64,000 bases of DNA from Metallosphaera yellowstonensis MK1 (lineage in GTDB: Archaea > Thermoproteota > Thermoprotei_A > Sulfolobales > Sulfolobaceae). The notes under the pieces were generated by a model. That model searched no databases. It was not told the DNA's origin and worked only from the letters and a program-made list of their open reading frames with translations. The stretch spans positions 1,072,256-1,136,255 of the forward strand of contig NZ_JH597761.1 of the NCBI RefSeq assembly GCF_000243315.1. The letters are read 5' to 3'. The position numbers and the translations under genes were made by a program. Of the stretch, positions 1 through 64,000 are shown one piece after another (the first letter of the stretch is position 1; each line of letters opens with the position of its first letter).

Positions 1-483
1 TAATCTTAACTTAAGCTCTTGCGAAACCCTCCAACTCTCATGCAAGTAACGAATAAGCTGTCTAGTTACCATGAGGGGAATCTCGACCCAACCCTTGTGG
101 GTTAGGACGGTGACAGAAACCTTGTTAAACCTCCAATTAACCATGTTAGGAATAGTGATTACAACTCTCTTGTACTCCGGTTTATCCTTCCTCGTTAACC
201 CTCTCTTTTTCCTTTCTCTGAAACTCTTAACAATCCTTCCAGCAACGATATAAGAACCTTCAATAACCCTTGAAGGCAGGAAGGGGTACTTCTCCTTATA
301 GTCACTGTAAAATCTCTCGTGCAACTTCTTCCTAGTGGTCTGTAAGCGCTTTGATAGGATTACCCCAATCATTTCGTTAACGATCTTCCCCTGATGTTCC
401 TCAACCTCCTTAAGAACGCGGTATTTCCACTCGTTCAAGAAGTCACCCTCTAGTTTAACCGTCCTTTTCAACGTTTTCAACAC
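1..483 (-). CDS. tnpB: TnpB (OrfB) of an IS607-type element, N-terminal part, runs off the window
   Basis: A continuous reading frame of about 160 residues starts at a GTG (481-483) and continues past the window's left edge. It reads as the start of a TnpB-family protein: basic N-terminus (KTLKRTVKLEG), then a helical segment with EVEEHQGKIVNEM and a KKLHERFYSDYKEKYPFLPSRVIEGSYIVAGRIVKS-type region cut here to its key residues, typical of Sulfolobales TnpB. TnpB proteins are RNA-guided nucleases encoded by IS200/IS605 and IS607 elements. It overlaps the 3' end of a serine-recombinase gene by about 29 nt, the normal tnpA-tnpB arrangement of IS607. Whether the RuvC catalytic half is intact cannot be seen. 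Confidence 0.7.
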   Translation of the reverse strand, partial: MLKTLKRTVKLEGDFLNEWKYRVLKEVEEHQGKIVNEMIGVILSKRLQTTRKKLHERFYSDYKEKYPFLPSRVIEGSYIVAGRIVKSFRERKKRGLTRKDKPEYKRVVITIPNMVNWRFNKVSVTVLTHKGWVEIPLMVTRQLIRYLHESWRVSQELKLRL

Positions 484-1051
484 ATTTTACCACCTTCTCA
501 TACTCTTGGCCGTAAATTCTAGAGGCGAATGACTTGACGATTTCTACGAAGTCCTCCACTAGCTCCTGCGTGTGATCCTTATCATCTTGGGAAGCCACAA
601 TAACGTTTACTCCGTAAGCTTTGAATAACTCTACGAGGTATTCGAAGCCGAAACGTGTTAGCCTGTCCTTATAAGCTACTACAACTGCGTCAATTTGCCT
701 CCTCTTGGCTAATTCTATTAACTTCTTTAACCCTCCCCTATCCTCTTTCAATCCGGAACCTATATCTTTGACTTCTATCACACTCACTTCACCGAGAGTT
801 TTCCTAACCCATTCTCTCAATGCGCCCAACTGCCTCTCCAAGTCGTCCTTTTGCGTTCACGAAACTCTAGCATATCGCTACTTGTTTAACCCTTCCACCG
901 CCAGACAACAATCTTTCAATTTCGCTGTAAGGTATTCTCCACCTACCGTTAACCTCAACAACCTTTATCTTCCCCTCCCTTACTTAATGACACCACTCCT
1001 ACTCACGCCGAATATTTCAGCAACCTCAATAGGTGTTAGATACCTCTCCAC
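455..1051 (-). pseudogene. tnpA: IS607 family serine recombinase TnpA, broken
   Basis: The C-terminal 128 residues (455-841) are an open frame with the serine-resolvase fold of IS607 TnpA: RRQIDAVVVAYKDRLTRFGF, then GVNVIVASQDD and EDFVEIVKSFASRIYG. Upstream on the same strand the MerR-like helix-turn-helix (YLTPIEVAEIFGVSRSG) and a wing (VVEVNGRWRIPYSEIERLLSGG) are still readable from a GTG at 1051. An in-frame stop follows ...SGVIK, and a frame change plus another stop lie near the expected catalytic-serine segment (CYARVS-like region degraded around 860-880). The protein cannot be made whole, so the element is probably immobile unless supplied in trans. Confidence 0.8.
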
Positions 1052-1076
1052 AGTAATTAAAAGTAACTAGAAATAT

Positions 1077-1211
1077 TTAAAAGTCACGTGAAAGTGCTAT
1101 AGTCTCTTTCCTACAGTCGACTCCATGATATCCCTTGCCCGTTAAGACTGCCAGAAATCTGCACCCTCCCATGCACATGGGGAGGAAAGGACAGTCTGTA
1201 CAGCTATTCAT
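1077..1211 (-). pseudogene. C-terminal scrap of a radical SAM/SPASM protein
   Basis: A 44-codon stretch reads CTDCPFLPMCMGGCRF followed by GYHGVDCRKETIAL and a stop. The CxxCxxxxxCxGGC...C pattern is the auxiliary Fe-S cluster (SPASM) end of radical SAM maturases such as the anaerobic sulfatase-maturase/peptide-maturase type. No radical SAM core lies upstream, because the ISH3 element begins at 1240. The IS insertion or an associated deletion probably removed the rest. It is not a duplicate of the two radical SAM genes downstream, whose C-termini differ. Confidence 0.6.
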
Positions 1212-1239
1212 CTTTTCGCACTAGAGACCCCGTCCGTAA

Positions 1240-2451
1240 CGGTAGACCTAAAATCACCTCCTTGAAAATAAATCTATATTATTAATAAGCGGTTCTATTG
1301 ATTTAAATAGAAAATCTTTTAGATAGAATAAATCATCAGAAAACAAGAGTATTAGGAGTAACCTGAACTGCTCCCTCCTCACTTCCCCCTTGAACACGGT
1401 GTACAGGGAGTGGAAGGCCACGGCCAGCACGAAGATCAACGTGCGGAAGACGAACTTGGTGGAACTGGTGAAGGGGAGGAACGCCTTGATGTTCCGGTAA
1501 GAGGTCTCTATGGGACCCCTCACCTTGTTGTACAAGTCCAACACCTCCCCCTTCGGTAGGTCGAGGTTCGTAGCCCTAGCGAAGTAAACAACCTTCTTCC
1601 TCTTCCCCTTCTCCCTACCGTAGACCAAAAGCCTGAACTCGACCTGCTCGTCCCTCCTGTGCCTCTTACTGTTCGTCTCGTACTCGCCGTCGAACTCCTG
1701 GTAGACCTTCACGTCCCCAACAGGAACTCCGATTACGTACTTGAACTGCGAAACGAAGTTGAGCACGTCAATCGTGTAGAAACCAGCGTCGAGAGTCATC
1801 AACCTTACCTTGAACCCCATGGCGACGACTTGCTCCACGAGGGCCTTCACGACCTCATCCTTGGTCATCCCCTTGACTTGAGTGATGAAAGCTAGTAGGA
1901 GCACTTTCCCATCTTTAGTCGTCGCAGTTGCGTAGTTCCAAGAGCTCCCCTCCTCCGAACTCCCGAGCCCCTCCACCGGTCTCCCGTACCAGGTCTTGGT
2001 CGTCCAGTCTATTGAGAGGTCTATCTCCCTTACTCCCTTCAGTACCTTCAAGGATATCTTCCTCACTTGTTCCAACAGCTTTTCCACCACTTCCACCCCT
2101 TGCTCCTCCACGTAATTCCTCACGGTCTGTGGGGACACGCCGTACGCCCTCGACTTGCTTTCCACAGAATCGTTCCATAAACACGCTGAGATGAGGGTTC
2201 TCGCCACCTCTTCCCCTCTCTTTCCCTTGAAGTTCAGCATGGAAAGTAATTTATATCCCATTTGTTGTACGTTGTTTTGGTGAGGGAGTACCGGTGTTAT
2301 CACCTTGATCTCCCACACGGTAATACCACATCTCCCTCACCTTAAACCTTTCTTCAACTGAATTCTTAATACCCTTATAAATCCTGTTATCTATCATGAA
2401 TCGATATTATTCTGTCAGAATTATTTTTCATAATACGATTTTGGGTCTACC
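1240..2451 (-). mobile_element. ISH3-family insertion sequence
   Basis: Ends are a 16-bp inverted repeat with one mismatch: CGGTAGACCTAAAATC at 1240-1255 and GATTTTGGGTCTACCG at 2436-2451. The element is about 1212 bp and holds one transposase gene. No clear target duplication was found, so one flank may have been rearranged; a TnpB 3'-end relic lies directly against the right end. A solitary copy of the same terminal repeat is at 6752-6767. Confidence 0.75.
1254..2318 (-). CDS. ISH3-family DDE transposase
   Basis: A 354-residue protein with the ISH3 pattern: DLSIDWTTKTWYG (first Asp, about residue 101-113), LMTLDAGFYTIDVLNF (second Asp), and RGPIETSYRNIKAFLPFTSS (catalytic Glu and downstream Arg/Lys). 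The frame is uninterrupted and the catalytic triad appears complete, so it may be active. ISH3 transposases in Sulfolobales (for example ISC1359 and ISC1439) have similar length. The GTG at 2318 is the longest start; a later ATG (MGYKLLSML, about 20 residues in) is a credible alternative. Confidence 0.85.
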   Translation of the reverse strand: MWEIKVITPVLPHQNNVQQMGYKLLSMLNFKGKRGEEVARTLISACLWNDSVESKSRAYGVSPQTVRNYVEEQGVEVVEKLLEQVRKISLKVLKGVREIDLSIDWTTKTWYGRPVEGLGSSEEGSSWNYATATTKDGKVLLLAFITQVKGMTKDEVVKALVEQVVAMGFKVRLMTLDAGFYTIDVLNFVSQFKYVIGVPVGDVKVYQEFDGEYETNSKRHRRDEQVEFRLLVYGREKGKRKKVVYFARATNLDLPKGEVLDLYNKVRGPIETSYRNIKAFLPFTSSTKFVFRTLIFVLAVAFHSLYTVFKGEVRREQFRLLLILLFSDDLFYLKDFLFKSIEPLINNIDLFSRR

Positions 2452-2459
2452 GAAGGGCG

Positions 2460-2575
2460 GAGGAGGATGAGTGGGGCAATGCCCCATGACTCTGTTGAAG
2501 CCCAAGGGCTGAGGATTGATATGAAATATTATGAAATCCTATGAAGCCCGAACCCCCAAGAACTTTAAGGGAACA
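2460..2575 (+). repeat. tnpB 3'-end/right-end relic, copy 1
   Basis: This stretch shares its core with two other places in the window (39955-40115 and 46545-46715): AAGGGCTGAGGATTGATA, then about 20 variable AT-rich bases, then ATGAAGCCCGAACCCC. In one frame all three resemble the same protein tail (TP.K.KG........EARTP). In TnpB elements the 3' end of the gene overlaps the element's right end and the omega RNA, so these are best read as solo right ends. No other part of a tnpB remains here. Confidence 0.5.
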
Positions 2576-2595
2576 CTGACGTAACCTCTCGGTAA

Positions 2596-3711
2596 TTACA
2601 ACGAGGTTGGGGAGCTTTCCCGCAGGAGCCCGTCCTTAAAGATATCCTCCAGGTAACAAGAGGGATCCTTCCCCCAGAGGTCTCCAGTGTAGACCAACGC
2701 TCTTCCCCTCAATCCTCCGTTGCACACATCAAAGAAGGGGCAGGAGGAACACTTCACATACCTCTTCCTCTCTCTCAACATCTTCACCAAGGGTCTCGGC
2801 TCATCCCATATCTCCCTCAAGTTCTCAACTCTTCCCAACGGAACCGGAGTGAACTGATCCGGGTAGACTATTCCCTCGGGAGAGATATCTGCGATCCTCT
2901 CGCCAGACTTGTTCCCCCCATTCTTCCTCAGGAGATCGAGGACATTAACGCTCTTGGTGAGGGAGTACACCAGGATTCCGTCTACCGGATTATCGGCAGT
3001 GAGCACTTCCCATTTACCTGCCTTGGTCCGCTCCACTATCTTCTTCACGACAGATAGCCTGGTCTTGTTATCTATGTCAAGACTCCTGTCTGCCCTTCCT
3101 GCGTAGGCCAGATGATAGAAACATACCCTGTCAACCTCCTCCCTCTCCATGAGTTGGAACACGAAGTCCACATGTTCAACGTTGTCCTTGGTCAGGGTGA
3201 ATCTAAACCCGGTCTTGAATCCCAACTCCTTAGCCAACCTAACGCCCTTGAGTGCCTTTGAGAAGGCTCCCTCTACCCCCCTAAACCGATCGTGTACTGG
3301 TTCAGGGCCGTCTATGCTCACCCCAACGTAATCTATCAGTCCTCGCAGTTCCTCTAACCTCTCCCTCGTCAGCATGGTGCCGTTGGTAGATAGCTCAACC
3401 CTTATTCCCCTCTCGTGGGCCTCCTTAGCGATCACGTGGACATCCCTCCTGGACAACGGTTCTCCACCTGACAAGAGGACGTGCTTGACTCCCATATCGG
3501 AGGCCTGTTTCACGGCGTTTAACCAGGAACTTAGGGGGAGATCTTGGAACAGACCGATGCCTGACCCAGAGTAGCAATGCTTACATCTCAGATTACAATT
3601 CCTGGTGACGTTGAAGACCAGGACTGAGGGGTACTTATCCTTTATGCCAGAGTACCTTATCCTATCTGCGTCCTCCACCTTCCCACTTATCAACCGTGAT
3701 ATGCTTATCAT
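2596..3711 (-). CDS. ahbC: 12,18-didecarboxysiroheme deacetylase (radical SAM, AhbC/NirJ-like)
   Basis: A 371-residue radical SAM enzyme. CNLRCKHCYS (about residues 39-48) binds the SAM [4Fe-4S] cluster, LLSGGEP is the SAM-binding GGE motif, and the C-terminus has a SPASM/twitch cluster (CSSCPFFDVCNGG ... GDLWGKDPSCYL). The GDLW..DP.C ending and the GIVYPDQFTPVPLGRVEN segment match AhbC, which removes two acetate side chains from 12,18-didecarboxysiroheme on the way to Fe-coproporphyrin III. It overlaps ahbD by 4 nt in the same operon. The window's many haem proteins (CbsA, SoxN, FoxA, FoxC) are the likely users. A NirJ-type role cannot be excluded by sequence alone. Confidence 0.8.
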   Translation of the reverse strand: MISISRLISGKVEDADRIRYSGIKDKYPSVLVFNVTRNCNLRCKHCYSGSGIGLFQDLPLSSWLNAVKQASDMGVKHVLLSGGEPLSRRDVHVIAKEAHERGIRVELSTNGTMLTRERLEELRGLIDYVGVSIDGPEPVHDRFRGVEGAFSKALKGVRLAKELGFKTGFRFTLTKDNVEHVDFVFQLMEREEVDRVCFYHLAYAGRADRSLDIDNKTRLSVVKKIVERTKAGKWEVLTADNPVDGILVYSLTKSVNVLDLLRKNGGNKSGERIADISPEGIVYPDQFTPVPLGRVENLREIWDEPRPLVKMLRERKRYVKCSSCPFFDVCNGGLRGRALVYTGDLWGKDPSCYLEDIFKDGLLRESSPTSL

Positions 3712-4748
3712 ACTCTCATCCTCACCCTAGTAGGAACGTAAGAACAGAAGGGATCCTCCGCCAGAAAGTCTTCAGTTATACTGAACGCCCTGGCCCTGCA
3801 ACCTCCACAGACGGTTCTAAATTCACAGATCCCGCACTTGCCTCCCAACTTATCTGGATCCCTCAGAGCCCTAAAGACTGGGGAGGAATCATATATCTCA
3901 CTGAATTTCCTGTGTCTTACGTTGCCCGTAGGGATCGGGAGGAACCCGCATGGGTACACTGTGCCGTCGTATGCCACGAAAGCGTAACCGTTTCCTGCCA
4001 TACAACCTCTCGCCCCATGGATGCTCCTCCTCCCATACGTGTTGTCTGGGGGGACCGGTCTGATTCCCATCTCGTTCATTACTCTGACTAGGTAAGGTGC
4101 GCAGGTCATCCTTACGTTTAGGCCCTCCAATCTCCACTTGGCAACAGTCCTCATTACCATATCACCCTCGTACGGGGAGATCATCATTTCCCTCGTGGCC
4201 CTACCGGTAGGTATCAACATGAAGATGTCCCAATACCTAGGGTTGAAGGACATTACCGCCTCCCTGACTTCCTCCAACCTGTTCACGTTGTATTTACTGA
4301 CGGTAGTATTTATCTGGACAGGTACCCCTACCTCCTGTAAGGAGGAGATCGCCTTGCTGGCCATCTTGAACGCGCCCCTCACACCCCTGAACTCGTCGTG
4401 TATCTCCTCCGGTCCGTCTACACTTATGGAGACTATGGAGACGCCGGAGTCCTTGATCTCCTGTGCTACGCTGACGTCTATCCTGCTACCACTGGGGGAG
4501 AGGGCGGTGGTTATTCTCGACGATGAGTACGAGAGTATCTCAAAGATGTCCTCTCTCTTGAGGGCGTCCCCTCCGCTCACCACGAAGAGCTTCACTCCAG
4601 AAGACGCTAGATCGTCTATTAACCTCTTTATCTCCCAGGTCTCCAGTTCTCCAGGAAGTCTGTGGGGGAGGGCGACTGCTCTACAGTGCTTACACGCTAA
4701 GTCACACGCCTTAGTACTCTCCAATACAACCACGTGCGGAGCTACCAT
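3708..4748 (-). CDS. ahbD: Fe-coproporphyrin III decarboxylase / haem synthase (radical SAM, AhbD-like)
   Basis: A 346-residue radical SAM protein with CDLACKHCRA near residue 15 and VVSGGDAL as the GGE-like motif (Asp for Glu). The C-terminus has the AhbD-type auxiliary cluster region: DGTVYPCGFLPIPTGNVR, FSEIYDSSPVF, then CGICEFRTVCGGCRARA and LAEDPFCSY. AhbD converts the two propionates of Fe-coproporphyrin III to vinyls, giving haem b without oxygen. Start ATG overlaps the end of the metallo-hydrolase gene by 7 nt, indicating translational coupling. The pair ahbD-ahbC is the usual archaeal arrangement. Confidence 0.85.
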   Translation of the reverse strand: MVAPHVVVLESTKACDLACKHCRAVALPHRLPGELETWEIKRLIDDLASSGVKLFVVSGGDALKREDIFEILSYSSSRITTALSPSGSRIDVSVAQEIKDSGVSIVSISVDGPEEIHDEFRGVRGAFKMASKAISSLQEVGVPVQINTTVSKYNVNRLEEVREAVMSFNPRYWDIFMLIPTGRATREMMISPYEGDMVMRTVAKWRLEGLNVRMTCAPYLVRVMNEMGIRPVPPDNTYGRRSIHGARGCMAGNGYAFVAYDGTVYPCGFLPIPTGNVRHRKFSEIYDSSPVFRALRDPDKLGGKCGICEFRTVCGGCRARAFSITEDFLAEDPFCSYVPTRVRMRV

Positions 4749-5434
4749 CTCTCCACCACCTCCCCGTGATAGGGGATGAGATATCTAAAGGGAAGAGAAA
4801 GTAATCGTTTGAAGGATTTCAGAGCCTTGACGTAGTCCCAAGAGAAGAAGGCCAAGGGAGGTGAAGGTTCACCATGAGGAGCCCTGACCGCATCGCCAGT
4901 GACGAGTACTACGCCATCGTGAAGGGCTATGTGGCCCGGAGTGTGACCAGGAACATGTATCACTTTGAAGCCAGCCAAGTTCTCTCCGCCCTTCAGTTTG
5001 ACGTCAACAGTGACTGGATGGAAGCTAATGCCGTTGATTCTCCTCAAGGTCTCTTGAAATTCCTCCTCGCCTATCCCCAGCTCCTCCTTAACGGAGTCAT
5101 AGGGCAGGTCGAATCTCCTGGGGTGGAGTAGGTATTCCTCCTCGTCCGCGTGAGCGTAAACCTTAGCCTTACTTATCCTCCTGATTTCCTCAGCGTTACC
5201 GCTGTGATCTGGGTGCCAATGTGTCACCACTACGTCTGAGATGTCCTCTAGAGAGAACCCCCACGCATCGAGGTATTTGGATATCTCGTCGAGGTAACCT
5301 GGTAGTCCAGTATCTATCATCATGATCCCTCCAGAGGGACCACCTTCCACCATCACTATGTTGTGATTCAGTGTAGTTCCGAAGAAATCTGGCTCCACCA
5401 ACTCGATCACTCTCACTCTATTGAGCTTCACCAT
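4742..5434 (-). CDS. Metallo-beta-lactamase-fold hydrolase
   Basis: About 230 residues with the metal site of the MBL fold: [17 protein letters not shown] (HxHxDH), [22 protein letters not shown] (bridging Asp) and a C-terminal YHGE. The ATG at 5434 is preferred over an in-frame TTG at 5443 because GGGGGA sits a few bases before it. The gene overlaps the U32 gene upstream and ahbD downstream, so it belongs to the haem operon. The substrate is unknown; glyoxalase II-like, lactonase or persulfide-related activities all use this fold. Confidence 0.8.
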
Positions 5435-6551
5435 GTCCCCCAAACCTCTGGATCAATTCCAACGGAACCTCAACTTTCCCTAACTTTAACTCACCTAGTG
5501 GTCTACCCTCCACAGTTATCACGTTCCTGGCCACTGCGTCACAGTAACCGCAGTCCTCACAACTTCTGGTTTCGCAATCGTTATGTCTGAAAAAGGTCAG
5601 CCACTTTGGTGGGAATTTAGAGTTGTCCACGTAAACTTCCTTTAGGACATCATAATCCTTAGGCCCACCCACCCTCTCCACTACTCTTGGAGTAGCCCTG
5701 CCCTGTGGGTAACTCACAATGTCCAGGAGGTTTCCCTGATACCTCCTCTCCGAATAGGCCTTCACTGCCCTGACTAGCCATTCGGTCTTCTTGTTCCTTC
5801 CGGCTATCTTGAAACGATCTATCCCTAGGGTTTCGTAGAAGCTTAAGTCTTCCGGTCTTATCCACCTCATCCTTATGATGTTGGCGATATCGTTCCTAAC
5901 GTCAGTGGCACAGAACAGTATGGGATACTCGAACCAGAAGTTCACGGAGTCCTGAGATGAGGCCAGTGAGGAGATCAAGTCGTGGGTCCTCCTGTAGACG
6001 CATCCCCAGAGACAGGAGTTGTTGGCTATTAGCTCCAGGTCCACCTTTCCCCTAAACCTCTGAAGTGAATTGAGGAGCTTGAAGTTCCTATTGTCGTCCT
6101 CGTGTAATATGATCGTGTCCGCACCCAGCGATACGAAGTTCTCAACCTCCCTTATGTTGTAGACCCTGGCGTATGAGGAGACTGAGACCTCCAGGTCAGG
6201 ATGTTCATCCTTGATGAGCTTTATTAGGAAGGGTAGGGCGACCACGAACCCATCCACTCCCAAGTTCACCAGTGTCTCTATCTCTCTCCTCAACCTTTCC
6301 ACAAACTCCCTGGAGTACTCCCTTCCGTGGAGGGTAGCTGTATTCATTGTGTATAGGAACTTAATCTTAGCTCCATGTACCACGTCCAGGTGTTCCTTGA
6401 ACCTCCTCTCGCTAACTTCAGGGAGTAGGAAGGAGGCCCTGCCGTGTCCCGTCAGCGTCCTCTGATGGCTTCCGAAGACGTGGGTTACCGGGTAGCCCTT
6501 CACCTGCTCTATTAGGGAGTTGTCAAAGTTCGTTGCAACGACGAGTCTCAT
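5418..6551 (-). CDS. U32-family protein (UbiU/UbiV/TrhP-like) with Cys cluster
   Basis: A protein of about 377 residues from ATG 6551, where residues line up as [13 protein letters not shown]. Family marks are [12 protein letters not shown] (TIM-barrel strand), [53 protein letters not shown] and a C-terminal [13 protein letters not shown]. Bacterial U32 relatives UbiU/UbiV are Fe-S proteins for oxygen-independent quinone hydroxylation, while TrhP/RlhA hydroxylate RNA. Cysteines in the middle and C-terminus here fit a [4Fe-4S] site. First gene of the operon leading to ahbD/ahbC. The molecular task here is not known. Confidence 0.7.
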
Positions 6552-6570
6552 GAAATTAAGTACATTTTTA

Positions 6571-6580
6571 TTATATTTAA
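6571..6580 (-). promoter_or_regulatory. TATA box for the U32-ahb operon
   Basis: On the minus strand TTAAATATAA lies 19 nt before the ATG at 6551. This spacing fits a leaderless or near-leaderless transcript, common in Sulfolobales, and supports the shorter start over an ATG inside the promoter at 6593. Confidence 0.5.
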
Positions 6581-6599
6581 AGCTGATATACAATTAACG

Positions 6600-6874
6600 A
6601 CCTTTAACGGTAAATAATAATAATACTTCAAAGGGGGTAAACGGGCTTTAAACTTCCCTTCGTGTCACTCAAGGACTGGTTCAACCACTACGCCGACTTC
6701 CTTGCCGACCGTCCTCGAGTGGTATTTGAACTGACCTCCTCTCCGCCATGTCGGTAGACCCAAGATCGCTCTTCTAAAAATATTTGATCTACTATTTTAA
6801 TTTTGAGCAAGGGAGGCATTAAGGTGTGAGTCGAGTAATGCTCGTGAGCAGGATGAAGGGGGAATACGATCGAT
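6600..6874. other. Intergenic stretch with transposon debris
   Basis: No gene with a supportable start is seen. A plus-strand frame near 6650-6740 reads SLKDWFNHYADFLADRPRVVFEL without start or end, possibly a coding scrap. CGGTAGACCCAAGATC at 6752-6767 matches the terminal repeat of the ISH3 element (1240-2451) at 15 of 16 positions, so part of another ISH3 copy once ended here. Confidence 0.4.
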
Positions 6875-7432
6875 CTACGTACAGGTTTGTGTCACAGTGG
6901 TCCTGTTCAAACTCTCTTCCTTAGGTAGGTCAAAGTTAGATATCCTCATAGTCCTTACGTTCTCCACCAGATTTTCCTTTATTCTCTTTATGAGCTCCTT
7001 CCATGCCTCCCTCGGATTGGCCTTGGATAAGGGTACTTTCACTTCTCTGGCCAACGTCTTCAAGGACTGAACACAGTAGCTCTTTACGGTACAATTCCCG
7101 CAGGCGAGGTCGTCTCTCTTTAAATCCATGAGGAGAACCTCCCTGTTCTCCGTAACATACATTATGCCGTCTCCTATCTCGATCCTATCACCCCTAACCT
7201 GGAACGGGAGAGCGACCTTGAAGGCCAACGCGTTATCCTTGATCAGCCCCATCTCTCTAAACCTCTCGAGTACAAGGTAGAAGTAACTCTTGCTCATATC
7301 CTCCCTCTCGTGGGTAGAGAGCACGGAGATATACTTCTTGTTAGTCAATTTTTCAAAATTTTCATTATGTAGTAAAACAACATTCTTTTCTATAATAGGC
7401 CGGTCAACTTTAGAAATGTTAAAGTAACACAT
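6875..7432 (-). CDS. Small Cys-containing putative winged-helix regulator, paralogue of 40227-40745
   Basis: A 185-residue protein of unrecognised family. It begins MCYFNISKV and has VVLLHNENFEKL, an S..EREDMSKSYFYLVLERFREMGLIKDNALAFKVALP block that resembles a helix-turn-helix with wing, then DLACGNCTVKSYC (CxxC...C), and a helical basic C-terminus. The protein at 40227-40745 has the same layout with PNCLSCELLTEC. The Cys motif could bind zinc or an Fe-S cluster and sense redox or metal state. It sits divergent from porGDAB and downstream of the haem operon. Function is inferred only from architecture. Confidence 0.6.
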   Translation of the reverse strand: MCYFNISKVDRPIIEKNVVLLHNENFEKLTNKKYISVLSTHEREDMSKSYFYLVLERFREMGLIKDNALAFKVALPFQVRGDRIEIGDGIMYVTENREVLLMDLKRDDLACGNCTVKSYCVQSLKTLAREVKVPLSKANPREAWKELIKRIKENLVENVRTMRISNFDLPKEESLNRTTVTQTCT

Positions 7433-7786
7433 GATCTCAATAATGTTATTACATATTTGAAGAAAAAAGCCTTACTTAGAAAAAAGCAAAAGCTTATCTT
7501 AAAACAGTATTAACCAAGTTAATTCGTCCATTGGGCACGTATGCCGTGCTATCATCAGCAGTCACAGGACTGTCCCTCGGATGTCAGCCCAGATTGAGAC
7601 GAAATTGGTAATTACTGCATTAACTAATTTCTATCACCTCCGAGGAGTGAGGATCATGGAATAGTTGTTATTCCTGAGCCAGGATTGAGGTCGAGGGAGT
7701 ATTAAACAGCGTTAACATCATCGTATATCGAGGCTGATAAGAAACCCTTATTGTACTAAGGTTAGAATATTTGTCCATGATAAGAC
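7433..7786. other. Divergent intergenic region between the regulator-like gene and porGDAB
   Basis: About 350 bp with no supportable ORF. It is AT-rich near both gene starts and must carry promoters for the divergent genes. A modest hairpin-forming stretch lies near 7530-7580 (GGGCACG..CGTGCT). No tRNA or clear C/D-box RNA was found. Confidence 0.35.
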
Positions 7787-8329
7787 ATGATAGAGATTTC
7801 GCTTAAAGGAAGGGGAGGTCAGGGCGTAGTGACTGCTGGAGAGATAATGGCTAAGGCCGCCATAGTTGAGGGAAAGTACGCCCAGTCCATTCCCTTCTTC
7901 GGTGGAGAGAGGAGGGGGGCACCGGTGAGCTGTGAGGTGAGGATATCTGATCAGCCCATATCCCTACATAGGAGGGTTTACAATCCAGATGTCGTGACTG
8001 TGTTCGACGCGACCCTCATGGATTTGCTTAACCCTTTGACAGGGATAAAAGAGGGAGGAATCCTACTCATCAATACCGACAATCCAAGGAGATATTGGAA
8101 TAGGACCTATTACGTCGACGCCACGGGAATAGCCAGGTCTTTAGGTCTCAACATAGCCGGTTGGGCAGTGGTCAACACAGCCATGGTAGGCGCCCTGTCA
8201 TCTGTCACAAAACTCGTGGACATAGGTACCGCGGAGGATGTAGTTAAGGAGGAGTTTCCTGGAAAATTGGGTGAACTCAACGTAGAGGCCATGTACTTGG
8301 GTTTCAAGGAGGTGAGGGCCCTTGATTAA
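7787..8329 (+). CDS. porG: Pyruvate:ferredoxin oxidoreductase, gamma subunit
   Basis: A 180-residue POR/KOR gamma domain: EISLKGRGGQGVVTAGEIMAKAA at the N-terminus (key GRGGQG loop), SIPFFGGERRGAPVSCEVRIS, and YNPDVVTVFDATLM. This is the small catalytic-domain subunit of 2-oxoacid:ferredoxin oxidoreductases, which oxidise pyruvate (or another 2-oxoacid) to the acyl-CoA and CO2 while reducing ferredoxin. First gene of a four-gene operon in the order gamma-delta-alpha-beta; its stop overlaps the start of the delta gene. The four-subunit form favours pyruvate as substrate, but a 2-oxoisovalerate type cannot be excluded. Confidence 0.9.
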   Translation: MIEISLKGRGGQGVVTAGEIMAKAAIVEGKYAQSIPFFGGERRGAPVSCEVRISDQPISLHRRVYNPDVVTVFDATLMDLLNPLTGIKEGGILLINTDNPRRYWNRTYYVDATGIARSLGLNIAGWAVVNTAMVGALSSVTKLVDIGTAEDVVKEEFPGKLGELNVEAMYLGFKEVRALD

Positions 8330-8588
8330 TCTTCCTCCAGGAGTTCCCTTGGCGAGACCCTCCTTAGGTTCTTCGGGACAGACGGGCACTTGGAGGGTAC
8401 TGAGACCTGTCATACACTACAACAAGTGTACCAAGTGCAGACTGTGCTTCTTCTACTGCGTTGAGAACACGATCGACCTCGAACTCAATATGTTCCCGAA
8501 GATAGATTACCAGTACTGTAAGGGCTGTGGGGTCTGCGCGCAAGTCTGTCCCACGGCCGCTATAGAAATGATGAGGGAGGTGAAGTAA
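8322..8588 (+). CDS. porD: Pyruvate:ferredoxin oxidoreductase, delta subunit (2[4Fe-4S] ferredoxin)
   Basis: An 88-residue ferredoxin-like protein. Cys36, 39, 42 and 46 (CTKCRLCFFYC) and Cys66, 69, 72 and 76 (CKGCGVCAQVCPTAA) bind two [4Fe-4S] clusters that pass electrons from the thiamine site to ferredoxin. The N-terminal ~25 residues (PPGVPLARPSLGSSGQTGTWR) match the usual extension of the delta subunit. TTG at 8322 is used as the start, overlapping the gamma stop by 8 nt. Confidence 0.9.
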   Translation: MINLPPGVPLARPSLGSSGQTGTWRVLRPVIHYNKCTKCRLCFFYCVENTIDLELNMFPKIDYQYCKGCGVCAQVCPTAAIEMMREVK

Positions 8589-9746
8589 TTGCAGGTAACT
8601 AAGGGTGTAGTGAAGGCGTTGGTGGGAAATCACGCCGTGGCCTATGCCGTCAAACAGGCGAAACCTCAAGTCCTTGCGGTCTACCCGATAACTCCTCAGA
8701 CCACCATGTTGGAAAAGCTCTCTGAGTACGTTGATAGAGGGGAGTTAAAGGCCAGGATGATAAGGGTGGAGAGTGAGCACTCCGCTCTTGCCTCGATCTA
8801 CGGGGCAGCTGTGGCAGGGGCCAGAGTGTTCACGGCGACGGCCTCACAGGGGCTCCTATACATGACCGAGATGCTATATTGGGCCGGAGGTCAGAGGGTT
8901 CCTATAGTCGCCGCAGTGGCCACTAGGGCCCTGGCCTCGCCCTGGTCAATCCTCGATGACCACCAGGACTTCATGAGCAAGAGAGATGCCATTTGGATAC
9001 AAATGATGGCTGAGAACGTCCAGGAAGCTTACGACCTAACGATCCAGGCCTTCAGGATATCCGAACACGAGAACGTCGTTCTCCCCGTGATGATGGGATT
9101 CGATGGTTTCATCCTCACCCACACCATGGAGAGGGTGGAGGTTCTCCACGACTCCGTAGTGGACTCCTTCATCCCTCCCAGAAAGTTCAACCTGGTCGAC
9201 TTCACGGATCCTGTGGGGGTTGGACCAGTCGCCCCGCCTGAGGACTACATAAGGATAAGGTTCGAAGCCAAGAAGGCTATGGAGAGGAGTAAAAGGGTCA
9301 TAAAGGAGATTTTCAGGGAATATGAGGACATCAGTGGCAGACCTCAGCACGGGCTCGTGGAGTGTTTCATGTGTCGTGACGCCGATTACGTCGTGGTGTC
9401 CATGGGGGCCTGGTCTGGAGACGCTCGCGTGGCGGTGAAGAGGTTAAGGGAGAGAGGAGCAAAGGTTGGTCTGCTCAAGGTGAGGGTATTCAGGCCGTTC
9501 CCCTTTGAGGAGGTGAGGGACTACCTGAGGGATTGTAAGGGGGTGTTGGTGATGGACAGAGCTTACTCTTTCGGTTCAGGTGGGATTTTAGTGAACGAGG
9601 TAAAGGTTTCCCTCTACGGTCACGACGTACCAGTTCACAGTCTCGTTGGGGGGTTAGGGGGTATGGATGTGAGGCCACTTCACATTCAGACTGCATTGGA
9701 GAACCTTATGGAGGGTAAATTGGAGGAGGAGAGGTGGCTACTATGA
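8589..9746 (+). CDS. porA: Pyruvate:ferredoxin oxidoreductase, alpha subunit
   Basis: A 385-residue subunit starting at a TTG placed directly after the delta stop codon, so translation is presumably re-initiated. Marks: [28 protein letters not shown] (pyruvate-binding YPITP segment, shown by its key residues), [29 protein letters not shown] cut to its hallmarks ESEHSA and TATASQGL, then a C-terminal transketolase-like domain with [17 protein letters not shown]. It forms the substrate-binding half of the heterotetramer. It overlaps porB by 13 nt. Confidence 0.9.
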
Positions 9747-10594
9747 TGTTCCTGAGGGGTAACGCGGCTTGTCCTGGTTGTCCGATCCCTAGGGAACTGG
9801 ACGCCCTCCTGGAGGTAACCGGTGAGAGGACTGTCCTAGTGGTTCCAGCGTCATGTACGACAGTAATCATGGGGGACACCAGGGGCATGCCCTCTAAGGT
9901 TCCTGTCATTCACAGTGCTTTCGCCGCATCTTCAGCTATAGCGTCAGGAGTCCGTTCTGCGCTAGACGCTAGGGGAGAGAAAGCTACTGTAGTGGTGTGG
10001 GCTGGAGACGGAGGCACGGGAGACATAGGATTCGCCTCGCTCAGTGGTGCAGCTGAGAGGAATGAAGACATACTCTACGTTTGTTATGACAACGAGGCAT
10101 ACATGAATACCGGCGTACAGAGGTCTGGGTTGACGCCCTTCGGAGCCTGGACCACCACAACTCCCAGCGGAAAGGCTGAGTCCAAGAAACCCCTTCCCAA
10201 GATAATTGCGGATCATGGAGTTCCCTACGTGGCGACAGCCTCGATCGCTTACCTCTTCGATTACAAGGATAAGGTGAGGAAAGCAAAGGAGATGTCAGGA
10301 TTCAGGTATATTCATCTCCTATCGCCCTGTCCTCCAGGGTGGAGGTTCGACGCTGGACTCACCGTTGAGATAGCTAAGCTGGCTGTGGAGACAGGGATAT
10401 GGCCACTGTACGAGATAGAGAAAGGGAAGTTCAGGCTGACCAGTATAAGTAAAGTGTTGGTAGACAAGAAAAAGAGGAAACCAGTGGAGGAATACTTGAA
10501 GTTGCAGGGCAGGTTCAAGGATCTCAAAGGAGAAGACGTGAAGAGGATCCAAGAAGAAGTGGATCAGATGTGGGAAGATCTCGCCAGGATGTGA
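9734..10594 (+). CDS. porB: Pyruvate:ferredoxin oxidoreductase, beta subunit (thiamine diphosphate-binding)
   Basis: A 286-residue beta subunit. Cys13 and Cys16 (ACPGCPIP), Cys41 and a later Cys bind the proximal [4Fe-4S] cluster. [20 protein letters not shown] at residues 91-110 with [10 protein letters not shown] after it is the thiamine diphosphate/Mg motif. The GTG at 9734 overlaps porA; an ATG three codons in is also possible. Last gene of the operon; a 64-bp mini-element starts 5 bp after the stop codon and may supply the 3' end of the transcript. Confidence 0.9.
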
Positions 10595-10599
10595 TTTTT

Positions 10600-10663
10600 T
10601 AGCGGTTATGGGATTTTTCGTTAGGTGTGACCTTGAAGTCAAGGCAAAGTCTAATGACTGCTG
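10600..10663. repeat. 64-bp mini-element with ISC1217-like ends, copy 1
   Basis: Same 64-bp unit as at 29826, 36457, 40963 and 46341, here in the opposite orientation to 29826 and 40963. Ends are TAGCGGTTATGGGATT and ...CTAATGACTGCTG, close to CAGCAGTTATGGGATT and its inverse. The centre holds CCTTGAAGTCAAGG, a near-palindrome. It directly abuts porB on one side and a tnpB relic on the other. No clear target duplication here, so a flank has probably changed. Confidence 0.7.
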
Positions 10664-11490
10664 TTCCTTAAGGACTTACCCACCGGTTCCTCAACTTGAA
10701 TGTCCTCCATGACTACCACGTCGTACTTCTCGGCGAAGTGTTTGCCCAACCTCACGTCCTTCCTCGGCTCCTTCAAGTGCTCGTAAGTCTCAGCGGGCTT
10801 GGCCTCTCTTGGACAGGAACTCCTCCCTGGAGAGGTCCCCGTGCAGCTTCCTCAGCTCTCGAGTGCCTCCTCGTGTGGTCTCAGGTTGGGCACCATCCGA
10901 GGTCACTAGCGACTTCCCATCCCGACGTTCGGGGCAACCACCTCGTTCGTCCTGGGAAACTTCGGGAACTCGTGGTAGACCACGAACGAGACGTACACCC
11001 TCTCCGACCTGCTCAGTCTCACACTACCCTCTTCACCTTCAAGGGGAAGTCCCTGTGCACGACAAGCTTAAAGACGCCCGCGCGTTACAACCGCTGAACA
11101 ACGAGCTCCCTCTTCTTGGTCCCCCAACCTTCAGGACGTTCCACCCGCCTTGCGTGTAAACCATGGAGAAGTACCTGTGGGCCCCCCTGGGGAAACGCGA
11201 CAGTCCGTCTAAGGACCTCTGTCTAGCCTCGTAGTGCGACCTGTTGGACTACCTGGGAGTGCATTGACTGACATTGGACGTCCTGCTTCCTCAGGTCCAG
11301 TGCTAGTTGCCTAAGTTCCGTGAGAGTTAAACCCTTCCCATCCCTTTCACGGAAGTACACGTCTGCCCAACGCAGGGTGTTGTGAACTTGAGGCTAACTC
11401 CAACCGGGCCTCTAACGCCCTAAACGTTTGTTGATCTATGTGTGCCCCGAAACGGAACCCTACGGTGGGCTTCAACATAGTTCCTCGTTA
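10664..11490 (-). pseudogene. Decayed TnpB (IS605/IS1341 type)
   Basis: Read on the minus strand from about 11475, pieces of TnpB appear in shifting frames: [85 protein letters not shown], then VVAPNVG (the RuvC-I Asp lost) and finally [18 protein letters not shown]. The last piece stops exactly at the 64-bp mini-element, so the RuvC-III end is missing. At least three frameshifts and several stops make it non-functional. Confidence 0.75.
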
Positions 11491-11580
11491 GCCCTTATTG
11501 GGGGCCTATCCATCCCCACGGTGGGTCTTCCGCACCTTAACCCCAGTTAAGATAAAATATGCGGAGCTTATCCTAATCTC
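11491..11580 (+). promoter_or_regulatory. Upstream region of the split P-type ATPase gene
   Basis: The AT-rich run GATAAAATATGCGG (about 11550-11563) lies 20-25 nt before the ATG at 11581 and can serve as TATA box for a leaderless transcript. The preceding GC-rich bases belong to the tnpB relic boundary. Confidence 0.35.
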
Positions 11581-12107
11581 ATGACTTCTGGGAAAGAGGA
11601 CGCGGGCCAGGTCGACGTTTTTGCGAAGCTTCACACCTCATACCAAGGACTTAGCCAAGAGGAAGCCTCCAAGAGGCTGAAGGAGTACGGGCCCAATATG
11701 GTAACTGAAAGGAAGAGGAATCCTTTAATTCTCCTCCTCCTGAAATTTTGGGCTCCTGTTCCCTGGATGTTGGAGATAACGGCCATCCTCACCTATGTCC
11801 TCCATAAGTACCTCGACATGGAAATAATACTCTTCCTACTCATTTTCAATTCCATTATAAGTTTCATGCAAGAATATAGAGCGGAGAACGCTGTGGAATT
11901 ATTAAAGAGAAGGCTCAAGGTCACTTCAAAGGTCAAGCGCGACGGTAAGTGGACCCTCATTCCGGCAGAGGAGCTTGTCCCTGGGGACGTCGTTTCAGTC
12001 AGGTTAGGCGATATAGTGCCTGCAGATGTTCATATAATCGACGGGATCGTCCTAGTCGACCAGTCCGTACTCACTGGTGAGTCTCAACCGGTGGAGAGGG
12101 GAAAAGG
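11581..12107 (+). pseudogene. P-type (plasma-membrane H+-ATPase-like) ATPase, 5' fragment
   Basis: The first ~176 codons of a P3A-like ATPase: [20 protein letters not shown] (cation ATPase N-terminal motif), the M1-M2 pair ([20 protein letters not shown] ... [20 protein letters not shown]), then the A-domain with [20 protein letters not shown] and [14 protein letters not shown] (TGES). The frame is then replaced by the end of an ISC1058-like element. The matching C-terminus is found at 23937-24232 on the same strand. The P-domain (DKTGT), N-domain and most transport helices are absent from the window, so the pump is dead. Confidence 0.85.
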
Positions 12108-13169
12108 TGCTTTGTGGGTCACTTCATAATTATACAAAAATTTATAACTAATTACATCGAGTATTACCCATGGGAAAGAGTAAGCACAAGGGAAAGAGTG
12201 AGTACAAGAGGGATTGGCACAAGTACGACGAGAACGTCATAACGAGATACGAGCTAATGTTCCCCTTCTACGTCTTCCAACACTGGTGGGAATTACTCCA
12301 GGAAGAGAATAGGAATGCCAAGAAAACCTACAAGGCACCAAAGGAGTTCAACGACTTCCTAGCGTTCCTGCACTTGTTCCTACCCTACAGGGCAATGGAA
12401 GGAGTATTGAGAGCACTAGAGGGACTGAAGGTCGTCCCGACAAGCCTAGACTACTCGACAATATGGGAAAGGGTGAGGAACATGGACGTAACGTTCCCCG
12501 AAGCGAGTGACGAGCTAGAAGTGATAGCTGATGGTACTGGAATAAGCACAACGAGGGGAGGACAATACGTCGTTGCAAAGTGGGGTAAGACCAGGGACTC
12601 AAAGTTCCTCAAGATCGAAGTGGTTATGGAGAAGGACGAGTTCAAGGTAGTAAGCGCTGAGGTGACGAGCGACGAGGTCGAGGCTGCAGTCAAGACTAAG
12701 GACTTACAGGATGAGGGGAAGAAGGTGGAGAGGTTTTATGGGGATAAGGCTTACGACGCCAACGAGGTTTACAAGACGGGAGTTGAGGTAGTTGTCCCAC
12801 CTAGGGAGAACGCTAGGCGCGGTCATCCCGCCAGGAGGAAGGCTGTGAGGGAGTTCAAGGAGTTGGGCTATGAACGTTGGAGGGAGGAGAGGGGTTACGG
12901 TGTTAGGTGGAGAGTTGAGTCCCTGTTCTCTGCAGTGAAGCGTACCTTTGGTGAATCTGTTGGGGCTACAAGTTTTGCTGGGCAAGTGGTTGAGGCTAAG
13001 CTCAAGTTCTGGGCTTACGCATGGATGGTCCATTTAGCTAATTATGTAGTCGGTAGGGCTCCTGGTATTAAGGTTTGAGCTCACGAATGACGTTGAAATA
13101 TTAACTACTGAAAAATCCTCAGTGTATCATATTATGTTTATGAAATAAATTGAAGAGATCCACAAAGCA
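12108..13169 (+). mobile_element. IS5-family (ISC1058-like) insertion sequence
   Basis: The ends are inverted repeats TGCTTTGTGGGTCACTTCA (12108-12126) and TGAAGAGATCCACAAAGCA (13151-13169), with 17 of 19 matching. Length 1062 bp fits ISC1058. The left end sits inside the P-type ATPase gene. No matching target duplication flanks it, which agrees with later deletion or recombination on one side. The same ends occur on two non-coding mini-elements (36564 and 46283) and as a solo end at 59850. Confidence 0.85.
12170..13078 (+). CDS. IS5-family transposase (ISC1058-like)
   Basis: 302 residues, very basic N-terminus (GKSKHKGKSEYKRDWHKYDE). DDE residues: EVIADGTGISTT (Asp), VERFYGDKAYDANEVY (Asp), and GVRWRVESLFSAVKRTFGE (Glu with R..V...F...K). 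The frame is intact and uses native-like codons. A TATA-like run ACAAAAATTTATAACTAA lies just upstream inside the element. Probably functional, and a plausible source of transposase for the mini-elements with the same ends. Confidence 0.85.
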   Translation: MGKSKHKGKSEYKRDWHKYDENVITRYELMFPFYVFQHWWELLQEENRNAKKTYKAPKEFNDFLAFLHLFLPYRAMEGVLRALEGLKVVPTSLDYSTIWERVRNMDVTFPEASDELEVIADGTGISTTRGGQYVVAKWGKTRDSKFLKIEVVMEKDEFKVVSAEVTSDEVEAAVKTKDLQDEGKKVERFYGDKAYDANEVYKTGVEVVVPPRENARRGHPARRKAVREFKELGYERWREERGYGVRWRVESLFSAVKRTFGESVGATSFAGQVVEAKLKFWAYAWMVHLANYVVGRAPGIKV

Positions 13170-13330
13170 GATCTACTGTGAAGGGTGTGGGTTTTCCCGC
13201 TCGCCGGTGATAACTTGATGTCCAGTTGCTTTGCATCTTCAATCATCTTTCTTGTTATTTTTACTCTTCGCCAGTCATCTCTGGTTATTTTATGCTTCTT
13301 AATGAACCTTTCAACATCCAAAAACATCAC
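13170..13330 (-). pseudogene. N-terminal fragment of an unknown gene cut by the IS5 element
   Basis: A frame from ATG 13327/13330 (MFLDVERFIKKHKITRDDWRRVK, shown in part) runs ITRKMIEDAKQLDIKLSPASG and is then fused to IS sequence at 13169. Its upstream region is interrupted by the ISC1217-like IS, whose target duplication ACCTGTT shows that 13329 and 14555 were once adjacent. No family is recognised. Because the flanks of the IS5 element do not match, this fragment belongs to inserted DNA rather than to the ATPase gene. Confidence 0.4.
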
Positions 13331-13335
13331 CTGTT

Positions 13336-14554
13336 CAGCAGTTATGGGAATCTTAGGGAGGTAATACGAAGAAGTCGGTATTAGCGAGAAGTTTTTAATT
13401 TTCGACGTCGTCCCGCTGAAAAGATGTAGATGACGAACAGAAAGGGACAGGTCGAACTGGCTAAGGAGGATCTGATCAAGGCGGTCAACCAGGTCCTGGG
13501 CATAGTGAGGAGGAACGGGAGGAGCAGGAAGGTCGGGTTGGCACTCGTCTTGATGGTCCTGCTAGGTGGGAGGTCCAGCGTGAGGAATGCTGCTGAGACG
13601 TTCGGGTTGGACTACGCGAACCTGCTGGAGGCGTTGGGGGAACTCCACGACGCGTGGAGGGACTACCTGGAGGTCCTGTCGGGGCTGGTGAAGGGTGAGG
13701 TGGCCGTCATCATAGACGACACCGTGGACCACAAGGAGTACTCCAGGGGGAGGGACGTGAGCCCCCACGGGAACTACTGGATCTACTGCCACGCCCACGG
13801 GAGGTTCGAGAGGGGCGTGCAGCTCCTCACGGTCGCCATAGTGGACCTCTCCACGGGCAGGACGTTCATGGTGGGAGCCTTCCCCTACGCCGTGAGGAAG
13901 ATGTTGGACTTGGGGATGGTCAACGAGTTCAAGACCAAGATCGAGATGGCCAGGGAGATGTTGGACGTGCTCAAGGAGCGCTTCCGTGTGTCCAGGGTCG
14001 TCTTCGACTCGTGGTACTGGTCAGAGAAGCTCGTGAAGGACAACGTGGTGTCTGAGCTCAAGTCCAACCGGAGGCTCCTCAGGGTCGAGTCGGCCCGGGG
14101 GACCCTCGAGGAGGTGGAGGGACACCTCCGAGTGGGGGACCTACCCCCCGGAGTCTACTACGCCGACCTGACCCTGGGAGGCCAAGCGATTACGGTAAAG
14201 TTGCTAGTCTGGGAATATAAACGTGACTCCGGGTCACACGTGAAGTACCTCTACACGACCGACCTCTCGCTCAGCGAGGAGGAGATCGAGGAGGCCTGGA
14301 GGATGAGGTGGGAGATCGAGAAGCTCCACAGGGACGTCAAGGCCCTGGGACTGGAGGACTCCTCATTCTGGAGGAGGGAGAGGCTTCAGGGCTACCTCGC
14401 GATCTTCACCATCATGACCAACGTCGTCAGGGAGCTGGTGGGGGAGCTTAACCTGAGGAGCGTGGAGGCGTTCCTCAGGTTCGTTGAACGTCTTTAGGCG
14501 GACCGCTGGGGCTGATGAAAATCTTTAAGTTACGTTAAAGTCCCATAACTGCTG
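13336..14554 (+). mobile_element. ISC1217-like insertion sequence, complete copy
   Basis: Starts CAGCAGTTATGGGAATCTTA and ends TTAAAGTCCCATAACTGCTG: the outer 13 bp are inverted repeats. The element is 1219 bp and is bounded by a perfect 7-bp target duplication ACCTGTT (13329-13335 and 14555-14561). The two other copies in the window (41084-42219 and 58758-59846) are decayed. Name is inferred from the length and transposase type. Confidence 0.85.
13430..14497 (+). CDS. DDE transposase of the ISC1217-like element
   Basis: 355 residues. VAVIIDDTVDHKEYSRGRDV carries the first Asp pair, SRVVFDSWYWSEKLVKDNVV the second Asp, and RMRWEIEKLHRDVKALGLED the Glu with the YREM-like R..E..H.D.K signature of IS4-group transposases. 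The gene is uninterrupted and GC-richer than the host genes. Its terminal repeats match the 64-bp mini-elements, so this is the only obvious intact transposase in the window that could move them. Confidence 0.85.
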   Translation: MTNRKGQVELAKEDLIKAVNQVLGIVRRNGRSRKVGLALVLMVLLGGRSSVRNAAETFGLDYANLLEALGELHDAWRDYLEVLSGLVKGEVAVIIDDTVDHKEYSRGRDVSPHGNYWIYCHAHGRFERGVQLLTVAIVDLSTGRTFMVGAFPYAVRKMLDLGMVNEFKTKIEMAREMLDVLKERFRVSRVVFDSWYWSEKLVKDNVVSELKSNRRLLRVESARGTLEEVEGHLRVGDLPPGVYYADLTLGGQAITVKLLVWEYKRDSGSHVKYLYTTDLSLSEEEIEEAWRMRWEIEKLHRDVKALGLEDSSFWRRERLQGYLAIFTIMTNVVRELVGELNLRSVEAFLRFVERL

Positions 14555-14618
14555 ACCTGTTAATATTCCTCAGAAACATTAACTTTTCAGGTGCTTTTAA
14601 CACCCAAAACAGCTGTTT

Positions 14619-15203
14619 TCAGCCTTCAGACATTTGCGATGGTTCTGCGCGCAGAAAAACGCCAAAATTCGCCTTTGAGAACCATATAGTGTAAAATGCT
14701 TTCACATTTGAAGAGCCGAGGGGGGATTCGCCATCGGCGGAGATCCACGAGAATGAGATCCTCACATCGTCTGCTAGCCGCTCTTTTAGCTTCTCACAAC
14801 TCGGTCCGGGTGAAATCCACGTTCCCTGGCTCCCATCATAGTACGAGCAGAACAATTGATATGTATTCACGGCTTCCCCCTCCGATAGTGAAATCTCAAG
14901 ATCGATCCCCGCCGAGGATTTCCCAAGATCGTGCAGATAGTTGCGCAGCTCGGTCTCTTGAATACCCCCTTCTAGGCCGACCGCCGCCCTCAGGAGGCGC
15001 AGCGCCCTGATCATGTTCGTCTTCCCGGAGCCGTTCGGGCCGACGATCAGCGTCCTCCTCCCCAGCTCGATCCAGCCCGAGTCCTCGTAAGTCAGGAGGT
15101 TGCGGATCCTCAGCCTACTTATTATCTGCGGCACGTATGAAGAGGGATGCACGCGCTGAAAAGGTTTGTCGCGGAGGGCGCTTGAGGCATCCGCGCCATC
15201 CAT
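14619..15203 (-). pseudogene. RecF/SMC-like AAA ATPase, N-terminal part only
   Basis: From ATG 15203 (MDGADASSALRDK) the protein reads SRLRIRNLLTYEDSGWIEL and RTLIVGPNGSGKTNMIRALR (Walker A GPNGSGKT), then continues for about 130 residues to a stop at 14619. The Q-loop, signature motif, Walker B and D-loop of this family (AAA_15/AAA_21/OLD-like) are missing, so the gene has lost its 3' half. Codon use is GC-rich, unlike the host. Longer upstream in-frame starts exist but run through non-coding-looking sequence. Confidence 0.6.
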
Positions 15204-15328
15204 ATCCGCCGCCTGCAATCCGGCGCCCCGCCTTGCGGCGGCCTCCATGGATCCCCGCGGATACCAGATCGCCGTGTGCGGCGGCAGACAACGAGAAATA
15301 TGAGATATCACCGGAATAAGCCTAAAGC

Positions 15329-15835
15329 ATGGCTGAACGTGGTAGTAAGTCCGAGTGCTGTGATAAATCCGGATGCGGCGATACCTATCAGCTGATCCGC
15401 GGCCTGAACATGGTGCTCGTGGGCATAGTTGCCTCATACTTTCTCGAGGTTATGAGGGCGTCAGAGGGCGCGGCCCCCATCTACGTCCTGGAGGGTCCGG
15501 GCAGCCCCTACTTCCCGAGCACCCTCGGAGCCTCGGTGGTCATCGTGGGTTCCGTGGTGCTCATCCCGATGTTCTGGGACAAGTACTTTCCCATGCTTCG
15601 CAACGGCAACTCCTGCAAGCTGCCGCTGGAGGTCATATATTCGTTTGTGGCCCTGCTCCTCCCATTGGCCGCCCTATTGGTCGTGATGGGCCCATTCGAG
15701 TGGCACGGCGCCCTCGGGCTCAGGGCGCGCTACGTAGCAGCTATATACATATCCGCGGCCCTGCCGATCGTTGCGTTGAGGCTTCACCGGAAAAGGCAGC
15801 AATGCCCGAAGGTCCTGCCGCCGCGCGGGCGGTGA
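15329..15835 (+). CDS. Four-helix membrane protein with N-terminal Cys cluster
   Basis: 168 residues, unrecognised. The N-terminus has SECCDKSGCGDT (three Cys in eight residues), followed by four hydrophobic segments: MVLVGIVASYFLEV, a STLGASVVIVGSVVLIPMFW stretch, VIYSFVALLLPLAALLVVM, and YVAAIYISAALPIVAL, ending in a basic tail. It sits between two truncated ATPase genes in the GC-rich foreign segment, divergent from the first. The Cys motif could bind metal at the cytoplasmic face; this is a guess from layout only. Confidence 0.6.
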   Translation: MAERGSKSECCDKSGCGDTYQLIRGLNMVLVGIVASYFLEVMRASEGAAPIYVLEGPGSPYFPSTLGASVVIVGSVVLIPMFWDKYFPMLRNGNSCKLPLEVIYSFVALLLPLAALLVVMGPFEWHGALGLRARYVAAIYISAALPIVALRLHRKRQQCPKVLPPRGR

Positions 15836-15905
15836 AGGGCCACCGGATGGAAGCCTCGTGGTCGGGGGCCGCGAGCCTAATAATCGCGGACGTGCCATCC
15901 CGGGC

Positions 15906-16019
15906 GTGCACGTGACCAAGCTGGGGCTCGAGAACTTCCTGTCGTTCGATGAGGGTGAGCTGGAGCTCGGCGACCTCACGATATTGGTAGGGCCCAACGG
16001 GGCCGTTCCAATAGAGTGA
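15906..16019 (+). pseudogene. Second RecF/SMC-like ATPase, cut inside the P-loop
   Basis: From GTG 15906: VTKLGLENFLSFDEGELEL then GDLTILVGPNGA, after which the sequence leaves the family (VPIE, stop). The Walker A motif should continue GKS. The break at about 16003 is also where GC content drops, marking a recombination junction. It is a different member of the same ATPase superfamily as 14619-15203, on the opposite strand. Confidence 0.6.
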
Positions 16020-16059
16020 TTTTAAATCCATAATAAAAAATAAAAATAGATTTACGCGT

Positions 16060-19000
16060 TCACCAATTCCACAGATTCGCCAAAGACGTCGGATACTGGC
16101 CGTTTGCTATTGCCTTTGGCTTCTCTATCTTAACTACGTTGACCATCGTATCGAAATACACTGCCTGGTAGCTGATCGGATCCGCTAGCGGCATGCCGAC
16201 GTTGTTCTTGTCAGGCAGCATCAAAGGATTTGCTTGCAGGCCCCTTCTACGCCTCGGGTCAGCCTTTATCGTCACGCCGTCTATCACCGCATCCGTGGCC
16301 CCCCATCCCCAGTGCATGTAGTCTAGTACCACGCTCACCACCCCAGGGCGTATGGCCGGTGTCATCAGCACAGGCCCCTCGATGTACCTCTTCCCGAGCG
16401 GCCCCAGGTCGAGCTCGCCCGACGTGAGTGATGGACTTTCCAATCTAACGAAGTCGCCATTCTTGAGACCGAGGCTCTTGGCGTCCTCCGGGTTCATGAC
16501 CACGTTGGGATACGGCAGGATCGATAACTGGGACCAGTACTCCACTATGGTGCGCTTGGCGATGAATATCGGCTTGAAGGTATGTAGATGGTACGTGTAG
16601 CCCGTCTGATCGATCGGAGTGCCGTCCGCGTATGTCGGCGGGTAGTACTTTGGAATTCCGTGGTAGTATTGGCCGGTCACGCTGTCCTTGGTCGCGGCAA
16701 GGGCCTCGTTGAATACGTTCCACAGCCCTGGGTATCTAGCTACCTTTATGTACTCTCCCTCATACGACTCGCTCAGCGGCGTGGCGCGTCCGCCCCTGTT
16801 GAGCACGTACACTACCTTGGGCCACCAGGAACCCACGGCCTCCTGCCACTTCTGTGCGTCGAACACGCTCGGCGGCAGATTCCTACGCGCTTTGGAGAAC
16901 AGCTCCATCTCATCGTCGTTCGCGTCGGGCACCTCATCGCCGGGAGCGCTCCCGGCAGCCAAGTTGGCCACCTCCTTGAGGTGGAAGTGCTCCGGCCTCG
17001 TGAAGGGAACGCCGGGGCCGAATCCGTCGGGCCCGAACCCGGGCAGGTTCATCTTCTCCGCGATGGCCAGCAGCACGGCCTCCATGCTTATCGGCATCTG
17101 CTCGCCGTAGACCGTGACCGTCTCGGTCACGGGAGGGGCGGTCGGCTGCCTCACGACGGCGAACTTGCTTAGCACGCTCATGCCCTGAGGCGACGGAGAC
17201 TCCACCATCCACTGCTCGAGGTATGTCCCATCAGGGAAGATGTAGTCTGCGAATACTGATGTGTCCCCTATGTTCGTGTCTATCGCTATTATGAGCGGGA
17301 TCGTGCTGAGGTCGAGGAGCGCTTTTATTTGCTCATAGTTCGAAGGAACTAGGTTTGCCACATTGTTGGCGTACAAGATGGCGATCTTGAGAGGGTAGGG
17401 ATAGCCGGCCTTGGCGGCGGGCAGAATTTCCTGGTAGCCGCCTAGAAGCGTGGGGCTGGCCCAACCGAACGGGAACCACGAACGCTTAGCCGGGTAGCCT
17501 TGCTCCTTGTACAGGGTCGTCATCTCATATAGGTAGCCGGCCCTCATGATGTTGACCCCGAAGGGCGTCAGCCCGTTCGGGACGCTCATGACGTCGAACG
17601 CGCGGCCGGATGCCGTCGGCCAGCTCGCGGCCCCGACAGCCAGCCCGCCCTTGAAGTCGGGGTTGCCTATCAACACGTTGAGGAGCTGTATGGCCATGCC
17701 CGCGTAGGTTCCGTTGTAGTGGGCTATCGGTCCTCTGTACATGTCCACGGCAGCCTTATGGCCGTGGCTCGTGAACTCACTCGCCACGTCCTCCACATCG
17801 GCGGGGTTCACCCCGGCCAGCTGGCACCACTCATCGAAGCTCTTCGAAGATGCCTCCTCCCAAAGTAACTGGAAGGCGGACTTGACCCTTATCCCGTTTA
17901 TGGTTGTGTCCACGAACAAATCGCCTACAACGGGGTTCTCGGCGTCGTAGGGGTTGAACGCCACAGGTTGTCCGTTGACCATGGCCACGAAGTAGTCGTA
18001 TGGGTTGGCCCCGCTCGGCACCTGAAGCCCCAGATCCGCGGCGCGCACGAATCTGCTGGCCCTCCCGTCGGGCTCTATCTCCACGAGCCACGTGGCGTTG
18101 GTCCAGTCCAGGTAGCCGTTCTGCTGGGCCGCGGCCTTGTTGGCCGCGCTGAGAAACACGGCGTCGTAGCGCTTGTTCTCAATTATCCACCTTATCATCG
18201 CCATCGCGAGGGGCAGATCCCCTCCCGGCTTCACCGGGATCCACTTCCAGGCCTTCGCGGCCGTCTTGCTATACCTCGGATCGATCACCGCCAGCTTCAG
18301 GCGCCCGGTGACCAGGCCGTCGGTTATCAGCTCCGTGACATTGACCGGACCGAAGCTCGCCTCGAACGGGCTGGTGCCCCAGGCTATGACGAACTCGGCG
18401 TTGGCGTAGTCGGGCCTAGCGCCGGTCGCCCCTGGGAGCCATCCGTGGATGGGCTGCCCGGGGCCGATGCCGGTCTTGTTCCACCCGACGTATTGGGCCG
18501 TAACCAACTTGACGGACACGTGGTGCGCTATGTCGCAGATCGAAAAGTGATCCAGGACGTTGACGGAGCCCAGGGAGTACTTGGTGAACCTAATTGCGAG
18601 GTCGTACCTGCTGCCCTCGATGCGGCTGGCGAAGAATACGAACTGGTTGTTCTTGGGGCCCAGGTCCGGATGGTCGGGATCGATGAGGACATCGAGGTTG
18701 TCCTTGTACTTGGCTTTGAACTCGTCCACGGTCATCTGCCCCATCATTATCTTCTGCACGTCAGCGGCCATGGAGGCTGCGAGCTGGGGGTCCGTCAGCT
18801 TTATCACGTCCTTGAGCCCCTCGACGTACCTGTTCTCCTCGCCCGGCACATCCTTGAATAGATAGCCGCCGTTCACTATTTCCTCTATTGCCTGCTCGAA
18901 CGGGATGGAGATCCACTTATTGGAGCCCCTGGGACCTGCGCGCTTCAGAACCTTCACCACCCTGTAAGGGTCGGCGTAGTCCTGAACACCGGCCTGGCCC

Positions 19001-19431
19001 TTGGGGCAGACTTTGCCGTCTATGAGCACCGCCTGCGTGAGGGGCGTCTCGTACGGGAGCCAAGGATACATGTTCGTCGGTATGTAGGGATTCCCGTCGA
19101 TCTTGACTGGATAGCCGTTCCCGTTCTCATATTGGATCTTCACCTTTATACCGCAGTTGTTATGGCACATGAAGCAGGCAGAGTAAATTACGTTCTCCGG
19201 GTGCGCGAGCTGGTATACATCATAGTCGTTGTAGAAGACATGGGATCCCGAGCGTTCGGTGTTGGGACTGGATCCGCTGGTCGAGCCGTTGGCCGGGACC
19301 GGAGGGGATTCCTCCGCGGAGAGCAGCGCTGAGAACTCCGCCGCGCCGCCGAGCAGCGCGGCCGACTTCAGGAATTTCCTCCTCCCCTCGTCCGTCCCCG
19401 CCCTTTCCTTCCTGGTCTCGTTCCCGCTCAT
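16060..19431 (-). CDS. sreA: Molybdopterin oxidoreductase catalytic subunit (sulfur/tetrathionate reductase type)
   Basis: 1123 residues from ATG 19431. A twin-arginine signal ([18 protein letters not shown], Arg17-Arg18) directs it outside the membrane. Cys86, Cys89, Cys93 and Cys142 ([13 protein letters not shown] ... [10 protein letters not shown]) bind the FS0 [4Fe-4S] cluster. [15 protein letters not shown] places Cys299 as the expected Mo/W ligand, as in PsrA/PhsA/TtrA/ArrA-type enzymes. C-terminal MGD-binding segments include [24 protein letters not shown] overlap with the fused membrane/Fe-S subunit upstream. Acidianus SreA is the closest functional model (S0 reduction), but tetrathionate, thiosulfate or arsenate cannot be told apart by reading. 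GC-rich codons point to transfer. Confidence 0.75.
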
Positions 19432-22019
19432 GGCACCCACGCTCCATCGGCCATCGGCGCCTCCTCCTCCATCATGGGCTCGGTAAGGCCTATGTAGTAA
19501 ACTTTCGGCTCGGTGCCGAGTTCCTCCTTGAGCCTGGACACGCCCTGCTCGCGAAGCAGCTTCGAGACGAGGCTGTCCGGGTCGTTGAGATCGCCGAAGT
19601 AGGTCGCCCTGCCGATGCAGGTCGTGACGCACTGCGGCAACATCCCGGACTCGAGCCTGTGAATGCAGAAGTGGCACTTGTGCGTGTTGAACTTCGGCGA
19701 CTTCCTGCTGTCCACCGGACGATCCCATTTGTCAACGCCGTACTCAAACGACGTCCAAATATCGTAGTACTCGATCTTGGGCGTCCCGTCCGTGTAGTTG
19801 AGGCCCCAGTCGAAGGTCCTGGCCTGGTAGGGGCAGGTGGTGATGCAGTATCTGCAGCCTATGCATACATCGTAATCGATCGCGATTATGCCATCGGGCC
19901 TCTTGAACGTGGCACCCACGGGGCAGACTTCGGTGCATGGCGGGTTTTCGCACTGCATGCAGGGCCTCGGAAGGAAGGTCGCCGACTGGTTCGGATAGTC
20001 GCCGTGCACGGCCACCACAACCGGCCTGTACACGACTCCGGGGGGCTCCTTGTTCTCGATTTTGCACCCCACGGTGCACGCAAAGCAACCCACGCACTTG
20101 CGCGTGTCGATGACCATCCCCCACTTACGCTGGTTCGCGGGCTTGGCGAGGGCGCGCTTCAGATCCTCCATCATCCGATAAATTGGGTTCAGCTCATCGT
20201 ACCCGGGCGGAACCTGTATCGTCGGCTGGCCCGGCAACCACGTGTACGGCTGCGACCAGCTCTCGTCCTCGAAATCCGTCTCCGCGACGGCCACCTGCGC
20301 GGCCTGCGCAACTAGCGGGGAAACCGCGACGACCCCTTCGCCGGCGGCCTTCACCAGTTTATTCTCGTCCACGAAGCTGGGTCTCTCCGCCCCCTCCCTG
20401 CGAGCCAGGCCTTCGATTATCCCGGTGCTGACCGCTGCCAGCCTCTCGCGCTCCCTGGCTATGAGGGCCCTCGCCGCCTGCCTGCTGTACGCCAGCGCAG
20501 ATGACGTCGCCTTGGTCAGGGCACCCCACTTGATGGAAACGGCCACTAAGAATCCGGCCGCCGCCAAGCTGACGGACCTCAGAAACCCCCTCCTCTCCAT
20601 CAGCTTAGGCTCGCCCGCATCACCGCTGATGGGACCCATCGATCCCCCGCGCCCCTGCTCAGGCATCGTGGGAGCCGATCCCCCGCGCCCCTGCTCAGGC
20701 ATCGTGGGAGCCGCTGCCCGCGGCACGAGCGGCAGGATGCGATAGCCGAGATACAGCAGCCCGATGCCGAATGCCACCATGAACGTGACCACCTCCCATT
20801 CGTGGATGCTCGGGGTGTACGTGTCAATGAGCCTGGGATCGACGTAGGCGGACTGCAGGCCCGGAATTTCCGGTACACTGTAGGCCGGGATGACCTCAAC
20901 GAGGCGGACCGCGAAATAGAAGATACCTGCGAACGCGCCGCCGATGCCGACGATTACGGGCCTATCCCTGAACCGGCTGCTGAGGAGGATCCCGGGGACG
21001 ATGAACCCCAGCAGGACCTCGAAGATCCAGAAGACGTACCAGTACTGCCCGAACAGGACCTCGTTCGTAATGGCCGTGCCGGCGGGGTCGGTTCCGTACC
21101 AGATGGGAATTACGAGGTCGGCGACTATGAGCACGGCGTTCCCGATGAGGAGCCAGTAGACGATCCTCCCCAGATACGCGATCATCTCCCTGAACTCCTC
21201 ATCCTTCCTCGGCCATAGGGCCATTAGGATTACTATGAAGAGTGCCGCCCCGGAATACAGCGCTCCGGCTACAAATACTATCGGAAATAGCGGACCGGTC
21301 CACCAGGGCTTGGAGAAGTACACGGTGCCCAGTAGAGCTCCAACTCCGCCGTGGAACAGCAGCGCGATGATGAGGCCAAACGCCCCCAAATATAGGAAGG
21401 ACCTGCGAATCAACCTCGCGCTCCTCTCCAGGCTCTCCGGAGAGCCGGCACTCGGGTGCAGCAATCTGGATATCAATTTCTTTATAGGAGCACTTCCGCC
21501 GAGCGAGCCGAAGCGGCCCTCTATCAAGTCGAGGCGGAACGATAGCAGGAGCTCCACCACGAGGAGCACGAAGTATATAACGTATACCGTCACTACGTCG
21601 GCCATCACTGAGTGGTATTGGGGCCGAGAGAGCACCTCGATCGCGCGTTCTGGGTGCCCGAGATCGAGGATTATCGTGAAAATGGCCATGATCAACAGCA
21701 CGAGGGCGCTGTAAAGGGATAGCTTCACCGTGGGCTCCAGCTTTTTCGTACCCAATACGTTCACGATCACGGAGATCAAGAACGCGCCGGCGGAGGCACC
21801 TATGAAATACATGTATGTCGGGACGTACAGCCCCCACACCACGTAACTCGTCGCGTTGGTCAAGTCCACTGGTGAGGTCAGTTCCTCGTACACCGCTATG
21901 GCGCCGACGACGAAGGCGACAAACCACATTGCGAACAATCCGACCTTCAGGGAACTGACGCCGCGATGGAGCCGCGACGTCCTTTGCCCTTTGCTATCTT
22001 CGGAATTCAACATTCTCAT
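19428..22019 (-). CDS. NrfD-like membrane anchor fused to a four-cluster Fe-S subunit
   Basis: 863 residues in one frame. Residues 1-435 are an NrfD/PsrC-like quinone-reactive membrane domain of 8-9 helices. Residues 437-460 are two identical copies of [12 protein letters not shown]. Residues 476-481 (RRGFLR) plus the following hydrophobic stretch look like the Tat signal of a stand-alone Fe-S protein. Residues 636-810 carry four [4Fe-4S] sites: [41 protein letters not shown] and CHFCIHRL...CVTTCIG. In known Sre/Psr/Ttr systems these are two proteins (C and B). It would take electrons from quinol to the Mo subunit outside the cell. The start overlaps the end of the rep reading frame. Confidence 0.8.
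20641..20712. repeat. Exact 36-bp tandem duplication inside the NrfD::Fe-S linker
   Basis: Two identical 36-bp units (20641-20676 and 20677-20712) begin GATCCCCCGCGCCCCTGCTC. They encode the duplicated 12-residue linker between the membrane domain and the buried Tat-like segment. Exact identity suggests recent slippage. Confidence 0.9.
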
Positions 22020-22787
22020 ACCCCTTCATTAAATGATATTTCAAGGAAACAAGTGACTTGCTCACCGTCCAACCCCTACTATTGAGCGCCCAAAGTAACG
22101 CTTTTTGTTTAAACGCCTTTCTCTTTGTTTCATCATCATCACCCTTAAAACTTTTCAACAGATACTTTAACAAATATCTAATAGCCCTTTGTCATTAGTG
22201 ATACGTTTTACATTAATTTGAGTTCCCACTCCATAATGATTTTCCCAAAGTTCACGTATCCACTCTACAGGAACAAAATCAACACCGAACAGCATGATGT
22301 GCAGATGTGGATTACCCGATTTCTGAAACTCTACGACCCTTACATAGCCTATGAAGTTAGGATACCGCTTTCTTATGGCTGTAACGATTTTGTTCCATCC
22401 TTCTATCATCCCTGTGTATGCTTGATGCAAACTTGAGAATCTGTTAGGGTTCAACGTCAACGTAAGGAAGATGCCTTCCGTATAGCCTATCTTCTTCCAT
22501 TTCCGCGCGATTCTCTTAGCATATTCATCATCAAAGCGTGTTTTATAAGGCAGATACTTTATCTTTTGATGTTCATGGTTTATCAAAACAAGCGTCTTAT
22601 TCGTAACATCCTCCATATACCTTTTAGCATACGCCTCTACTTCATCAGCGCTTCCCCACGCATTATCATAACCAAATATACTTGGTCTACGCACAACACG
22701 ATTGGCTTCTAAAAACAACGGGTGCTTTTTAGCGTAAGATTTATCAGGCGCCCCACATATTATATTTCGCTCGTCATCGAGGTCCAT
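21994..22787 (-). pseudogene. rep: HUH-type rolling-circle replication initiator (Rep), one frameshift
   Basis: From ATG 22787 (MDLDDERNIICGAP) the first ~206 residues include GIFLTLTLNPNRFSSLHQAY (motif I) and VVEFQKSGNPHLHIMLFGVD (HUH metal motif). The frame then stops at 22167 after NDKGLLDIC. Skipping one base in the GGG run at about 22185 restores AIRYLLKYLLKSFKGDDDE, whose YxxKY holds the expected catalytic tyrosines, and the frame continues ALLWALNSRGWTVSKSLVSL to a stop at 21994. So the gene was a complete Rep and now needs a frameshift to make the nicking tyrosine. AT-rich codons, unlike the GC-rich genes beside it. Confidence 0.75.
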
Positions 22788-22817
22788 ATGTGGGGGGATA
22801 ATTATCCCCCCGCATAT
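22786..22817. repeat. 32-bp near-perfect palindrome at the rep start
   Basis: Two 16-bp arms with no loop: ATATGTGGGGGGATAA and TTATCCCCCCGCATAT, one mismatch. It covers the start codon and immediate upstream region of rep. It can extrude a cruciform or hairpin and is a candidate nick site (double-strand origin) or a Rep-binding operator. Confidence 0.8.
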
Positions 22818-22848
22818 ATCGTTTTCGAAATTAAACTCAAACACGGGT

Positions 22849-22929
22849 AAAAGTAAACTGAAATTGGACAAATTAAAGTAAAAGTAAAGTAAAAGTAAAC
22901 TGTTTACTTTTCTCACGCAGTTTACTTTT
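22849..22929. repeat. Iteron-like repeats upstream of rep (candidate origin)
   Basis: The 12-mer AAAAGTAAACTG occurs at 22849-22860 and 22891-22902, and inverted at 22918-22929, with partial AAAGTA copies between (22874-22890). GTAAACTGTTTAC forms a local palindrome. Position 60-140 bp upstream of rep fits an origin or Rep-binding region. Confidence 0.6.
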
Positions 22930-23045
22930 CCGCTCTTCATCGAAAACCGGAAAACCTAAGGAAGACCTAAAGAAAAATTCCGCACTCACATGATGTGTGA
23001 AAAACACACGGCTTAACACAAGCAATCCTTTAAAGCTAATCATAA

Positions 23046-23195
23046 TCGGAAATAAAACAGACACGAAACAAAAACAAAAACCAACCCAAAAACAAATCAG
23101 GTATCAAAACCAAAATAAACCAAAAACTCAAAATACGAAAAACCCACACATTCCCTCGGAAAAACACCCAAAAAAGTCCAAAACTCCCTGTTTCC
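23046..23195. other. Strand-asymmetric, almost G-free A/C-rich tract
   Basis: For about 150 bases the plus strand is built nearly only of A and C with few T and very few G (for example AACAAAAACAAAAACCAACC). No ORF is credible. Such skew next to a rolling-circle Rep gene could mark a single-strand origin or a region long exposed as single strand. Confidence 0.5.
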
Positions 23196-23936
23196 AGTTT
23201 GAGTTGGTCTATTGGATACTGAAATTAAACTTATTTTGCGCATATTTGTTTGCTATTTTACACATTTGCACAATCAAGCGCTATTGTACGAGGACTGCTA
23301 ATCACGGCAATTTATTGCGTGCATCTTGTTCCTCAATTCTAGTGATGATAATTCCATGTTAAACCTGCCAAACTGCCAACACAGCGGCTAGATGAATGAT
23401 TTTGAAGAAACTTAAGACTGATTAGGGTTAACTAGGATATAGTTATATTGAATCTTTATGTATACAGCAAGATTCATATTGAGCCGTTGACGCTGGACCG
23501 AGTCGGCAGGTTGAGTGTTATATTGAGAGCAACGATGTGATTAGGTGTATACAAATGTATACTTATAGACACAGTTGCCCCGTGCCGAATCGGACTAGGC
23601 GCGCGATTCACCTACATGTGGAATTCTCCTCCCGGGACGGCGAAGGCTATGGGGGATCATTACGGCAGGAAGTCGTCCCACGCCTCGGCGCTCAACTGGG
23701 CGCGTGCAGTCGGGGACATCGCGGTCGTGTGATATCCTCCTCATCTGACTGGCACCAGCGGAACTATATTTAAGTTAGTGGTGGTTATGGGGGCGAAGGT
23801 CCCCTTCCGCGAGGTAGGGGACAGATAGCTCGCTCACGATGGTTTTTACAGCCGGTCTGAACAATGATAAAGTGAACGGCAAACCTCGCCCCTTCTACAG
23901 TAGATCAAAAATTTTAATGGAAGACTCCAACAACAT
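23196..23936. other. Gene-free stretch between the captured plasmid and the ATPase 3' end
   Basis: Mostly AT-rich up to 23540, then a GC-rich patch (23580-23830) with short coding-like scraps (for example AKAMGDHYGRKSSHASALNW) but no full gene. ACGGCAAACCTCGCCCCTTC near 23876-23895 matches a motif at 46748-46767 beside a tnpB relic, so an IS605-type end lies here, about 40 bp before the ATPase remnant. Confidence 0.4.
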
Positions 23937-24232
23937 AGATACACACCCTTATCCTCGACATGTTGGTCTTCACTGGTCAGTTCACCGTCTACCTGGTCAG
24001 GGAGAGGAGGAGGATGTGGAGCTCTCTTCCCAGCTTACCATTACTGTTATCCAGTGTGGGTGCCATAACTTTCACTTGTCTGATCTCCATCCTAGGAATA
24101 TTAGTGACCCCCCTGCCGCCCCCAATAGTCTTGGGGGTATTGGGGTTGAGTTTTGGATTTAATATAATATTTGATCAAATAAAGTTGGTCACACTGAGGC
24201 TGAGTAGAGGCGGAGGAACCTCAGTGAGCTGA
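23937..24232 (+). pseudogene. P-type ATPase, 3' fragment (partner of 11581-12107)
   Basis: Reads LILDMLVFTGQFTVYLVRER then RRMWSSLPSLPLLLSSVGAI, followed by two more hydrophobic segments and a short polar tail. FxGQ..VYLVRER...WSS.PS is the typical last-helices region of archaeal PMA1-type ATPases. It has no start of its own and is preceded by an in-frame stop at about 23934. Same strand and order as the 5' fragment 11.8 kb upstream. Confidence 0.75.
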
Positions 24233-24403
24233 CCCATCGTGCGATCTTAGAGGGTCAAGCTTCGACGTTCAAGGTTCTACGTCACTCATTTGAGGAGAAA
24301 ACCCCTTCATTTCTTCAAAAGCCTCCAGGCTCCTGAGAGATGATGAGTCCAACGTCTTAAGTTTATTAATGAATGGGGTTATCATCTAAATTGTGACGGA
24401 TGT

Positions 24404-25828
24404 ATGATGAGATCTTCCCTATCCAGTAGGAAGCTATTTCTCATAGCTACGGTTGGAATGTTGGTCGCAGCTCTCGTAATGGGATTGGCAAGCGTCCCCA
24501 TGGCTCAGACGACACCACAGGTTGTTGCCTACAAGATCACAGGAACGGCCAACCTGAGCGCCCCAGGAACAGAACAGTTCTGGTCCAATATAGCCTGGGA
24601 CAACATATCCCTGACGGCCAACATACCTCAAGCTCCGACCTCTGGAATAACGCACTACGTGCTCGTCAAAGCAGCATGGAACGGAACTGACCTCATGATC
24701 CTCATGAGATGGTATGCTCCATCTCCCGCCTACGGGGCGTGGTCTGCCGCGGCCGGAGCGTTGTATCCTCCCGCGAGTGGTCCTGGGCTGTTCAGGCTGA
24801 TTGAACTCACACCCGGTACCACCTATTACATGAATACCTCCTATTCTAACTATTATGCAGTAGTGAACGGAGTACCCAAAAGCGGAAGGCTTATACTCAA
24901 TTACTCAGGCATAACTCTACCTACCCCCAACGGGACCCAGATCGAGGTTCTGTCCAACGGAACAATCATCCTGTACCACTCCCTGAGGCCGATGGAGGAT
25001 CTCCTTTACAACAACGGTATGTTCTACGGGTATTATACGAACTCCACGTGGTATTACCCAGATAGGGCTGCCATAATGTGGTACATGGGGACTGTCATCC
25101 CGCCAACCAGTGACTGTATGAACATAGGAGGAAAATTTCCAGGTCAGACATTCGATGGATTTACCCTGAAGGATGCCGGAGGATCTCTACAGCAACAGGG
25201 AGGTGCTGCCAATATATGGATGTGGGTATCAGGAGCTACCTGGGCCAACAAGACCTACGATCCAGCCTTCGCCACTAACCTGTGGCAGAACGAATCCTTG
25301 ACCGGCCTGCCGTACATAGATCCAGGAAATCAAGGTTTCGCAGTACCCCTCTACACCAACAACACTGACATGTATGAGGTCGACACTGCTGGGATATGGT
25401 ACGCACCAGTCTCTTCCTCTGGGTTAAATGGCTCTCTTTTCTTCGTAAAGACCGGAGCCACTTACTCCGACGGTTACTGGACTGTGGAGTATGTAAGACC
25501 CCTAGCTGTTCCTCAGGCCTACGCGCAGTGGATGCCCAACTTCACAGTAGGTAATACTTACTACGTTGCCTTCGCCGTATGGCAGGGAAAGTTGGGAGAG
25601 ACGTTGTTCGATAAGTCCATCACATCAGGCTTCCTGCAGTTCACTCTCTCCACCTCTCCCCCCTCCCAAACTACGACCACTACGAGCACGAGTACAAACA
25701 CTACCACGACGACACCACCGTCCACCACCACTAGTACAGTAAGCAATGTAACCCTGGACGTCACAGTGGTAGGGGCAGTAGTAGCCATAATAGCCTTAGT
25801 TGCCCTCTACGTGGTGTTCAGGAGATGA
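24404..25828 (+). CDS. cbsA: Cytochrome b558/566 subunit A (CbsA)
   Basis: 474 residues. Signal peptide at the N-terminus ([20 protein letters not shown]), an ethylbenzene-dehydrogenase/DMSO-reductase gamma-like haem-binding body ([42 protein letters not shown]), a Thr/Ser-rich stalk after residue 425, and a C-terminal membrane anchor ending in RR. Many NxT/NxS sites fit the heavy glycosylation known for Sulfolobus CbsA. It faces the outside and holds haem b. TTTATTAA at 24362-24369 is a credible TATA box. The stop overlaps cbsB by 4 nt. First gene of cbsA-cbsB-soxL-soxN-odsN. Confidence 0.88.
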
Positions 25829-26760
25829 GCCTCAGACAGGGAGGCCTCCTCAAGTTAACCATGGTTTTTTTAGCCTTAGGTTCTGTCCTCCAGTTCATTC
25901 TTCAATTCGTCGCCTCAGTGTCCTTCCTTCCCATAAAGATACCTGCCCTCCCTCTTCTCACCAGATTGGGAGAGGTGGGGATCTACCTCAGCTTCGTGAG
26001 CATTGTGACGCTCTCATTCCTTATTTGGCCTAAGGTGAAGGCCTTGCTCCCCCTCGGGCTGATCCTCATGATATCTCCCGTGTTCACGATCGTTCCAGAC
26101 TACTTTGCGTCGCCCTGGTGGATAGCCCTCGAAGTAGGTGTCGTAGTCCTGGGAATAGTTGCCATCGTGGAGAGCCTGTTGAAGGCGACACCTCTTTCAC
26201 TCCTAAATCTTCCCACGTTTTTCATGGTGATCATACTCATGTGGGTAGCCCTAGACGTAGATGTAGTTCACAGCGAGGCACTCCTCAATTACTTGGCCTT
26301 ATTCGACGCGTCAGTACTCGGTTTTGCCTTGTACACTCTAGTGTGGAAGACCAAAGGACTGAGGATGAGGAGAGCCTTGGCTTCGTATGGGGGGGCCGTT
26401 CCTGCCCTATTCGTCTTCTTACCCTTGTACTTTGTGGTGTCTGGTAACAGGTTCATGGAGATCATAATGAACATGGTCATGCCCTCGGTCTTCGGCATAG
26501 TGTTCTCAAACCCTTATTCTCTGCCAGTCTTCGTCCTCTCCCTGAGCCTGGCCTTGTATTTCATTGTGGCACTAGCGTTGAAAGGTAACTTCCTGGCCTC
26601 CCTGGGCTACTTCATGATCGTGACCACGACTTTCCTGGGCGTTAATGGTTACCATCTTATTCTATACATGATTTACCCTCTAGTGGGCTCTGTACTGCTC
26701 AATGTTGGTGACGAAGGGGCCTCTATCCTGTCCAAGTTGAGTAAATCAGTCCAACGTTGA
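25825..26760 (+). CDS. cbsB: CbsB, membrane partner of CbsA
   Basis: 311 residues, almost all hydrophobic, with about nine predicted helices (for example [20 protein letters not shown]). No cofactor motif is plain. CbsB always follows cbsA in Sulfolobales and is thought to anchor the haem subunit. ATGA overlap with cbsA shows coupled translation. FoxD (45241-46236) is the equivalent partner of FoxC in the fox cluster. Confidence 0.85.
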
Positions 26761-26805
26761 AGACTTAATATTTATGGTAGCCCTCTTAAACTCTGTGAAA
26801 GGCTC

Positions 26806-27786
26806 ATGCCCCTAAAATTCAGGCTCGGAAACGGGGAGAAGGGAGTTCTGAGGACCTCGGATTTACTCTTCATTCAGAAGATGCTCAAGACCATGAGAAA
26901 CCCGAAGACTAGGTTCGACTCGAGGGAGTTCGTTGAGAAAGGGGAGGATTACCTCTTCAACTACGTGGGGAAGAACGTAGGCGGAGTAGATGAGGGGAGG
27001 AGGAATTTCCTCAAGGGCATAGTGATCGGGATAGCCGCAGCTACAGTTGTGGGAGTAGTTCCAGGGTTGAGAGTATTAGTACCTCCAGTTCAACAAGCCT
27101 CTGGTTTCCCCAAGTCGCTTTTGACCGACTCCTCAGGAAATCCCGTGAAGGCATCATCCGTACCCGTAAATAGTCCCATCATTATGCTCTTTGAATACCC
27201 GTTGACTGGAGAGCCTAACTTCCTGATCAACCTGGGGGACAAGGACAACAACCCTGTAGCCATAGCACCGGTTGAGGTCACTGTTCCCCAGACAGGCAAG
27301 AGCTACAAGTTCCCGGGTGGCGTGGGTCCCAAAAACTCCATAGTTGCCTATTCGGCCATATGCCAGCACCTTGGATGTACCCCTCCGTACATACACTTCT
27401 ACCCGCCTAACTACGTTGGACCGTCCCAGCTAACCGCTCCAGAGCCAGATACGCTCACGGCACAGGCCCTGCTGGCGGCTAAACAGGCCAACGTCCCAGC
27501 TCTAATTCACTGCGATTGTCACGGCTCTACCTACGATCCCTATAGGGGGGCCGCAGTCCTCACCGGACCTACGGTGAGACCTCTACCGGCAGTCCTGTTG
27601 GAGTGGGACAACTCCACAGACTACCTCTACGCTATTGGGGCCATAGGAGTGGCAACGTACCCAGAGGGGGCTGACGGAACGCCGTCTCAGGATCCAAACT
27701 CCGACTTGAATACATCGCAGTTCGGCAGTTCAGTGGGTGACAAGACCCAACTGCAGGCCAGTACAAACCCATTCTCGGGTTCATGA
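26806..27786 (+). CDS. soxL: Rieske iron-sulfur protein (SoxL type)
   Basis: 326 residues. A long cytoplasmic N-terminus precedes a Tat signal (GRRNFLKGIVIGIAAATVVG, Arg65-Arg66). The [2Fe-2S] ligands are Cys186/His188 (CQHLGC) and Cys236/His239 (CDCHGS), with Cys191 and Cys238 as the usual disulfide pair. A 45-residue loop between the boxes is longer than in mitochondrial Rieske proteins, as in archaeal SoxL/SoxF. It passes electrons between quinol/cytochrome b (SoxN) and CbsA in a bc1-like complex. Leader TTAATATTTATGG upstream is TATA-like. Confidence 0.88.
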   Translation: MPLKFRLGNGEKGVLRTSDLLFIQKMLKTMRNPKTRFDSREFVEKGEDYLFNYVGKNVGGVDEGRRNFLKGIVIGIAAATVVGVVPGLRVLVPPVQQASGFPKSLLTDSSGNPVKASSVPVNSPIIMLFEYPLTGEPNFLINLGDKDNNPVAIAPVEVTVPQTGKSYKFPGGVGPKNSIVAYSAICQHLGCTPPYIHFYPPNYVGPSQLTAPEPDTLTAQALLAAKQANVPALIHCDCHGSTYDPYRGAAVLTGPTVRPLPAVLLEWDNSTDYLYAIGAIGVATYPEGADGTPSQDPNSDLNTSQFGSSVGDKTQLQASTNPFSGS

Positions 27787-27831
27787 GTCCAACGATTAAC
27801 ACTTTTTTGTCTTGAAACATGAGGTGATAAC

Positions 27832-29472
27832 ATGAGTGGTTCCAAAAGGATCTCCGGGTGGTTCTCAGAGAGGTTGAAGCTTGAGGACCTCCCGTTCTTC
27901 AAGACTCCTGACTACATGTACCACGTGAACGAATGGCTCGGTGCACTCGTGGCAGCCTCCTTCATCTATACGATCATCTCTGGGCTTATACTCCTCCTGT
28001 ATTACAACCCAGAGGCCGGCTATCAGTCCACTGAGGCCATAATTCAACAGGTACCTTATGGTTCTGTGGTGCTCTACAGCCACCTCTACGGGGCATACGC
28101 TATGATCATCCTGGCCTACGTCCACATGTTCAGGAACTACTTCGCTGGAGCCTACAAGAGACCTAGAGAACTCCTATGGATCTTGGGAGTTCTCATGCTA
28201 GTCCTAACTTTGGGGGCTTCCTTCCTAGGTTACAGCCTAATCGGGGATGCCTTGGCTGTGAGCGCTGTGGACGTCGGTGCTGGAATAATAACTTCCATTC
28301 CCCAGCTATCCTTCCTGATCCCCATTATATTCGGGAACTACGATACAGGTGATTACGAGAGAGTATTGGCCATGCATATCATCCTGGTAGCTTTGATAGG
28401 TTTACTATTCGTCTTCCATTTCTTCCTTGCCGAACAGTACGGCATGATGCCGTCTAGGAAGGTAAAGCCTAAGGTTCCCGCGGTGTATACAAAGGAGGAG
28501 TGGTCCAGGTTCAACCCGTGGTGGCCTAGAAATTTCGTCTACATGAGCTCCTTGATCTTCATAACTTGGGGCTTCATACTCGCGGTACCCAACGCTCTGG
28601 CTTACCTGAACGGTCTCCCCCAGTTCCTCAACCCCTTCATGAACCCTAAACCTGCTCCACCTCCCAATAGCCCGGCTGCAGCTCACATAACTACCTATCC
28701 TCCGTGGTTTTTCCTTTTCCTATACAAGATAGCCGACTTCACCAGTGACGTAGTGGTGTTCCTACTCATAGGCGTCATCATTCCGTTAGTCTACCTAGTC
28801 CTGGTACCCTTCATCGACAGGTCTGACGAGCTTCATCCCCTGAGGAGAAAGGTCTTCACTGGGATCGGGATATTGATGATGACATACCTCATTCAGACGT
28901 CCCTCTGGGGTGACCTAGCACCTGGAGTAGAGGTGAGTGTTAAGGAACAGGTCGTCGCTTACCTGATTCCAGCCATAATAGTGGCACTGGGTCTGACCTT
29001 CATGAAACCGTTGGAGAATCAAGGGAAAGTAATTAAGGGTACATCACCGCTTACGTCCATTCTCTTCGTTATTGTAGCCATGCTGTTCGCTGGAGCTTGG
29101 GTGGAGCTGTTACAGTACCCATCGGCCTTCACCTTTGCGGTGACCGCCTTCTTCGGATCACTCTTCTATTTAGGGGCTAAGGAGATGTCCAAGGTAGTGC
29201 TGACTTCGGTTCCCAACAGGGCTTTGCCAGAGACCAGGCAGGCTACGGTATCCACTTCCAACGAGACCAAGAAGAAGTTTGCTGAGATCCTCATGAGTTT
29301 GCTCTTCATCCTAGTGGTGATCCTAGTGGCGCAGATGTGGACTATACCTCCCACCGGCTACGCCTCCAATCTCTTCGGAGTGGACTTAGGTCTAGTGTTC
29401 CTCATGCTCGGGGAAGCCATCTCCCTATATCATTACGTAGTGTATAAGAAACCTAACGAAGTGGTGGAGTAA
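27832..29472 (+). CDS. soxN: Cytochrome b subunit (SoxN) of the bc1-like complex
   Basis: 546 residues with the cytochrome b fold. Haem ligands: the two His in SHLYGAYAMIILAYVHMFRN (helix B) and the two in MHIILVALIGLLFVFHFF (helix D). NPWWPRNFVYMS and PAAAHITTYPPWFFLFLYKI cover the Qo region (PPW in place of PEW). The C-terminal third adds further helices beyond the eight of bc1. RBS-like GAGGTGATAA precedes the ATG. T-rich TTTTTTATTTT after the stop (29474-29485) suggests a partial terminator before odsN. Confidence 0.88.
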   Translation: MSGSKRISGWFSERLKLEDLPFFKTPDYMYHVNEWLGALVAASFIYTIISGLILLLYYNPEAGYQSTEAIIQQVPYGSVVLYSHLYGAYAMIILAYVHMFRNYFAGAYKRPRELLWILGVLMLVLTLGASFLGYSLIGDALAVSAVDVGAGIITSIPQLSFLIPIIFGNYDTGDYERVLAMHIILVALIGLLFVFHFFLAEQYGMMPSRKVKPKVPAVYTKEEWSRFNPWWPRNFVYMSSLIFITWGFILAVPNALAYLNGLPQFLNPFMNPKPAPPPNSPAAAHITTYPPWFFLFLYKIADFTSDVVVFLLIGVIIPLVYLVLVPFIDRSDELHPLRRKVFTGIGILMMTYLIQTSLWGDLAPGVEVSVKEQVVAYLIPAIIVALGLTFMKPLENQGKVIKGTSPLTSILFVIVAMLFAGAWVELLQYPSAFTFAVTAFFGSLFYLGAKEMSKVVLTSVPNRALPETRQATVSTSNETKKKFAEILMSLLFILVVILVAQMWTIPPTGYASNLFGVDLGLVFLMLGEAISLYHYVVYKKPNEVVE

Positions 29473-29504
29473 GTTTTTTATTTTCCAGACCAATAGTAAT
29501 TTTT

Positions 29505-29795
29505 ATGATAAACGTAGGTTTCTATTACAGGGTGAAGAAAGGACATGAGAAGGAGTTCGAACAGACCTTCTCCAGTGTCTTGGAATACCTCAAGTCCAGC
29601 TACCCAGGCTTTAGGGACGCTAAGCTCTACAGGAGCGTGACTGACCCTCAAGAGTACCTTATATACAGTGAGTGGGACGATCTAGACACGTTCAGGAAGT
29701 TCATCTCAAGCCAGGCTTATAGGGATACTACCAGTTACGGGAAGAACATCCTAGAGGGAAGGCCTACACACAGAGTTCTTCAGCTCGTCGAATGA
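29505..29795 (+). CDS. odsN: OdsN, small ABM-fold protein
   Basis: 96 residues of the antibiotic-biosynthesis monooxygenase (dimeric alpha/beta barrel) fold: VGFYYRVKKGHEKEFEQTF, YPGFRDAKLYRSV, EYLIYSEWDDLDTFRKFISS, and YGKNILEGRPTHRVL. It is the last gene of the cbsAB-soxLN-odsN cluster known from Sulfolobales, where its role is not settled. A haem-handling or small-molecule-oxidising activity is possible for this fold. Confidence 0.8.
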   Translation: MINVGFYYRVKKGHEKEFEQTFSSVLEYLKSSYPGFRDAKLYRSVTDPQEYLIYSEWDDLDTFRKFISSQAYRDTTSYGKNILEGRPTHRVLQLVE

Positions 29796-29825
29796 GTTCA
29801 TCTCTTCCTATTTTTTAATAGAGGA

Positions 29826-29889
29826 CAGCAGTTATTGGATTTTGCCTTGACTTCAAGGCTACACCTAACGAGAAATCCCATAACTGCTG
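29826..29889. repeat. 64-bp mini-element with ISC1217-like ends, copy 2
   Basis: CAGCAGTTATTGGATTTTGC ... GAGAAATCCCATAACTGCTG with central GCCTTGACTTCAAGGC. Flanked by a perfect 7-bp duplication TAGAGGA (29819-29825 and 29890-29896). It lies 30 bp after odsN. Nearly identical inside to the copy at 40963-41026. Confidence 0.9.
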
Positions 29890-29993
29890 TAGAGGAGTTC
29901 CGCCTCTTTAAACCCCCTCTTCAATAAACAAGGTATCTCTAAATCGAACAAGATGCCAGCTCTCGACATCTGTCAGTACGGACGAGTGATGGT

Positions 29994-31187
29994 TCAGGAG
30001 GGCCACGTCTTCGTGAACTTCAATGCCAGTAGGGTTAGGGCTACGGCGCCCAACTTTAGAGCTCCTTCGTCTACAGTAAACTTGGAGCTGTGATTGGGAT
30101 AAACTATCCCCCTCTCCTCGTTCCTGACCCCAAGGAACACGAAGGCTCCCTTCGCCCTCTGTAAGAATCTCGAGAAGTCCTCTCCGCCCATCACTGGATC
30201 GGTCTCCTGAACTGTGGCCCCAGGGATCTCTGAGAGTACCTTCATGACCTCATCGGTGGTCTCAGGATCATTCACGGTTACGGGATAGGCATCCTCTTTG
30301 AACTTCACCTGGCACTGGGCCTGATAGGCCTCACATATGGACATAACGATCCTTTGGAGTGACTCTAACGCCTTCTTCCTAACGTCATCGTGGAGGGTTC
30401 TGATCGTGCCCTCTATCATCGCCCTGTCTGGTATTATGTTATCCTTGGTTCCAGAGTGAATACTGGTCACTGAGAGGACGAAGGGTTTCAGTGGATCTAT
30501 GAGCCTCGTCCTTATCCCTTGAAGGGCAGTCACGATCAGGGCGGAGACGTAAACCGGATCTACGGTCTCGTGAGGGGCGGAACCGTGTCCCCCTCTCCCT
30601 ATCACCTCCACTCTGAAGGAGTCCGGTGCGGCCATCAATGGGCCCCTCCTCGTGGCGAACGTACCGGAAGGATATCTACTCATCACGTGCAAACCGAAGA
30701 CGTAATCCACGCCCTCCATGACTCCAGCCTCTATCATGGGTAGAGCCCCTCCCCTCCCACCGTCCTCCTCAGCCGGTTGGAAGACGAGTCTCACCTCTCC
30801 CTTGAGTTCGTGAGCATGTTTGGTCAGTAACTTCGCAGCACCGAGGAGCATGGCTACGTGGGCATCGTGCCCACACGCGTGCATGACTCCAGGCCTCCTC
30901 GAGGAGAAGGGCAAGTTAGTCTCCTCGCTGACAGGCAATGCGTCCATGTCTGCCCTGAGGGCTACGGTTTCCCCTCCCTCCTTACCTCTCACCACTCCCA
31001 CTACGGCAGTGGGCAGACCAACTCCTACCTTGGTCTCGATACCCAATCCCTCCAGGTACTTCCTGACCAGTTGTGCGGTCTCGAACTCCTGATAGGACAA
31101 CTCAGGATTCTCGTGAATCTTTCTCCTCAAGGATATTATCTCCTCCTCTATCTCCTGGGCCTCCTCCAATATCTTCTTGGCATCCAT
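29994..31187 (-). CDS. M20-family amidohydrolase/carboxypeptidase
   Basis: 397 residues of the M20D (IAA-amino-acid hydrolase/hippurate hydrolase-like) type: RRKIHENPELSYQEFETA, ALRADMDALPVSEET, MHACGHDAHVAMLLGAA, VRLVFQPAEEDGGRGGALPM and VMGGEDFSRF. The Cys, His, Glu and His metal ligands of this branch are present. It would cleave an acyl or aminoacyl amide; N-acetyl-amino acids, hippurate-like amides or peptides are candidates. Convergent with the odsN operon and 21 bp from the next minus-strand gene. Confidence 0.85.
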   Translation of the reverse strand: MDAKKILEEAQEIEEEIISLRRKIHENPELSYQEFETAQLVRKYLEGLGIETKVGVGLPTAVVGVVRGKEGGETVALRADMDALPVSEETNLPFSSRRPGVMHACGHDAHVAMLLGAAKLLTKHAHELKGEVRLVFQPAEEDGGRGGALPMIEAGVMEGVDYVFGLHVMSRYPSGTFATRRGPLMAAPDSFRVEVIGRGGHGSAPHETVDPVYVSALIVTALQGIRTRLIDPLKPFVLSVTSIHSGTKDNIIPDRAMIEGTIRTLHDDVRKKALESLQRIVMSICEAYQAQCQVKFKEDAYPVTVNDPETTDEVMKVLSEIPGATVQETDPVMGGEDFSRFLQRAKGAFVFLGVRNEERGIVYPNHSSKFTVDEGALKLGAVALTLLALKFTKTWPS

Positions 31188-31208
31188 AGTTTAAGGTGGG
31201 GGCCCCAC

Positions 31209-31940
31209 TTAAAAAGAGGATAGCCTCCCCGTCTTCCTTAGGTATTCCCTCAGGAAAGGAGTGTCGTCTATCTTCTTCCTACTCAGGAACTCCAGGAGAA
31301 GACCACGAGGTTTCGCTCTCTTCCTCTCCGTCTTGAAGACATTCTCCTCGGTCACTATGAGGTCGAGGGGTACATCGAAGGGCTCCCAGGGTATTTCATC
31401 AACTACCTGGAGGGAGTGTACCGTGGTGACTACAGGTACGTCCTCACTGACCTTTCCGACTTCCCTGAGTATGGCGTACTCGAGTTCACTGTAACCCTCT
31501 CCTTTTCCCACACGTTCCCCCTCCCTCGAGACCGCCACAGAACCAACGACCACTAGGTCTACCTGAGGAATTTCCTCAAGACCTACTCTTCTCCCGTAAA
31601 CGGAGAAGTTCCTTATCCGTGAGGCCTCCCTGGGGTTTTCGATCGATTTTCCCAGGAACAGGAAGAACTCTCCCCTGAGCCTGGGTGTTGGGACGAGAAG
31701 AGTCTTCCCCTCTCTCATGGCCAACTCTCTAACCGAAGCTTGAGGGGAGTCTGGGTTGCACTTCACTACCTCTGCCCTCTTGAACTCCGGAACTCTCCTC
31801 AAGTTCTCAGCAGCTTCTCTGTTACCCTTGAAGTTAGGTATTCTACCCTTTATCGGCAGGGGGAAAGTAGCTACGCCCCTCTCCTCCAACAGTTCCCAAA
31901 TTCTCTCCCTGATCCTCGCCTTATCCTCCTTAACTCCCAC
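31209..31940 (-). CDS. 5-formyltetrahydrofolate cyclo-ligase family protein
   Basis: 243 residues. RIRERIWELLEERGVA at the N-terminus, NREAAENLRRVPEFKRAEVV, KTLLVPTPRLRG and VVVGSVAVSREGERVGKGEGYSELEYA (glycine-rich GKGEGYSE loop, cut to its key residues) match the MTHFS-like family. In bacteria the enzyme turns 5-formyl-THF into methenyl-THF. Archaeal members act on modified folates or are of unknown role. Overlaps the ureohydrolase gene by 11 nt. Confidence 0.8.
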   Translation of the reverse strand: MGVKEDKARIRERIWELLEERGVATFPLPIKGRIPNFKGNREAAENLRRVPEFKRAEVVKCNPDSPQASVRELAMREGKTLLVPTPRLRGEFFLFLGKSIENPREASRIRNFSVYGRRVGLEEIPQVDLVVVGSVAVSREGERVGKGEGYSELEYAILREVGKVSEDVPVVTTVHSLQVVDEIPWEPFDVPLDLIVTEENVFKTERKRAKPRGLLLEFLSRKKIDDTPFLREYLRKTGRLSSF

Positions 31941-32883
31941 GTCTCTCCAGCCTCGCCTTCAGGCTCATGGCCTCATAGATCAAGTTGGAGGCGAGCATGG
32001 TGGTAAGCTCGCTCACGTCGTAGGGAGGGGACACCTCTACCACGTCGAAGCCTACGAGCTCGACGGGAAGCCCTCTCACCAACTCCAATGCCTCGAACGA
32101 GGTCAGTCCCCCCACTTCCGGAGTCCCGGTTCCTGGGGCGAAGGCCGGATCGACTACGTCTATGTCGAAAGAGACGTAGGTAGGACCCCTCAGAGCCTTG
32201 ACTCGATCCATGACCTCTCCCCAGTTCTTCTTTACCTCCCTGATGCTGAACGACGTTATCCCTAACCTCTTACTGTCCTCCACATCTTCGTGGGAGAAGA
32301 CGGATCCCCTTATTCCAATCTGAACCACCTCCTCCAGGAGGCCCTCCTCCAGGGCCCTCCGTAGCCACGTGCCGTGATCGTATTTCTTACCCCAGTGTGA
32401 GTCCCAGAAGTCGTAATGCGAGTCCATGTGTATCAAGTTCACCCTACCGTGTACCTTATGCACTGCCCTCAAGACTGGGAGAGTGATGGAATGATCTCCT
32501 CCCACTATAAAGGGAGTGGAGAAAACGAGGATGTTGAGCAAACCCTCCTCAACCTTCTTCATGGTGTCCTCAATGTGACCCGGAACAGTATCCACATCTC
32601 CGGCGTCACAGGCATTAAGTTCGTCAAAGGGATAGACTCCCTGAAAAGGGTTGTAGGGCCTGAGCAATCTGGACCCATCCCTGACCCCCATGGGACCGAA
32701 TCTCGCTCCTGGCCTGTAAGTAGTCGCGTCATCGAAAGGTATCCCGATGAAGACAGCTTTAGGTCTCTCCTCCCCACAGAGGGGTAGCCGGGCGAAAGTC
32801 GACACTTGGGAAAACCTCGGAGACTTCAGGGCATCTATTTGTCTCATAAAGTAGACTCTCATGGGAGGCATATAGGGTTTCAT
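31930..32883 (-). CDS. Ureohydrolase (agmatinase family)
   Basis: 317 residues. Manganese ligands are in FIVGGDHSITLPV, LIHMDSHYDFWDS and VSFDIDVVDPAFAPGTGTPE, with GGLTSFEALELV after. The loop before them (GIPFDDATTYRPGARFGP) is typical of agmatinase/guanidinobutyrase. In crenarchaea such enzymes supply polyamines from agmatine or aminopropylagmatine; the substrate cannot be read from sequence. Several Met codons lie within the first 14 residues, so the start is uncertain. First gene of a three-gene minus-strand unit. Confidence 0.85.
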   Translation of the reverse strand: MKPYMPPMRVYFMRQIDALKSPRFSQVSTFARLPLCGEERPKAVFIGIPFDDATTYRPGARFGPMGVRDGSRLLRPYNPFQGVYPFDELNACDAGDVDTVPGHIEDTMKKVEEGLLNILVFSTPFIVGGDHSITLPVLRAVHKVHGRVNLIHMDSHYDFWDSHWGKKYDHGTWLRRALEEGLLEEVVQIGIRGSVFSHEDVEDSKRLGITSFSIREVKKNWGEVMDRVKALRGPTYVSFDIDVVDPAFAPGTGTPEVGGLTSFEALELVRGLPVELVGFDVVEVSPPYDVSELTTMLASNLIYEAMSLKARLERRGS

Positions 32884-33072
32884 TAAAGGCTAACATCTCC
32901 GTAATCCCTCCCACCCTTTTGGCATAGCCCACATTGGTATGAGATGTCATCCTTTGTTGATTTTTTATAAACAGATAGAAAAAGATTTTCTATTAACGTG
33001 AAAAAGGATTAATTCCAGTCAAGAAGACTGAAAGCCTAAGGGGTCGTGGATCAGGACCTAGCACTCCAGTGT

Positions 33073-33261
33073 TTACCCGTGGCGTAACTTACCTTCTTTA
33101 ATTACTTCTAATTCCACCACGGGCACCCCTCTTAAGGGATCATACAGGGTCACCCCCAGATCATTGGGGCTAGTCGAGGGAAACACCGCTACCCTCCCAT
33201 CCACACTTTTATCACTCCCCAAACCTCGTGAGCAGTGCCCGTCATCAGTTAGGGGGATCAT
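33073..33261 (-). CDS. Small protein of unknown function
   Basis: 62 residues from ATG 33261: MIPLTDDGHCSRGLGSDK, then VAVFPSTSPNDLGVTLYDPL and VPVVELEVIKEG. No family recognised. Support for being real comes from a good TATA box (GTTTATATAG at 33285-33294, minus strand) 23 nt before the start, fitting a leaderless transcript, and from a balanced soluble composition. It lies alone between the ureohydrolase unit and the CBS gene. Confidence 0.4.
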   Translation of the reverse strand: MIPLTDDGHCSRGLGSDKSVDGRVAVFPSTSPNDLGVTLYDPLRGVPVVELEVIKEGKLRHG

Positions 33262-33445
33262 CAATAAAAACTACTTCGGTGATACTATATAAACACAACT
33301 TGTCAAAACGATATTTAGAAGTGATTAAAAATAACGAGTAGTTACGTAGAAGCGTTACAGTCTGTCTATTCAAGCTCCAGCCTTCTATCAAGAGCAGGTG
33401 TGTCTTCAAGAAAAGCTTTAGTGTGCTGGGAAGAAATAATATATA

Positions 33446-34201
33446 ATGACAAAAGTCTCTGACGTAATGAATCCAGTGGTAGTCTCCATATCTCCTCACT
33501 CAGAAATGAAGGAATTACTAGACGTTCTCAGCAGAGAGAAGTCGGGAAGAGTAGTAGTGATGGATCAAGGTAAGCCAGTAGCCATGGTCACTACCAGGAG
33601 CGTAGTTCTTGCCTACGCTGAACATGGTAGAGAATTGTCTAGGTTGAAGGTCAAGGACCTAATGAGCGAGGATTTGGTCAAGGTGAGACTAGATGATGAA
33701 CTGCAGGCCGTGTTAAGGTTGATGCTCAACAAGGAGATAGGAGGAGTGCCAGTGATGGACGGGGACGTGTTGGTGGGAATTTTCACCGAGAGGGAGTTGA
33801 TAAAGTTCATGGCAAAGCAGACTTATTCAGGATTGGTGGACTCGGTGATGAGCACTGACCTGAAGGTAATAGACGAGCATGAGGACACGCTAGAGGCCTC
33901 AAAAATGATGCAAAGATATAAGGTCAGGAGGTTGCCTGTGGTTTCAAATGGAAGACTGGTGGGTATCATAACCGCAGCCGATATTGTAAAAAGTCTGGCC
34001 AGGACTCTAGATCCCAAACCAGTACTGGAGGCGGGAACCAGGAATCCCATAACAGTGGGGAGATATGAGACCTTAATGAGGATCGTAAGGATCATGGAGG
34101 AGAGGAGGATAGGCACAATACCCGTTGTGGAGAATGAGATAGTAGGGATAGTCACAGAGAGGGATTTGTTGTACGCTACTGTGACCTCTGGGATAAGTTA
34201 A
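33446..34201 (+). CDS. Four-CBS-domain protein at the edge of the fox cluster
   Basis: 251 residues made of four CBS motifs: SDVMNPVVVSISPHSEM, VKDLMSEDLVKVRLDDELQ, DSVMSTDLKVIDEHEDTL and GTRNPITVGRYETLMR, each followed by a G.PV..dG.lvGi-type strand. CBS pairs bind adenosyl ligands (AMP, ATP, SAM) and act as energy sensors. CBS-domain genes are known companions of fox clusters. The ATG follows ATAATATATA directly, so the transcript is probably leaderless from an upstream AGCTTTAG box. Divergent from foxA. Confidence 0.8.
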   Translation: MTKVSDVMNPVVVSISPHSEMKELLDVLSREKSGRVVVMDQGKPVAMVTTRSVVLAYAEHGRELSRLKVKDLMSEDLVKVRLDDELQAVLRLMLNKEIGGVPVMDGDVLVGIFTERELIKFMAKQTYSGLVDSVMSTDLKVIDEHEDTLEASKMMQRYKVRRLPVVSNGRLVGIITAADIVKSLARTLDPKPVLEAGTRNPITVGRYETLMRIVRIMEERRIGTIPVVENEIVGIVTERDLLYATVTSGIS

Positions 34202-34426
34202 AACTTTTTATTTTTCTGTCCTATATTTAGTATTTCTTTTTTATCCCTCCTGATCATGCAGTCGTATGATGAGATGAAGTAATTTTCAAGAGCAATAAGT
34301 CTTTTCACATGAGTTTCATATAGGGGAAACTGCATTCCTAAGTCCTGCTGTACACTTGTCAGAAATTTAAATAATACGAGACAACAGAACAAAAAATCCT
34401 ACCTTTGGCTCCTGTTTGAAAACACT

Positions 34427-36181
34427 TTAGAGTATCTTGTCAGGCCCCGTTTCGGCTCCCTTAGTCATCTTATCTGCACTGGCTTCAGTCGGTAAGGCTT
34501 TTACTCCCACTCCGGATCCTCTGGCTACTCCGTTATTCTCTTCTATCATTATGTTTCCGTCGGCCGGTAGCATGAGCGGTAGCTCCTCCTCCTTGTAGCC
34601 TTCCCTCCTCATACCGTATCTCTCCAGGGCTATCGTCTGAACTGCCCACATAGGCAGATCCGTCTTCGGCATCTTCTCACCGTAGAGGAGGGTTAGCACC
34701 AGGTTGTAGGCGAATATTATCGTCGCGAAACCGGCCAGCCATCCACCTATCAGCAGCAGTTGGTAGTAGACCTCGTAGAAGCCAGCCCACGCGACCTCCC
34801 TCCTTATGAGGCCGAACATTCCTCCTTCACTAGACGCTATGGCGAAGAGCCCCATTCCTGCCTGCCAGCCCCAGAAGTGTAGCCAGCCTAACTTGTTGCT
34901 ATACCATTTCTTGCCGAAGAGATCTGGGCCAACTACGTAAAGGGCACCTAGCAGTCCCCCCACCGAATATATGGCGAGCATTATATGGAAGTGGCCGAAT
35001 ATCCAGCCTGTGTTGTGTACCGTTGGATCCACGGCCGGTACCGGGTTGGTGGGTTCTGCCTGGATCCCACCAATGATGTTCCACACTGCTGCGGCGAAAA
35101 TGAAGGCGAAACCGGGATCCCACTTTAATTTCCTGGGGTCTCCTAGTGTTGTGAAGAACAGTAACCAGAGTGCAGCGAAGGGTACGGCTATCAGGGCCGT
35201 GCTGGTCTGGGCGAAGATGTCCCTGAGGATGAGGGGCCACGGGTCGTCAACGATGTGGTGCACGTAGACGCTGGAGCCCAGGACGAAGAGTACTGGAATG
35301 AGCCACCTGGTGAACCTGACGCTGTACATTGGCCTCCTGGCGTAGAGCGGGGTTATGGCCACAGTCGCTCCGGTCAGTGCGTACGGGGCGAAGTACACCA
35401 GTGGGTGATCTGCAAACCAGAACAGTCCCTTCCACACCTCGGCGTTAGGGATACCGAACAGGTAGATGTTGAGCCCACCTATGGGGGAGAACAGACTCCA
35501 CATGTCAGCTATGAAGACGGATATGTTGGCCAGGGCCATCATGATCATGTCCATTACTATGAAACCTATGGCAGTCGGCACAAGCCTACCAGGGACTCTT
35601 CCTAAGAAGGAAGTACCTAGGACAGAAACCATCTCCAACCACTCTCCCACTACCATTAGTCCGTACCCTATGTACCAGGTGGGGGAGGCCTGCAGTGGGT
35701 TCAGGAACGTGAAGAGGTACTGGTTCTGGATTCCACCGAGGTTCATCATGAATAACGCCAATATGCTGAGCCAGAAGCCGGCGTTGGCTATCTTGGGCCA
35801 CTTCACCAGCCTAGAGCCGTTCAGTGCTGGTATCATGTAGAACGCCACTGCGAACACCACGTTGAACGCTGCACCGAATATCATGTCCATGACGTGGTTG
35901 GTCATGGCCTGGAAGTAGTACGCTGGATCCACCACAACCGGTACTCCCTCGCTGGAGAGCCCCGCCTGTCCCCTCAGTATGAGGGCGAAGGCTCCCCCTA
36001 TGAAGAGGAACATCAAGCCAGCGAGGATTAGCTTTATGGATATCGTCTTATAGTCTTCAGTGTATAATACCTTCATTAGTAGCGATCTCTTAGCTTCTCT
36101 CTCCTGGACCTCTTGAAACTGTCTGGCCCACTCCGTGAGTTTTTCTCTTTCTTGCCTCCTAATCTCCTCGTGCGTAGCCAT
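34427..36181 (-). CDS. foxA: FoxA, haem-copper oxidase subunit I of the iron-oxidation cluster, copy 1
   Basis: 584 residues, about 12-14 helices. Haem and copper ligands are complete: His96 (TNHVMDM), His259 and Tyr263 (DHPLVYF, the crosslinked His-Tyr), His308-His309 (VHHIVDDPW), His397 and His399 (GHFHIM). It would reduce O2 with electrons from Fe(II). The N-terminus is a charged helical extension ([18 protein letters not shown]). A TATA box (TTTTTATATC, 36205-36214) sits 23 nt upstream. The neighbouring paralogue shares long stretches of identical DNA separated by diverged patches. Confidence 0.9.
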
Positions 36182-36204
36182 TTGTCTTCTTCAATGCAAA
36201 AAGA

Positions 36205-36214
36205 GATATAAAAA
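36205..36214 (-). promoter_or_regulatory. TATA box of foxA copy 1
   Basis: TTTTTATATC on the minus strand, 23 nt before the ATG. Spacing fits a leaderless start. The region further upstream (to 36744) holds two mini-elements. Confidence 0.5.
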
Positions 36215-36456
36215 GATTGATGAAGTACTTTAAGATCAATATTCCAAGGGTATTGGAGATATCACGAGTATGTTGTCTGATAGCTTTATAAACATAAAAT
36301 GAGCCTTAACATTTTTTACTCTTCAGTAAAATGCAGAGCTACACATATGTGGCATCTTAGGCATACCTGCTTCGGTGTCGTTCTCAAGGAGAACTCTAGG
36401 CTTAAGACTCTCTTCCATTTATGCATTGGGAAAAGTCACAATTCTTTCACGTTAAA

Positions 36457-36520
36457 CAGCGTTTATTAGATTTCGCCTCGATTACAGGGCGATATTTAAG
36501 GGAAAGTCCCATAACTGCAG
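36457..36520. repeat. 64-bp mini-element with ISC1217-like ends, copy 3
   Basis: CAGCGTTTATTAGATTTCGC ... GGGAAAGTCCCATAACTGCAG, with slightly worn ends and a different centre (TCGATTACAGGGCGA). Flanked by GTTAAA on both sides (36451-36456 and 36521-36526), a 6-bp duplication. It lies between the two foxA genes. Confidence 0.8.
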
Positions 36521-36563
36521 GTTAAAATAGCCCTGCATGCAGAATTCATAGTCACGTCTCAAG

Positions 36564-36693
36564 GTGCTTTGTGGGACCGTTCAATTTTCTAGGGGTTGAG
36601 CCCAGTGAGTTTTCTTAAATCCAAAATCTAGTGTTAGAGTAAAGGTAGGTTTCATGTTGTCTCTGATAAAATATTGAAGTAGCCCACAAAGCA
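36564..36693. repeat. Mini-element with ISC1058-like ends, copy 1
   Basis: About 130 bp: GTGCTTTGTGGGACCGTTCA ... TTGAAGTAGCCCACAAAGCA, flanked by the 8-bp duplication GTCTCAAG (36556-36563 and 36694-36701). The ends match the IS5-family element at 12108-13169; the interior (GGTTGAGCCCAGTGAG, AAAATCTAGTGTTAGA, GTAGGTTTCATGTTGTC) does not code and matches the copy at 46283. Confidence 0.85.
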
Positions 36694-36744
36694 GTCTCAA
36701 GCCAAATTTTTAAGTAAAAAATTATTAGTATCTTTAAAATGAAA

Positions 36745-38511
36745 CTATTTTTGTGAAGCGTTTCCAGAGGATAGAGAAAGATCGACGTCAGGTTTAGGAA
36801 CAAGCTTTGCCTCTGAACTTAGTGCCTTAACGCTGCTTATACCTGCTGAGGCACCAGTTACGGATTCGTTGAGCCTTATCATCCCGTCGGCCGGTAGCAT
36901 GAGCGGTAGCTCCTCCTCCTTGTAGCCTTCCCTCCTCATACCGTATCTCTCCAGGGCTATCGTGTAAACAGCCCATAGATCTATGTCTGTCTTCGGCATC
37001 TTCTCACCGTAGAGGAGGGTTAGCACCAGGTTGTAGGCGAATATTATCGTCGCGAAACCGGCCAGCCATCCACCTATCAGCAGCAGTTGGTAGTAGACCT
37101 CGTAGAAGCCAGCCCACGCGACCTCCCTCCTTATCATCCCCATGAGACCTCCCTCGCTTGCAACTGCGCTAAATAGTCCCATTCCTGCCTGCCAGCCCCA
37201 GAAGTGTAGCCAGCCTAACTTGTTGCTATACCATTTCTTACCAAGCAGATACGGCCCAGCTACGTAAATTACGCCCAGAACACCTCCCACGGAGTAAAGT
37301 GTGAGCATTATATGGAAGTGGCCGAATATCCAGCCTGTGTTGTGTATCGTTGGATCCATGGCCGGTACCGGGTTGGTGGGTTCTGCCTGGATCCCACCAA
37401 TGATGTTCCATATGGCGGCAGAATAGATAAAAGCAATACCTGGGTCCCATTTTATCTTTCTTGGATCGCCCAGAGTGATGAAGAACAGTAACCAGAGTGC
37501 AGCGAAGGGTACGGCTACTAGGGCCGTGCTGGTCTGGGCGAAGATGTCCCTGAGGATGAGGGGCCACGGGTCGTCAACGATGTGATGAACGTAGACGCTG
37601 GAACCCAGGACAAAAGCTGTGGGAATGAGCCACCTGGTGAACCTAACGCTGTACATTGGCCTCCTGGCGTAGAGCGGGGCTATGGCGACGATGCATCCCG
37701 AGAGAGTGTAGGGTACGAAGTACACCAGTGGGTGATCTGCAAACCAGAACAGTCCCTTCCACACCTCGGCGTTAGGGATACCGAACAGGTAGATGTTGAG
37801 CCCACCTATGGGGGAGAACAGGCTCCACATGTCAGCTATGAAGACGGATATGTTGGCCAGGGCCATCATGATCATGTCCATTACTATGAAACCTATGGCA
37901 GTCGGCACTAATCTCCCCTTCACCCTTCCCTCAAAGCTGGTACCCATTACTGAGACCATCTCCATCCACTCTGCCACTACCATTAGTCCGTACCCTATGT
38001 ACCAGGTGGGGGAGGCCTGCAGTGGGTTCAGGAACGTGAAGAGGTACTGGTTCTGGATTCCGCCGAGGTTCATCATGAATAACGCCAAGTTGTTCAGCCA
38101 GAAGCCGGCGTTGGCTATCTTGGGCCACTTCACCAGCCTAGAGCCGTTCAGTGCCGGAATGACGTAGAATGCCAAGGCGAAGACGGCTGTGAATGCCAGA
38201 CCGAACACCATGTCCATGACGTGGTTGGTCATGGCCTGGAAGTAGTACGCTGGATCCACCACAACCGGTACTCCCTCGCTGGAGAGCCCCGCCTGTCCCC
38301 TCAGTATGAGGGCGAAGGCTCCCCCTATGAAGAACCAAACTACAGCTGCCAGCAGGAGCTTAATACTTAACGTTTTGTACTCTTCAGTGTACAGAACCTT
38401 CACAAATAGAGACCTCTTGGCTTCCCTCTCAAGAACCTCCTGGTACTGTCTTGCCCACTCTATGAGTTTCTGTTGTTCTTCTCTCCTAATCTCCTCACGA
38501 GTAGCCACCAT
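36745..38511 (-). CDS. foxA: FoxA, haem-copper oxidase subunit I, copy 2
   Basis: 588 residues, same architecture as copy 1, with all haem-copper ligands kept (His97 in [29 protein letters not shown]). It differs mainly in the first ~65 residues, in a few helices, and in the last ~40 residues ([20 protein letters not shown] type tail). Two foxA genes side by side are typical of Metallosphaera. A TATA-like CTTAAAGG lies about 35 nt upstream and GTGATG just before the start can act as RBS. Confidence 0.9.
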
Positions 38512-38670
38512 CCATCACTTAGACATAACTTGCTTGATAGAACCTTTAAGTGGCTGAGAACTTTCGTATTTCCGTTAGACAGAAGTCCATCTTTGAGGGT
38601 ATAATTCAACGGGAATCTTAGGTCGCTTTAAAAATATAAAAAACATAAAAATGAGATTATTCTCTCTTTC

Positions 38671-39126
38671 TTATCCGCTCAAGGAGACGTTGAAGTTGAA
38701 CGTGTTACCGTCACTGAAGACAATGGTGTAGACTCCAGGCGAAAGTTTGAGCGGTACGATTACGGTCTCTACCCCGAGATATATCTCGTGGGCTTGAACG
38801 TAGACTGTTGAGACGGAACCGTTGGGGAGAGGCGCAACTTGCGTTTCGTAGTACCAAGGGGGGACTACTTTGAACGTGGAGTTGTAGACTGATGATATCT
38901 GTAGAGCATTTTGATCCTGATTGTTCAACGTTAGCTTCACTCCCTCAACGGTGAGGTACGTTACAGTATCGTTGGGGTAGTAGACAGGTATACGATAGAC
39001 ACCGTAAGTGGCACTGTATTCAGGTATGAAGGGAGATGAAGGGATCAGGCTCTCAACCACGAAGTAGGCTGTAATACCAACTAATATTAGAACTATCAGA
39101 ACTGTCAAAAAATTTTTCCTTGTCAA
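38671..39126 (-). CDS. Membrane-anchored extracellular protein of the fox cluster
   Basis: About 151 residues from TTG 39126, preceded by a GTGATGGG ribosome site. One N-terminal helix (KNFLTVLIVLILVGITAYFV) and an all-beta outer domain (YGVYRIPVYYPNDTVTYLTV, VVPPWYYETQVAPLPNGSVS, PGVYTIVFSDGNTFNFNVSL). No metal motif. It follows the 68-residue two-helix gene with 13 bp spacing and precedes foxA copy 2, so it is likely an accessory subunit. Not recognised beyond that. Confidence 0.65.
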   Translation of the reverse strand: MTRKNFLTVLIVLILVGITAYFVVESLIPSSPFIPEYSATYGVYRIPVYYPNDTVTYLTVEGVKLTLNNQDQNALQISSVYNSTFKVVPPWYYETQVAPLPNGSVSTVYVQAHEIYLGVETVIVPLKLSPGVYTIVFSDGNTFNFNVSLSG

Positions 39127-39139
39127 AATCCCATCACTT

Positions 39140-39346
39140 TCAGTCCTGCATGTATGCACCAACCATTATTAACGCTAGCCCTATGATAGAGATTGCGAGC
39201 CCTGCTAAGTCCGTACCTGTCACGGTAAATGCGAAGGAAGCGGGGTTAGGCTTAAGGAGCGTATAGCTGTACAGGGTAAGCATTATGACTGATATTGCTA
39301 CTAGAACTCCACCAGAAAGTATTGGACCCCAGACCTTTAGATTCAT
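39140..39346 (-). CDS. Two-helix membrane protein of the fox cluster
   Basis: 68 residues: VWGPILSGGVLVAISVIMLTL (helix 1), SFAFTVTGTDLAGLAISIIG leading into helix 2, ending AYMQD. First gene of the unit with the next protein and perhaps foxA copy 2. A TATA-like TTTTTATTTG is about 35 nt upstream. Similar in size and layout to the small proteins at 43337-43582 and 47097-47294, so these may be small oxidase subunits. Confidence 0.6.
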   Translation of the reverse strand: MNLKVWGPILSGGVLVAISVIMLTLYSYTLLKPNPASFAFTVTGTDLAGLAISIIGLALIMVGAYMQD

Positions 39347-39954
39347 GATGTCTCAAGATTACTTTCGTGATTAACTCAAATAAAAAGCTTTACTATTCTA
39401 ACCTTGGGGTCCAACATATTATCTCCCTAATGTAAGGATTAGCCTGTAATTTCTAGAGATTAAACGCTCACCTGAAAACTGACTCCTCCGTTGCGGCGTT
39501 AAAGGCATGGCTGAAGTCGACTTGTGAGATGTATGACCCGCTACGTTGGCAGAGGTGTATTTCCGTGAGAGGGACGGAGAGTGGTTGGCTCGAACAGCGT
39601 TGAGACAGCTCACCCTAGACCTGAGGAAATAGGACGTAGAGCAACAGGCGATGTACTCCAGAACAACAGATCGTAGATCACTACTGCGAGACCAGGGAGA
39701 GGTTCTTTCAGGGGTTAGGAAGGTTCCCGAATGAGAAGAAGGCCCATGAGTACTATTCCCTAGTCTACCGCAGAGCAGTTGGAAGGTCCTGGAAGTTAGG
39801 AAGACAGTGAAGGGAAGGAAGAGGTAGATCACGTTGGGCCGTTGTCAACAGTTTCCGATAAATCGTAAAATTTATGTACTTTAATGATAAATATAAATGC
39901 GGTGACACCAGATGTGGATGGGTTTTCCGAAAAAAGGGACGGTAAATCAAAGAC
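39347..39954 (+). pseudogene. Decayed TnpB remnant
   Basis: From about 39550 a plus-strand frame reads YFRERDGEWLARTALRQLTL (matching the relic at 10664-11490), a stop, VEQQAMYSRTTDR, then after frame changes SWKVLEVRKTVKGRKR near 39775-39825. These are N-terminal TnpB segments with the rest missing. The remaining bases to 39954 hold nothing recognisable. Confidence 0.6.
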
Positions 39955-40115
39955 GTACGGGTTTCCCCAAACGGATGACAACACTCCGTTGGGTGGGGTT
40001 ATTCCGCTAAGGGGGCGGAGGGGTGTGAACGGGTTTCCCCGTGACTCCGGTTAAGTCCAAGGGCTGGGAATTGGATACAAATTTATTAAAATTCAATGAA
40101 GCCCGAACCCCTGTC
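39955..40115 (+). repeat. tnpB 3'-end/right-end relic, copy 2
   Basis: Best-preserved copy of the repeat also at 2460 and 46545: GACTCCGGTTAAGTCCAAGG, GGCTGGGAATTGGATAC, AATGAAGCCCGAACCCCTG. One frame reads GFPVTPVKSKGWELDTNLLK and EARTPVPP. Upstream CGTACGGGTTTCCCC also matches the 46.5-kb copy, so the shared unit is about 160 bp. Confidence 0.55.
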
Positions 40116-40226
40116 CCACCTAGGATGGGTAACTTACACCGCAATATGCCTAATGATATGTGAACCTATGTCCTTCCTGAAAGGCTTATATATTATAACA
40201 TCAGATTCTCGATTTAGAATGTAGCT

Positions 40227-40745
40227 ATGTGTCAGTATAGAATCCTTAAGGTGAGAAGGGCGCTGAAGAACACAGAGAAGGTCGTCCTCCTGCATGAGGA
40301 TAATCTCAATAGGATCCTTTCAGAACCATTATTCTCAATACTCCTTTCGGATAGGTGGGAAGAAACAGGGATAAGCAGAAGTTATTACTACTCAGGGTTG
40401 AAGACCCTAAGGGAGCTCAGACTCATAGAGGATAACGCGATAGCGTTTAAAGTGGCGTTGGCGTATAGATATGAGAGAAACTGTCTCAGGCTTCTCTCTG
40501 ACAAGCTCGCTTTCGTCTCTAAGGGGAGGATAGTGATTTCCATGGGATTATCTGAGAGGCCGAATTGTCTATCGTGTGAGCTATTAACCGAATGCATCTA
40601 CGGTTTGAAGTTGATTAAGACCGAGTTGAGGCTGAAGAGTACCTCCGTTGATCCCCACGAGAGGTGGATCGAGAACATTAATGAAATAGAGGAGCGGTTA
40701 AAAAGGAACGATGTTGAGACAGAGTTAGTTCTGAAGAAGGGTTAA
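40227..40745 (+). CDS. Small Cys-containing putative winged-helix regulator, paralogue of 6875-7432
   Basis: 172 residues. MCQYRILKV, EKVVLLHEDNLNRI, GISRSYYYSGLKTLRELRLI then EDNAIAFKVALAYRYE (HTH-like block), PNCLSCELLTEC (CxxC....C) and ERWIENINEIEERLKRN. It shares order and spacing of all blocks with the protein at 6875. Its place between the two halves of the fox cluster suggests control of iron-oxidation genes; this is inference. TTATATATTATAACATC upstream (about 40187-40203) is a credible TATA region. Confidence 0.6.
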   Translation: MCQYRILKVRRALKNTEKVVLLHEDNLNRILSEPLFSILLSDRWEETGISRSYYYSGLKTLRELRLIEDNAIAFKVALAYRYERNCLRLLSDKLAFVSKGRIVISMGLSERPNCLSCELLTECIYGLKLIKTELRLKSTSVDPHERWIENINEIEERLKRNDVETELVLKKG

Positions 40746-40962
40746 AAACTTCGCTTCTTCACTTCGAGACAGAACGTTTGGACATGTGCTACCTTGGCTA
40801 ATAGACAATAAGCACAATCTATCGTCTCTAGCCTGAACGCATTGTCACATCAAAGACGCGGGCCATTTCCCCGTATGTCCCTCTCCTTCCCTCCACCGAA
40901 ACCTAACCCACTTCCGAAAAGAAGCTGAAGAGGCCCATACATTCCAAGTGATCATGGGATTC

Positions 40963-41026
40963 CAGCAGTTATTAGATTTTGCCTTGACTTCAAGGCTACA
41001 CCTAACGAGAATTCCCATAACTGCTG
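40963..41026. repeat. 64-bp mini-element with ISC1217-like ends, copy 4
   Basis: CAGCAGTTATTAGATTTTGC ... GAGAATTCCCATAACTGCTG, central GCCTTGACTTCAAGGC. Flanked by GGATTC on both sides (40957-40962 and 41027-41032). Almost identical to copy 2. Confidence 0.9.
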
Positions 41027-41083
41027 GGATTCCCTTCGGTCTGCATCACGTCTGGTGAGAGTTCCCTCAGACTTAAAATGGGA

Positions 41084-42219
41084 CAGCAGTTATGGGAATC
41101 TTAGGGAGGTAATACGAAAAAGCCGGTATTGGCGAGAAGTTTTTCGACGTCGTCCCGCTGAAAAGGTGCGGAAAGGGACAGATCGAGTTCGCTAGGGAGA
41201 GGCTGGTCAGGGCGGTAAACAGGCTGGGAGTGGTCAGGGGGAAGGGGAGGAGCAGGAAGGTCGGGTTGACGCTAGTCCTCATGGTCCTGGTAGGTGGGAG
41301 GGCCAGCGTGAGGAACAGGGCCGAGACGTTCGGGTTGGACTACGCAAACCTGCTGGAGGCGTTGGGAGAACTCGACGACGCGTGGAGGTCCTGTCAGACT
41401 GGTGAAGGGTCAGGTTGTCATCATGGACGACACCGTGGACCACGACGCTCCAGGGGGACGTGAGCCCCTGAGAACTACTGGACCTACTGCCACACCCACG
41501 GGAGGTTCGAGAGGGCCAAGCTCCTCACGGTAGCCGTAGTGGACCTCTCCACGGGCAGGACGTTCACGGTTTCCCCTACGCCGTGAGGAAGATGTTGGAT
41601 TTGTGAGGGTCAACGAGTTCAAGACCGAGATCGACGTGGCCAGATGTTGGACGTGCTCAAGGAGCGCTTCCGCGTGTCCAGGGTCGTCTTCGACTCCCGT
41701 ACTGTCCGAGAAGCTCGTGACGGACAACGTGGTGTCTGAGCTCAAGTCCAACCGAGCCCAGGGTCGAGTCGGCCCAGGGGACCCTCGAGGAGGTGGAGGG
41801 ACACCTCCGAGTGGGAGACCCCTGGAGTCTACTACGCCGACCTGACCCTGGGAGGCCGAGCCATTACGGTGAAGTTGCTAGTCCGGGAACGTAAACGTGA
41901 CTCTGGGACACAGGCCAGGTACCTCTACACCACCGACCTCTCGCTCAGCTGGGAGGAGATCGAGGAGGCCTGCCGGGTGGGAGATCGAGGACCTCCAAGG
42001 GACGTCAAGGCCCTGGGACTGGGGGACTCCTCGTTCTGGAGGGGGGAGAAGCTTAAGGGCTACCTCACGATCTTCACCATCAATAACGTCGTCAGGGAGT
42101 TGATAGGGAGCTTAACCTGAGGAGCGTGGAGGCGTTCCTCAGGTTCGTTGAACGTCATTTAGGCGGACCGCCGGGGCTGATGAAAATCTTTAAGTTACGT
42201 TAAAGTCCCATAACTGCTG
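41084..42219 (+). mobile_element. ISC1217-like insertion sequence, decayed copy
   Basis: Both ends are present (CAGCAGTTATGGGAATCTTA and TTAAAGTCCCATAACTGCTG) but the body is 1136 bp, about 80 bp shorter than the intact copy. The transposase is split by many small deletions: readable blocks include LVLMVLVGGRASVRNRAETF, MDDTVDH and SFWRGEKLKGYLTIFTI in different frames. No good target duplication remains. It sits between the putative regulator and foxB. Confidence 0.85.
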
Positions 42220-42725
42220 ATGGAAAAAGTATGAAATTCACGTCTCATGGAAACTACTGAGCATGCTGCGAGTGATGGCTGACTTTGGACGTTTCAGACT
42301 CATTTCTCTATGTAGGTATTTCATGGAGTCTACTTCGTTCGTCCTAGAGGTACACTTCCCTACTCCCTTGTTGGACAATCTAAATTATAATTATTAATAT
42401 CATTAACGGGGCTTAAAGATATTTTAGATAAACGTCTCCTAAGGTAAAAATCGAAAGTTTTTTAAGTATAAAGGGTTATACCAGAAACAACACTGGGACT
42501 GTTTTCACTGATTCTCCTGTGAAGATAGTATTTTCTAGATAAACTGATGTTTCCTGGCAGGTATTTAAGTCCAACGCCTTGTAGTTGAGGTATCCGTATG
42601 GATAACCGTGAGATATGATCTTCAAGAACAAATGATAACTTCGCGAAATTCAGGAAAAAAGAATCTTACATAAAGAAACAAAAGGTTTTTAAGCAGGTTC
42701 TGAGGGTAGAGAGTAAGGTGATAAG
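42220..42725 (+). promoter_or_regulatory. Gene-free upstream region of foxB
   Basis: About 500 bp, AT-rich from 42370. GTTTTTAAGC at 42685-42694 is a fair TATA box 30-40 nt before foxB, followed by GTAAGGTGATAAG as ribosome site. No other gene or RNA was recognised. Confidence 0.45.
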
Positions 42726-43331
42726 GTGAAACGTGGTACTGTAATAGCTCTGTTCTTCGTTCTCGTAATTGTAGCAATAATATCCCTGGAGGTACAGTTC
42801 AGCTCTTACGACTACATAGGTTTTAGCCCAAATTACGCATCAGACCACATTCCTGCTGGGGAAGGTGTCGTTCATGCGCAGTTAGCTAACGCACTGGGAG
42901 CTTATAAGGGTCCTTATGTAATCATCTACGTTACTGGACAGCAGTGGCATTGGGATTTCTATCCCCATAACATGGTATACACCAATATAACCTACGTACC
43001 TGTAGGAGAGCCCGTCCTTTTCGTAATACATAGCGTCGACGTATTCCACGAATTCTTCATCCAAGCTGCGACGTCCAACTTCACCATTCCGCTCAACGAC
43101 GGGGCTGAGGCTGTACCAGGTTACTACTCCTATATGGTGTTCGTATTTCCACAACCCGGACTCTACCACGTTGCATGTGCAGAATACTGTGGCACAGCTG
43201 CTACTGGGCTTGGGCATTCCTGGTTAGTAGGCACCATAGTTGCCACTACTAACGCCTCTTACGTGATGCAACAGACGGGAGGAGTAATGCCTCAGGGAAC
43301 TTGGGATCCTTACGTCAATGAAACAGGGTGA
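42726..43331 (+). CDS. foxB: FoxB, cytochrome-oxidase subunit II-like protein
   Basis: 201 residues: one N-terminal helix, then a cupredoxin domain. [22 protein letters not shown] (His108) and VACAEYCG (Cys151, Glu153, Cys155) match the CuA site. The next ligands deviate: four residues after Cys155 is Ala159, a His appears only at 164 (GLGHSWL), and the Met position is Leu. So the copper site is either enlarged by an insertion or incomplete. It would take electrons from FoxC or another extracellular carrier. GTG start with GGTGATAA ribosome site. Confidence 0.85.
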
Positions 43332-43336
43332 TAGAG

Positions 43337-43582
43337 ATGGTTAATTCCAAGACCTTCATGTACCTTGGCGTGATCCTTGCAATAATAGGAATCATAATCC
43401 TGGCTGCGGGCACAACTACTTGGACGTATCCAAGGGAGGTCTTCTCGGTGAATGGAATGAACCTCGTGGCCAACAACACTACGCCCAACTACTTCTTCAA
43501 CTTCGTGGGACTAGCAATATTTCTATTCGGCATTGGTTCCCTACTGTCCTATGCGGAGATGAGGAGGAGTGGGAAAACATGA
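43337..43582 (+). CDS. Two-helix membrane protein between foxB and foxC
   Basis: 81 residues from ATG 43337: TFMYLGVILAIIGIIILAAG (helix 1), an outside loop with NGMNLVANNTTPN, and FFNFVGLAIFLFGIGSLLSY (helix 2), basic tail. It starts 5 bp after the foxB stop, in the same operon. Probably a small accessory subunit of the Fox oxidase; no known family. Confidence 0.65.
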   Translation: MVNSKTFMYLGVILAIIGIIILAAGTTTWTYPREVFSVNGMNLVANNTTPNYFFNFVGLAIFLFGIGSLLSYAEMRRSGKT

Positions 43583-43619
43583 GTGATTTTTCATATTTGA
43601 GAATTGGAGGTGTATATAA

Positions 43620-45263
43620 ATGAATGGGAATAATAATGTGAAAAGTCTTCTTATACTCGGATTCGTTTTTATGTTAGTTCTAGTTGGAGTAGCCTACGGT
43701 GCTGACGTCTTGCTCAACGCGGCCTCCAGCGCCTCAAATACCATTACTGCATATTACGTCCCAAACGCCCAAATAAACGAGGCCAACCCAGGCGGGGAGC
43801 TATTCTGGCAGTCCATCCCCTACAGCTCGATTCCCCTAGAGCCTACGGTCCCAGTCCCCGATGGTATATCAGGGCACACAACAGTGGTTTACGTTAAGGC
43901 AGCGTGGACCTACGTGGATGGAGTTCCTTATATATTCATCCTAATGAAGGCCCCAGTGGTAGGTCAGGCCTCGTGGTTAGCGTGCCCTGAGAGGACACCC
44001 TCCGGTCAAATATGGGAACCATTCGGGAGACCAGTACCGCAGGGATGGTGGGTCGTAAACGTCTCATATGCCCAGAAGGATCAGGCCATGGCCTCTGTTT
44101 ACACTCTTCCCAATTCCGAACAGTTGGGATACCCACCAGGTCAGGCACTCACTAACCCAATAACGATCTACGTCTACAACCAGAGTGGAAGGATATACGG
44201 ACAGATAGTAGGGGCTATAGACCCAGAAGGCAATCCGTTGAACAACGGCAACCCCATAAACATAACTTCAATAAATCTGAACTATAACGGCACACCGGTC
44301 ACTTCCCTGACCCAGTTCTTATCCATGGGACTGAACGGGACCACATGGTTCCAAGACACTTACAACCTATTCTACCCGGAGGATACTGCAGGCTACGTGT
44401 CGCTCTTCTATAACAGTACTTACTACTATCCAGACAGGTTTGCCATAATGTGGCTCCTGGGAGGCGTTCCCAGCACATGGACTCAAGTTGCCTACACTCC
44501 CCACATGATGCCGGGAACCTCGGGCGCTCTGTCAGCTGGTCAAGCTGAGATATGGTTCCTCAACAGTAATCCTAGAGCGAACAATACACAAGATTCCGGT
44601 TATCCGGGACCAACGTTCTTCAGCAGGACATCTCCTCCACCTTATGTCCACCACCCCCAGTACAATGATCCGTTGAACTTAGGTTACTTGCCCAACCAGG
44701 GTCTGATCGCTGATCTCTTCGTTAACGGTTCCTCCATCTACTATATAGGAGGGAACTATCAGGCCTCCTTCCCCTCCATAGATAACCCGCACATAACCCC
44801 GTGGCAGGTAGCCAACGGCATGGCAAACCTCTCGCAGCTCTGGGACCCGTCGGTCGTTGCAACAGGATTCCAATTCGTCAACACCCCAACTGGTCAGTAC
44901 ATGATAGCTGAGTTCGCGAGGACCTTCTCCACCGTGGGTGTATCCGGAGGACAGGGAGAGTCCCATTATCAGATACAACTGCAACCAGGGCAGACGTATC
45001 ACGTGGCATTCGCCGTGTTCCAAGGCGGAGCCGGAGAGTCTGTGGACTTCAAGTCTATATCCTTCTGGTGGAACCTCTACATACAGCCAGCTAACAGTGG
45101 CTCGACATTCCTTCCGCTATTCCTATTGGGTAACGCGTTCACGGCACCAATGATAGCCTTCATGCTCATGAACAACAACTCACTAGTAAGGTTTTCTTCT
45201 AAGCTCGGTCCAGTGATAAGGATCCTAAGGCAGATCGGTAATGTCTCGCATACCAGGAGTTAA
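43620..45263 (+). CDS. foxC: FoxC, CbsA-like extracellular haem b protein
   Basis: 547 residues. N-terminal signal/anchor ([20 protein letters not shown]), body with the same marks as CbsA ([55 protein letters not shown]), many N-glycosylation sites, and a C-terminal helix. Compared with CbsA it is about 70 residues longer and lacks the Thr-rich stalk. Likely accepts electrons from Fe(II) on the cell surface. GGAGGTG ribosome site 7 nt before the ATG. Overlaps foxD by 23 nt. Confidence 0.85.
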
Positions 45264-46236
45264 TTTAACTATTTTTTCTTTAGTCTACGTTTTCGCACTC
45301 CTTTTTGAGTTGATCTTTAATAGGGAGTTCTTGGCTGGAGTGATACCCATAGGTATGGCAGCAAACACTCAGGTAGTGGAGAGAGTATTCTCGGCCATGT
45401 TCATTGTTGGGGCAGTAGCTTACGGGCTAGTTCTTATCCTCCAGCCTATCATGATAGGGATAGCAGGAATTTACGGTGATTTACCAAGGCTGGGTAAAGC
45501 GTTCCTTTGGACTAGTCTCTATCTATCCCTGATCCTGGATGCTGTACACTTCTACTACGGAGTAGACAACACTAGCTTCAATCCGCCGGTACTCTTCTCC
45601 ATAACATACGTGGGTATTATATTGATAACCGTTCTACTCCTCTCCAAATTCTCCAGAAGATGGATAATCCCTCTACTCGTCATACCTGACTTACTCGCTT
45701 ATCTAACCCTTCTAGGAGACTGGTTGGTTCAGATATCGGGTAACTCCGCGTTTGGGGCCGTGACCTATTACTCTGGGATAATAATGCCCTACTCCGTCAT
45801 GTTTTCTGCGCTATCCTTCCTGGTTTTTGCCATCCTAGACGGAATAAACAAGACAGCCTTGATCCCCTTTACGGCGTTGGCAGTAGTCGTCGCGTCACTA
45901 GTTTACCTCAACGCCATACCTGGCCTCGGTATCATGATAGGGGTTGTGTTCCCCTACATACTGGGAATAATAGGCGTTAGGGACTGGATGCCACCAATAA
46001 TATTCGCCGTAGCTGTTTTAGCCTTAGGATCAGCGATGTTAGAGTACAAAGAAGACAAGGGAGCGGCCCTGAGCGCTCTTTCGTTGTTTTTTGGTGCGCT
46101 CGTATTTGACACAGTTAACACTACGATTTACCTTATGCTCCCAGTGTCTGCCCTAGTTTTCTCAATACTGTTCTCTAGATCCCCCAATAAGAACGTTAAC
46201 AGAGCGACTCAGGATGGGAATCAGTTGGTTAAATAA
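45241..46236 (+). CDS. foxD: FoxD, CbsB-like membrane partner of FoxC
   Basis: 331 residues, about nine helices (first: [17 protein letters not shown]). Length, helix number and position after foxC match the cbsA-cbsB pair. No cofactor motif is evident. The overlap with foxC implies coupled synthesis. A mini-element begins 47 bp after the stop. Confidence 0.75.
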
Positions 46237-46282
46237 GTGCCCGTAGTCAAAAGTTTCAGATTAACCATAAAGTTTTGTCATT

Positions 46283-46479
46283 TGCTTTGTTGGTCGTTCA
46301 TTTTTCTTAGAGGTTGAGCCCAGTGAATTTTGTTAAATTCCAGCAGTTATGGGATTCTCCCTTAGGTACCGTCCTGTAATCTGGGTGAAATCTAATAACT
46401 GCTGTAAATTCAAAATCCAGTGTTAGATTAAAAGTAGGTTTCACGTTGTCCATGTAAAAATTGAATAACTCACAAAGCA
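46283..46479. repeat. Mini-element with ISC1058-like ends, copy 2, interrupted
   Basis: TGCTTTGTTGGTCGTTCATT ... TTGAATAACTCACAAAGCA with the interior of the copy at 36564 (GGTTGAGCCCAGTGAA, AAAATCCAGTGTTAGA, GTAGGTTTCACGTTGTCC). It is 197 bp because a 64-bp element plus 7-bp duplication is inserted; without these it is 126 bp. Confidence 0.9.
46341..46404. repeat. 64-bp mini-element with ISC1217-like ends, copy 5, nested
   Basis: CAGCAGTTATGGGATTCTCC ... GAAATCTAATAACTGCTG, inserted into the mini-element at 46283-46479. Perfect 7-bp duplication TAAATTC at 46334-46340 and 46405-46411. The uninterrupted sequence is visible at 36564-36693 (TTAAATCCAAAATC), proving insertion. Confidence 0.95.
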
Positions 46480-46544
46480 TTATTTATTTAAAAATAAAAA
46501 CTTGGATACAGTTACACTGGATGGGTGAAGGTATCCAGACAAGG

Positions 46545-46715
46545 TATGACAGTGACTAGAGGTGTACGGGTTTTCCTCAACGGATAAAACACCCCGGTGG
46601 GTAAGGCCATCCCACTGGGAAGGGGAACGGGACAGCCCTGACTCCAGCGAAGTGCAAGGGCTGACGATCGATATTGTATGAAAATATTATGAAGTCCAAA
46701 ACCCCTATACAACCC
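46545..46715 (+). repeat. tnpB 3'-end/right-end relic, copy 3
   Basis: Third copy: GTGTACGGGTTTTCCTC upstream, then GACTCCAGCGAAGTGCAAGG, GCTGACGATCGATATTG and ATGAAGTCCAAAACCCCTA. More worn than 39955-40115. Confidence 0.5.
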
Positions 46716-46739
46716 TCATCTCACCAGTTGATGGGTGAT

Positions 46740-47025
46740 AAAAAGAACGACAAACCTCGCCACTTCTATGGGCGGGGTAAAGTTCTTGACTGAGACCTTC
46801 TCTTACTTCTAAGGTGCCCTCTCCTGGTCAACTTCCTGGGACATAGAGTGCAAAGCGACCTAAACGGGGCACTGAACATCCTGAGGAAGGCCACCAACTC
46901 GCTCGTGTCAACAACAAAGAAACCCATCTCCTTCCTGGTGGACCACAACAGAGCAACACCCGTAAAGGGGTGTAACCCTTAACTCGGGGAAACCTCGCCT
47001 TCATGGCGGGGAGGAAGTCAGTAAC
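46740..47025 (+). pseudogene. TnpB C-terminal remnant with IS605-type right end
   Basis: In frame up to the stop at 46982: LLVNFLGHRVQSDLNGALNI, LRKATNSLVSTTKKPISFLV, DHNRATPVKGCNP. DLNGALNI is the RuvC-III Asp motif of TnpB. After the stop, CCTCGCCTTCATGGCGGGGAGGAAGTCAGT-type sequence (46994-47022) forms the right-end hairpin, cut here in description to CCTCGCC...GGCGGGG. A left-hand motif ACGACAAACCTCGCC at 46748 repeats the one at 23876. The zinc-finger and earlier parts are lost. Confidence 0.65.
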
Positions 47026-47096
47026 ACAACACCCTCAGCCTAAAAGCCGCCATCAAGATTTATAAAGTGGAATAATAAACTAAATATTGTGAGACA

Positions 47097-47294
47097 ATGG
47101 CAGGAGTTAAGTTCTCAAGGAGAGTTCTTGGTTCCATAATAGCAGCAATAGGTGTAGCAGCATGGGTCTCTGACCTATTTTTGGTTCAAACTCTTCCCTA
47201 TTCGCAATTTGCTGACGATTCACTAGTGGCCATAGTGCCTTTGTCGGGAGCTGTACTAGTGGCTGGAGGACTCCTAATGGGATTATGGAACTAA
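47097..47294 (+). CDS. Two-helix membrane protein of the fox region
   Basis: 65 residues: [40 protein letters not shown]. Directly followed (3 bp) by a six-helix gene, so co-translated. A TATA region (TTTATAAAG, about 47058) lies 35-40 nt upstream. No family known. Confidence 0.6.
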
Positions 47295-47297
47295 GGG

Positions 47298-47912
47298 ATG
47301 GTGAGAATGCCAAGGGCAAGTGAGGCATATCTATTTTTGGGCGTTGCCATGATAATCGCAAGTGCGAATCCTCTTTCGCTTCAGCTCTCTACAGTCCAGG
47401 AAATCGCTAAGTTCTCGTTCGATATGATGTTGGTTTGGGGGGCAGGGCTAGTAGGAATATGGTTGGCAAAGAGGCTCTATCAGAAAGGAGGAAGGGCAGC
47501 GACCTCGTTCTTGGACTTCAATTACTCCACAAAGGGTCTTGTCCTCTCATGGATAGTGGGCGGTTCTATCCTCACATATTGGTACATCCCTGGACCATTT
47601 GAGGCCAGCGTCACCAGCACCATGGCCAGGGCCTTCCAGGTGATCTCTTTCATAGTGGCAGGTATTCTCTCAGGGATTGGATGGGAGGCCATGCCAAAGG
47701 TTTGGAAGAGCATAACGATTTTCGCTGTCTTCAGCATGATGGCTACCATGGCAGAAATATTCCTGGAAATGGGCGGTTATTACGCGGTAGACGTCTATAG
47801 GCCCTACCCTGTATCTCAACTGGTGGAAACCTCATACTTCCTGTTCGCAATGGCTTTCGTACCCTCCACTTATTACATGGTGAAGATACTAAAGGACCTA
47901 GATATTTTCTAA
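47298..47912 (+). CDS. Six-helix membrane protein of the fox region
   Basis: 204 residues with about six helices (AYLFLGVAMIIASANPLSL, FDMMLVWGAGLVGIWLAKRL, LVLSWIVGGSILTYWYIPG, AFQVISFIVAGILSGIGWEA, SITIFAVFSMMATMAEIFLE, YFLFAMAFVPSTYYMVKI). No cofactor ligands stand out. Its place in the fox cluster suggests an uncharacterised Fox subunit or assembly factor. Confidence 0.65.
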   Translation: MVRMPRASEAYLFLGVAMIIASANPLSLQLSTVQEIAKFSFDMMLVWGAGLVGIWLAKRLYQKGGRAATSFLDFNYSTKGLVLSWIVGGSILTYWYIPGPFEASVTSTMARAFQVISFIVAGILSGIGWEAMPKVWKSITIFAVFSMMATMAEIFLEMGGYYAVDVYRPYPVSQLVETSYFLFAMAFVPSTYYMVKILKDLDIF

Positions 47913-47995
47913 AACTAATTTAAAGTCATTTTCTTTCTTAATAATGGAAACCGAAAGCCTTTTATATTTTTACGCGTAAAAACTTACGAAGTAGT

Positions 47996-48148
47996 ATGGC
48001 TCTAATAGAATCTCAGGTGATGTTGTACCAGGTGAGCTATTTCCTTATGGCTGTGGTATACCCAATATGGTACTTCATACTTCTCTGGAAGGCAGACAAG
48101 GATCCTCAAGTGGACATTGCAGCAGTAGTGAAACAGGAGTCCTCTTAA
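47996..48148 (+). CDS. 50-residue single-helix membrane peptide
   Basis: MALIESQVMLYQVSYFLMAV then VYPIWYFILLWKADKDPQVD, ending VVKQESS and a TAA at 48146. A TATA-like TTTTATATTT at 47961-47970 is 26 nt upstream, giving a leaderless start. The next gene starts 15 bp later. Single-helix subunits of this size are common in oxidase complexes. Confidence 0.6.
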   Translation: MALIESQVMLYQVSYFLMAVVYPIWYFILLWKADKDPQVDIAAVVKQESS

Positions 48149-48162
48149 GCAAGGGGACCTGA

Positions 48163-49995
48163 GTGCAAAGGTTAACTGACCTTTTTAAGGTTAGATGGTT
48201 TAAGCTTGTTTTTTCTATAACTTTCTCTCTCTATTTCTTGTTTTATCAGGTAGTAGATAGAATAATCTTATTTCAGAACATAGTTTTACCTAAGGGAGTG
48301 TACTTAGTAGTGGACACCTCAACCCCAGTACCTCCATCCCAGATGCCCTATCCCCTCTGGGGTCCATTCATTTCGATTACGAGCAATTACCTAGACTGGG
48401 CCATAACTCCGCTGTCTCTCGGTGTCTCCTTCATTCTTTCCTTCCTAGTAGCCCTCAACGTAAGTCTTTACCTAGCTCTGTTCAGGTTAATGCAGATGAG
48501 TTCGACTCATAGACTGGCCGCGTCCCTGGGATTGTTGGCCACTTCCCTCTCCTGCTCCTGCGAACTCTTCACAGCCCTGATCGGAGCTACAGTATCCAAC
48601 ATACCCTTCATGATCTCCATAGGGTTCATGGATACCTTGGGGATAACGTTGACTCTGGTTGCCGGAATAATACTCACGCTATCTTCCCTGGTGATAGCCT
48701 CGGAGATAACTGGCTCAAGACCCTTCTCGTGGATGAGGGGAAATTACGCCATCGCCGTTGCGATTATATTGTTAACCTCGTATTTATTGATACCACAGTC
48801 CCAGACCTTCTTCCTTGTCAGGATCACCGACATGACGATGGCAGGCGGGGTAATAGCCTATGCTGCGAGTAAGAGGTTGAGATTAAGAGGCAACCCACTC
48901 CTATTCTGGGTCTCTGCGGGTTTGATAACCGCGGAGATCGTAGGGTTTCCTCTCATGGTGCCAGTCGTCTCAGCCCTATTATCCCTTATAGCAGGGGCAG
49001 TGGGCTACTTAGGGTACTCCACCTTGAAGCCGTGGGCCAGACTCGGCCTACTTCACGTTGTAGGATGGACCCTCATAATGCCCGGTCCAATTTCTCTGAT
49101 ATTGGGCCAACCGATTCCGTTCTTTAACCTTGTGGGCGACCAGGCCATACTCTTCTGGATAACAGCCTGGATATTCGGCACACCCATAGCGTGGCTCGCA
49201 GGAATCCAGTACCTTCAATACATCAGGGACTCCATGGTGAATTATTCCCCTACCAAGATGGATCTGAGATTGCCACCAAGGAGGGCACAGTTCCCCTGGC
49301 AGTGGTTCCTCCTGGGAGGAGTAGCCGTCGTTTCACAGATGCTGTTTTTCATGACCCACCCTCAGGACTTCCTGGACTATAACGGCTACGACATGGTGTT
49401 CCTAGAGGCGATGACGTTAGCTTCGACGTTGTTAATAACGGCTGGGTTAGTCCTCATAGGTTACGGGGTATACGAGCTCATAAGGGACAGATACGGGATT
49501 CCTCGAATCAGCAATAAGCACTTCTTGATAGCCGTCGTCATCTACGGGGTGCTAGAGATGATAGCAACGAAGATGCTTGTGATAGCTCCTTCCGGCTATC
49601 CCTATCCACCTATCCTCCTGTTGACCTACGGTGAACCCATGTATGCTCCGGCTGTGACGATTTACATCCCGAACATAATAGGCTTCTACATATACCCAGT
49701 GTCCTTACTGGCGTTAATATCTTCCTCCCTACTGGCAGGTTACATTTGGGCCCTAGTTTTCCAAACGAGGCGAAACAGGTTGGGTTCCCTCACGGCCTTC
49801 AGCCTTATCACAGCGTGTCCCTCGTGTGGACTCTCCGCAATGGGTTATGTCATGTCCTCACTGGTCACTGCTGCGAGTTTTTTGGCCTCAACCTACGCCC
49901 AGATAGGCATGACCTTGTTGTCTCTGTCTCTGTTGGTTGGGCTCTTGGTGTACGTCCTCAGGACAAGTAAGGGTACCTGTGACCTCAAGAAGTGA
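48163..49995 (+). CDS. Large polytopic membrane protein with two Cys-pair motifs
   Basis: 610 residues from GTG 48163, about 15 helices. Two cysteine motifs: SLSCSCELFTALIGATVSNI near residue 128 and LITACPSCGLSAMGYVMSSL near 550, each at the start of a helix after a run of small residues. The similar surroundings hint at an internal duplication. Genes like this are known in fox clusters, without assigned function. The Cys pairs could bind copper or haem, or form disulfides. Stable place downstream of foxC/foxD suggests a membrane electron-transfer or assembly role. Confidence 0.6.
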   Translation: MQRLTDLFKVRWFKLVFSITFSLYFLFYQVVDRIILFQNIVLPKGVYLVVDTSTPVPPSQMPYPLWGPFISITSNYLDWAITPLSLGVSFILSFLVALNVSLYLALFRLMQMSSTHRLAASLGLLATSLSCSCELFTALIGATVSNIPFMISIGFMDTLGITLTLVAGIILTLSSLVIASEITGSRPFSWMRGNYAIAVAIILLTSYLLIPQSQTFFLVRITDMTMAGGVIAYAASKRLRLRGNPLLFWVSAGLITAEIVGFPLMVPVVSALLSLIAGAVGYLGYSTLKPWARLGLLHVVGWTLIMPGPISLILGQPIPFFNLVGDQAILFWITAWIFGTPIAWLAGIQYLQYIRDSMVNYSPTKMDLRLPPRRAQFPWQWFLLGGVAVVSQMLFFMTHPQDFLDYNGYDMVFLEAMTLASTLLITAGLVLIGYGVYELIRDRYGIPRISNKHFLIAVVIYGVLEMIATKMLVIAPSGYPYPPILLLTYGEPMYAPAVTIYIPNIIGFYIYPVSLLALISSSLLAGYIWALVFQTRRNRLGSLTAFSLITACPSCGLSAMGYVMSSLVTAASFLASTYAQIGMTLLSLSLLVGLLVYVLRTSKGTCDLKK

Positions 49996-50038
49996 CCCAA
50001 CAATTTCGTTTATTAATGTTTTCATCCCGATGTATATT

Positions 50039-50815
50039 ATGGACAGCCTGGAGCTCTGGGCCACCCTCCTGGGTTTCTCATCATTAATGGTCGCAGTAAT
50101 AGTCGTGCTCCTCTATTACGTGTATAGAGTGATCACAAAACTGGGTGTCTTCTTCCTGTACTTCTCATTCGTCATGATGGCCTTCATGTTGGTTGGCGCC
50201 TCTGTTTACTTGTATTCTCCCAGCGAGACGAGCCTGGGAGTGGCCGTGGGAGTGAACATGGCCTCCATGATATTGCTCCTTGCTTACTTCTTCGCTGTGG
50301 CCGAGAGATTAACGGAGGAGTTCACCATGCGAGAGGTTCACTACTATTCCTTGGCTGGACTGGTCGTGCTCAATGAGGGCCTCATGGGCCTTACCTTCGG
50401 ACTCGCCCAGTTCGGAAGGACCCCTTTCAGTGACCTTGAGTTAGCCCTCTACAATTCCTTGAACAGCTATTGGTTCTTCTACCCCATGATGGCTGAGATG
50501 CTGTCCCTATATTTCATTCTCTTGAGTAGGAGGAGGGCTCCGTTAGAGCTCTTCCCCCTAATAGGAATAACAGCGTTTCCGCCCACCATCTTCACAGGTC
50601 TACTAATCTGGAGATATACGGCACTCGTGATGGGGCTGGGTATGTCAGCGTTAGGTCTCACGTTTAAGAGTAGGTTGAGACTCCTCTACATAGTCACTAT
50701 TTTAGGAGTAATAACTACGGTTTACACACCTTGGCTCTTCGACACTTCGATTATTGCAGGTATGGTACTCTATTACGTGGTCTCATTTAAGGCTGAGAGG
50801 ATAGCTAGGTCATAG
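50039..50815 (+). CDS. Seven/eight-helix membrane protein of the fox region
   Basis: About 258 residues from ATG 50039 (MDSLELWATLLGFSSLMVAV); another ATG lies three codons earlier. Helices include VFFLYFSFVMMAFMLVGASV and MASMILLLAYFFAVAERL, with EFTMREVHYYSLAGLVVLNE between. It starts about 45 bp after the previous gene, in the same direction. No known family; ends the plus-strand fox unit. Confidence 0.6.
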   Translation: MDSLELWATLLGFSSLMVAVIVVLLYYVYRVITKLGVFFLYFSFVMMAFMLVGASVYLYSPSETSLGVAVGVNMASMILLLAYFFAVAERLTEEFTMREVHYYSLAGLVVLNEGLMGLTFGLAQFGRTPFSDLELALYNSLNSYWFFYPMMAEMLSLYFILLSRRRAPLELFPLIGITAFPPTIFTGLLIWRYTALVMGLGMSALGLTFKSRLRLLYIVTILGVITTVYTPWLFDTSIIAGMVLYYVVSFKAERIARS

Positions 50816-50899
50816 TCCTGAACCGCTCAGAACTTTTCGCACTCCCACCCAGAGCACCGGTCTAGGATCTCTCATTCCTTCGGACGTTTGGTATCAAGC

Positions 50900-51103
50900 T
50901 CAGTAATCGAAGTACCTTTGCACACTCCTAATCACGTAGAAGAGCAGAATTCCACAAATCAACAGGTCAAGGAAGAGTATACCGTAAAAGAGAAGGTTGT
51001 TCTTGACGAATATAATGTCGGCGAAGAGGACTATGGCAAAGACGAAACCGATCTGGACCAGGTTGACCAGAGACCTCAATCCCTCCGTGGGCATACCTAT
51101 CAC
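50900..51103 (-). CDS. Small two-helix membrane protein
   Basis: 67 residues: SLVNLVQIGFVFAIVLFADI and FYGILFLDLLICGILLFYVI, with a basic C-terminus. ATGA overlap with the gene before it (51100-51339), so the pair is co-translated. Function unknown. Confidence 0.55.
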   Translation of the reverse strand: MIGMPTEGLRSLVNLVQIGFVFAIVLFADIIFVKNNLLFYGILFLDLLICGILLFYVIRSVQRYFDY

Positions 51104-51339
51104 CTGAATATCTTTCTAGCCATGATAATAATTACATATGGAATAACTTCCACCATTACCAAAAACGCCCCCGCGTACACTACTATCCCCTCCAAAACCC
51201 CAAGGATGAGAAAGTAAAATATAATAATGAATATAAGTTTTATCTCAACACTGCTCAGGTAATACAGGTCTAACCAGCTAACAACCTCTTGCCAACCTAT
51301 TCCCAGGACTATGAGGGAGAAGACTCCCGACATCCCCAA
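51100..51339 (-). CDS. Small two/three-helix membrane protein
   Basis: 79 residues: GVFSLIVLGIGWQEVVSWLD, IKLIFIIIFYFLILGVLEGI and AGAFLVMVEVIPYVIIIMAR. Overlaps the next gene by 4 nt. It lies 34 bp downstream of the CDC48 gene on the same strand. Confidence 0.55.
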   Translation of the reverse strand: MGMSGVFSLIVLGIGWQEVVSWLDLYYLSSVEIKLIFIIIFYFLILGVLEGIVVYAGAFLVMVEVIPYVIIIMARKIFR

Positions 51340-51373
51340 CGAGTAGACGAGGAGGCCTGCGACTGAGTATATT

Positions 51374-53476
51374 TCAGGCGTAAGTACCAGTTAGCTTCAC
51401 CCTCTCAGAGAATGAGGAATAGTAGTTTATCATGGCTTGACTGACGGTCGGTTTCACGGACTTCAGCGACTCTACAACGTCCTCCATGGTCACCTTTGAG
51501 GCTTTACCTTCCTTTACTGACCTCCTTACGGCCAACAGCACGGCTCTATTAACTACTCCCTTGATATCTGCTGGGGTGAAGTTCTCGGTGACCTTGGCGA
51601 GGTAGGAGAAATCTATCCCTTCATCGAACGGATGTTTGGTTATCATCCTTTGGAACAGAACCTTCCTAGTCTCATAGTCAGGGGGAGGAACGTAAACCAG
51701 CTTCTCCAGCCGACCGGGCCTGATTAACGCGGGATCTATAATGTCTGGTCTGTTGGTAGCAGCCATGAATATCACCCTCTCCTTTCTACTGGATACTCCG
51801 TCCATCTCAGTCAGCATTTGACTTAACGCCCTGTCGGTCACTCTGTTGGGATCGGATCCTCTAACCGTGGCTATAGCGTCTATCTCGTCAAAGAAGATGA
51901 CCGTGGGAGACGCTTGCCTCGCCCTCTTGAACACTTCCCTGATCGCTCTCTCCGTCTCTCCTACCCACATGTTCATGAGTTCAGGCCCACTGACAGCGAT
52001 GAAGTTCGCCCCGCTTTCGTGTGCCACGGCCTTTGCCAGCATGGTCTTCCCGGTCCCTGGAGGACCGTAAAGCATGACTCCTGAAGGTACGTCGGCTCTC
52101 ATCTCATCGTATAGGGAGGAGTACTTTAGGGGCCACTCGACTACCTCCCTCAGCTCCTGTTTCACTTGGTCTAGACCTATTATGTCCTCCCAAGATACGT
52201 TCGGTATCTCAATCCTGAACTCCCTGAGTGCAGAAGGCTCAACGACCTTCATCGCCTCAAGGAAGTCGGCCATGGTAACCTTTACTTCCTCTGGGTTTTC
52301 GGTTCGTCGTAAAGCCCTCATAGTGGCCTCCCTCACCAGGGCCTCTAGGTCTGCGCCCACGAACCCGTTAGTCATTGAGGCTATCCTCTCCAGGTCTACG
52401 TCCTCGGACATGGGTATCCTTCTGGTGTGGATCCTTAGGATCTCCAGCCTTCCCCTCTTATCAGGTACAGGGATTTCTACCTCTCTATCGAACCTACCCG
52501 GTCTCCTCAATGCTGGATCTACGGCGTTTGGCCTATTGGTCGCACCTATGACGAGGACACCTCCTCCTGAGGCGACTCCGTCCATGAGAGTCAGGAGCTG
52601 TGCCACTATTCTCTTATCAGCCTCCGCGTTGGTTACGTCCCTGTTGGGCGCGATGGCGTCTATCTCGTCTATGAAGATGATGGATGGGGAGGACTTCTCG
52701 GCCTGTTCGAATATCTCCCTCAATCTCTTCTCGCTCTCTCCGTAATACTTTGACCCTATTTCCGGACCGCTTATGAAGAAGAAGTTGGCCATCACGGAGT
52801 TGGCCAAGGCCTTGGCGATCAAGGTCTTCCCGGTCCCTGGAGGACCGTACAGTAAAACACCCTTTGGAGCTCTGAACCCGAACAACCTGGGCACTTCGGG
52901 TTTCAGTAGGGCTATATCTATGATCTCCTTCAGGGAAGTTATTTGTTCCGTGAGTCCTCCTATGTCGTCCAGAGAAACTAAAGGGATGTTCTTCTGAGTT
53001 TGCCTTATGACCTCTCCTGTTATCTCTATCTCGGTCTCTCCTACTATCATCCCGACGTCTCCTCTAGGTTCAAAGGCCACCACGGAGAACTCCCCTTGTC
53101 TCGTTGAGAGAGTTATGCCCCTGGAGACGGGCAAACCTCTCAATTCCAGGTTCAGCCTCTTTATGTCGAAGGTTTTAGGTGAGGAGGGGGCCAGAGTGAC
53201 CCTCCGTAAAATCAGGGGCTCGACCTTCCTTGCAACAGTCTTCTCCCCGTTTCTAATCCCGAGGAACTTAGCCACGTCCTCGTGGATCATTAAACCTCCA
53301 GTACTCTCCTTGTCCTCCTGGACTTGTAATGGGAACATCCTATGAGTGACCAACACTATCACGTCCCCGTAGTTGATTGCCTTGGATCTCATTAACTCCG
53401 GGTCAGCTAAGCAGACGCTTCTGTTCTTGACTTTCCTGTTGCTCCAGTAGACCTTGGCGACGAACTCACTGACCAA
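51374..53476 (-). CDS. CDC48/VCP-type AAA+ ATPase, two AAA domains
   Basis: 700 residues. An N-terminal substrate/cofactor domain (about 1-165), then D1 with [33 protein letters not shown] and [14 protein letters not shown], then D2 with [34 protein letters not shown] and [14 protein letters not shown]. Walker A, Walker B, sensor 1 (ATNRP twice) and arginine fingers are all present. It is slightly shorter than the ~760-residue main archaeal CDC48 and the N-domain is atypical, so it is probably a paralogue. It would unfold proteins, with the proteasome, in the cytoplasm. Confidence 0.85.
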
Positions 53477-53584
53477 CTCTCATCAGTATACCATGTGCCT
53501 CACGACATAAAAGTTTTCATTTACATGTCACTTCTCAGGATTTAAAGCCAACTATAGTGAAAAACTTAGGCAAAGGGTTGCTAA

Positions 53585-54778
53585 GGGCGATTCAGGTCTC
53601 CATTGCGATTTCTATTTGTTTCTATAGAATGGAAGTGACTTAATTGATCCTACATCAGTAACACTAAAAAGGGGACGAGCGCTAGGTCATACCATGAGAC
53701 ACCCATTTTATCACGTGGTGACCTCGCTCGTCCCCGAGTTACTTGGGAAGGACGCGCTATTAAATGAAACGGTGGCTGAGATCGAGAGGAGGGCCCTGGA
53801 GGAGGCGGAGAGGACCTCCCCCAGGTACGCCAGGGGGAAGGAGGTGAGGAGGAGGGGTTACGCCAGGTACAGGTTCTTGAAGGGGTTCAGGGTCTCCCTC
53901 CGGGGGAGGAGGGTAGTGTACGGGGTGGAGTGGGTCACGGTGAGGTTGCCCGTGCTGTACAGGGGAGGGGAGAGGGTGAGGACGAGGGTGGAGGAGGAGT
54001 TGCTCAGGGAGGAGAGGCTGGTGCTCAGGTCCCTCCTCCTGCTCCACTCCGTGTTGGGAGGGAAGTTGAACGCCAAGCTCTGGACCCAGGAGCTAAGGTT
54101 GGGGACTTCAAGTACGTGGTCGTGGACGGGAAGTACGTGAAGTTGAGGGGAGGGAGGAGGGGGGTCCTCTTAATCGCGTTGGGACTCACTGACCACGGTG
54201 TGAGGGCCGTGCTTGACGTGGTCCTGACCGGGGAGGAGGACGTCGTGAGCTACTGGGACCTCCTGGTGAGGCTGTGGAGGAGGTACAACCTCACCCTGGT
54301 CGTAGCCGACGGGGTGAAGGCCCTAGACACGGCAATCTCCCGCTCCGGGATCAAGGTCGCGAGGCAGACCTGCCTGGTCCACCTCAAACGGAGGGTGGAC
54401 AGGAGGGTGAGGGTCTTGCTGGACCTCCTCCTCTCCCTCGCCGAGTCCGTCCCCACCCGTGTCTCTCCCCTCCTCTCCTACCTCCTTGCCCCCAGGGAGC
54501 TCTGGCCCCTCCTCAGGTCGAACAACCTGGCCGAGTCCTTCAACTCCCTCCTGGAGAGGAGGAGGTTCGGGAAGTGCCACTCCCCCTGGAGGATACTCCA
54601 GATCGCCCAGGCCATAGCCGTCAACTACAACCTCTCGACCTGTTATCTCGCTCTTGTAATAATATTACAGGGTTCCTTATTTCTTCGTGATATGATCAAA
54701 TATATTCAATAATTCCTCCATTGAATAAGTCCAAATCAACAGAGATATTACAATTTGCAAAGGAGCCCTGAATCGCCC
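53585..54778 (+). mobile_element. IS256-family insertion sequence
   Basis: Ends are GGGCGATTCAGGTCTCC (53585-53601) and GGAGCCCTGAATCGCCC (54762-54778), inverted repeats with one mismatch. Perfect 8-bp duplication GTTGCTAA at 53577-53584 and 54779-54786. Length 1194 bp. Inserted between CDC48 and the ferredoxin-CBS gene. Confidence 0.9.
53694..54712 (+). pseudogene. IS256-family (Mutator-like) transposase, one frameshift
   Basis: The first frame (53694 to about 54095) gives the N-terminal DNA-binding part: RGYARYRFLKGFRVSLRGRR, LHSVLGGKLNAKLWTQELR. The second continues FKYVVVDGKYVKLRGGRRGV (first Asp), LVVADGVKALDTAI (second Asp), RQTCLVHLKRRVDRRV and LWPLLRSNNLAESFNSLLER (Glu region). A single frame change near 54095 separates them. 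Otherwise the gene is well kept, so inactivation is recent or a frameshift is used. Confidence 0.85.
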
Positions 54779-54840
54779 GTTGCTAAAAATCCGGCGTGCT
54801 TAATCCAGTCTTAGGAGTCCAGGGAAGACCCGAGGACTGT

Positions 54841-55839
54841 TCAAGGTACTCTAGTGACTCCCCTCACCCACACCGCTTGTTTAGCGACCTCCTTTACACT
54901 CAGGATCTTCCATGATTCCCCATCTTTCACCGGAATGTGTCTCAAGTTATGTTCCATCATCATGGCCAACGCCTTGGATATCTCTTCGTTTCCTGAGAGC
55001 ACAGTTACTCCCCACCTCGGTTCCACGGGATCACGTAGGTCTCTGCCCTTCCCTAAGGCTCTCGTCAGGTCTCTGATCGAGAGGAGTCCTATTGAGTCGC
55101 CTCTTCTCACCAGTAAAGCCTTAGTCCCCTCCCTCTTCATTACGGCGTAAGCTTCAGAGTTTGTTATCTCTCCTACGACCGGAACAGGAGTAGCGTACTT
55201 CTTGACGATGTCCTTTGGGTTAACCGCAACTGCCTCTTCTCTTAGAACAGGAGACGTGGTTGAGAGGGATCGTAGTGCGTCCCTTATGGATAACATCCCT
55301 GACACTTTACCCCTCTCCGTGACAGGTAGGTGTCCTATGTTCCTGTCGACCATTATCTTTAGTGCCTCCTCCACCGTTGCACTGCCCTCCACTGTTATGG
55401 CGTCCTTGGCCAGTTTCCCTACACTCTCTTGCTCCAGCCTGTTGGACCACGCCTCCAGTACGTCAGTCTCCGTGAGTATCTTTAACCTGTCCTCAAGGAT
55501 CAGGAGGGAACCCACTCCTCTCTCAGTCATGATTTTGGCTCCTTCCCTCACTGTAACCTCTGGGCTCACGGTCACAAGGTGCCTATTCATGTATCTCCTT
55601 ACCCTGGAGAGGGTGACCTTAGCCCTACTGGCTACGTCGATACCGTCGTTCAAGACCACTATACAGTCGTAGGGACAGGCCCTTTCACAGGCTCCACACC
55701 CCGTGCAGTCCTCAGGTCTGACCACCTCCGCAAGCCTACTCAACTCGTTTATCTCGAGGCATTGGGCTAGGGCACAAGCCCTCTGGCACATGTAACACCC
55801 GACGCATCTGTCCGCGTCGATCAGGACTATAGGTTCCAT
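54841..55839 (-). CDS. Ferredoxin-CBS fusion protein of the fox cluster
   Basis: 332 residues. Cys12, 15, 18, 22 (CVGCYMCQRAC) and Cys45, 48, 51, 55 (CTGCGACERACPYDC) bind two [4Fe-4S] clusters. Four CBS motifs follow (RHLVTVSPEVTVREGAKIM; DAITVEGSATVEEALKIM; KKYATPVPVVGEITNSEA; GVTVLSGNEEISKALAM). So an electron carrier is tied to an adenylate-sensing module. It starts 9 bp after the polyferredoxin gene, in one operon. Similar CBS/ferredoxin genes accompany fox clusters. It may gate low-potential electron flow by energy state (inference). Confidence 0.8.
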   Translation of the reverse strand: MEPIVLIDADRCVGCYMCQRACALAQCLEINELSRLAEVVRPEDCTGCGACERACPYDCIVVLNDGIDVASRAKVTLSRVRRYMNRHLVTVSPEVTVREGAKIMTERGVGSLLILEDRLKILTETDVLEAWSNRLEQESVGKLAKDAITVEGSATVEEALKIMVDRNIGHLPVTERGKVSGMLSIRDALRSLSTTSPVLREEAVAVNPKDIVKKYATPVPVVGEITNSEAYAVMKREGTKALLVRRGDSIGLLSIRDLTRALGKGRDLRDPVEPRWGVTVLSGNEEISKALAMMMEHNLRHIPVKDGESWKILSVKEVAKQAVWVRGVTRVP

Positions 55840-55848
55840 TCCATCACC

Positions 55849-57708
55849 TCAGAAGGGGGGAGAGGCCTGAGTGGGATTATAGAGGAGGTTGCCCAGGTAC
55901 GGATTATAGAATGGTATTGAGGGAGAAGCGGGGGATGACATCCAATAGGTCACCAACATGAAGGCTATCCCGAAGGCCAACACTACCGCGTAGTACGTCC
56001 ACCTGCTCACCCCATCCGTGACACTCAGCATGTTAGAAGCCCTTATCCCGAGGTAGGTGCCGAAGGCCATGACTGCCTCCATCACCAGTAGTACCCACCA
56101 TGCAGCCGCAGCGTTCAGGGGATCGTGACCCAGGGAGTGAAGGAAACTGCCCCAGAACGTGGAATATATCTGGGAGTTATGCATCCCGTAGCCGGTGGGA
56201 TTCAGTATCTCGTTGAGGATTAGAGGTGATCCCCCTAGGAACTTGGGCAAGTTCCTCACGAGGATCGAGGCGGCGAACACTGGTATCAAGGCGTAGGAGA
56301 TGCTTGTGAACCCCCACTTGAGAGGAACGCCCCTCCTCTCCTCGAACTTCGCAGCAATTAGCACAGCGAGGATAGGTACCAAGTTTATGGCGAAGTAATC
56401 TATAGGGTTGGGGTAACCGTCGTTGGAGTAACCGTAATTAGAGAGCCCAGGTACCAGCAACTTGGAGAACGAAGCCCACCCAGTCACATGGTTCAGCCAT
56501 TGGTCCATCATAGAGTAAAACGGAAGTGCGTTGAGGAACTGGAATAGGACGACACCGGTCAGTAAAGTCACCGACAGTGCCAGGTCGAATCTTTTCTTGC
56601 CGGTCATTAGGTCGCTGAGCCACGGGAACCTCTTTACCTGCCAATCTATGTTGTCGTGTGGACAGGCCTTGTAACAGTCAGAGGCCAACCCGCACATGGG
56701 CGAGTTCTCCTTGCTTCCAGGGGAGGCAAACCATGGACAACCGTGGTACTTATCGTTCCCTTTCATGCAATCCTTTGTGGTACACTTCTTGCATACCTCG
56801 GGGTCTCTGGCCCTAAAGGTTCCCAGCGGGGAGATCGTGGTGGTTATAGCTAGAGGTGCACTGAGGGGACAAATGGTCCTGCAGAAGGTCCTGTCTTGGA
56901 AAAGAAGGCTGATGAAGAGTTCCAACGCCCCTATGTATATCAACACTACGGAGGTGAGCATCGGGACACCAGGGCCTCCTATACCGTAGAACTCCTCCAT
57001 CCAGGTTAGCACCGAGAATCCGACCGCGGAGTAGAAGATAGTGGAGTACTTTATCGGCCACCTCAGGTCTAACCCTAGCTTCTTCCTCATCTTCTTCCAC
57101 GGATGAAGTCTGTGCACCCACTCCGCCTGGCCACTGAAGGGACAAGTTTGGCACCACGCCCTCCCGTTTGCCAGCCAGGTTAGGAGCCAGAGTAGCGGGA
57201 ACCAGAAGAGCCAGCTTATGTCTGATGCGAAGTTTACCAAGGAGATCCCAGCGGGGCCCAGCTTCTGATACCCTATCAGTCCAGTGACCATGACCACATA
57301 GAATATCACGAAACTTGGAAGGATTATAGCGAAGTGTGCCCAGGTTTGTTTAAATAACCAAGATACAAATCTAGTTATGGGGTTGGTACCCCTCAAAAGG
57401 GAGGGTCTATGTTCACAAATCTCCTTTCCAACCTCATCTGCTCTCTTCAATATCTCCCTGGGTGGTGTGACAAACACCCAGGAGTTAGTATGTGACTTAA
57501 CAAACATATCCAGTACTAAGTTCACTGCGAGCACTGTTAGTGCTGTGGTAAAGAGGAGTATTCCAGTCTCTATCATGAGTACATTTCGTAAAAGTATTGA
57601 AATTCCTGTGAAGGCTCCCGTTCCTACCGTGGATACTGCAGTGTAGAGGTTGAACTTCCTCTCTGCGTTTCTTATCCTTGAAGTTAGCTTATATTCTGCC
57701 CTCTGCAT
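55849..57708 (-). CDS. foxG: NapH/RnfD-like polyferredoxin membrane protein (FoxG-like)
   Basis: 619 residues, about 12 helices. Cytoplasmic Cys sites: [32 protein letters not shown] (NapH-type loops), then [20 protein letters not shown] and [18 protein letters not shown], which could hold two or more [4Fe-4S] clusters. A 100-residue N-terminal part with two helices precedes the first. It would pass electrons across or along the membrane, probably to the ferredoxin-CBS protein next door, in the uphill branch of iron oxidation. The symbol follows the Fe-S membrane gene of known fox clusters and is tentative. Confidence 0.75.
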
Positions 57709-58081
57709 GGTCTCACCACATTTGTGTGAAATTTTACATGATTAAACATATTTACACACAACATGGTGACTTACAGTCGAGGATAGAATATATAAATATT
57801 TCTGTTATTTGTCAACTAACTTGAAGTTTGTTATTAAATAATTTAAACTTAACCCAAAGTTAGTAGGAAAAAATGTAATGTTAATTACAGATATATTTAT
57901 CGTGAGTGCTTTTCATGTTTATAAGCCAAAAATGACGCTGATGCTAATATATTCATAAGGAAGAACGACTTCTTATAAACATTAATAGGGTAGATCTATA
58001 TCGTAGTTAAAAATTGTACATCGCGATTGATGGAGGAGAGGATACCCTCACCCTTCCAAGGCCTAGAGAAGATCAGAGAAC
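57709..58081 (-). promoter_or_regulatory. AT-rich upstream region of the foxG-like operon with an inverted repeat
   Basis: About 370 bp without a gene. TTTGTGTGAAAT (57721-57732) and ATTTACACACAA (57749-57760) form an imperfect inverted repeat just upstream of the start, a possible regulator site. Several TATA-like runs (ATATAAATATTT near 57787-57799) lie further up. The adjacent RHH regulator gene (58082-58414) is a natural candidate to bind here. Confidence 0.4.
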
Positions 58082-58414
58082 TTAAGCCCTTATCGTGTTT
58101 CCCTTAATATCTTCTTGTTGGGTTATCTCTTCGACTATCAAGTATAGGGCGGTCCTCAGGACATCACTTTTCCGATACCCTCCTCCCATCTCTTTGATAT
58201 AGGAATTAATCCTCTCCTGGAGTTCCTGTGGCAACTTGACCGTGACCACAATCAGCGGCTCCCCTCCTTCCAGCCTCCTTGGAACCTGCCTCTGCTCCAA
58301 TATCTGCTCCACCTTTCTCCTTATAAGGGGAGAAAGACTGTAGCCCTTACTTTCCACAAACTTCCACAGGATCTCGGCCTTACTCTTCTCTACTTTAAAT
58401 GAGTTGACTTTCAT
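58082..58414 (-). CDS. Ribbon-helix-helix transcriptional regulator
   Basis: 110 residues. The C-terminal half PLIVVTVKLPQELQERINSY, IKEMGGGYRKSDVLRTALYL is a CopG/Arc-type RHH (basic strand, two helices). The N-terminal half (EILWKFVESKGYSLSPLIRR, KVEQILEQRQVP) looks like a second helical segment, perhaps for ligand or dimer contacts. TATTATGTATTTATAAATTT upstream (58429-58450) is a strong TATA region. Monocistronic, upstream of and co-directional with the foxG-like operon. Confidence 0.75.
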   Translation of the reverse strand: MKVNSFKVEKSKAEILWKFVESKGYSLSPLIRRKVEQILEQRQVPRRLEGGEPLIVVTVKLPQELQERINSYIKEMGGGYRKSDVLRTALYLIVEEITQQEDIKGNTIRA

Positions 58415-58499
58415 GATGGTATTATTGGTATTATGTATTTATAAATTTTTATAAAGGAAGGGGGGATCGACGGGGTGTAAAACCAAGCCCCTTCCAGGG

Positions 58500-58757
58500 G
58501 CAGGGATGTGCCATTCGTACGATTTTAAGCTTCTAATCCCTCTTCATCTCAAGATTTTCTCCTCAGGTCGACACCTCTGGGAGTGGGAGCCGACCTCTCC
58601 CGCGATGCCTGGGGAGAGGATGACGAGGAGACCACTTCACCTGTACAGGAACTTCACGTCCCACCTAGTCGAGACACTCCACGAACTAGGCATGTCCACG
58701 ATCTACTTGGGTCACCCCTTAAACGTGGCACGTGACAACTGCAACAAGTGCATGTCA
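58500..58757 (+). pseudogene. TnpB internal fragment
   Basis: From about 58610 the plus strand reads RRPLHLYRNFTSHLVETLHE, LGMSTIYLGHPLNVARDN, a segment typical of IS200/IS605 TnpB between RuvC-II and the zinc finger. It is cut by the decayed ISC1217-like element at 58758. GGGGCAGGGATGTGCC near 58497 may be the start of the relic. Confidence 0.6.
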
Positions 58758-59846
58758 CAGCAGTCATGGGACTTTAACGTAACTTAATGATTTTCATCAT
58801 CCCCGGCGGTCCGCCTAAAGGGCGCTCGAGAGCCTGAGGAACGCCTCCACGCTCCCCAGGTTCAGCTCCCCTACCAGCTCTCTGACGACGTTGTTGATGG
58901 TGAAGATCGTGAGGTAGCCCTGAAGCGTCTCCCTCCTCCAGAAGGACGAGTCCCAGGGCCTTGACGTCCCTTGGAGGTCCTCGATCTCCCACACGACAGG
59001 GCTCCTCCCCGCTGAGCGAGAGGTCGGTGGTGTAGAGGTACCTGGCGTGTGTCCCGGAGTCACGTTTACGTTCCCGGACTAGCAACTTCACCGTTATCAC
59101 TCGGCCTCCCAGGGTCAGGTCGGCGTAGTAGACTCCGGGGGTCTCCCACTGGGAGGTCTTCCTCGAGGGTGTCCTGGCCGACCCTGAGCTCGGTTGGACT
59201 TGAGCCTTGACACCACGTTGTCCGTCACGAGCTTCTCGGACCAGTACTGGGGTCGAAGACTACCCTGGACACGCGGAAGGACTCCTTGAACACGTCCAAC
59301 ATCTGGCCACGTCGATCTCGGTCTTGAACTCGTTGACCCTCACAAATCCAACATCTTCCTCACGGCGTAGGGGAAACCATGAACGTCCTGCTTGAGGTCC
59401 ACTATGGCTACCGTGAGGAGCTTGGCCCTCTCGAACCTCCCGTGGGCGTGGCAGCAGGTCCAGTGGTTCTCAGGGGTTCACGTCCCCCTGGAGCCTTGCT
59501 GTCACGGTGTCGTCTATGATGACAGGTCCCTTCACCAGCCTGACAGGACCTCCACGCGTCGTCAAGTTCTCCCAACGCCCCATCAATTCACGTTCCAACC
59601 CGAACGTCTCGGCCGCGTTCCTCACGCTGGCCCTCCCACATACCAGGACCATGAGGATCAGTGCCAGTTAACCTTCCTGCTCCTCCCGTTCCTCCTGACC
59701 ACGCCCAGCCTGTTTACCGCCCTGACCAGCCTCTCCCTAGCGAACTCGATCAGTCCTTCCGCACCTTTTCAGCAGGACGACGTCGAAAAACTTCTCGCAA
59801 TACCGACTTCCCCGTATTACCTCCCTAAGATTCCCATAACTGCTGA
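58758..59846 (-). mobile_element. ISC1217-like insertion sequence, most decayed copy
   Basis: Ends CAGCAGTCATGGGACTTTAA (58758) and AAGATTCCCATAACTGCTG (to 59846). 1089 bp, about 130 bp shorter than the intact copy. Minus-strand blocks such as VKLLVRERKRDSG, LYTTDLSLSGEE and LLEEGD/SFWRRETLQGYLTI occur in different frames. No target duplication remains. Confidence 0.85.
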
Positions 59847-59849
59847 ATT

Positions 59850-59868
59850 GAAGTAGCCCACAAAGCTG
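59850..59868. repeat. Solo right end of the ISC1058-like/mini-element family
   Basis: TTGAAGTAGCCCACAAAGC directly beside the decayed ISC1217-like element equals the right end of the mini-element at 36564-36693. No left end was found, so the ISC1217-like element likely inserted into, or recombined with, such an element. Confidence 0.6.
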
Positions 59869-60028
59869 CAGGACTCACTAAAACTTCAACTTCGTCTTCC
59901 TTTTAACCTTGGCAATGGTTCAAGGGTGTTAGATTTAAATCCAGTTTGCTAGATTTTGTCCCTCAAATAAAAATAGGCCACTATTGAGAACTAATGGACT
60001 CTCTACTGAAAAACAAAAAGATTGAAGT

Positions 60029-60391
60029 TTATCTGAACCTTCTCCTGGGTTCGTCCTCAACTACCTTATCGGAAAGGTTATTCTGCGTGTTAACTTCGAA
60101 TGAACCCTGAGTCTCAACTAGTTTACCTTCCCGACCCAAGGTCAATCTCATGGAACCTCTATGGACGGAAACGAAGCCGTCCTCTATGGCGAATACCTTT
60201 CCTTGCGTCACCTTAGGTATATTTGAGTCCCACACGCTCATAAGGATTGCCCCAGTCTCATCTCCGACAAGGACATCCATAACCTGGTGGGAAGAACCAT
60301 CCTTCCCTATCACGTTCCTTTTCTCACCCAGACTAACTACCTTTACTACTACGTCAGCCCTCCTTCTAGGGGCTAAGTCTTTCACTTTCAA
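60029..60391 (-). CDS. ssb: Single-stranded DNA-binding protein (OB fold), crenarchaeal type
   Basis: 120 residues: one OB fold (VKDLAPRRRADVVVKVVSLG, VMDVLVGDETGAILMSVWDS, VFAIEDGFVSVHRGSMRLTL) and an acidic/basic tail ending EPRRRFR. The ...VGDETG...W motif is that of Sulfolobus SSB, but the C-terminal glycine/arginine tail is much shorter, so this is either a divergent SSB or a paralogue. Cytoplasmic, DNA repair/replication. Monocistronic. Confidence 0.75.
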   Translation of the reverse strand: MKVKDLAPRRRADVVVKVVSLGEKRNVIGKDGSSHQVMDVLVGDETGAILMSVWDSNIPKVTQGKVFAIEDGFVSVHRGSMRLTLGREGKLVETQGSFEVNTQNNLSDKVVEDEPRRRFR

Positions 60392-60563
60392 ACTTTTTCC
60401 ACTGAGTCTAAGTAGGGAACAGTGTATATTAAATTCTTGCTAACTGTTCGCCCTTCGAGAATAGTTTTCATCTATATGACAAATATCTTAAACGCGAACT
60501 TTTCGTCGGATCCTGAAACCCCTAGGTTTATTAAATGACTGCTCTTATCTAACATGTGAAAAC

Positions 60564-61487
60564 ATGTCCAAGGTAGGATTCATAGGAGTAGGCAAGATAG
60601 GACAGACCATAGTCTACTCGTCGATAGTGAGTGGAGCTGTGGATGAGGCGGTGATTTATGATATAATTCCCGAACTTCCCGAAAAATTTGAACATGAGCT
60701 TAGACACGCCTTCGCAACTAAAGGGATAAAGACCGAAATCCTTGGAACCAATAACCTAGACGACGTGGCAGGGATGGACATGGTAGTGATCTCGGCAGGA
60801 AAACCGAGGAAGCCGGGCATGAGCAGGAGGGACTTATTCGTTGATAATGCCAAGATAATGATGGATTTGGCAGGTAAGCTTGCCCCTAAGAACCCAGGGG
60901 CCATCTACCTCATGGTCGCGAACCCCGTGGACATGATGGCCTCGGTCTTCATGAAGTACTCGAAAGAGTACACGATAAGCACCGGTGACCAAGTGGAGAC
61001 CATGAGGATGAGGTCGTACATAGCCAAGAAACTTAAAGTTCCTGTGACCCAGGTGGATGGGTTCGTCGGCGGTGAACACGGGGAAGATGCGGTAGTTCTA
61101 TGGAGCACTGTGAAGGTTAAGGGAAAACCCATCGATAACTTCAACATCAATAAACAGGAAGTAGAGGACTACGTGAAAAAGATACCCGGAGAGATAATCA
61201 GAGTCATGGGAGGTACCACTTGGGGACCTGGGACCATAATAGCTGACATCATAAAGGCTGTGTCTCTAAACGAGAACAGAGTCATGAGTATAGCAACTCC
61301 CAGACAGTATGAGGGACAGATAATACACGTCAGCTCACCCATAGTAGTGAGTTCCAGCATAGGGCCTAGTCTTGAGACTCTACTGGACGAGAAGGATAGA
61401 TGGCACCTCAACTCTGCCATGAAGGACTTCTATGAGGCCTACATGGAGAACATGAAACAGTTAGAGCAATCCCTGAAGCCAACCTAA
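60564..61487 (+). CDS. mdh: Malate dehydrogenase (LDH/MDH family)
   Basis: 307 residues. [20 protein letters not shown] (Rossmann, GxGxxG), [20 protein letters not shown] (substrate Arg), [13 protein letters not shown], and [16 protein letters not shown] (catalytic His). The [11 protein letters not shown] loop with two Arg favours malate/oxaloacetate over lactate. NAD(P) choice cannot be fixed. Works in the TCA cycle or the 3-hydroxypropionate/4-hydroxybutyrate carbon network. Promoter TTTATTAAATG is about 35 nt upstream. Confidence 0.85.
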
Positions 61488-61766
61488 CCTTTACGACCCC
61501 ACCCGTTTTCGTTTTAACCTGAGGGAAGAGTACTGCGCAAGGTTTTCCGTTTCAAGTCGCCTCCATGAGAAGAGGTTTTAACGTTAAAAGTTGTTGGAAT
61601 CCCCCTTTACTCGGAGATGAGATTAAAGGGAAAATCCATGTATCTTCTGTCGACGTCAGGGAGATCTTTAGCTAAGCATGTTGATTGATCTATAATTTAT
61701 GCCAGAAATCGTCCTAGGAGGGATAAAAGGAAATAACGTGAGAACAAAGAACATCCCTATGCCACC

Positions 61767-62246
61767 TCAGTTTATGGCCTCAGCCGTCACTGACGGGGAA
61801 ATAATGAGGCTGCCTGAGCTCAAGGTTATATGGGGGAAGCTTATTATGACCTGAGCGTTCTCCGTCGGACCTACTAAGAGGTCCTTTCCTGCAACGAAGT
61901 GTATCTTAAACACGTTACTGGGCACCGTGACGGAGAATCCAGATAGCGAGGCCGTTGCGTTAGATATGTAGAGGAACACCTCGTTATACTTACCGGCAGG
62001 TATCCTGGCTGAGGCCAGGAGTGTTAGGTTCGAGCTCAACTTGAAAGTGATCGTTTTGTTGGACACGGTGACCCAACTACCGTTGACTGCGTGGAGCATT
62101 ATGGAAGTAACTGTTAGATATATTGAGAGACCCGAGGGGGCGTCCTGAACGTACACCGATACGTTACCAGTTGTTCCGTATATATACCCAAGATATCCTC
62201 CTACAACCAGGACTATGACCACGAGTCCGAGGATCCAAGTCTTCAT
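61767..62246 (-). CDS. Extracellular DUF4382-like protein with N-terminal anchor
   Basis: 159 residues. N-terminal helix (MKTWILGLVVIVLVVGGYLG), then a beta-rich domain: GNVSVYVQDAPSGLSIYLTV, SIMLHAVNGSWVTVSNKTI, RIPAGKYNEVFLYISNATAS, FPHITLSSGSLIISPSVTAE. The order DAPS...V....H...G.W......K.....LPAGKYN.V matches DUF4382 carbohydrate-binding-like domains. No enzyme residues. Single gene. Confidence 0.65.
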   Translation of the reverse strand: MKTWILGLVVIVLVVGGYLGYIYGTTGNVSVYVQDAPSGLSIYLTVTSIMLHAVNGSWVTVSNKTITFKLSSNLTLLASARIPAGKYNEVFLYISNATASLSGFSVTVPSNVFKIHFVAGKDLLVGPTENAQVIISFPHITLSSGSLIISPSVTAEAIN

Positions 62247-62450
62247 TGATACTTACAAGTTCACGTAAATTAAAAAATTTCTCCAGAGATCTTCACTTTT
62301 TCCGCATTATTGCCATAATAATTCCTAAGAACGCGAGACCTGACCGTGCAAGAAAATGACAGCTCTCGTAGTCTCGCATCAGTTTAGATCCTCACCTGGA
62401 GGTGAAGAATATAGAGAAATTAATCGCAGGAGTGTTGATGGCAAGAGAAG

Positions 62451-63641
62451 TCATGAAGTGGGAAGAGTGGAGACCTTTAACGTCTCAGGACCTATAGCCA
62501 GTCCTATCATTGATAATAGAGCTCCCACTGCCAGTATGACAGTGGCTGACATGGAGACTGGCATAGCTCCAGATAACTGCGAGATGAAGAGTTGCGTGAA
62601 CCCGGCCACTATGAATGCCCCGTTGTACGAGAATCCCACTCCCGTGGCTCTGCTGAAGGTGGCGAACCTCTCTGCCAGATAGGACGGAGTTATGGCTGAT
62701 GCCAGGTTAATTCCGAAACCGAAGATCACCATCGAGAGAAGGGATGGATGTCCAGATGCGTAGAACCAGATGGCTGTGAGTAACCCCACGGCCACGCCTG
62801 CAATCCCCATGGCCTTCCTCCCCACGAAATCCGAGAGGAACCCCGAGAACAACATGGACGGAATCCCTACAACGTTCATGACCAAGGCAAGGAGACCGTA
62901 AACCTGAGGCTTGAGGTGAAGGACTTCGCCAAGGTAGACTGGAATAAATTGGGGGCCTGCGTATATCATGACCCAAAAACCTACCATCACCAGGAGGGTC
63001 TGTATCAAGGGTGAAAGGCCCTTCAGTGGGTATTGTTTGGGAGCTTCCAGATATATCCTAGGCTCTGAGACCTTAGCCCTTATGACGAGGGCGAGTATTG
63101 CGGGTATGACTCCCACGAAGTAAATCACCCTCCAACCGTTCACGGCGAAACCTGGGCTCCTGGCCAGGTTCGTGAAGAGGAGGTCAACCAGTACGAAACC
63201 TAGTAGAGTTCCTGATTGCATTAGCCCCGAGTAGAGACCCCTCCTCGAACTGACACTCTCCATGGCAAGAGTAAATGAACTGGAGACGTCTCCCCCTATG
63301 AACATTCCCTGTACGACTCTTAGTAGAGATACTATGACGGGTGCCAATATCCCTATTTGATAATACCCTGGTAGTAAACCCGTGAGGCCTATAGATAGGG
63401 AATAGCCCAAAACGGTAACTATTAAGGCCTTCTTCCTCCCCTGAAGGTCGGCCAGCATTCCGAACAGTAAACCTCCAAGGGGCCTCGACACCACAGTGAA
63501 AATGATGGGTAAGACTGCTCCCAGTAGACCGAAGGTGGGATAGAAGACCTTTTCCAGTATCGTTGCAGTGATCACTACTGCCCCTAGGTCGTAGGAGTCC
63601 ATGACCCAGGATAAATACGCTCCTATGAAGTTGGACCTCAT
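62451..63641 (-). CDS. MFS transporter (metabolite:H+ symporter type)
   Basis: 396 residues with 12 helices. [20 protein letters not shown] in helix 1, [20 protein letters not shown] (motif A between helices 2 and 3), and [20 protein letters not shown] (second motif A). This is the SP/MHS branch that imports organic acids, aromatic acids or sugars with protons. TTTTTTAAATTTC upstream (63660-63672, minus) is the TATA box. Substrate not deducible. Confidence 0.8.
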
Positions 63642-63713
63642 AAAGGCGAAAATTCAGTAGAAATTTAAAAAATTAAGTATATGCCTTTTAGGAGAACTAA
63701 TTTAACGGGTTTG

Positions 63714-64000
63714 TCATCTTCTCCTCAAGATGAGTACTACAGCAAACACGATCACTACAACAACCACTATCCCAACTATCAGTGTGGTATTGAGCCCTCC
63801 TCCGGTAGTGGGCGGAGCTGGTGGACTGCTCTGATTTGTATGCTTAGAGGTATTGCTCGGTGTAGTCGTCGACGTAGTGTTGGTCTTGGTTGGTGGGGAC
63901 ACTTGAGTCGGCTTAACAGCAGTGAAGGTGATGGAAGACTCCTTCTCCAACTGTACTCCCTGAGGCGTCACAGAGTAAGTGCTCACAGTGACGGTGTAAC
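63714..64000 (-). CDS. C-terminal part of a cell-surface protein, runs off the window
   Basis: The frame enters at the right edge (YTVTVSTYSVTPQGVQLEKE) and ends with a Thr/Ser/Pro stalk (TNTTSTTTPSNTSKHTNQ), a glycine linker, one helix (TLIVGIVVVVVIVFAVVLIL) and RRR. This is the stalk-and-anchor end of a thermopsin-like, solute-binding or S-layer-associated protein. The internal ATG/GTG is not taken as start because the reading frame stays open to the edge. Confidence 0.6.
   Translation of the reverse strand, partial: YTVTVSTYSVTPQGVQLEKESSITFTAVKPTQVSPPTKTNTTSTTTPSNTSKHTNQSSPPAPPTTGGGLNTTLIVGIVVVVVIVFAVVLILRRR

Follow-up and report, generated by a model that had tools for sequence, protein, structure and literature searches.

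Proteins that are handed from Sec to Tat have experimentally defined hallmarks, including a low hydrophobicity of the last helix (Tooke et al. 2017, PMC5449189). One of the proteins treated in that study, the polytopic polyferredoxin Q1NSB0, is a NapH-NapG fusion and a dual Sec/Tat protein, and the minimum cytoplasmic loop in dual Sec/Tat proteins was put at 8 residues (PMC5449189). Among quinone-reactive membrane subunits, ActC has ten helices with its N- and C-terminus both in the cytoplasm (Calisto and Pereira, PMC8076601), and in QrcABCD the NrfCD pair links a P-side quinone site to four clusters by electron transfer (PMC13059093). The membrane subunit (C) and the four-cluster Fe-S subunit (B) are ordinarily separate proteins, as the original prediction for the locus described here had stated; of about 100 loci that contain relatives of the two halves, 97 have B and C as two genes, B first, and 71 show the order B-C-A when the gene for the A subunit is taken into account.

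In the window, a stretch of 64,000 nucleotides from Metallosphaera yellowstonensis MK1, the two subunits are encoded by one gene, and the result is a set of known modules in a rare, new architecture. From its N-terminus, the chain comprises a ten-helix NrfD part, a 47-residue linker, and the motif RRGFLR with one hydrophobic helix, followed by a helical spacer that leads to a four-[4Fe-4S] domain (Table 1); Pfam places NrfD (PF03916, E 2e-35) at residues 54-381 and Fer4_11 together with related 4Fe-4S dicluster models at residues 640-801. The predicted open reading frame of 863 codons proved exact, and neither a stop nor a frameshift, either of which had been named as grounds for discarding the fusion, is present at the C/B join of the open reading frame. 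The same fusion, with a protein identity of about 81%, occurs independently in a second genome, Thermoproteus sp. CP80 (L021, NZ_LCWM02000005.1), and every gap in the alignment of the two consists of whole codons; with this independent case, proof of the fusion does not require the resequencing of the join that had been suggested. When the 317 substitutions between them were placed randomly, a mean of 6.3 stops resulted; because only 0.1% of these trials stayed free of stops, the fused frame is, judged from the two sequences, maintained by selection and not by chance, under a constraint that is real yet modest. With a fairly high dN/dS (0.56 in the fusion gene and 0.38 in the A gene) and the fusion present in two genomes only, selection on the join itself is unproved. 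Read-through of an ordinary B-C operon was rejected as an origin, given that the usual order is B-C whereas the fusion has the order C-B.

Table 1. Features of the fused gene and the adjoining A gene, with positions in the window.
Feature	Position	Strand	Basis
C+B fusion gene (NrfD + four-cluster Fe-S)	19428..22019	-	ATG start, 863 codons/aa
NrfD domain, ten predicted TM helices, ActC-like fold (residues 15-428)	20736..21977	-	AlphaFold2, Foldseek
Predicted cytoplasmic linker (residues 429-475), disordered in model	20595..20735	-	alignment, AlphaFold2
Exact 36-bp in-frame tandem duplication in linker (12-residue unit twice)	20640..20711	-	missing from CP80
Internal Tat-like segment: RRGFLR (476-481; 20577-20594) + helix TM11 (about 478-498)	20526..20594	-	motif, alignment
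Predicted extracytoplasmic helical spacer (residues 499-611), ~80 residues beyond stand-alone B	20187..20525	-	RR-to-Cys distance, model 2
Four-[4Fe-4S] NrfC/PsrB/TtrB-type domain (residues 630-845)	19485..20132	-	Pfam, NCBIfam, Cys motifs, model 2
TtrA-like molybdopterin subunit, 1123 aa, N-terminal Tat signal RRKFLK (GRRKFLK), FS0 cysteines	16060..19431	-	NCBIfam, motifs
Two-gene unit common to window and Thermoproteus sp. CP80	16035..21951		90% DNA identity over 5.9 kb, not beyond it

The fusion is rare. A survey of 398 Thermoproteota genomes, in which frames matching NrfD at E < 1e-20 were listed, gave 78 NrfD matches, and only the window protein (865 aa from stop to stop) and its CP80 homologue (853 aa) were longer than 660 aa. 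On inspection, two other long NrfD frames of 651-652 aa, in genomes G413 and G343, proved not to be fused to an Fe-S domain, and a candidate third fusion, L131 (genome G522), has the coordinates of the L021 contig and is the same record. The plasmid records held no single place covering 80% of the fusion and no DNA match, and literature searches turned up no fusion of NrfD and Fe-S parts that contains an internal Tat signal. Uniqueness of the layout does not hold, given the close homologue in CP80; nor is the layout new in the sense of lacking precedent, as a polyferredoxin in which NapH and NapG are fused around a Tat signal inside the chain has been published (PMC5449189). A distant operon at L162 has separate genes in the order C-(107-aa membrane ORF)-B-A.

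An AlphaFold2 model based on 62 sequences shows ten confident helices in the NrfD half, with pLDDT mostly >80, and the best solved matches found for this half with Foldseek were ActC chains of alternative complex III (TM 0.74-0.78 on target, full length; top match 8k9e_C, TM 0.78), well above the eight-helix PsrC. The C half therefore has the attributes by which NrfD/PsrC subunits are recognized (PF03916 and two four-helix bundles, 8-10 helices), except that it is joined to the Fe-S subunit and is not a separate polypeptide; it matches 33 of the 38 columns conserved in stand-alone C proteins. Successive loops of the window protein carry 6,0,3,2,9,1,4,0,3,1,6 Lys+Arg residues (3-9 inside, 0-2 outside), and because this pattern alternates regularly, the chain from residue 429 onward is predicted to be cytoplasmic. 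Since the ten-helix, ActC-like half would end in the cytoplasm, in agreement with the loop charges, the RR-helix would be required to bring the Fe-S domain outside, and the domain would have to cross because the Tat signal of the A subunit places A outside. The earlier proposals that the Fe-S domain must lie outside and that the buried Tat-like segment serves as an extra helix are both borne out to this extent, the first by the RRKFLK signal of the A subunit together with ten NrfD helices and a cytoplasmic C-terminus, and the second as the best reading, with the segment as the 11th helix.

In the alignment, the RR segment of the fusion coincides with the Tat signal at the N-terminus of stand-alone B proteins. 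Among the 11 helices, TM11 has the highest summed insertion cost in both fusions (Hessa-2005, a crude scale and not the dgpred server), and basic residues after it give a net charge of +2 in the window and +1 in CP80. The cytoplasmic loop before TM11 is well above the 8-residue minimum (the linker measures 47 residues in the window and about 35 in CP80), and TatC is encoded in the genome. The best reading of motif and topology is that the fusion is a predicted new member of the dual Sec/Tat class. The 36-bp duplication in the linker, which the original prediction did not mention, is private to the window; it adjoins an internal ATG (M461) that CP80 lacks.

From the RR pair to the first cluster Cys, the distance is 166 residues in the window and 165 in CP80 as compared to 72-87 in 27 stand-alone B proteins. 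In model 2, the extra spacer consists of a prolongation of helix 11 to residue 541 and two short helices (at moderate confidence), and this spacer, common to both fusions, may give the tethered domain the reach from helix 11 to the quinone site. The domain beyond it retains each of the 16 cluster cysteines that its stand-alone relatives conserve (C642...C801) and matches 97 of the 104 columns conserved in stand-alone B proteins; its best NCBIfam models are DsrO and TtrB, all under their cut-offs. Model 2 gives it a confident PsrB/ArrB-like fold (Foldseek matches 6cz7_B and 2vpw_B), which, with its four [4Fe-4S] Cys motifs, places it in the NrfC/PsrB/TtrB type. In model 1 the Fe-S domain is not confidently positioned on the NrfD half, and pLDDT is <50 over much of the domain.

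The A gene, which follows the fusion in CP80 too, overlaps the stop of the fusion with its start by ATGA. Its product has a C-x2-C-x3-C...C cluster motif and, in the Mo-ligand region, a Cys that we infer to be the ligand. TtrA is its best NCBIfam model with 440 bits (PhsA, 145), short of the TtrA equivalog cut-off of 1750; the label SreA given originally is unsupported, and TtrA, though below its cut-off, is nearer. With such a TtrA-like subunit, the simplest prediction is a complex that would use quinol to reduce a compound of sulfur, selenium or arsenic, although it may also run in the opposite direction.

The two-gene unit stands apart from its surroundings. G+C is 0.595 at 14500-22030 and 0.497 in the remaining window, and the unit has transposase genes (12170-14497) on one side and a replication-protein-like gene (22167-22940) on the other; because of this high G+C and this position, recent horizontal acquisition, between the distant archaea Sulfolobaceae and Thermoproteus, appears likely. 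This A subunit, and with it the two-gene unit, is missing from the other genomes of the family that were searched, five of the same genus among them. In trees, both fusions group on a long branch; next to them in the C tree is a Nitrososphaerales protein, L099 (support 0.96), and the B tree shows no clear sister. Several other features of the region were observed. Directly adjoining the two DDE transposase genes (12170-13078 and 13430-14497) is a 182-aa fragment of a P-type cation ATPase (11581-12129), which holds N-terminal domains only and looks truncated. The replication-protein-like gene bordering the transferred unit matches REP_ORF2-G2P / Rep_1, and near it are AT-rich repeats (22828-22902) and a 16-nt palindrome (22786-22817). 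Also near the unit is a cbsA-cbsB-soxL2-soxC cluster (24404-29472) that matches Sulfolobales-specific NCBIfam equivalogs, and adjacent genes for heme-copper oxidase subunit I (34427-36181 and 36745-38511; 584 and 588 aa) are possibly a duplication.

We consider it probable that the single chain is a Ttr/Psr-like quinol-to-molybdoenzyme module assembled by a Sec-then-Tat handover, with predicted use of Tat, an uncleaved product, and tethering of the domain. One polypeptide would join a quinone-reactive subunit of the NrfD/PsrC/TtrC type to a four-cluster electron-transfer subunit of the NrfC/PsrB/TtrB type. Sec would insert the ten NrfD helices with both ends in the cytoplasm, where the Fe-S domain would fold and gain its clusters; Tat would then take over at RRGFLR and the weakly hydrophobic helix and move the folded domain outside, and the Tat signal would remain as an uncleaved 11th helix. 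The helical spacer would let the Fe-S domain reach the P-side face above the quinone site, where electrons from quinol would pass through it to the A subunit, which Tat would export on its own, or would flow in the opposite direction. We give roughly even odds to the broader view that this 11-helix chain is a permanently tethered quinol-to-molybdoenzyme wire and that a second branch of this principle of construction is formed by those NrfD proteins of other Thermoproteota in which an internal RR helix precedes a different exported domain.

It is conceivable, though unlikely, that the frame is fused while the working proteins are separate, a Tat-targeted B being freed by internal starts at M461 or M474 or by proteolysis in the linker. 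M461 in the window would open a protein with a normal Tat signal, with a G-rich GGGGGA a few bases upstream, and the linker is disordered in the model; however, M461 is Thr in CP80, M474, the Met common to both fusions, has no clear ribosome-binding site before it, and both proteins have after the RR helix the fusion-specific spacer of ~80 residues, which a free B would not need. Very improbable is an arrangement in which both halves are used and the Fe-S domain stays in the cytoplasm, as in SoeABC, with a vestigial RR segment. SoeC-type subunits are indeed expected to face the cytoplasm (PMC8076601), but the A subunit bears a canonical Tat signal, Tat signals also occur in many stand-alone relatives of B, and loop charges place ten helices ahead of the RR segment. 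We see only a slim chance that Sec inserts the 11th helix without Tat, in which case the Fe-S domain would cross unfolded and gain its clusters outside. While TM11 is hydrophobic enough for borderline insertion, we know of no case of cluster assembly outside the membrane, which counts against such a route. RRGFLR is, moreover, identical in the window and CP80 fusions, and low hydrophobicity is a published signature of Tat handover (PMC5449189). Finally, an assembly or cloning artefact at the join, exactly where the 36-bp tandem duplication lies, has a practically negligible probability, as it is refuted by the independent CP80 genome, which contains the fusion but lacks the duplication; on the evidence of both genomes, the fusion is not a sequencing artefact.

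If the handover just proposed is correct, it would extend Sec-to-Tat transfer from the published 2-, 3- or 4-helix leaders to a 10-helix leader and would bring it into the Thermoproteota. The chain would also be a natural one-chain form of the widespread NrfCD electron-transfer module, and its 1:1 stoichiometry and fixed tether would make it a convenient system for studying the cooperation of quinone site and first cluster. The fusion offers a clean way to test, in a heat-loving archaeon, by what route chains of this kind get across the membrane.

With regard to known systems, the same three parts occur in TtrB-TtrC-TtrA-type operons of Chloroflexota, Thermaceae, Desulfosporosinus, haloarchaea, and two other Thermoproteota, to which the parts of the fusion unit are about 50-65% (B), up to 43% (C), and up to 53% (A) identical; in these operons, however, B and C are separate with B first, and where B has an N-terminal Tat signal, 72-87 residues lead to the first Cys. 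The SreABC sulfur reductase of Acidianus and Thermoproteus tenax (PMC3189178) is likewise an archaeal Mo-FeS-NrfD respiratory complex with Tat signals, but its genes are separate and in the order A-B-C, whereas the order here is (C-B)-A, the A subunit is nearest to the TtrA model, and no Sre model is among the matches. QrcCD of QrcABCD (PMC13059093) and PsrBC also pair an NrfD-type subunit (ten helices in QrcD) with a four-cluster subunit at a P-side quinone site, but as two polypeptides, and QrcB is without cofactors while the A subunit here retains the FS0 cysteines as well as, in the Mo-ligand region, a Cys. Two NrfD proteins of other Thermoproteota, L171:1109-3052 (G413, 647 aa) and L172:993-2885 (G343, 630 aa), contain an internal RR motif (RRSAMK and RRTYLR, respectively), a hydrophobic segment, and then a C-terminal domain of ~150 aa, an order of parts like that of the fusion; their C-terminal domain, by contrast, lacks Fe-S clusters and matches no Pfam model, and a separate gene for a Tat-type Fe-S (B) protein lies just upstream. 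Downstream of both NrfD genes is a gene with a CuA-like C-x3-C-x3-H motif. The closest analogue is Q1NSB0, which also combines a quinol-dehydrogenase membrane part with a four-cluster Tat-type Fe-S part and, like other dual Sec/Tat proteins, has an even number of Sec helices, an internal RR, one weak last helix, and an exported cofactor domain; it differs in having 4+1 helices and the NapH fold as compared to 10+1 helices and the NrfD fold here, and PMC5449189 names no NrfD protein.
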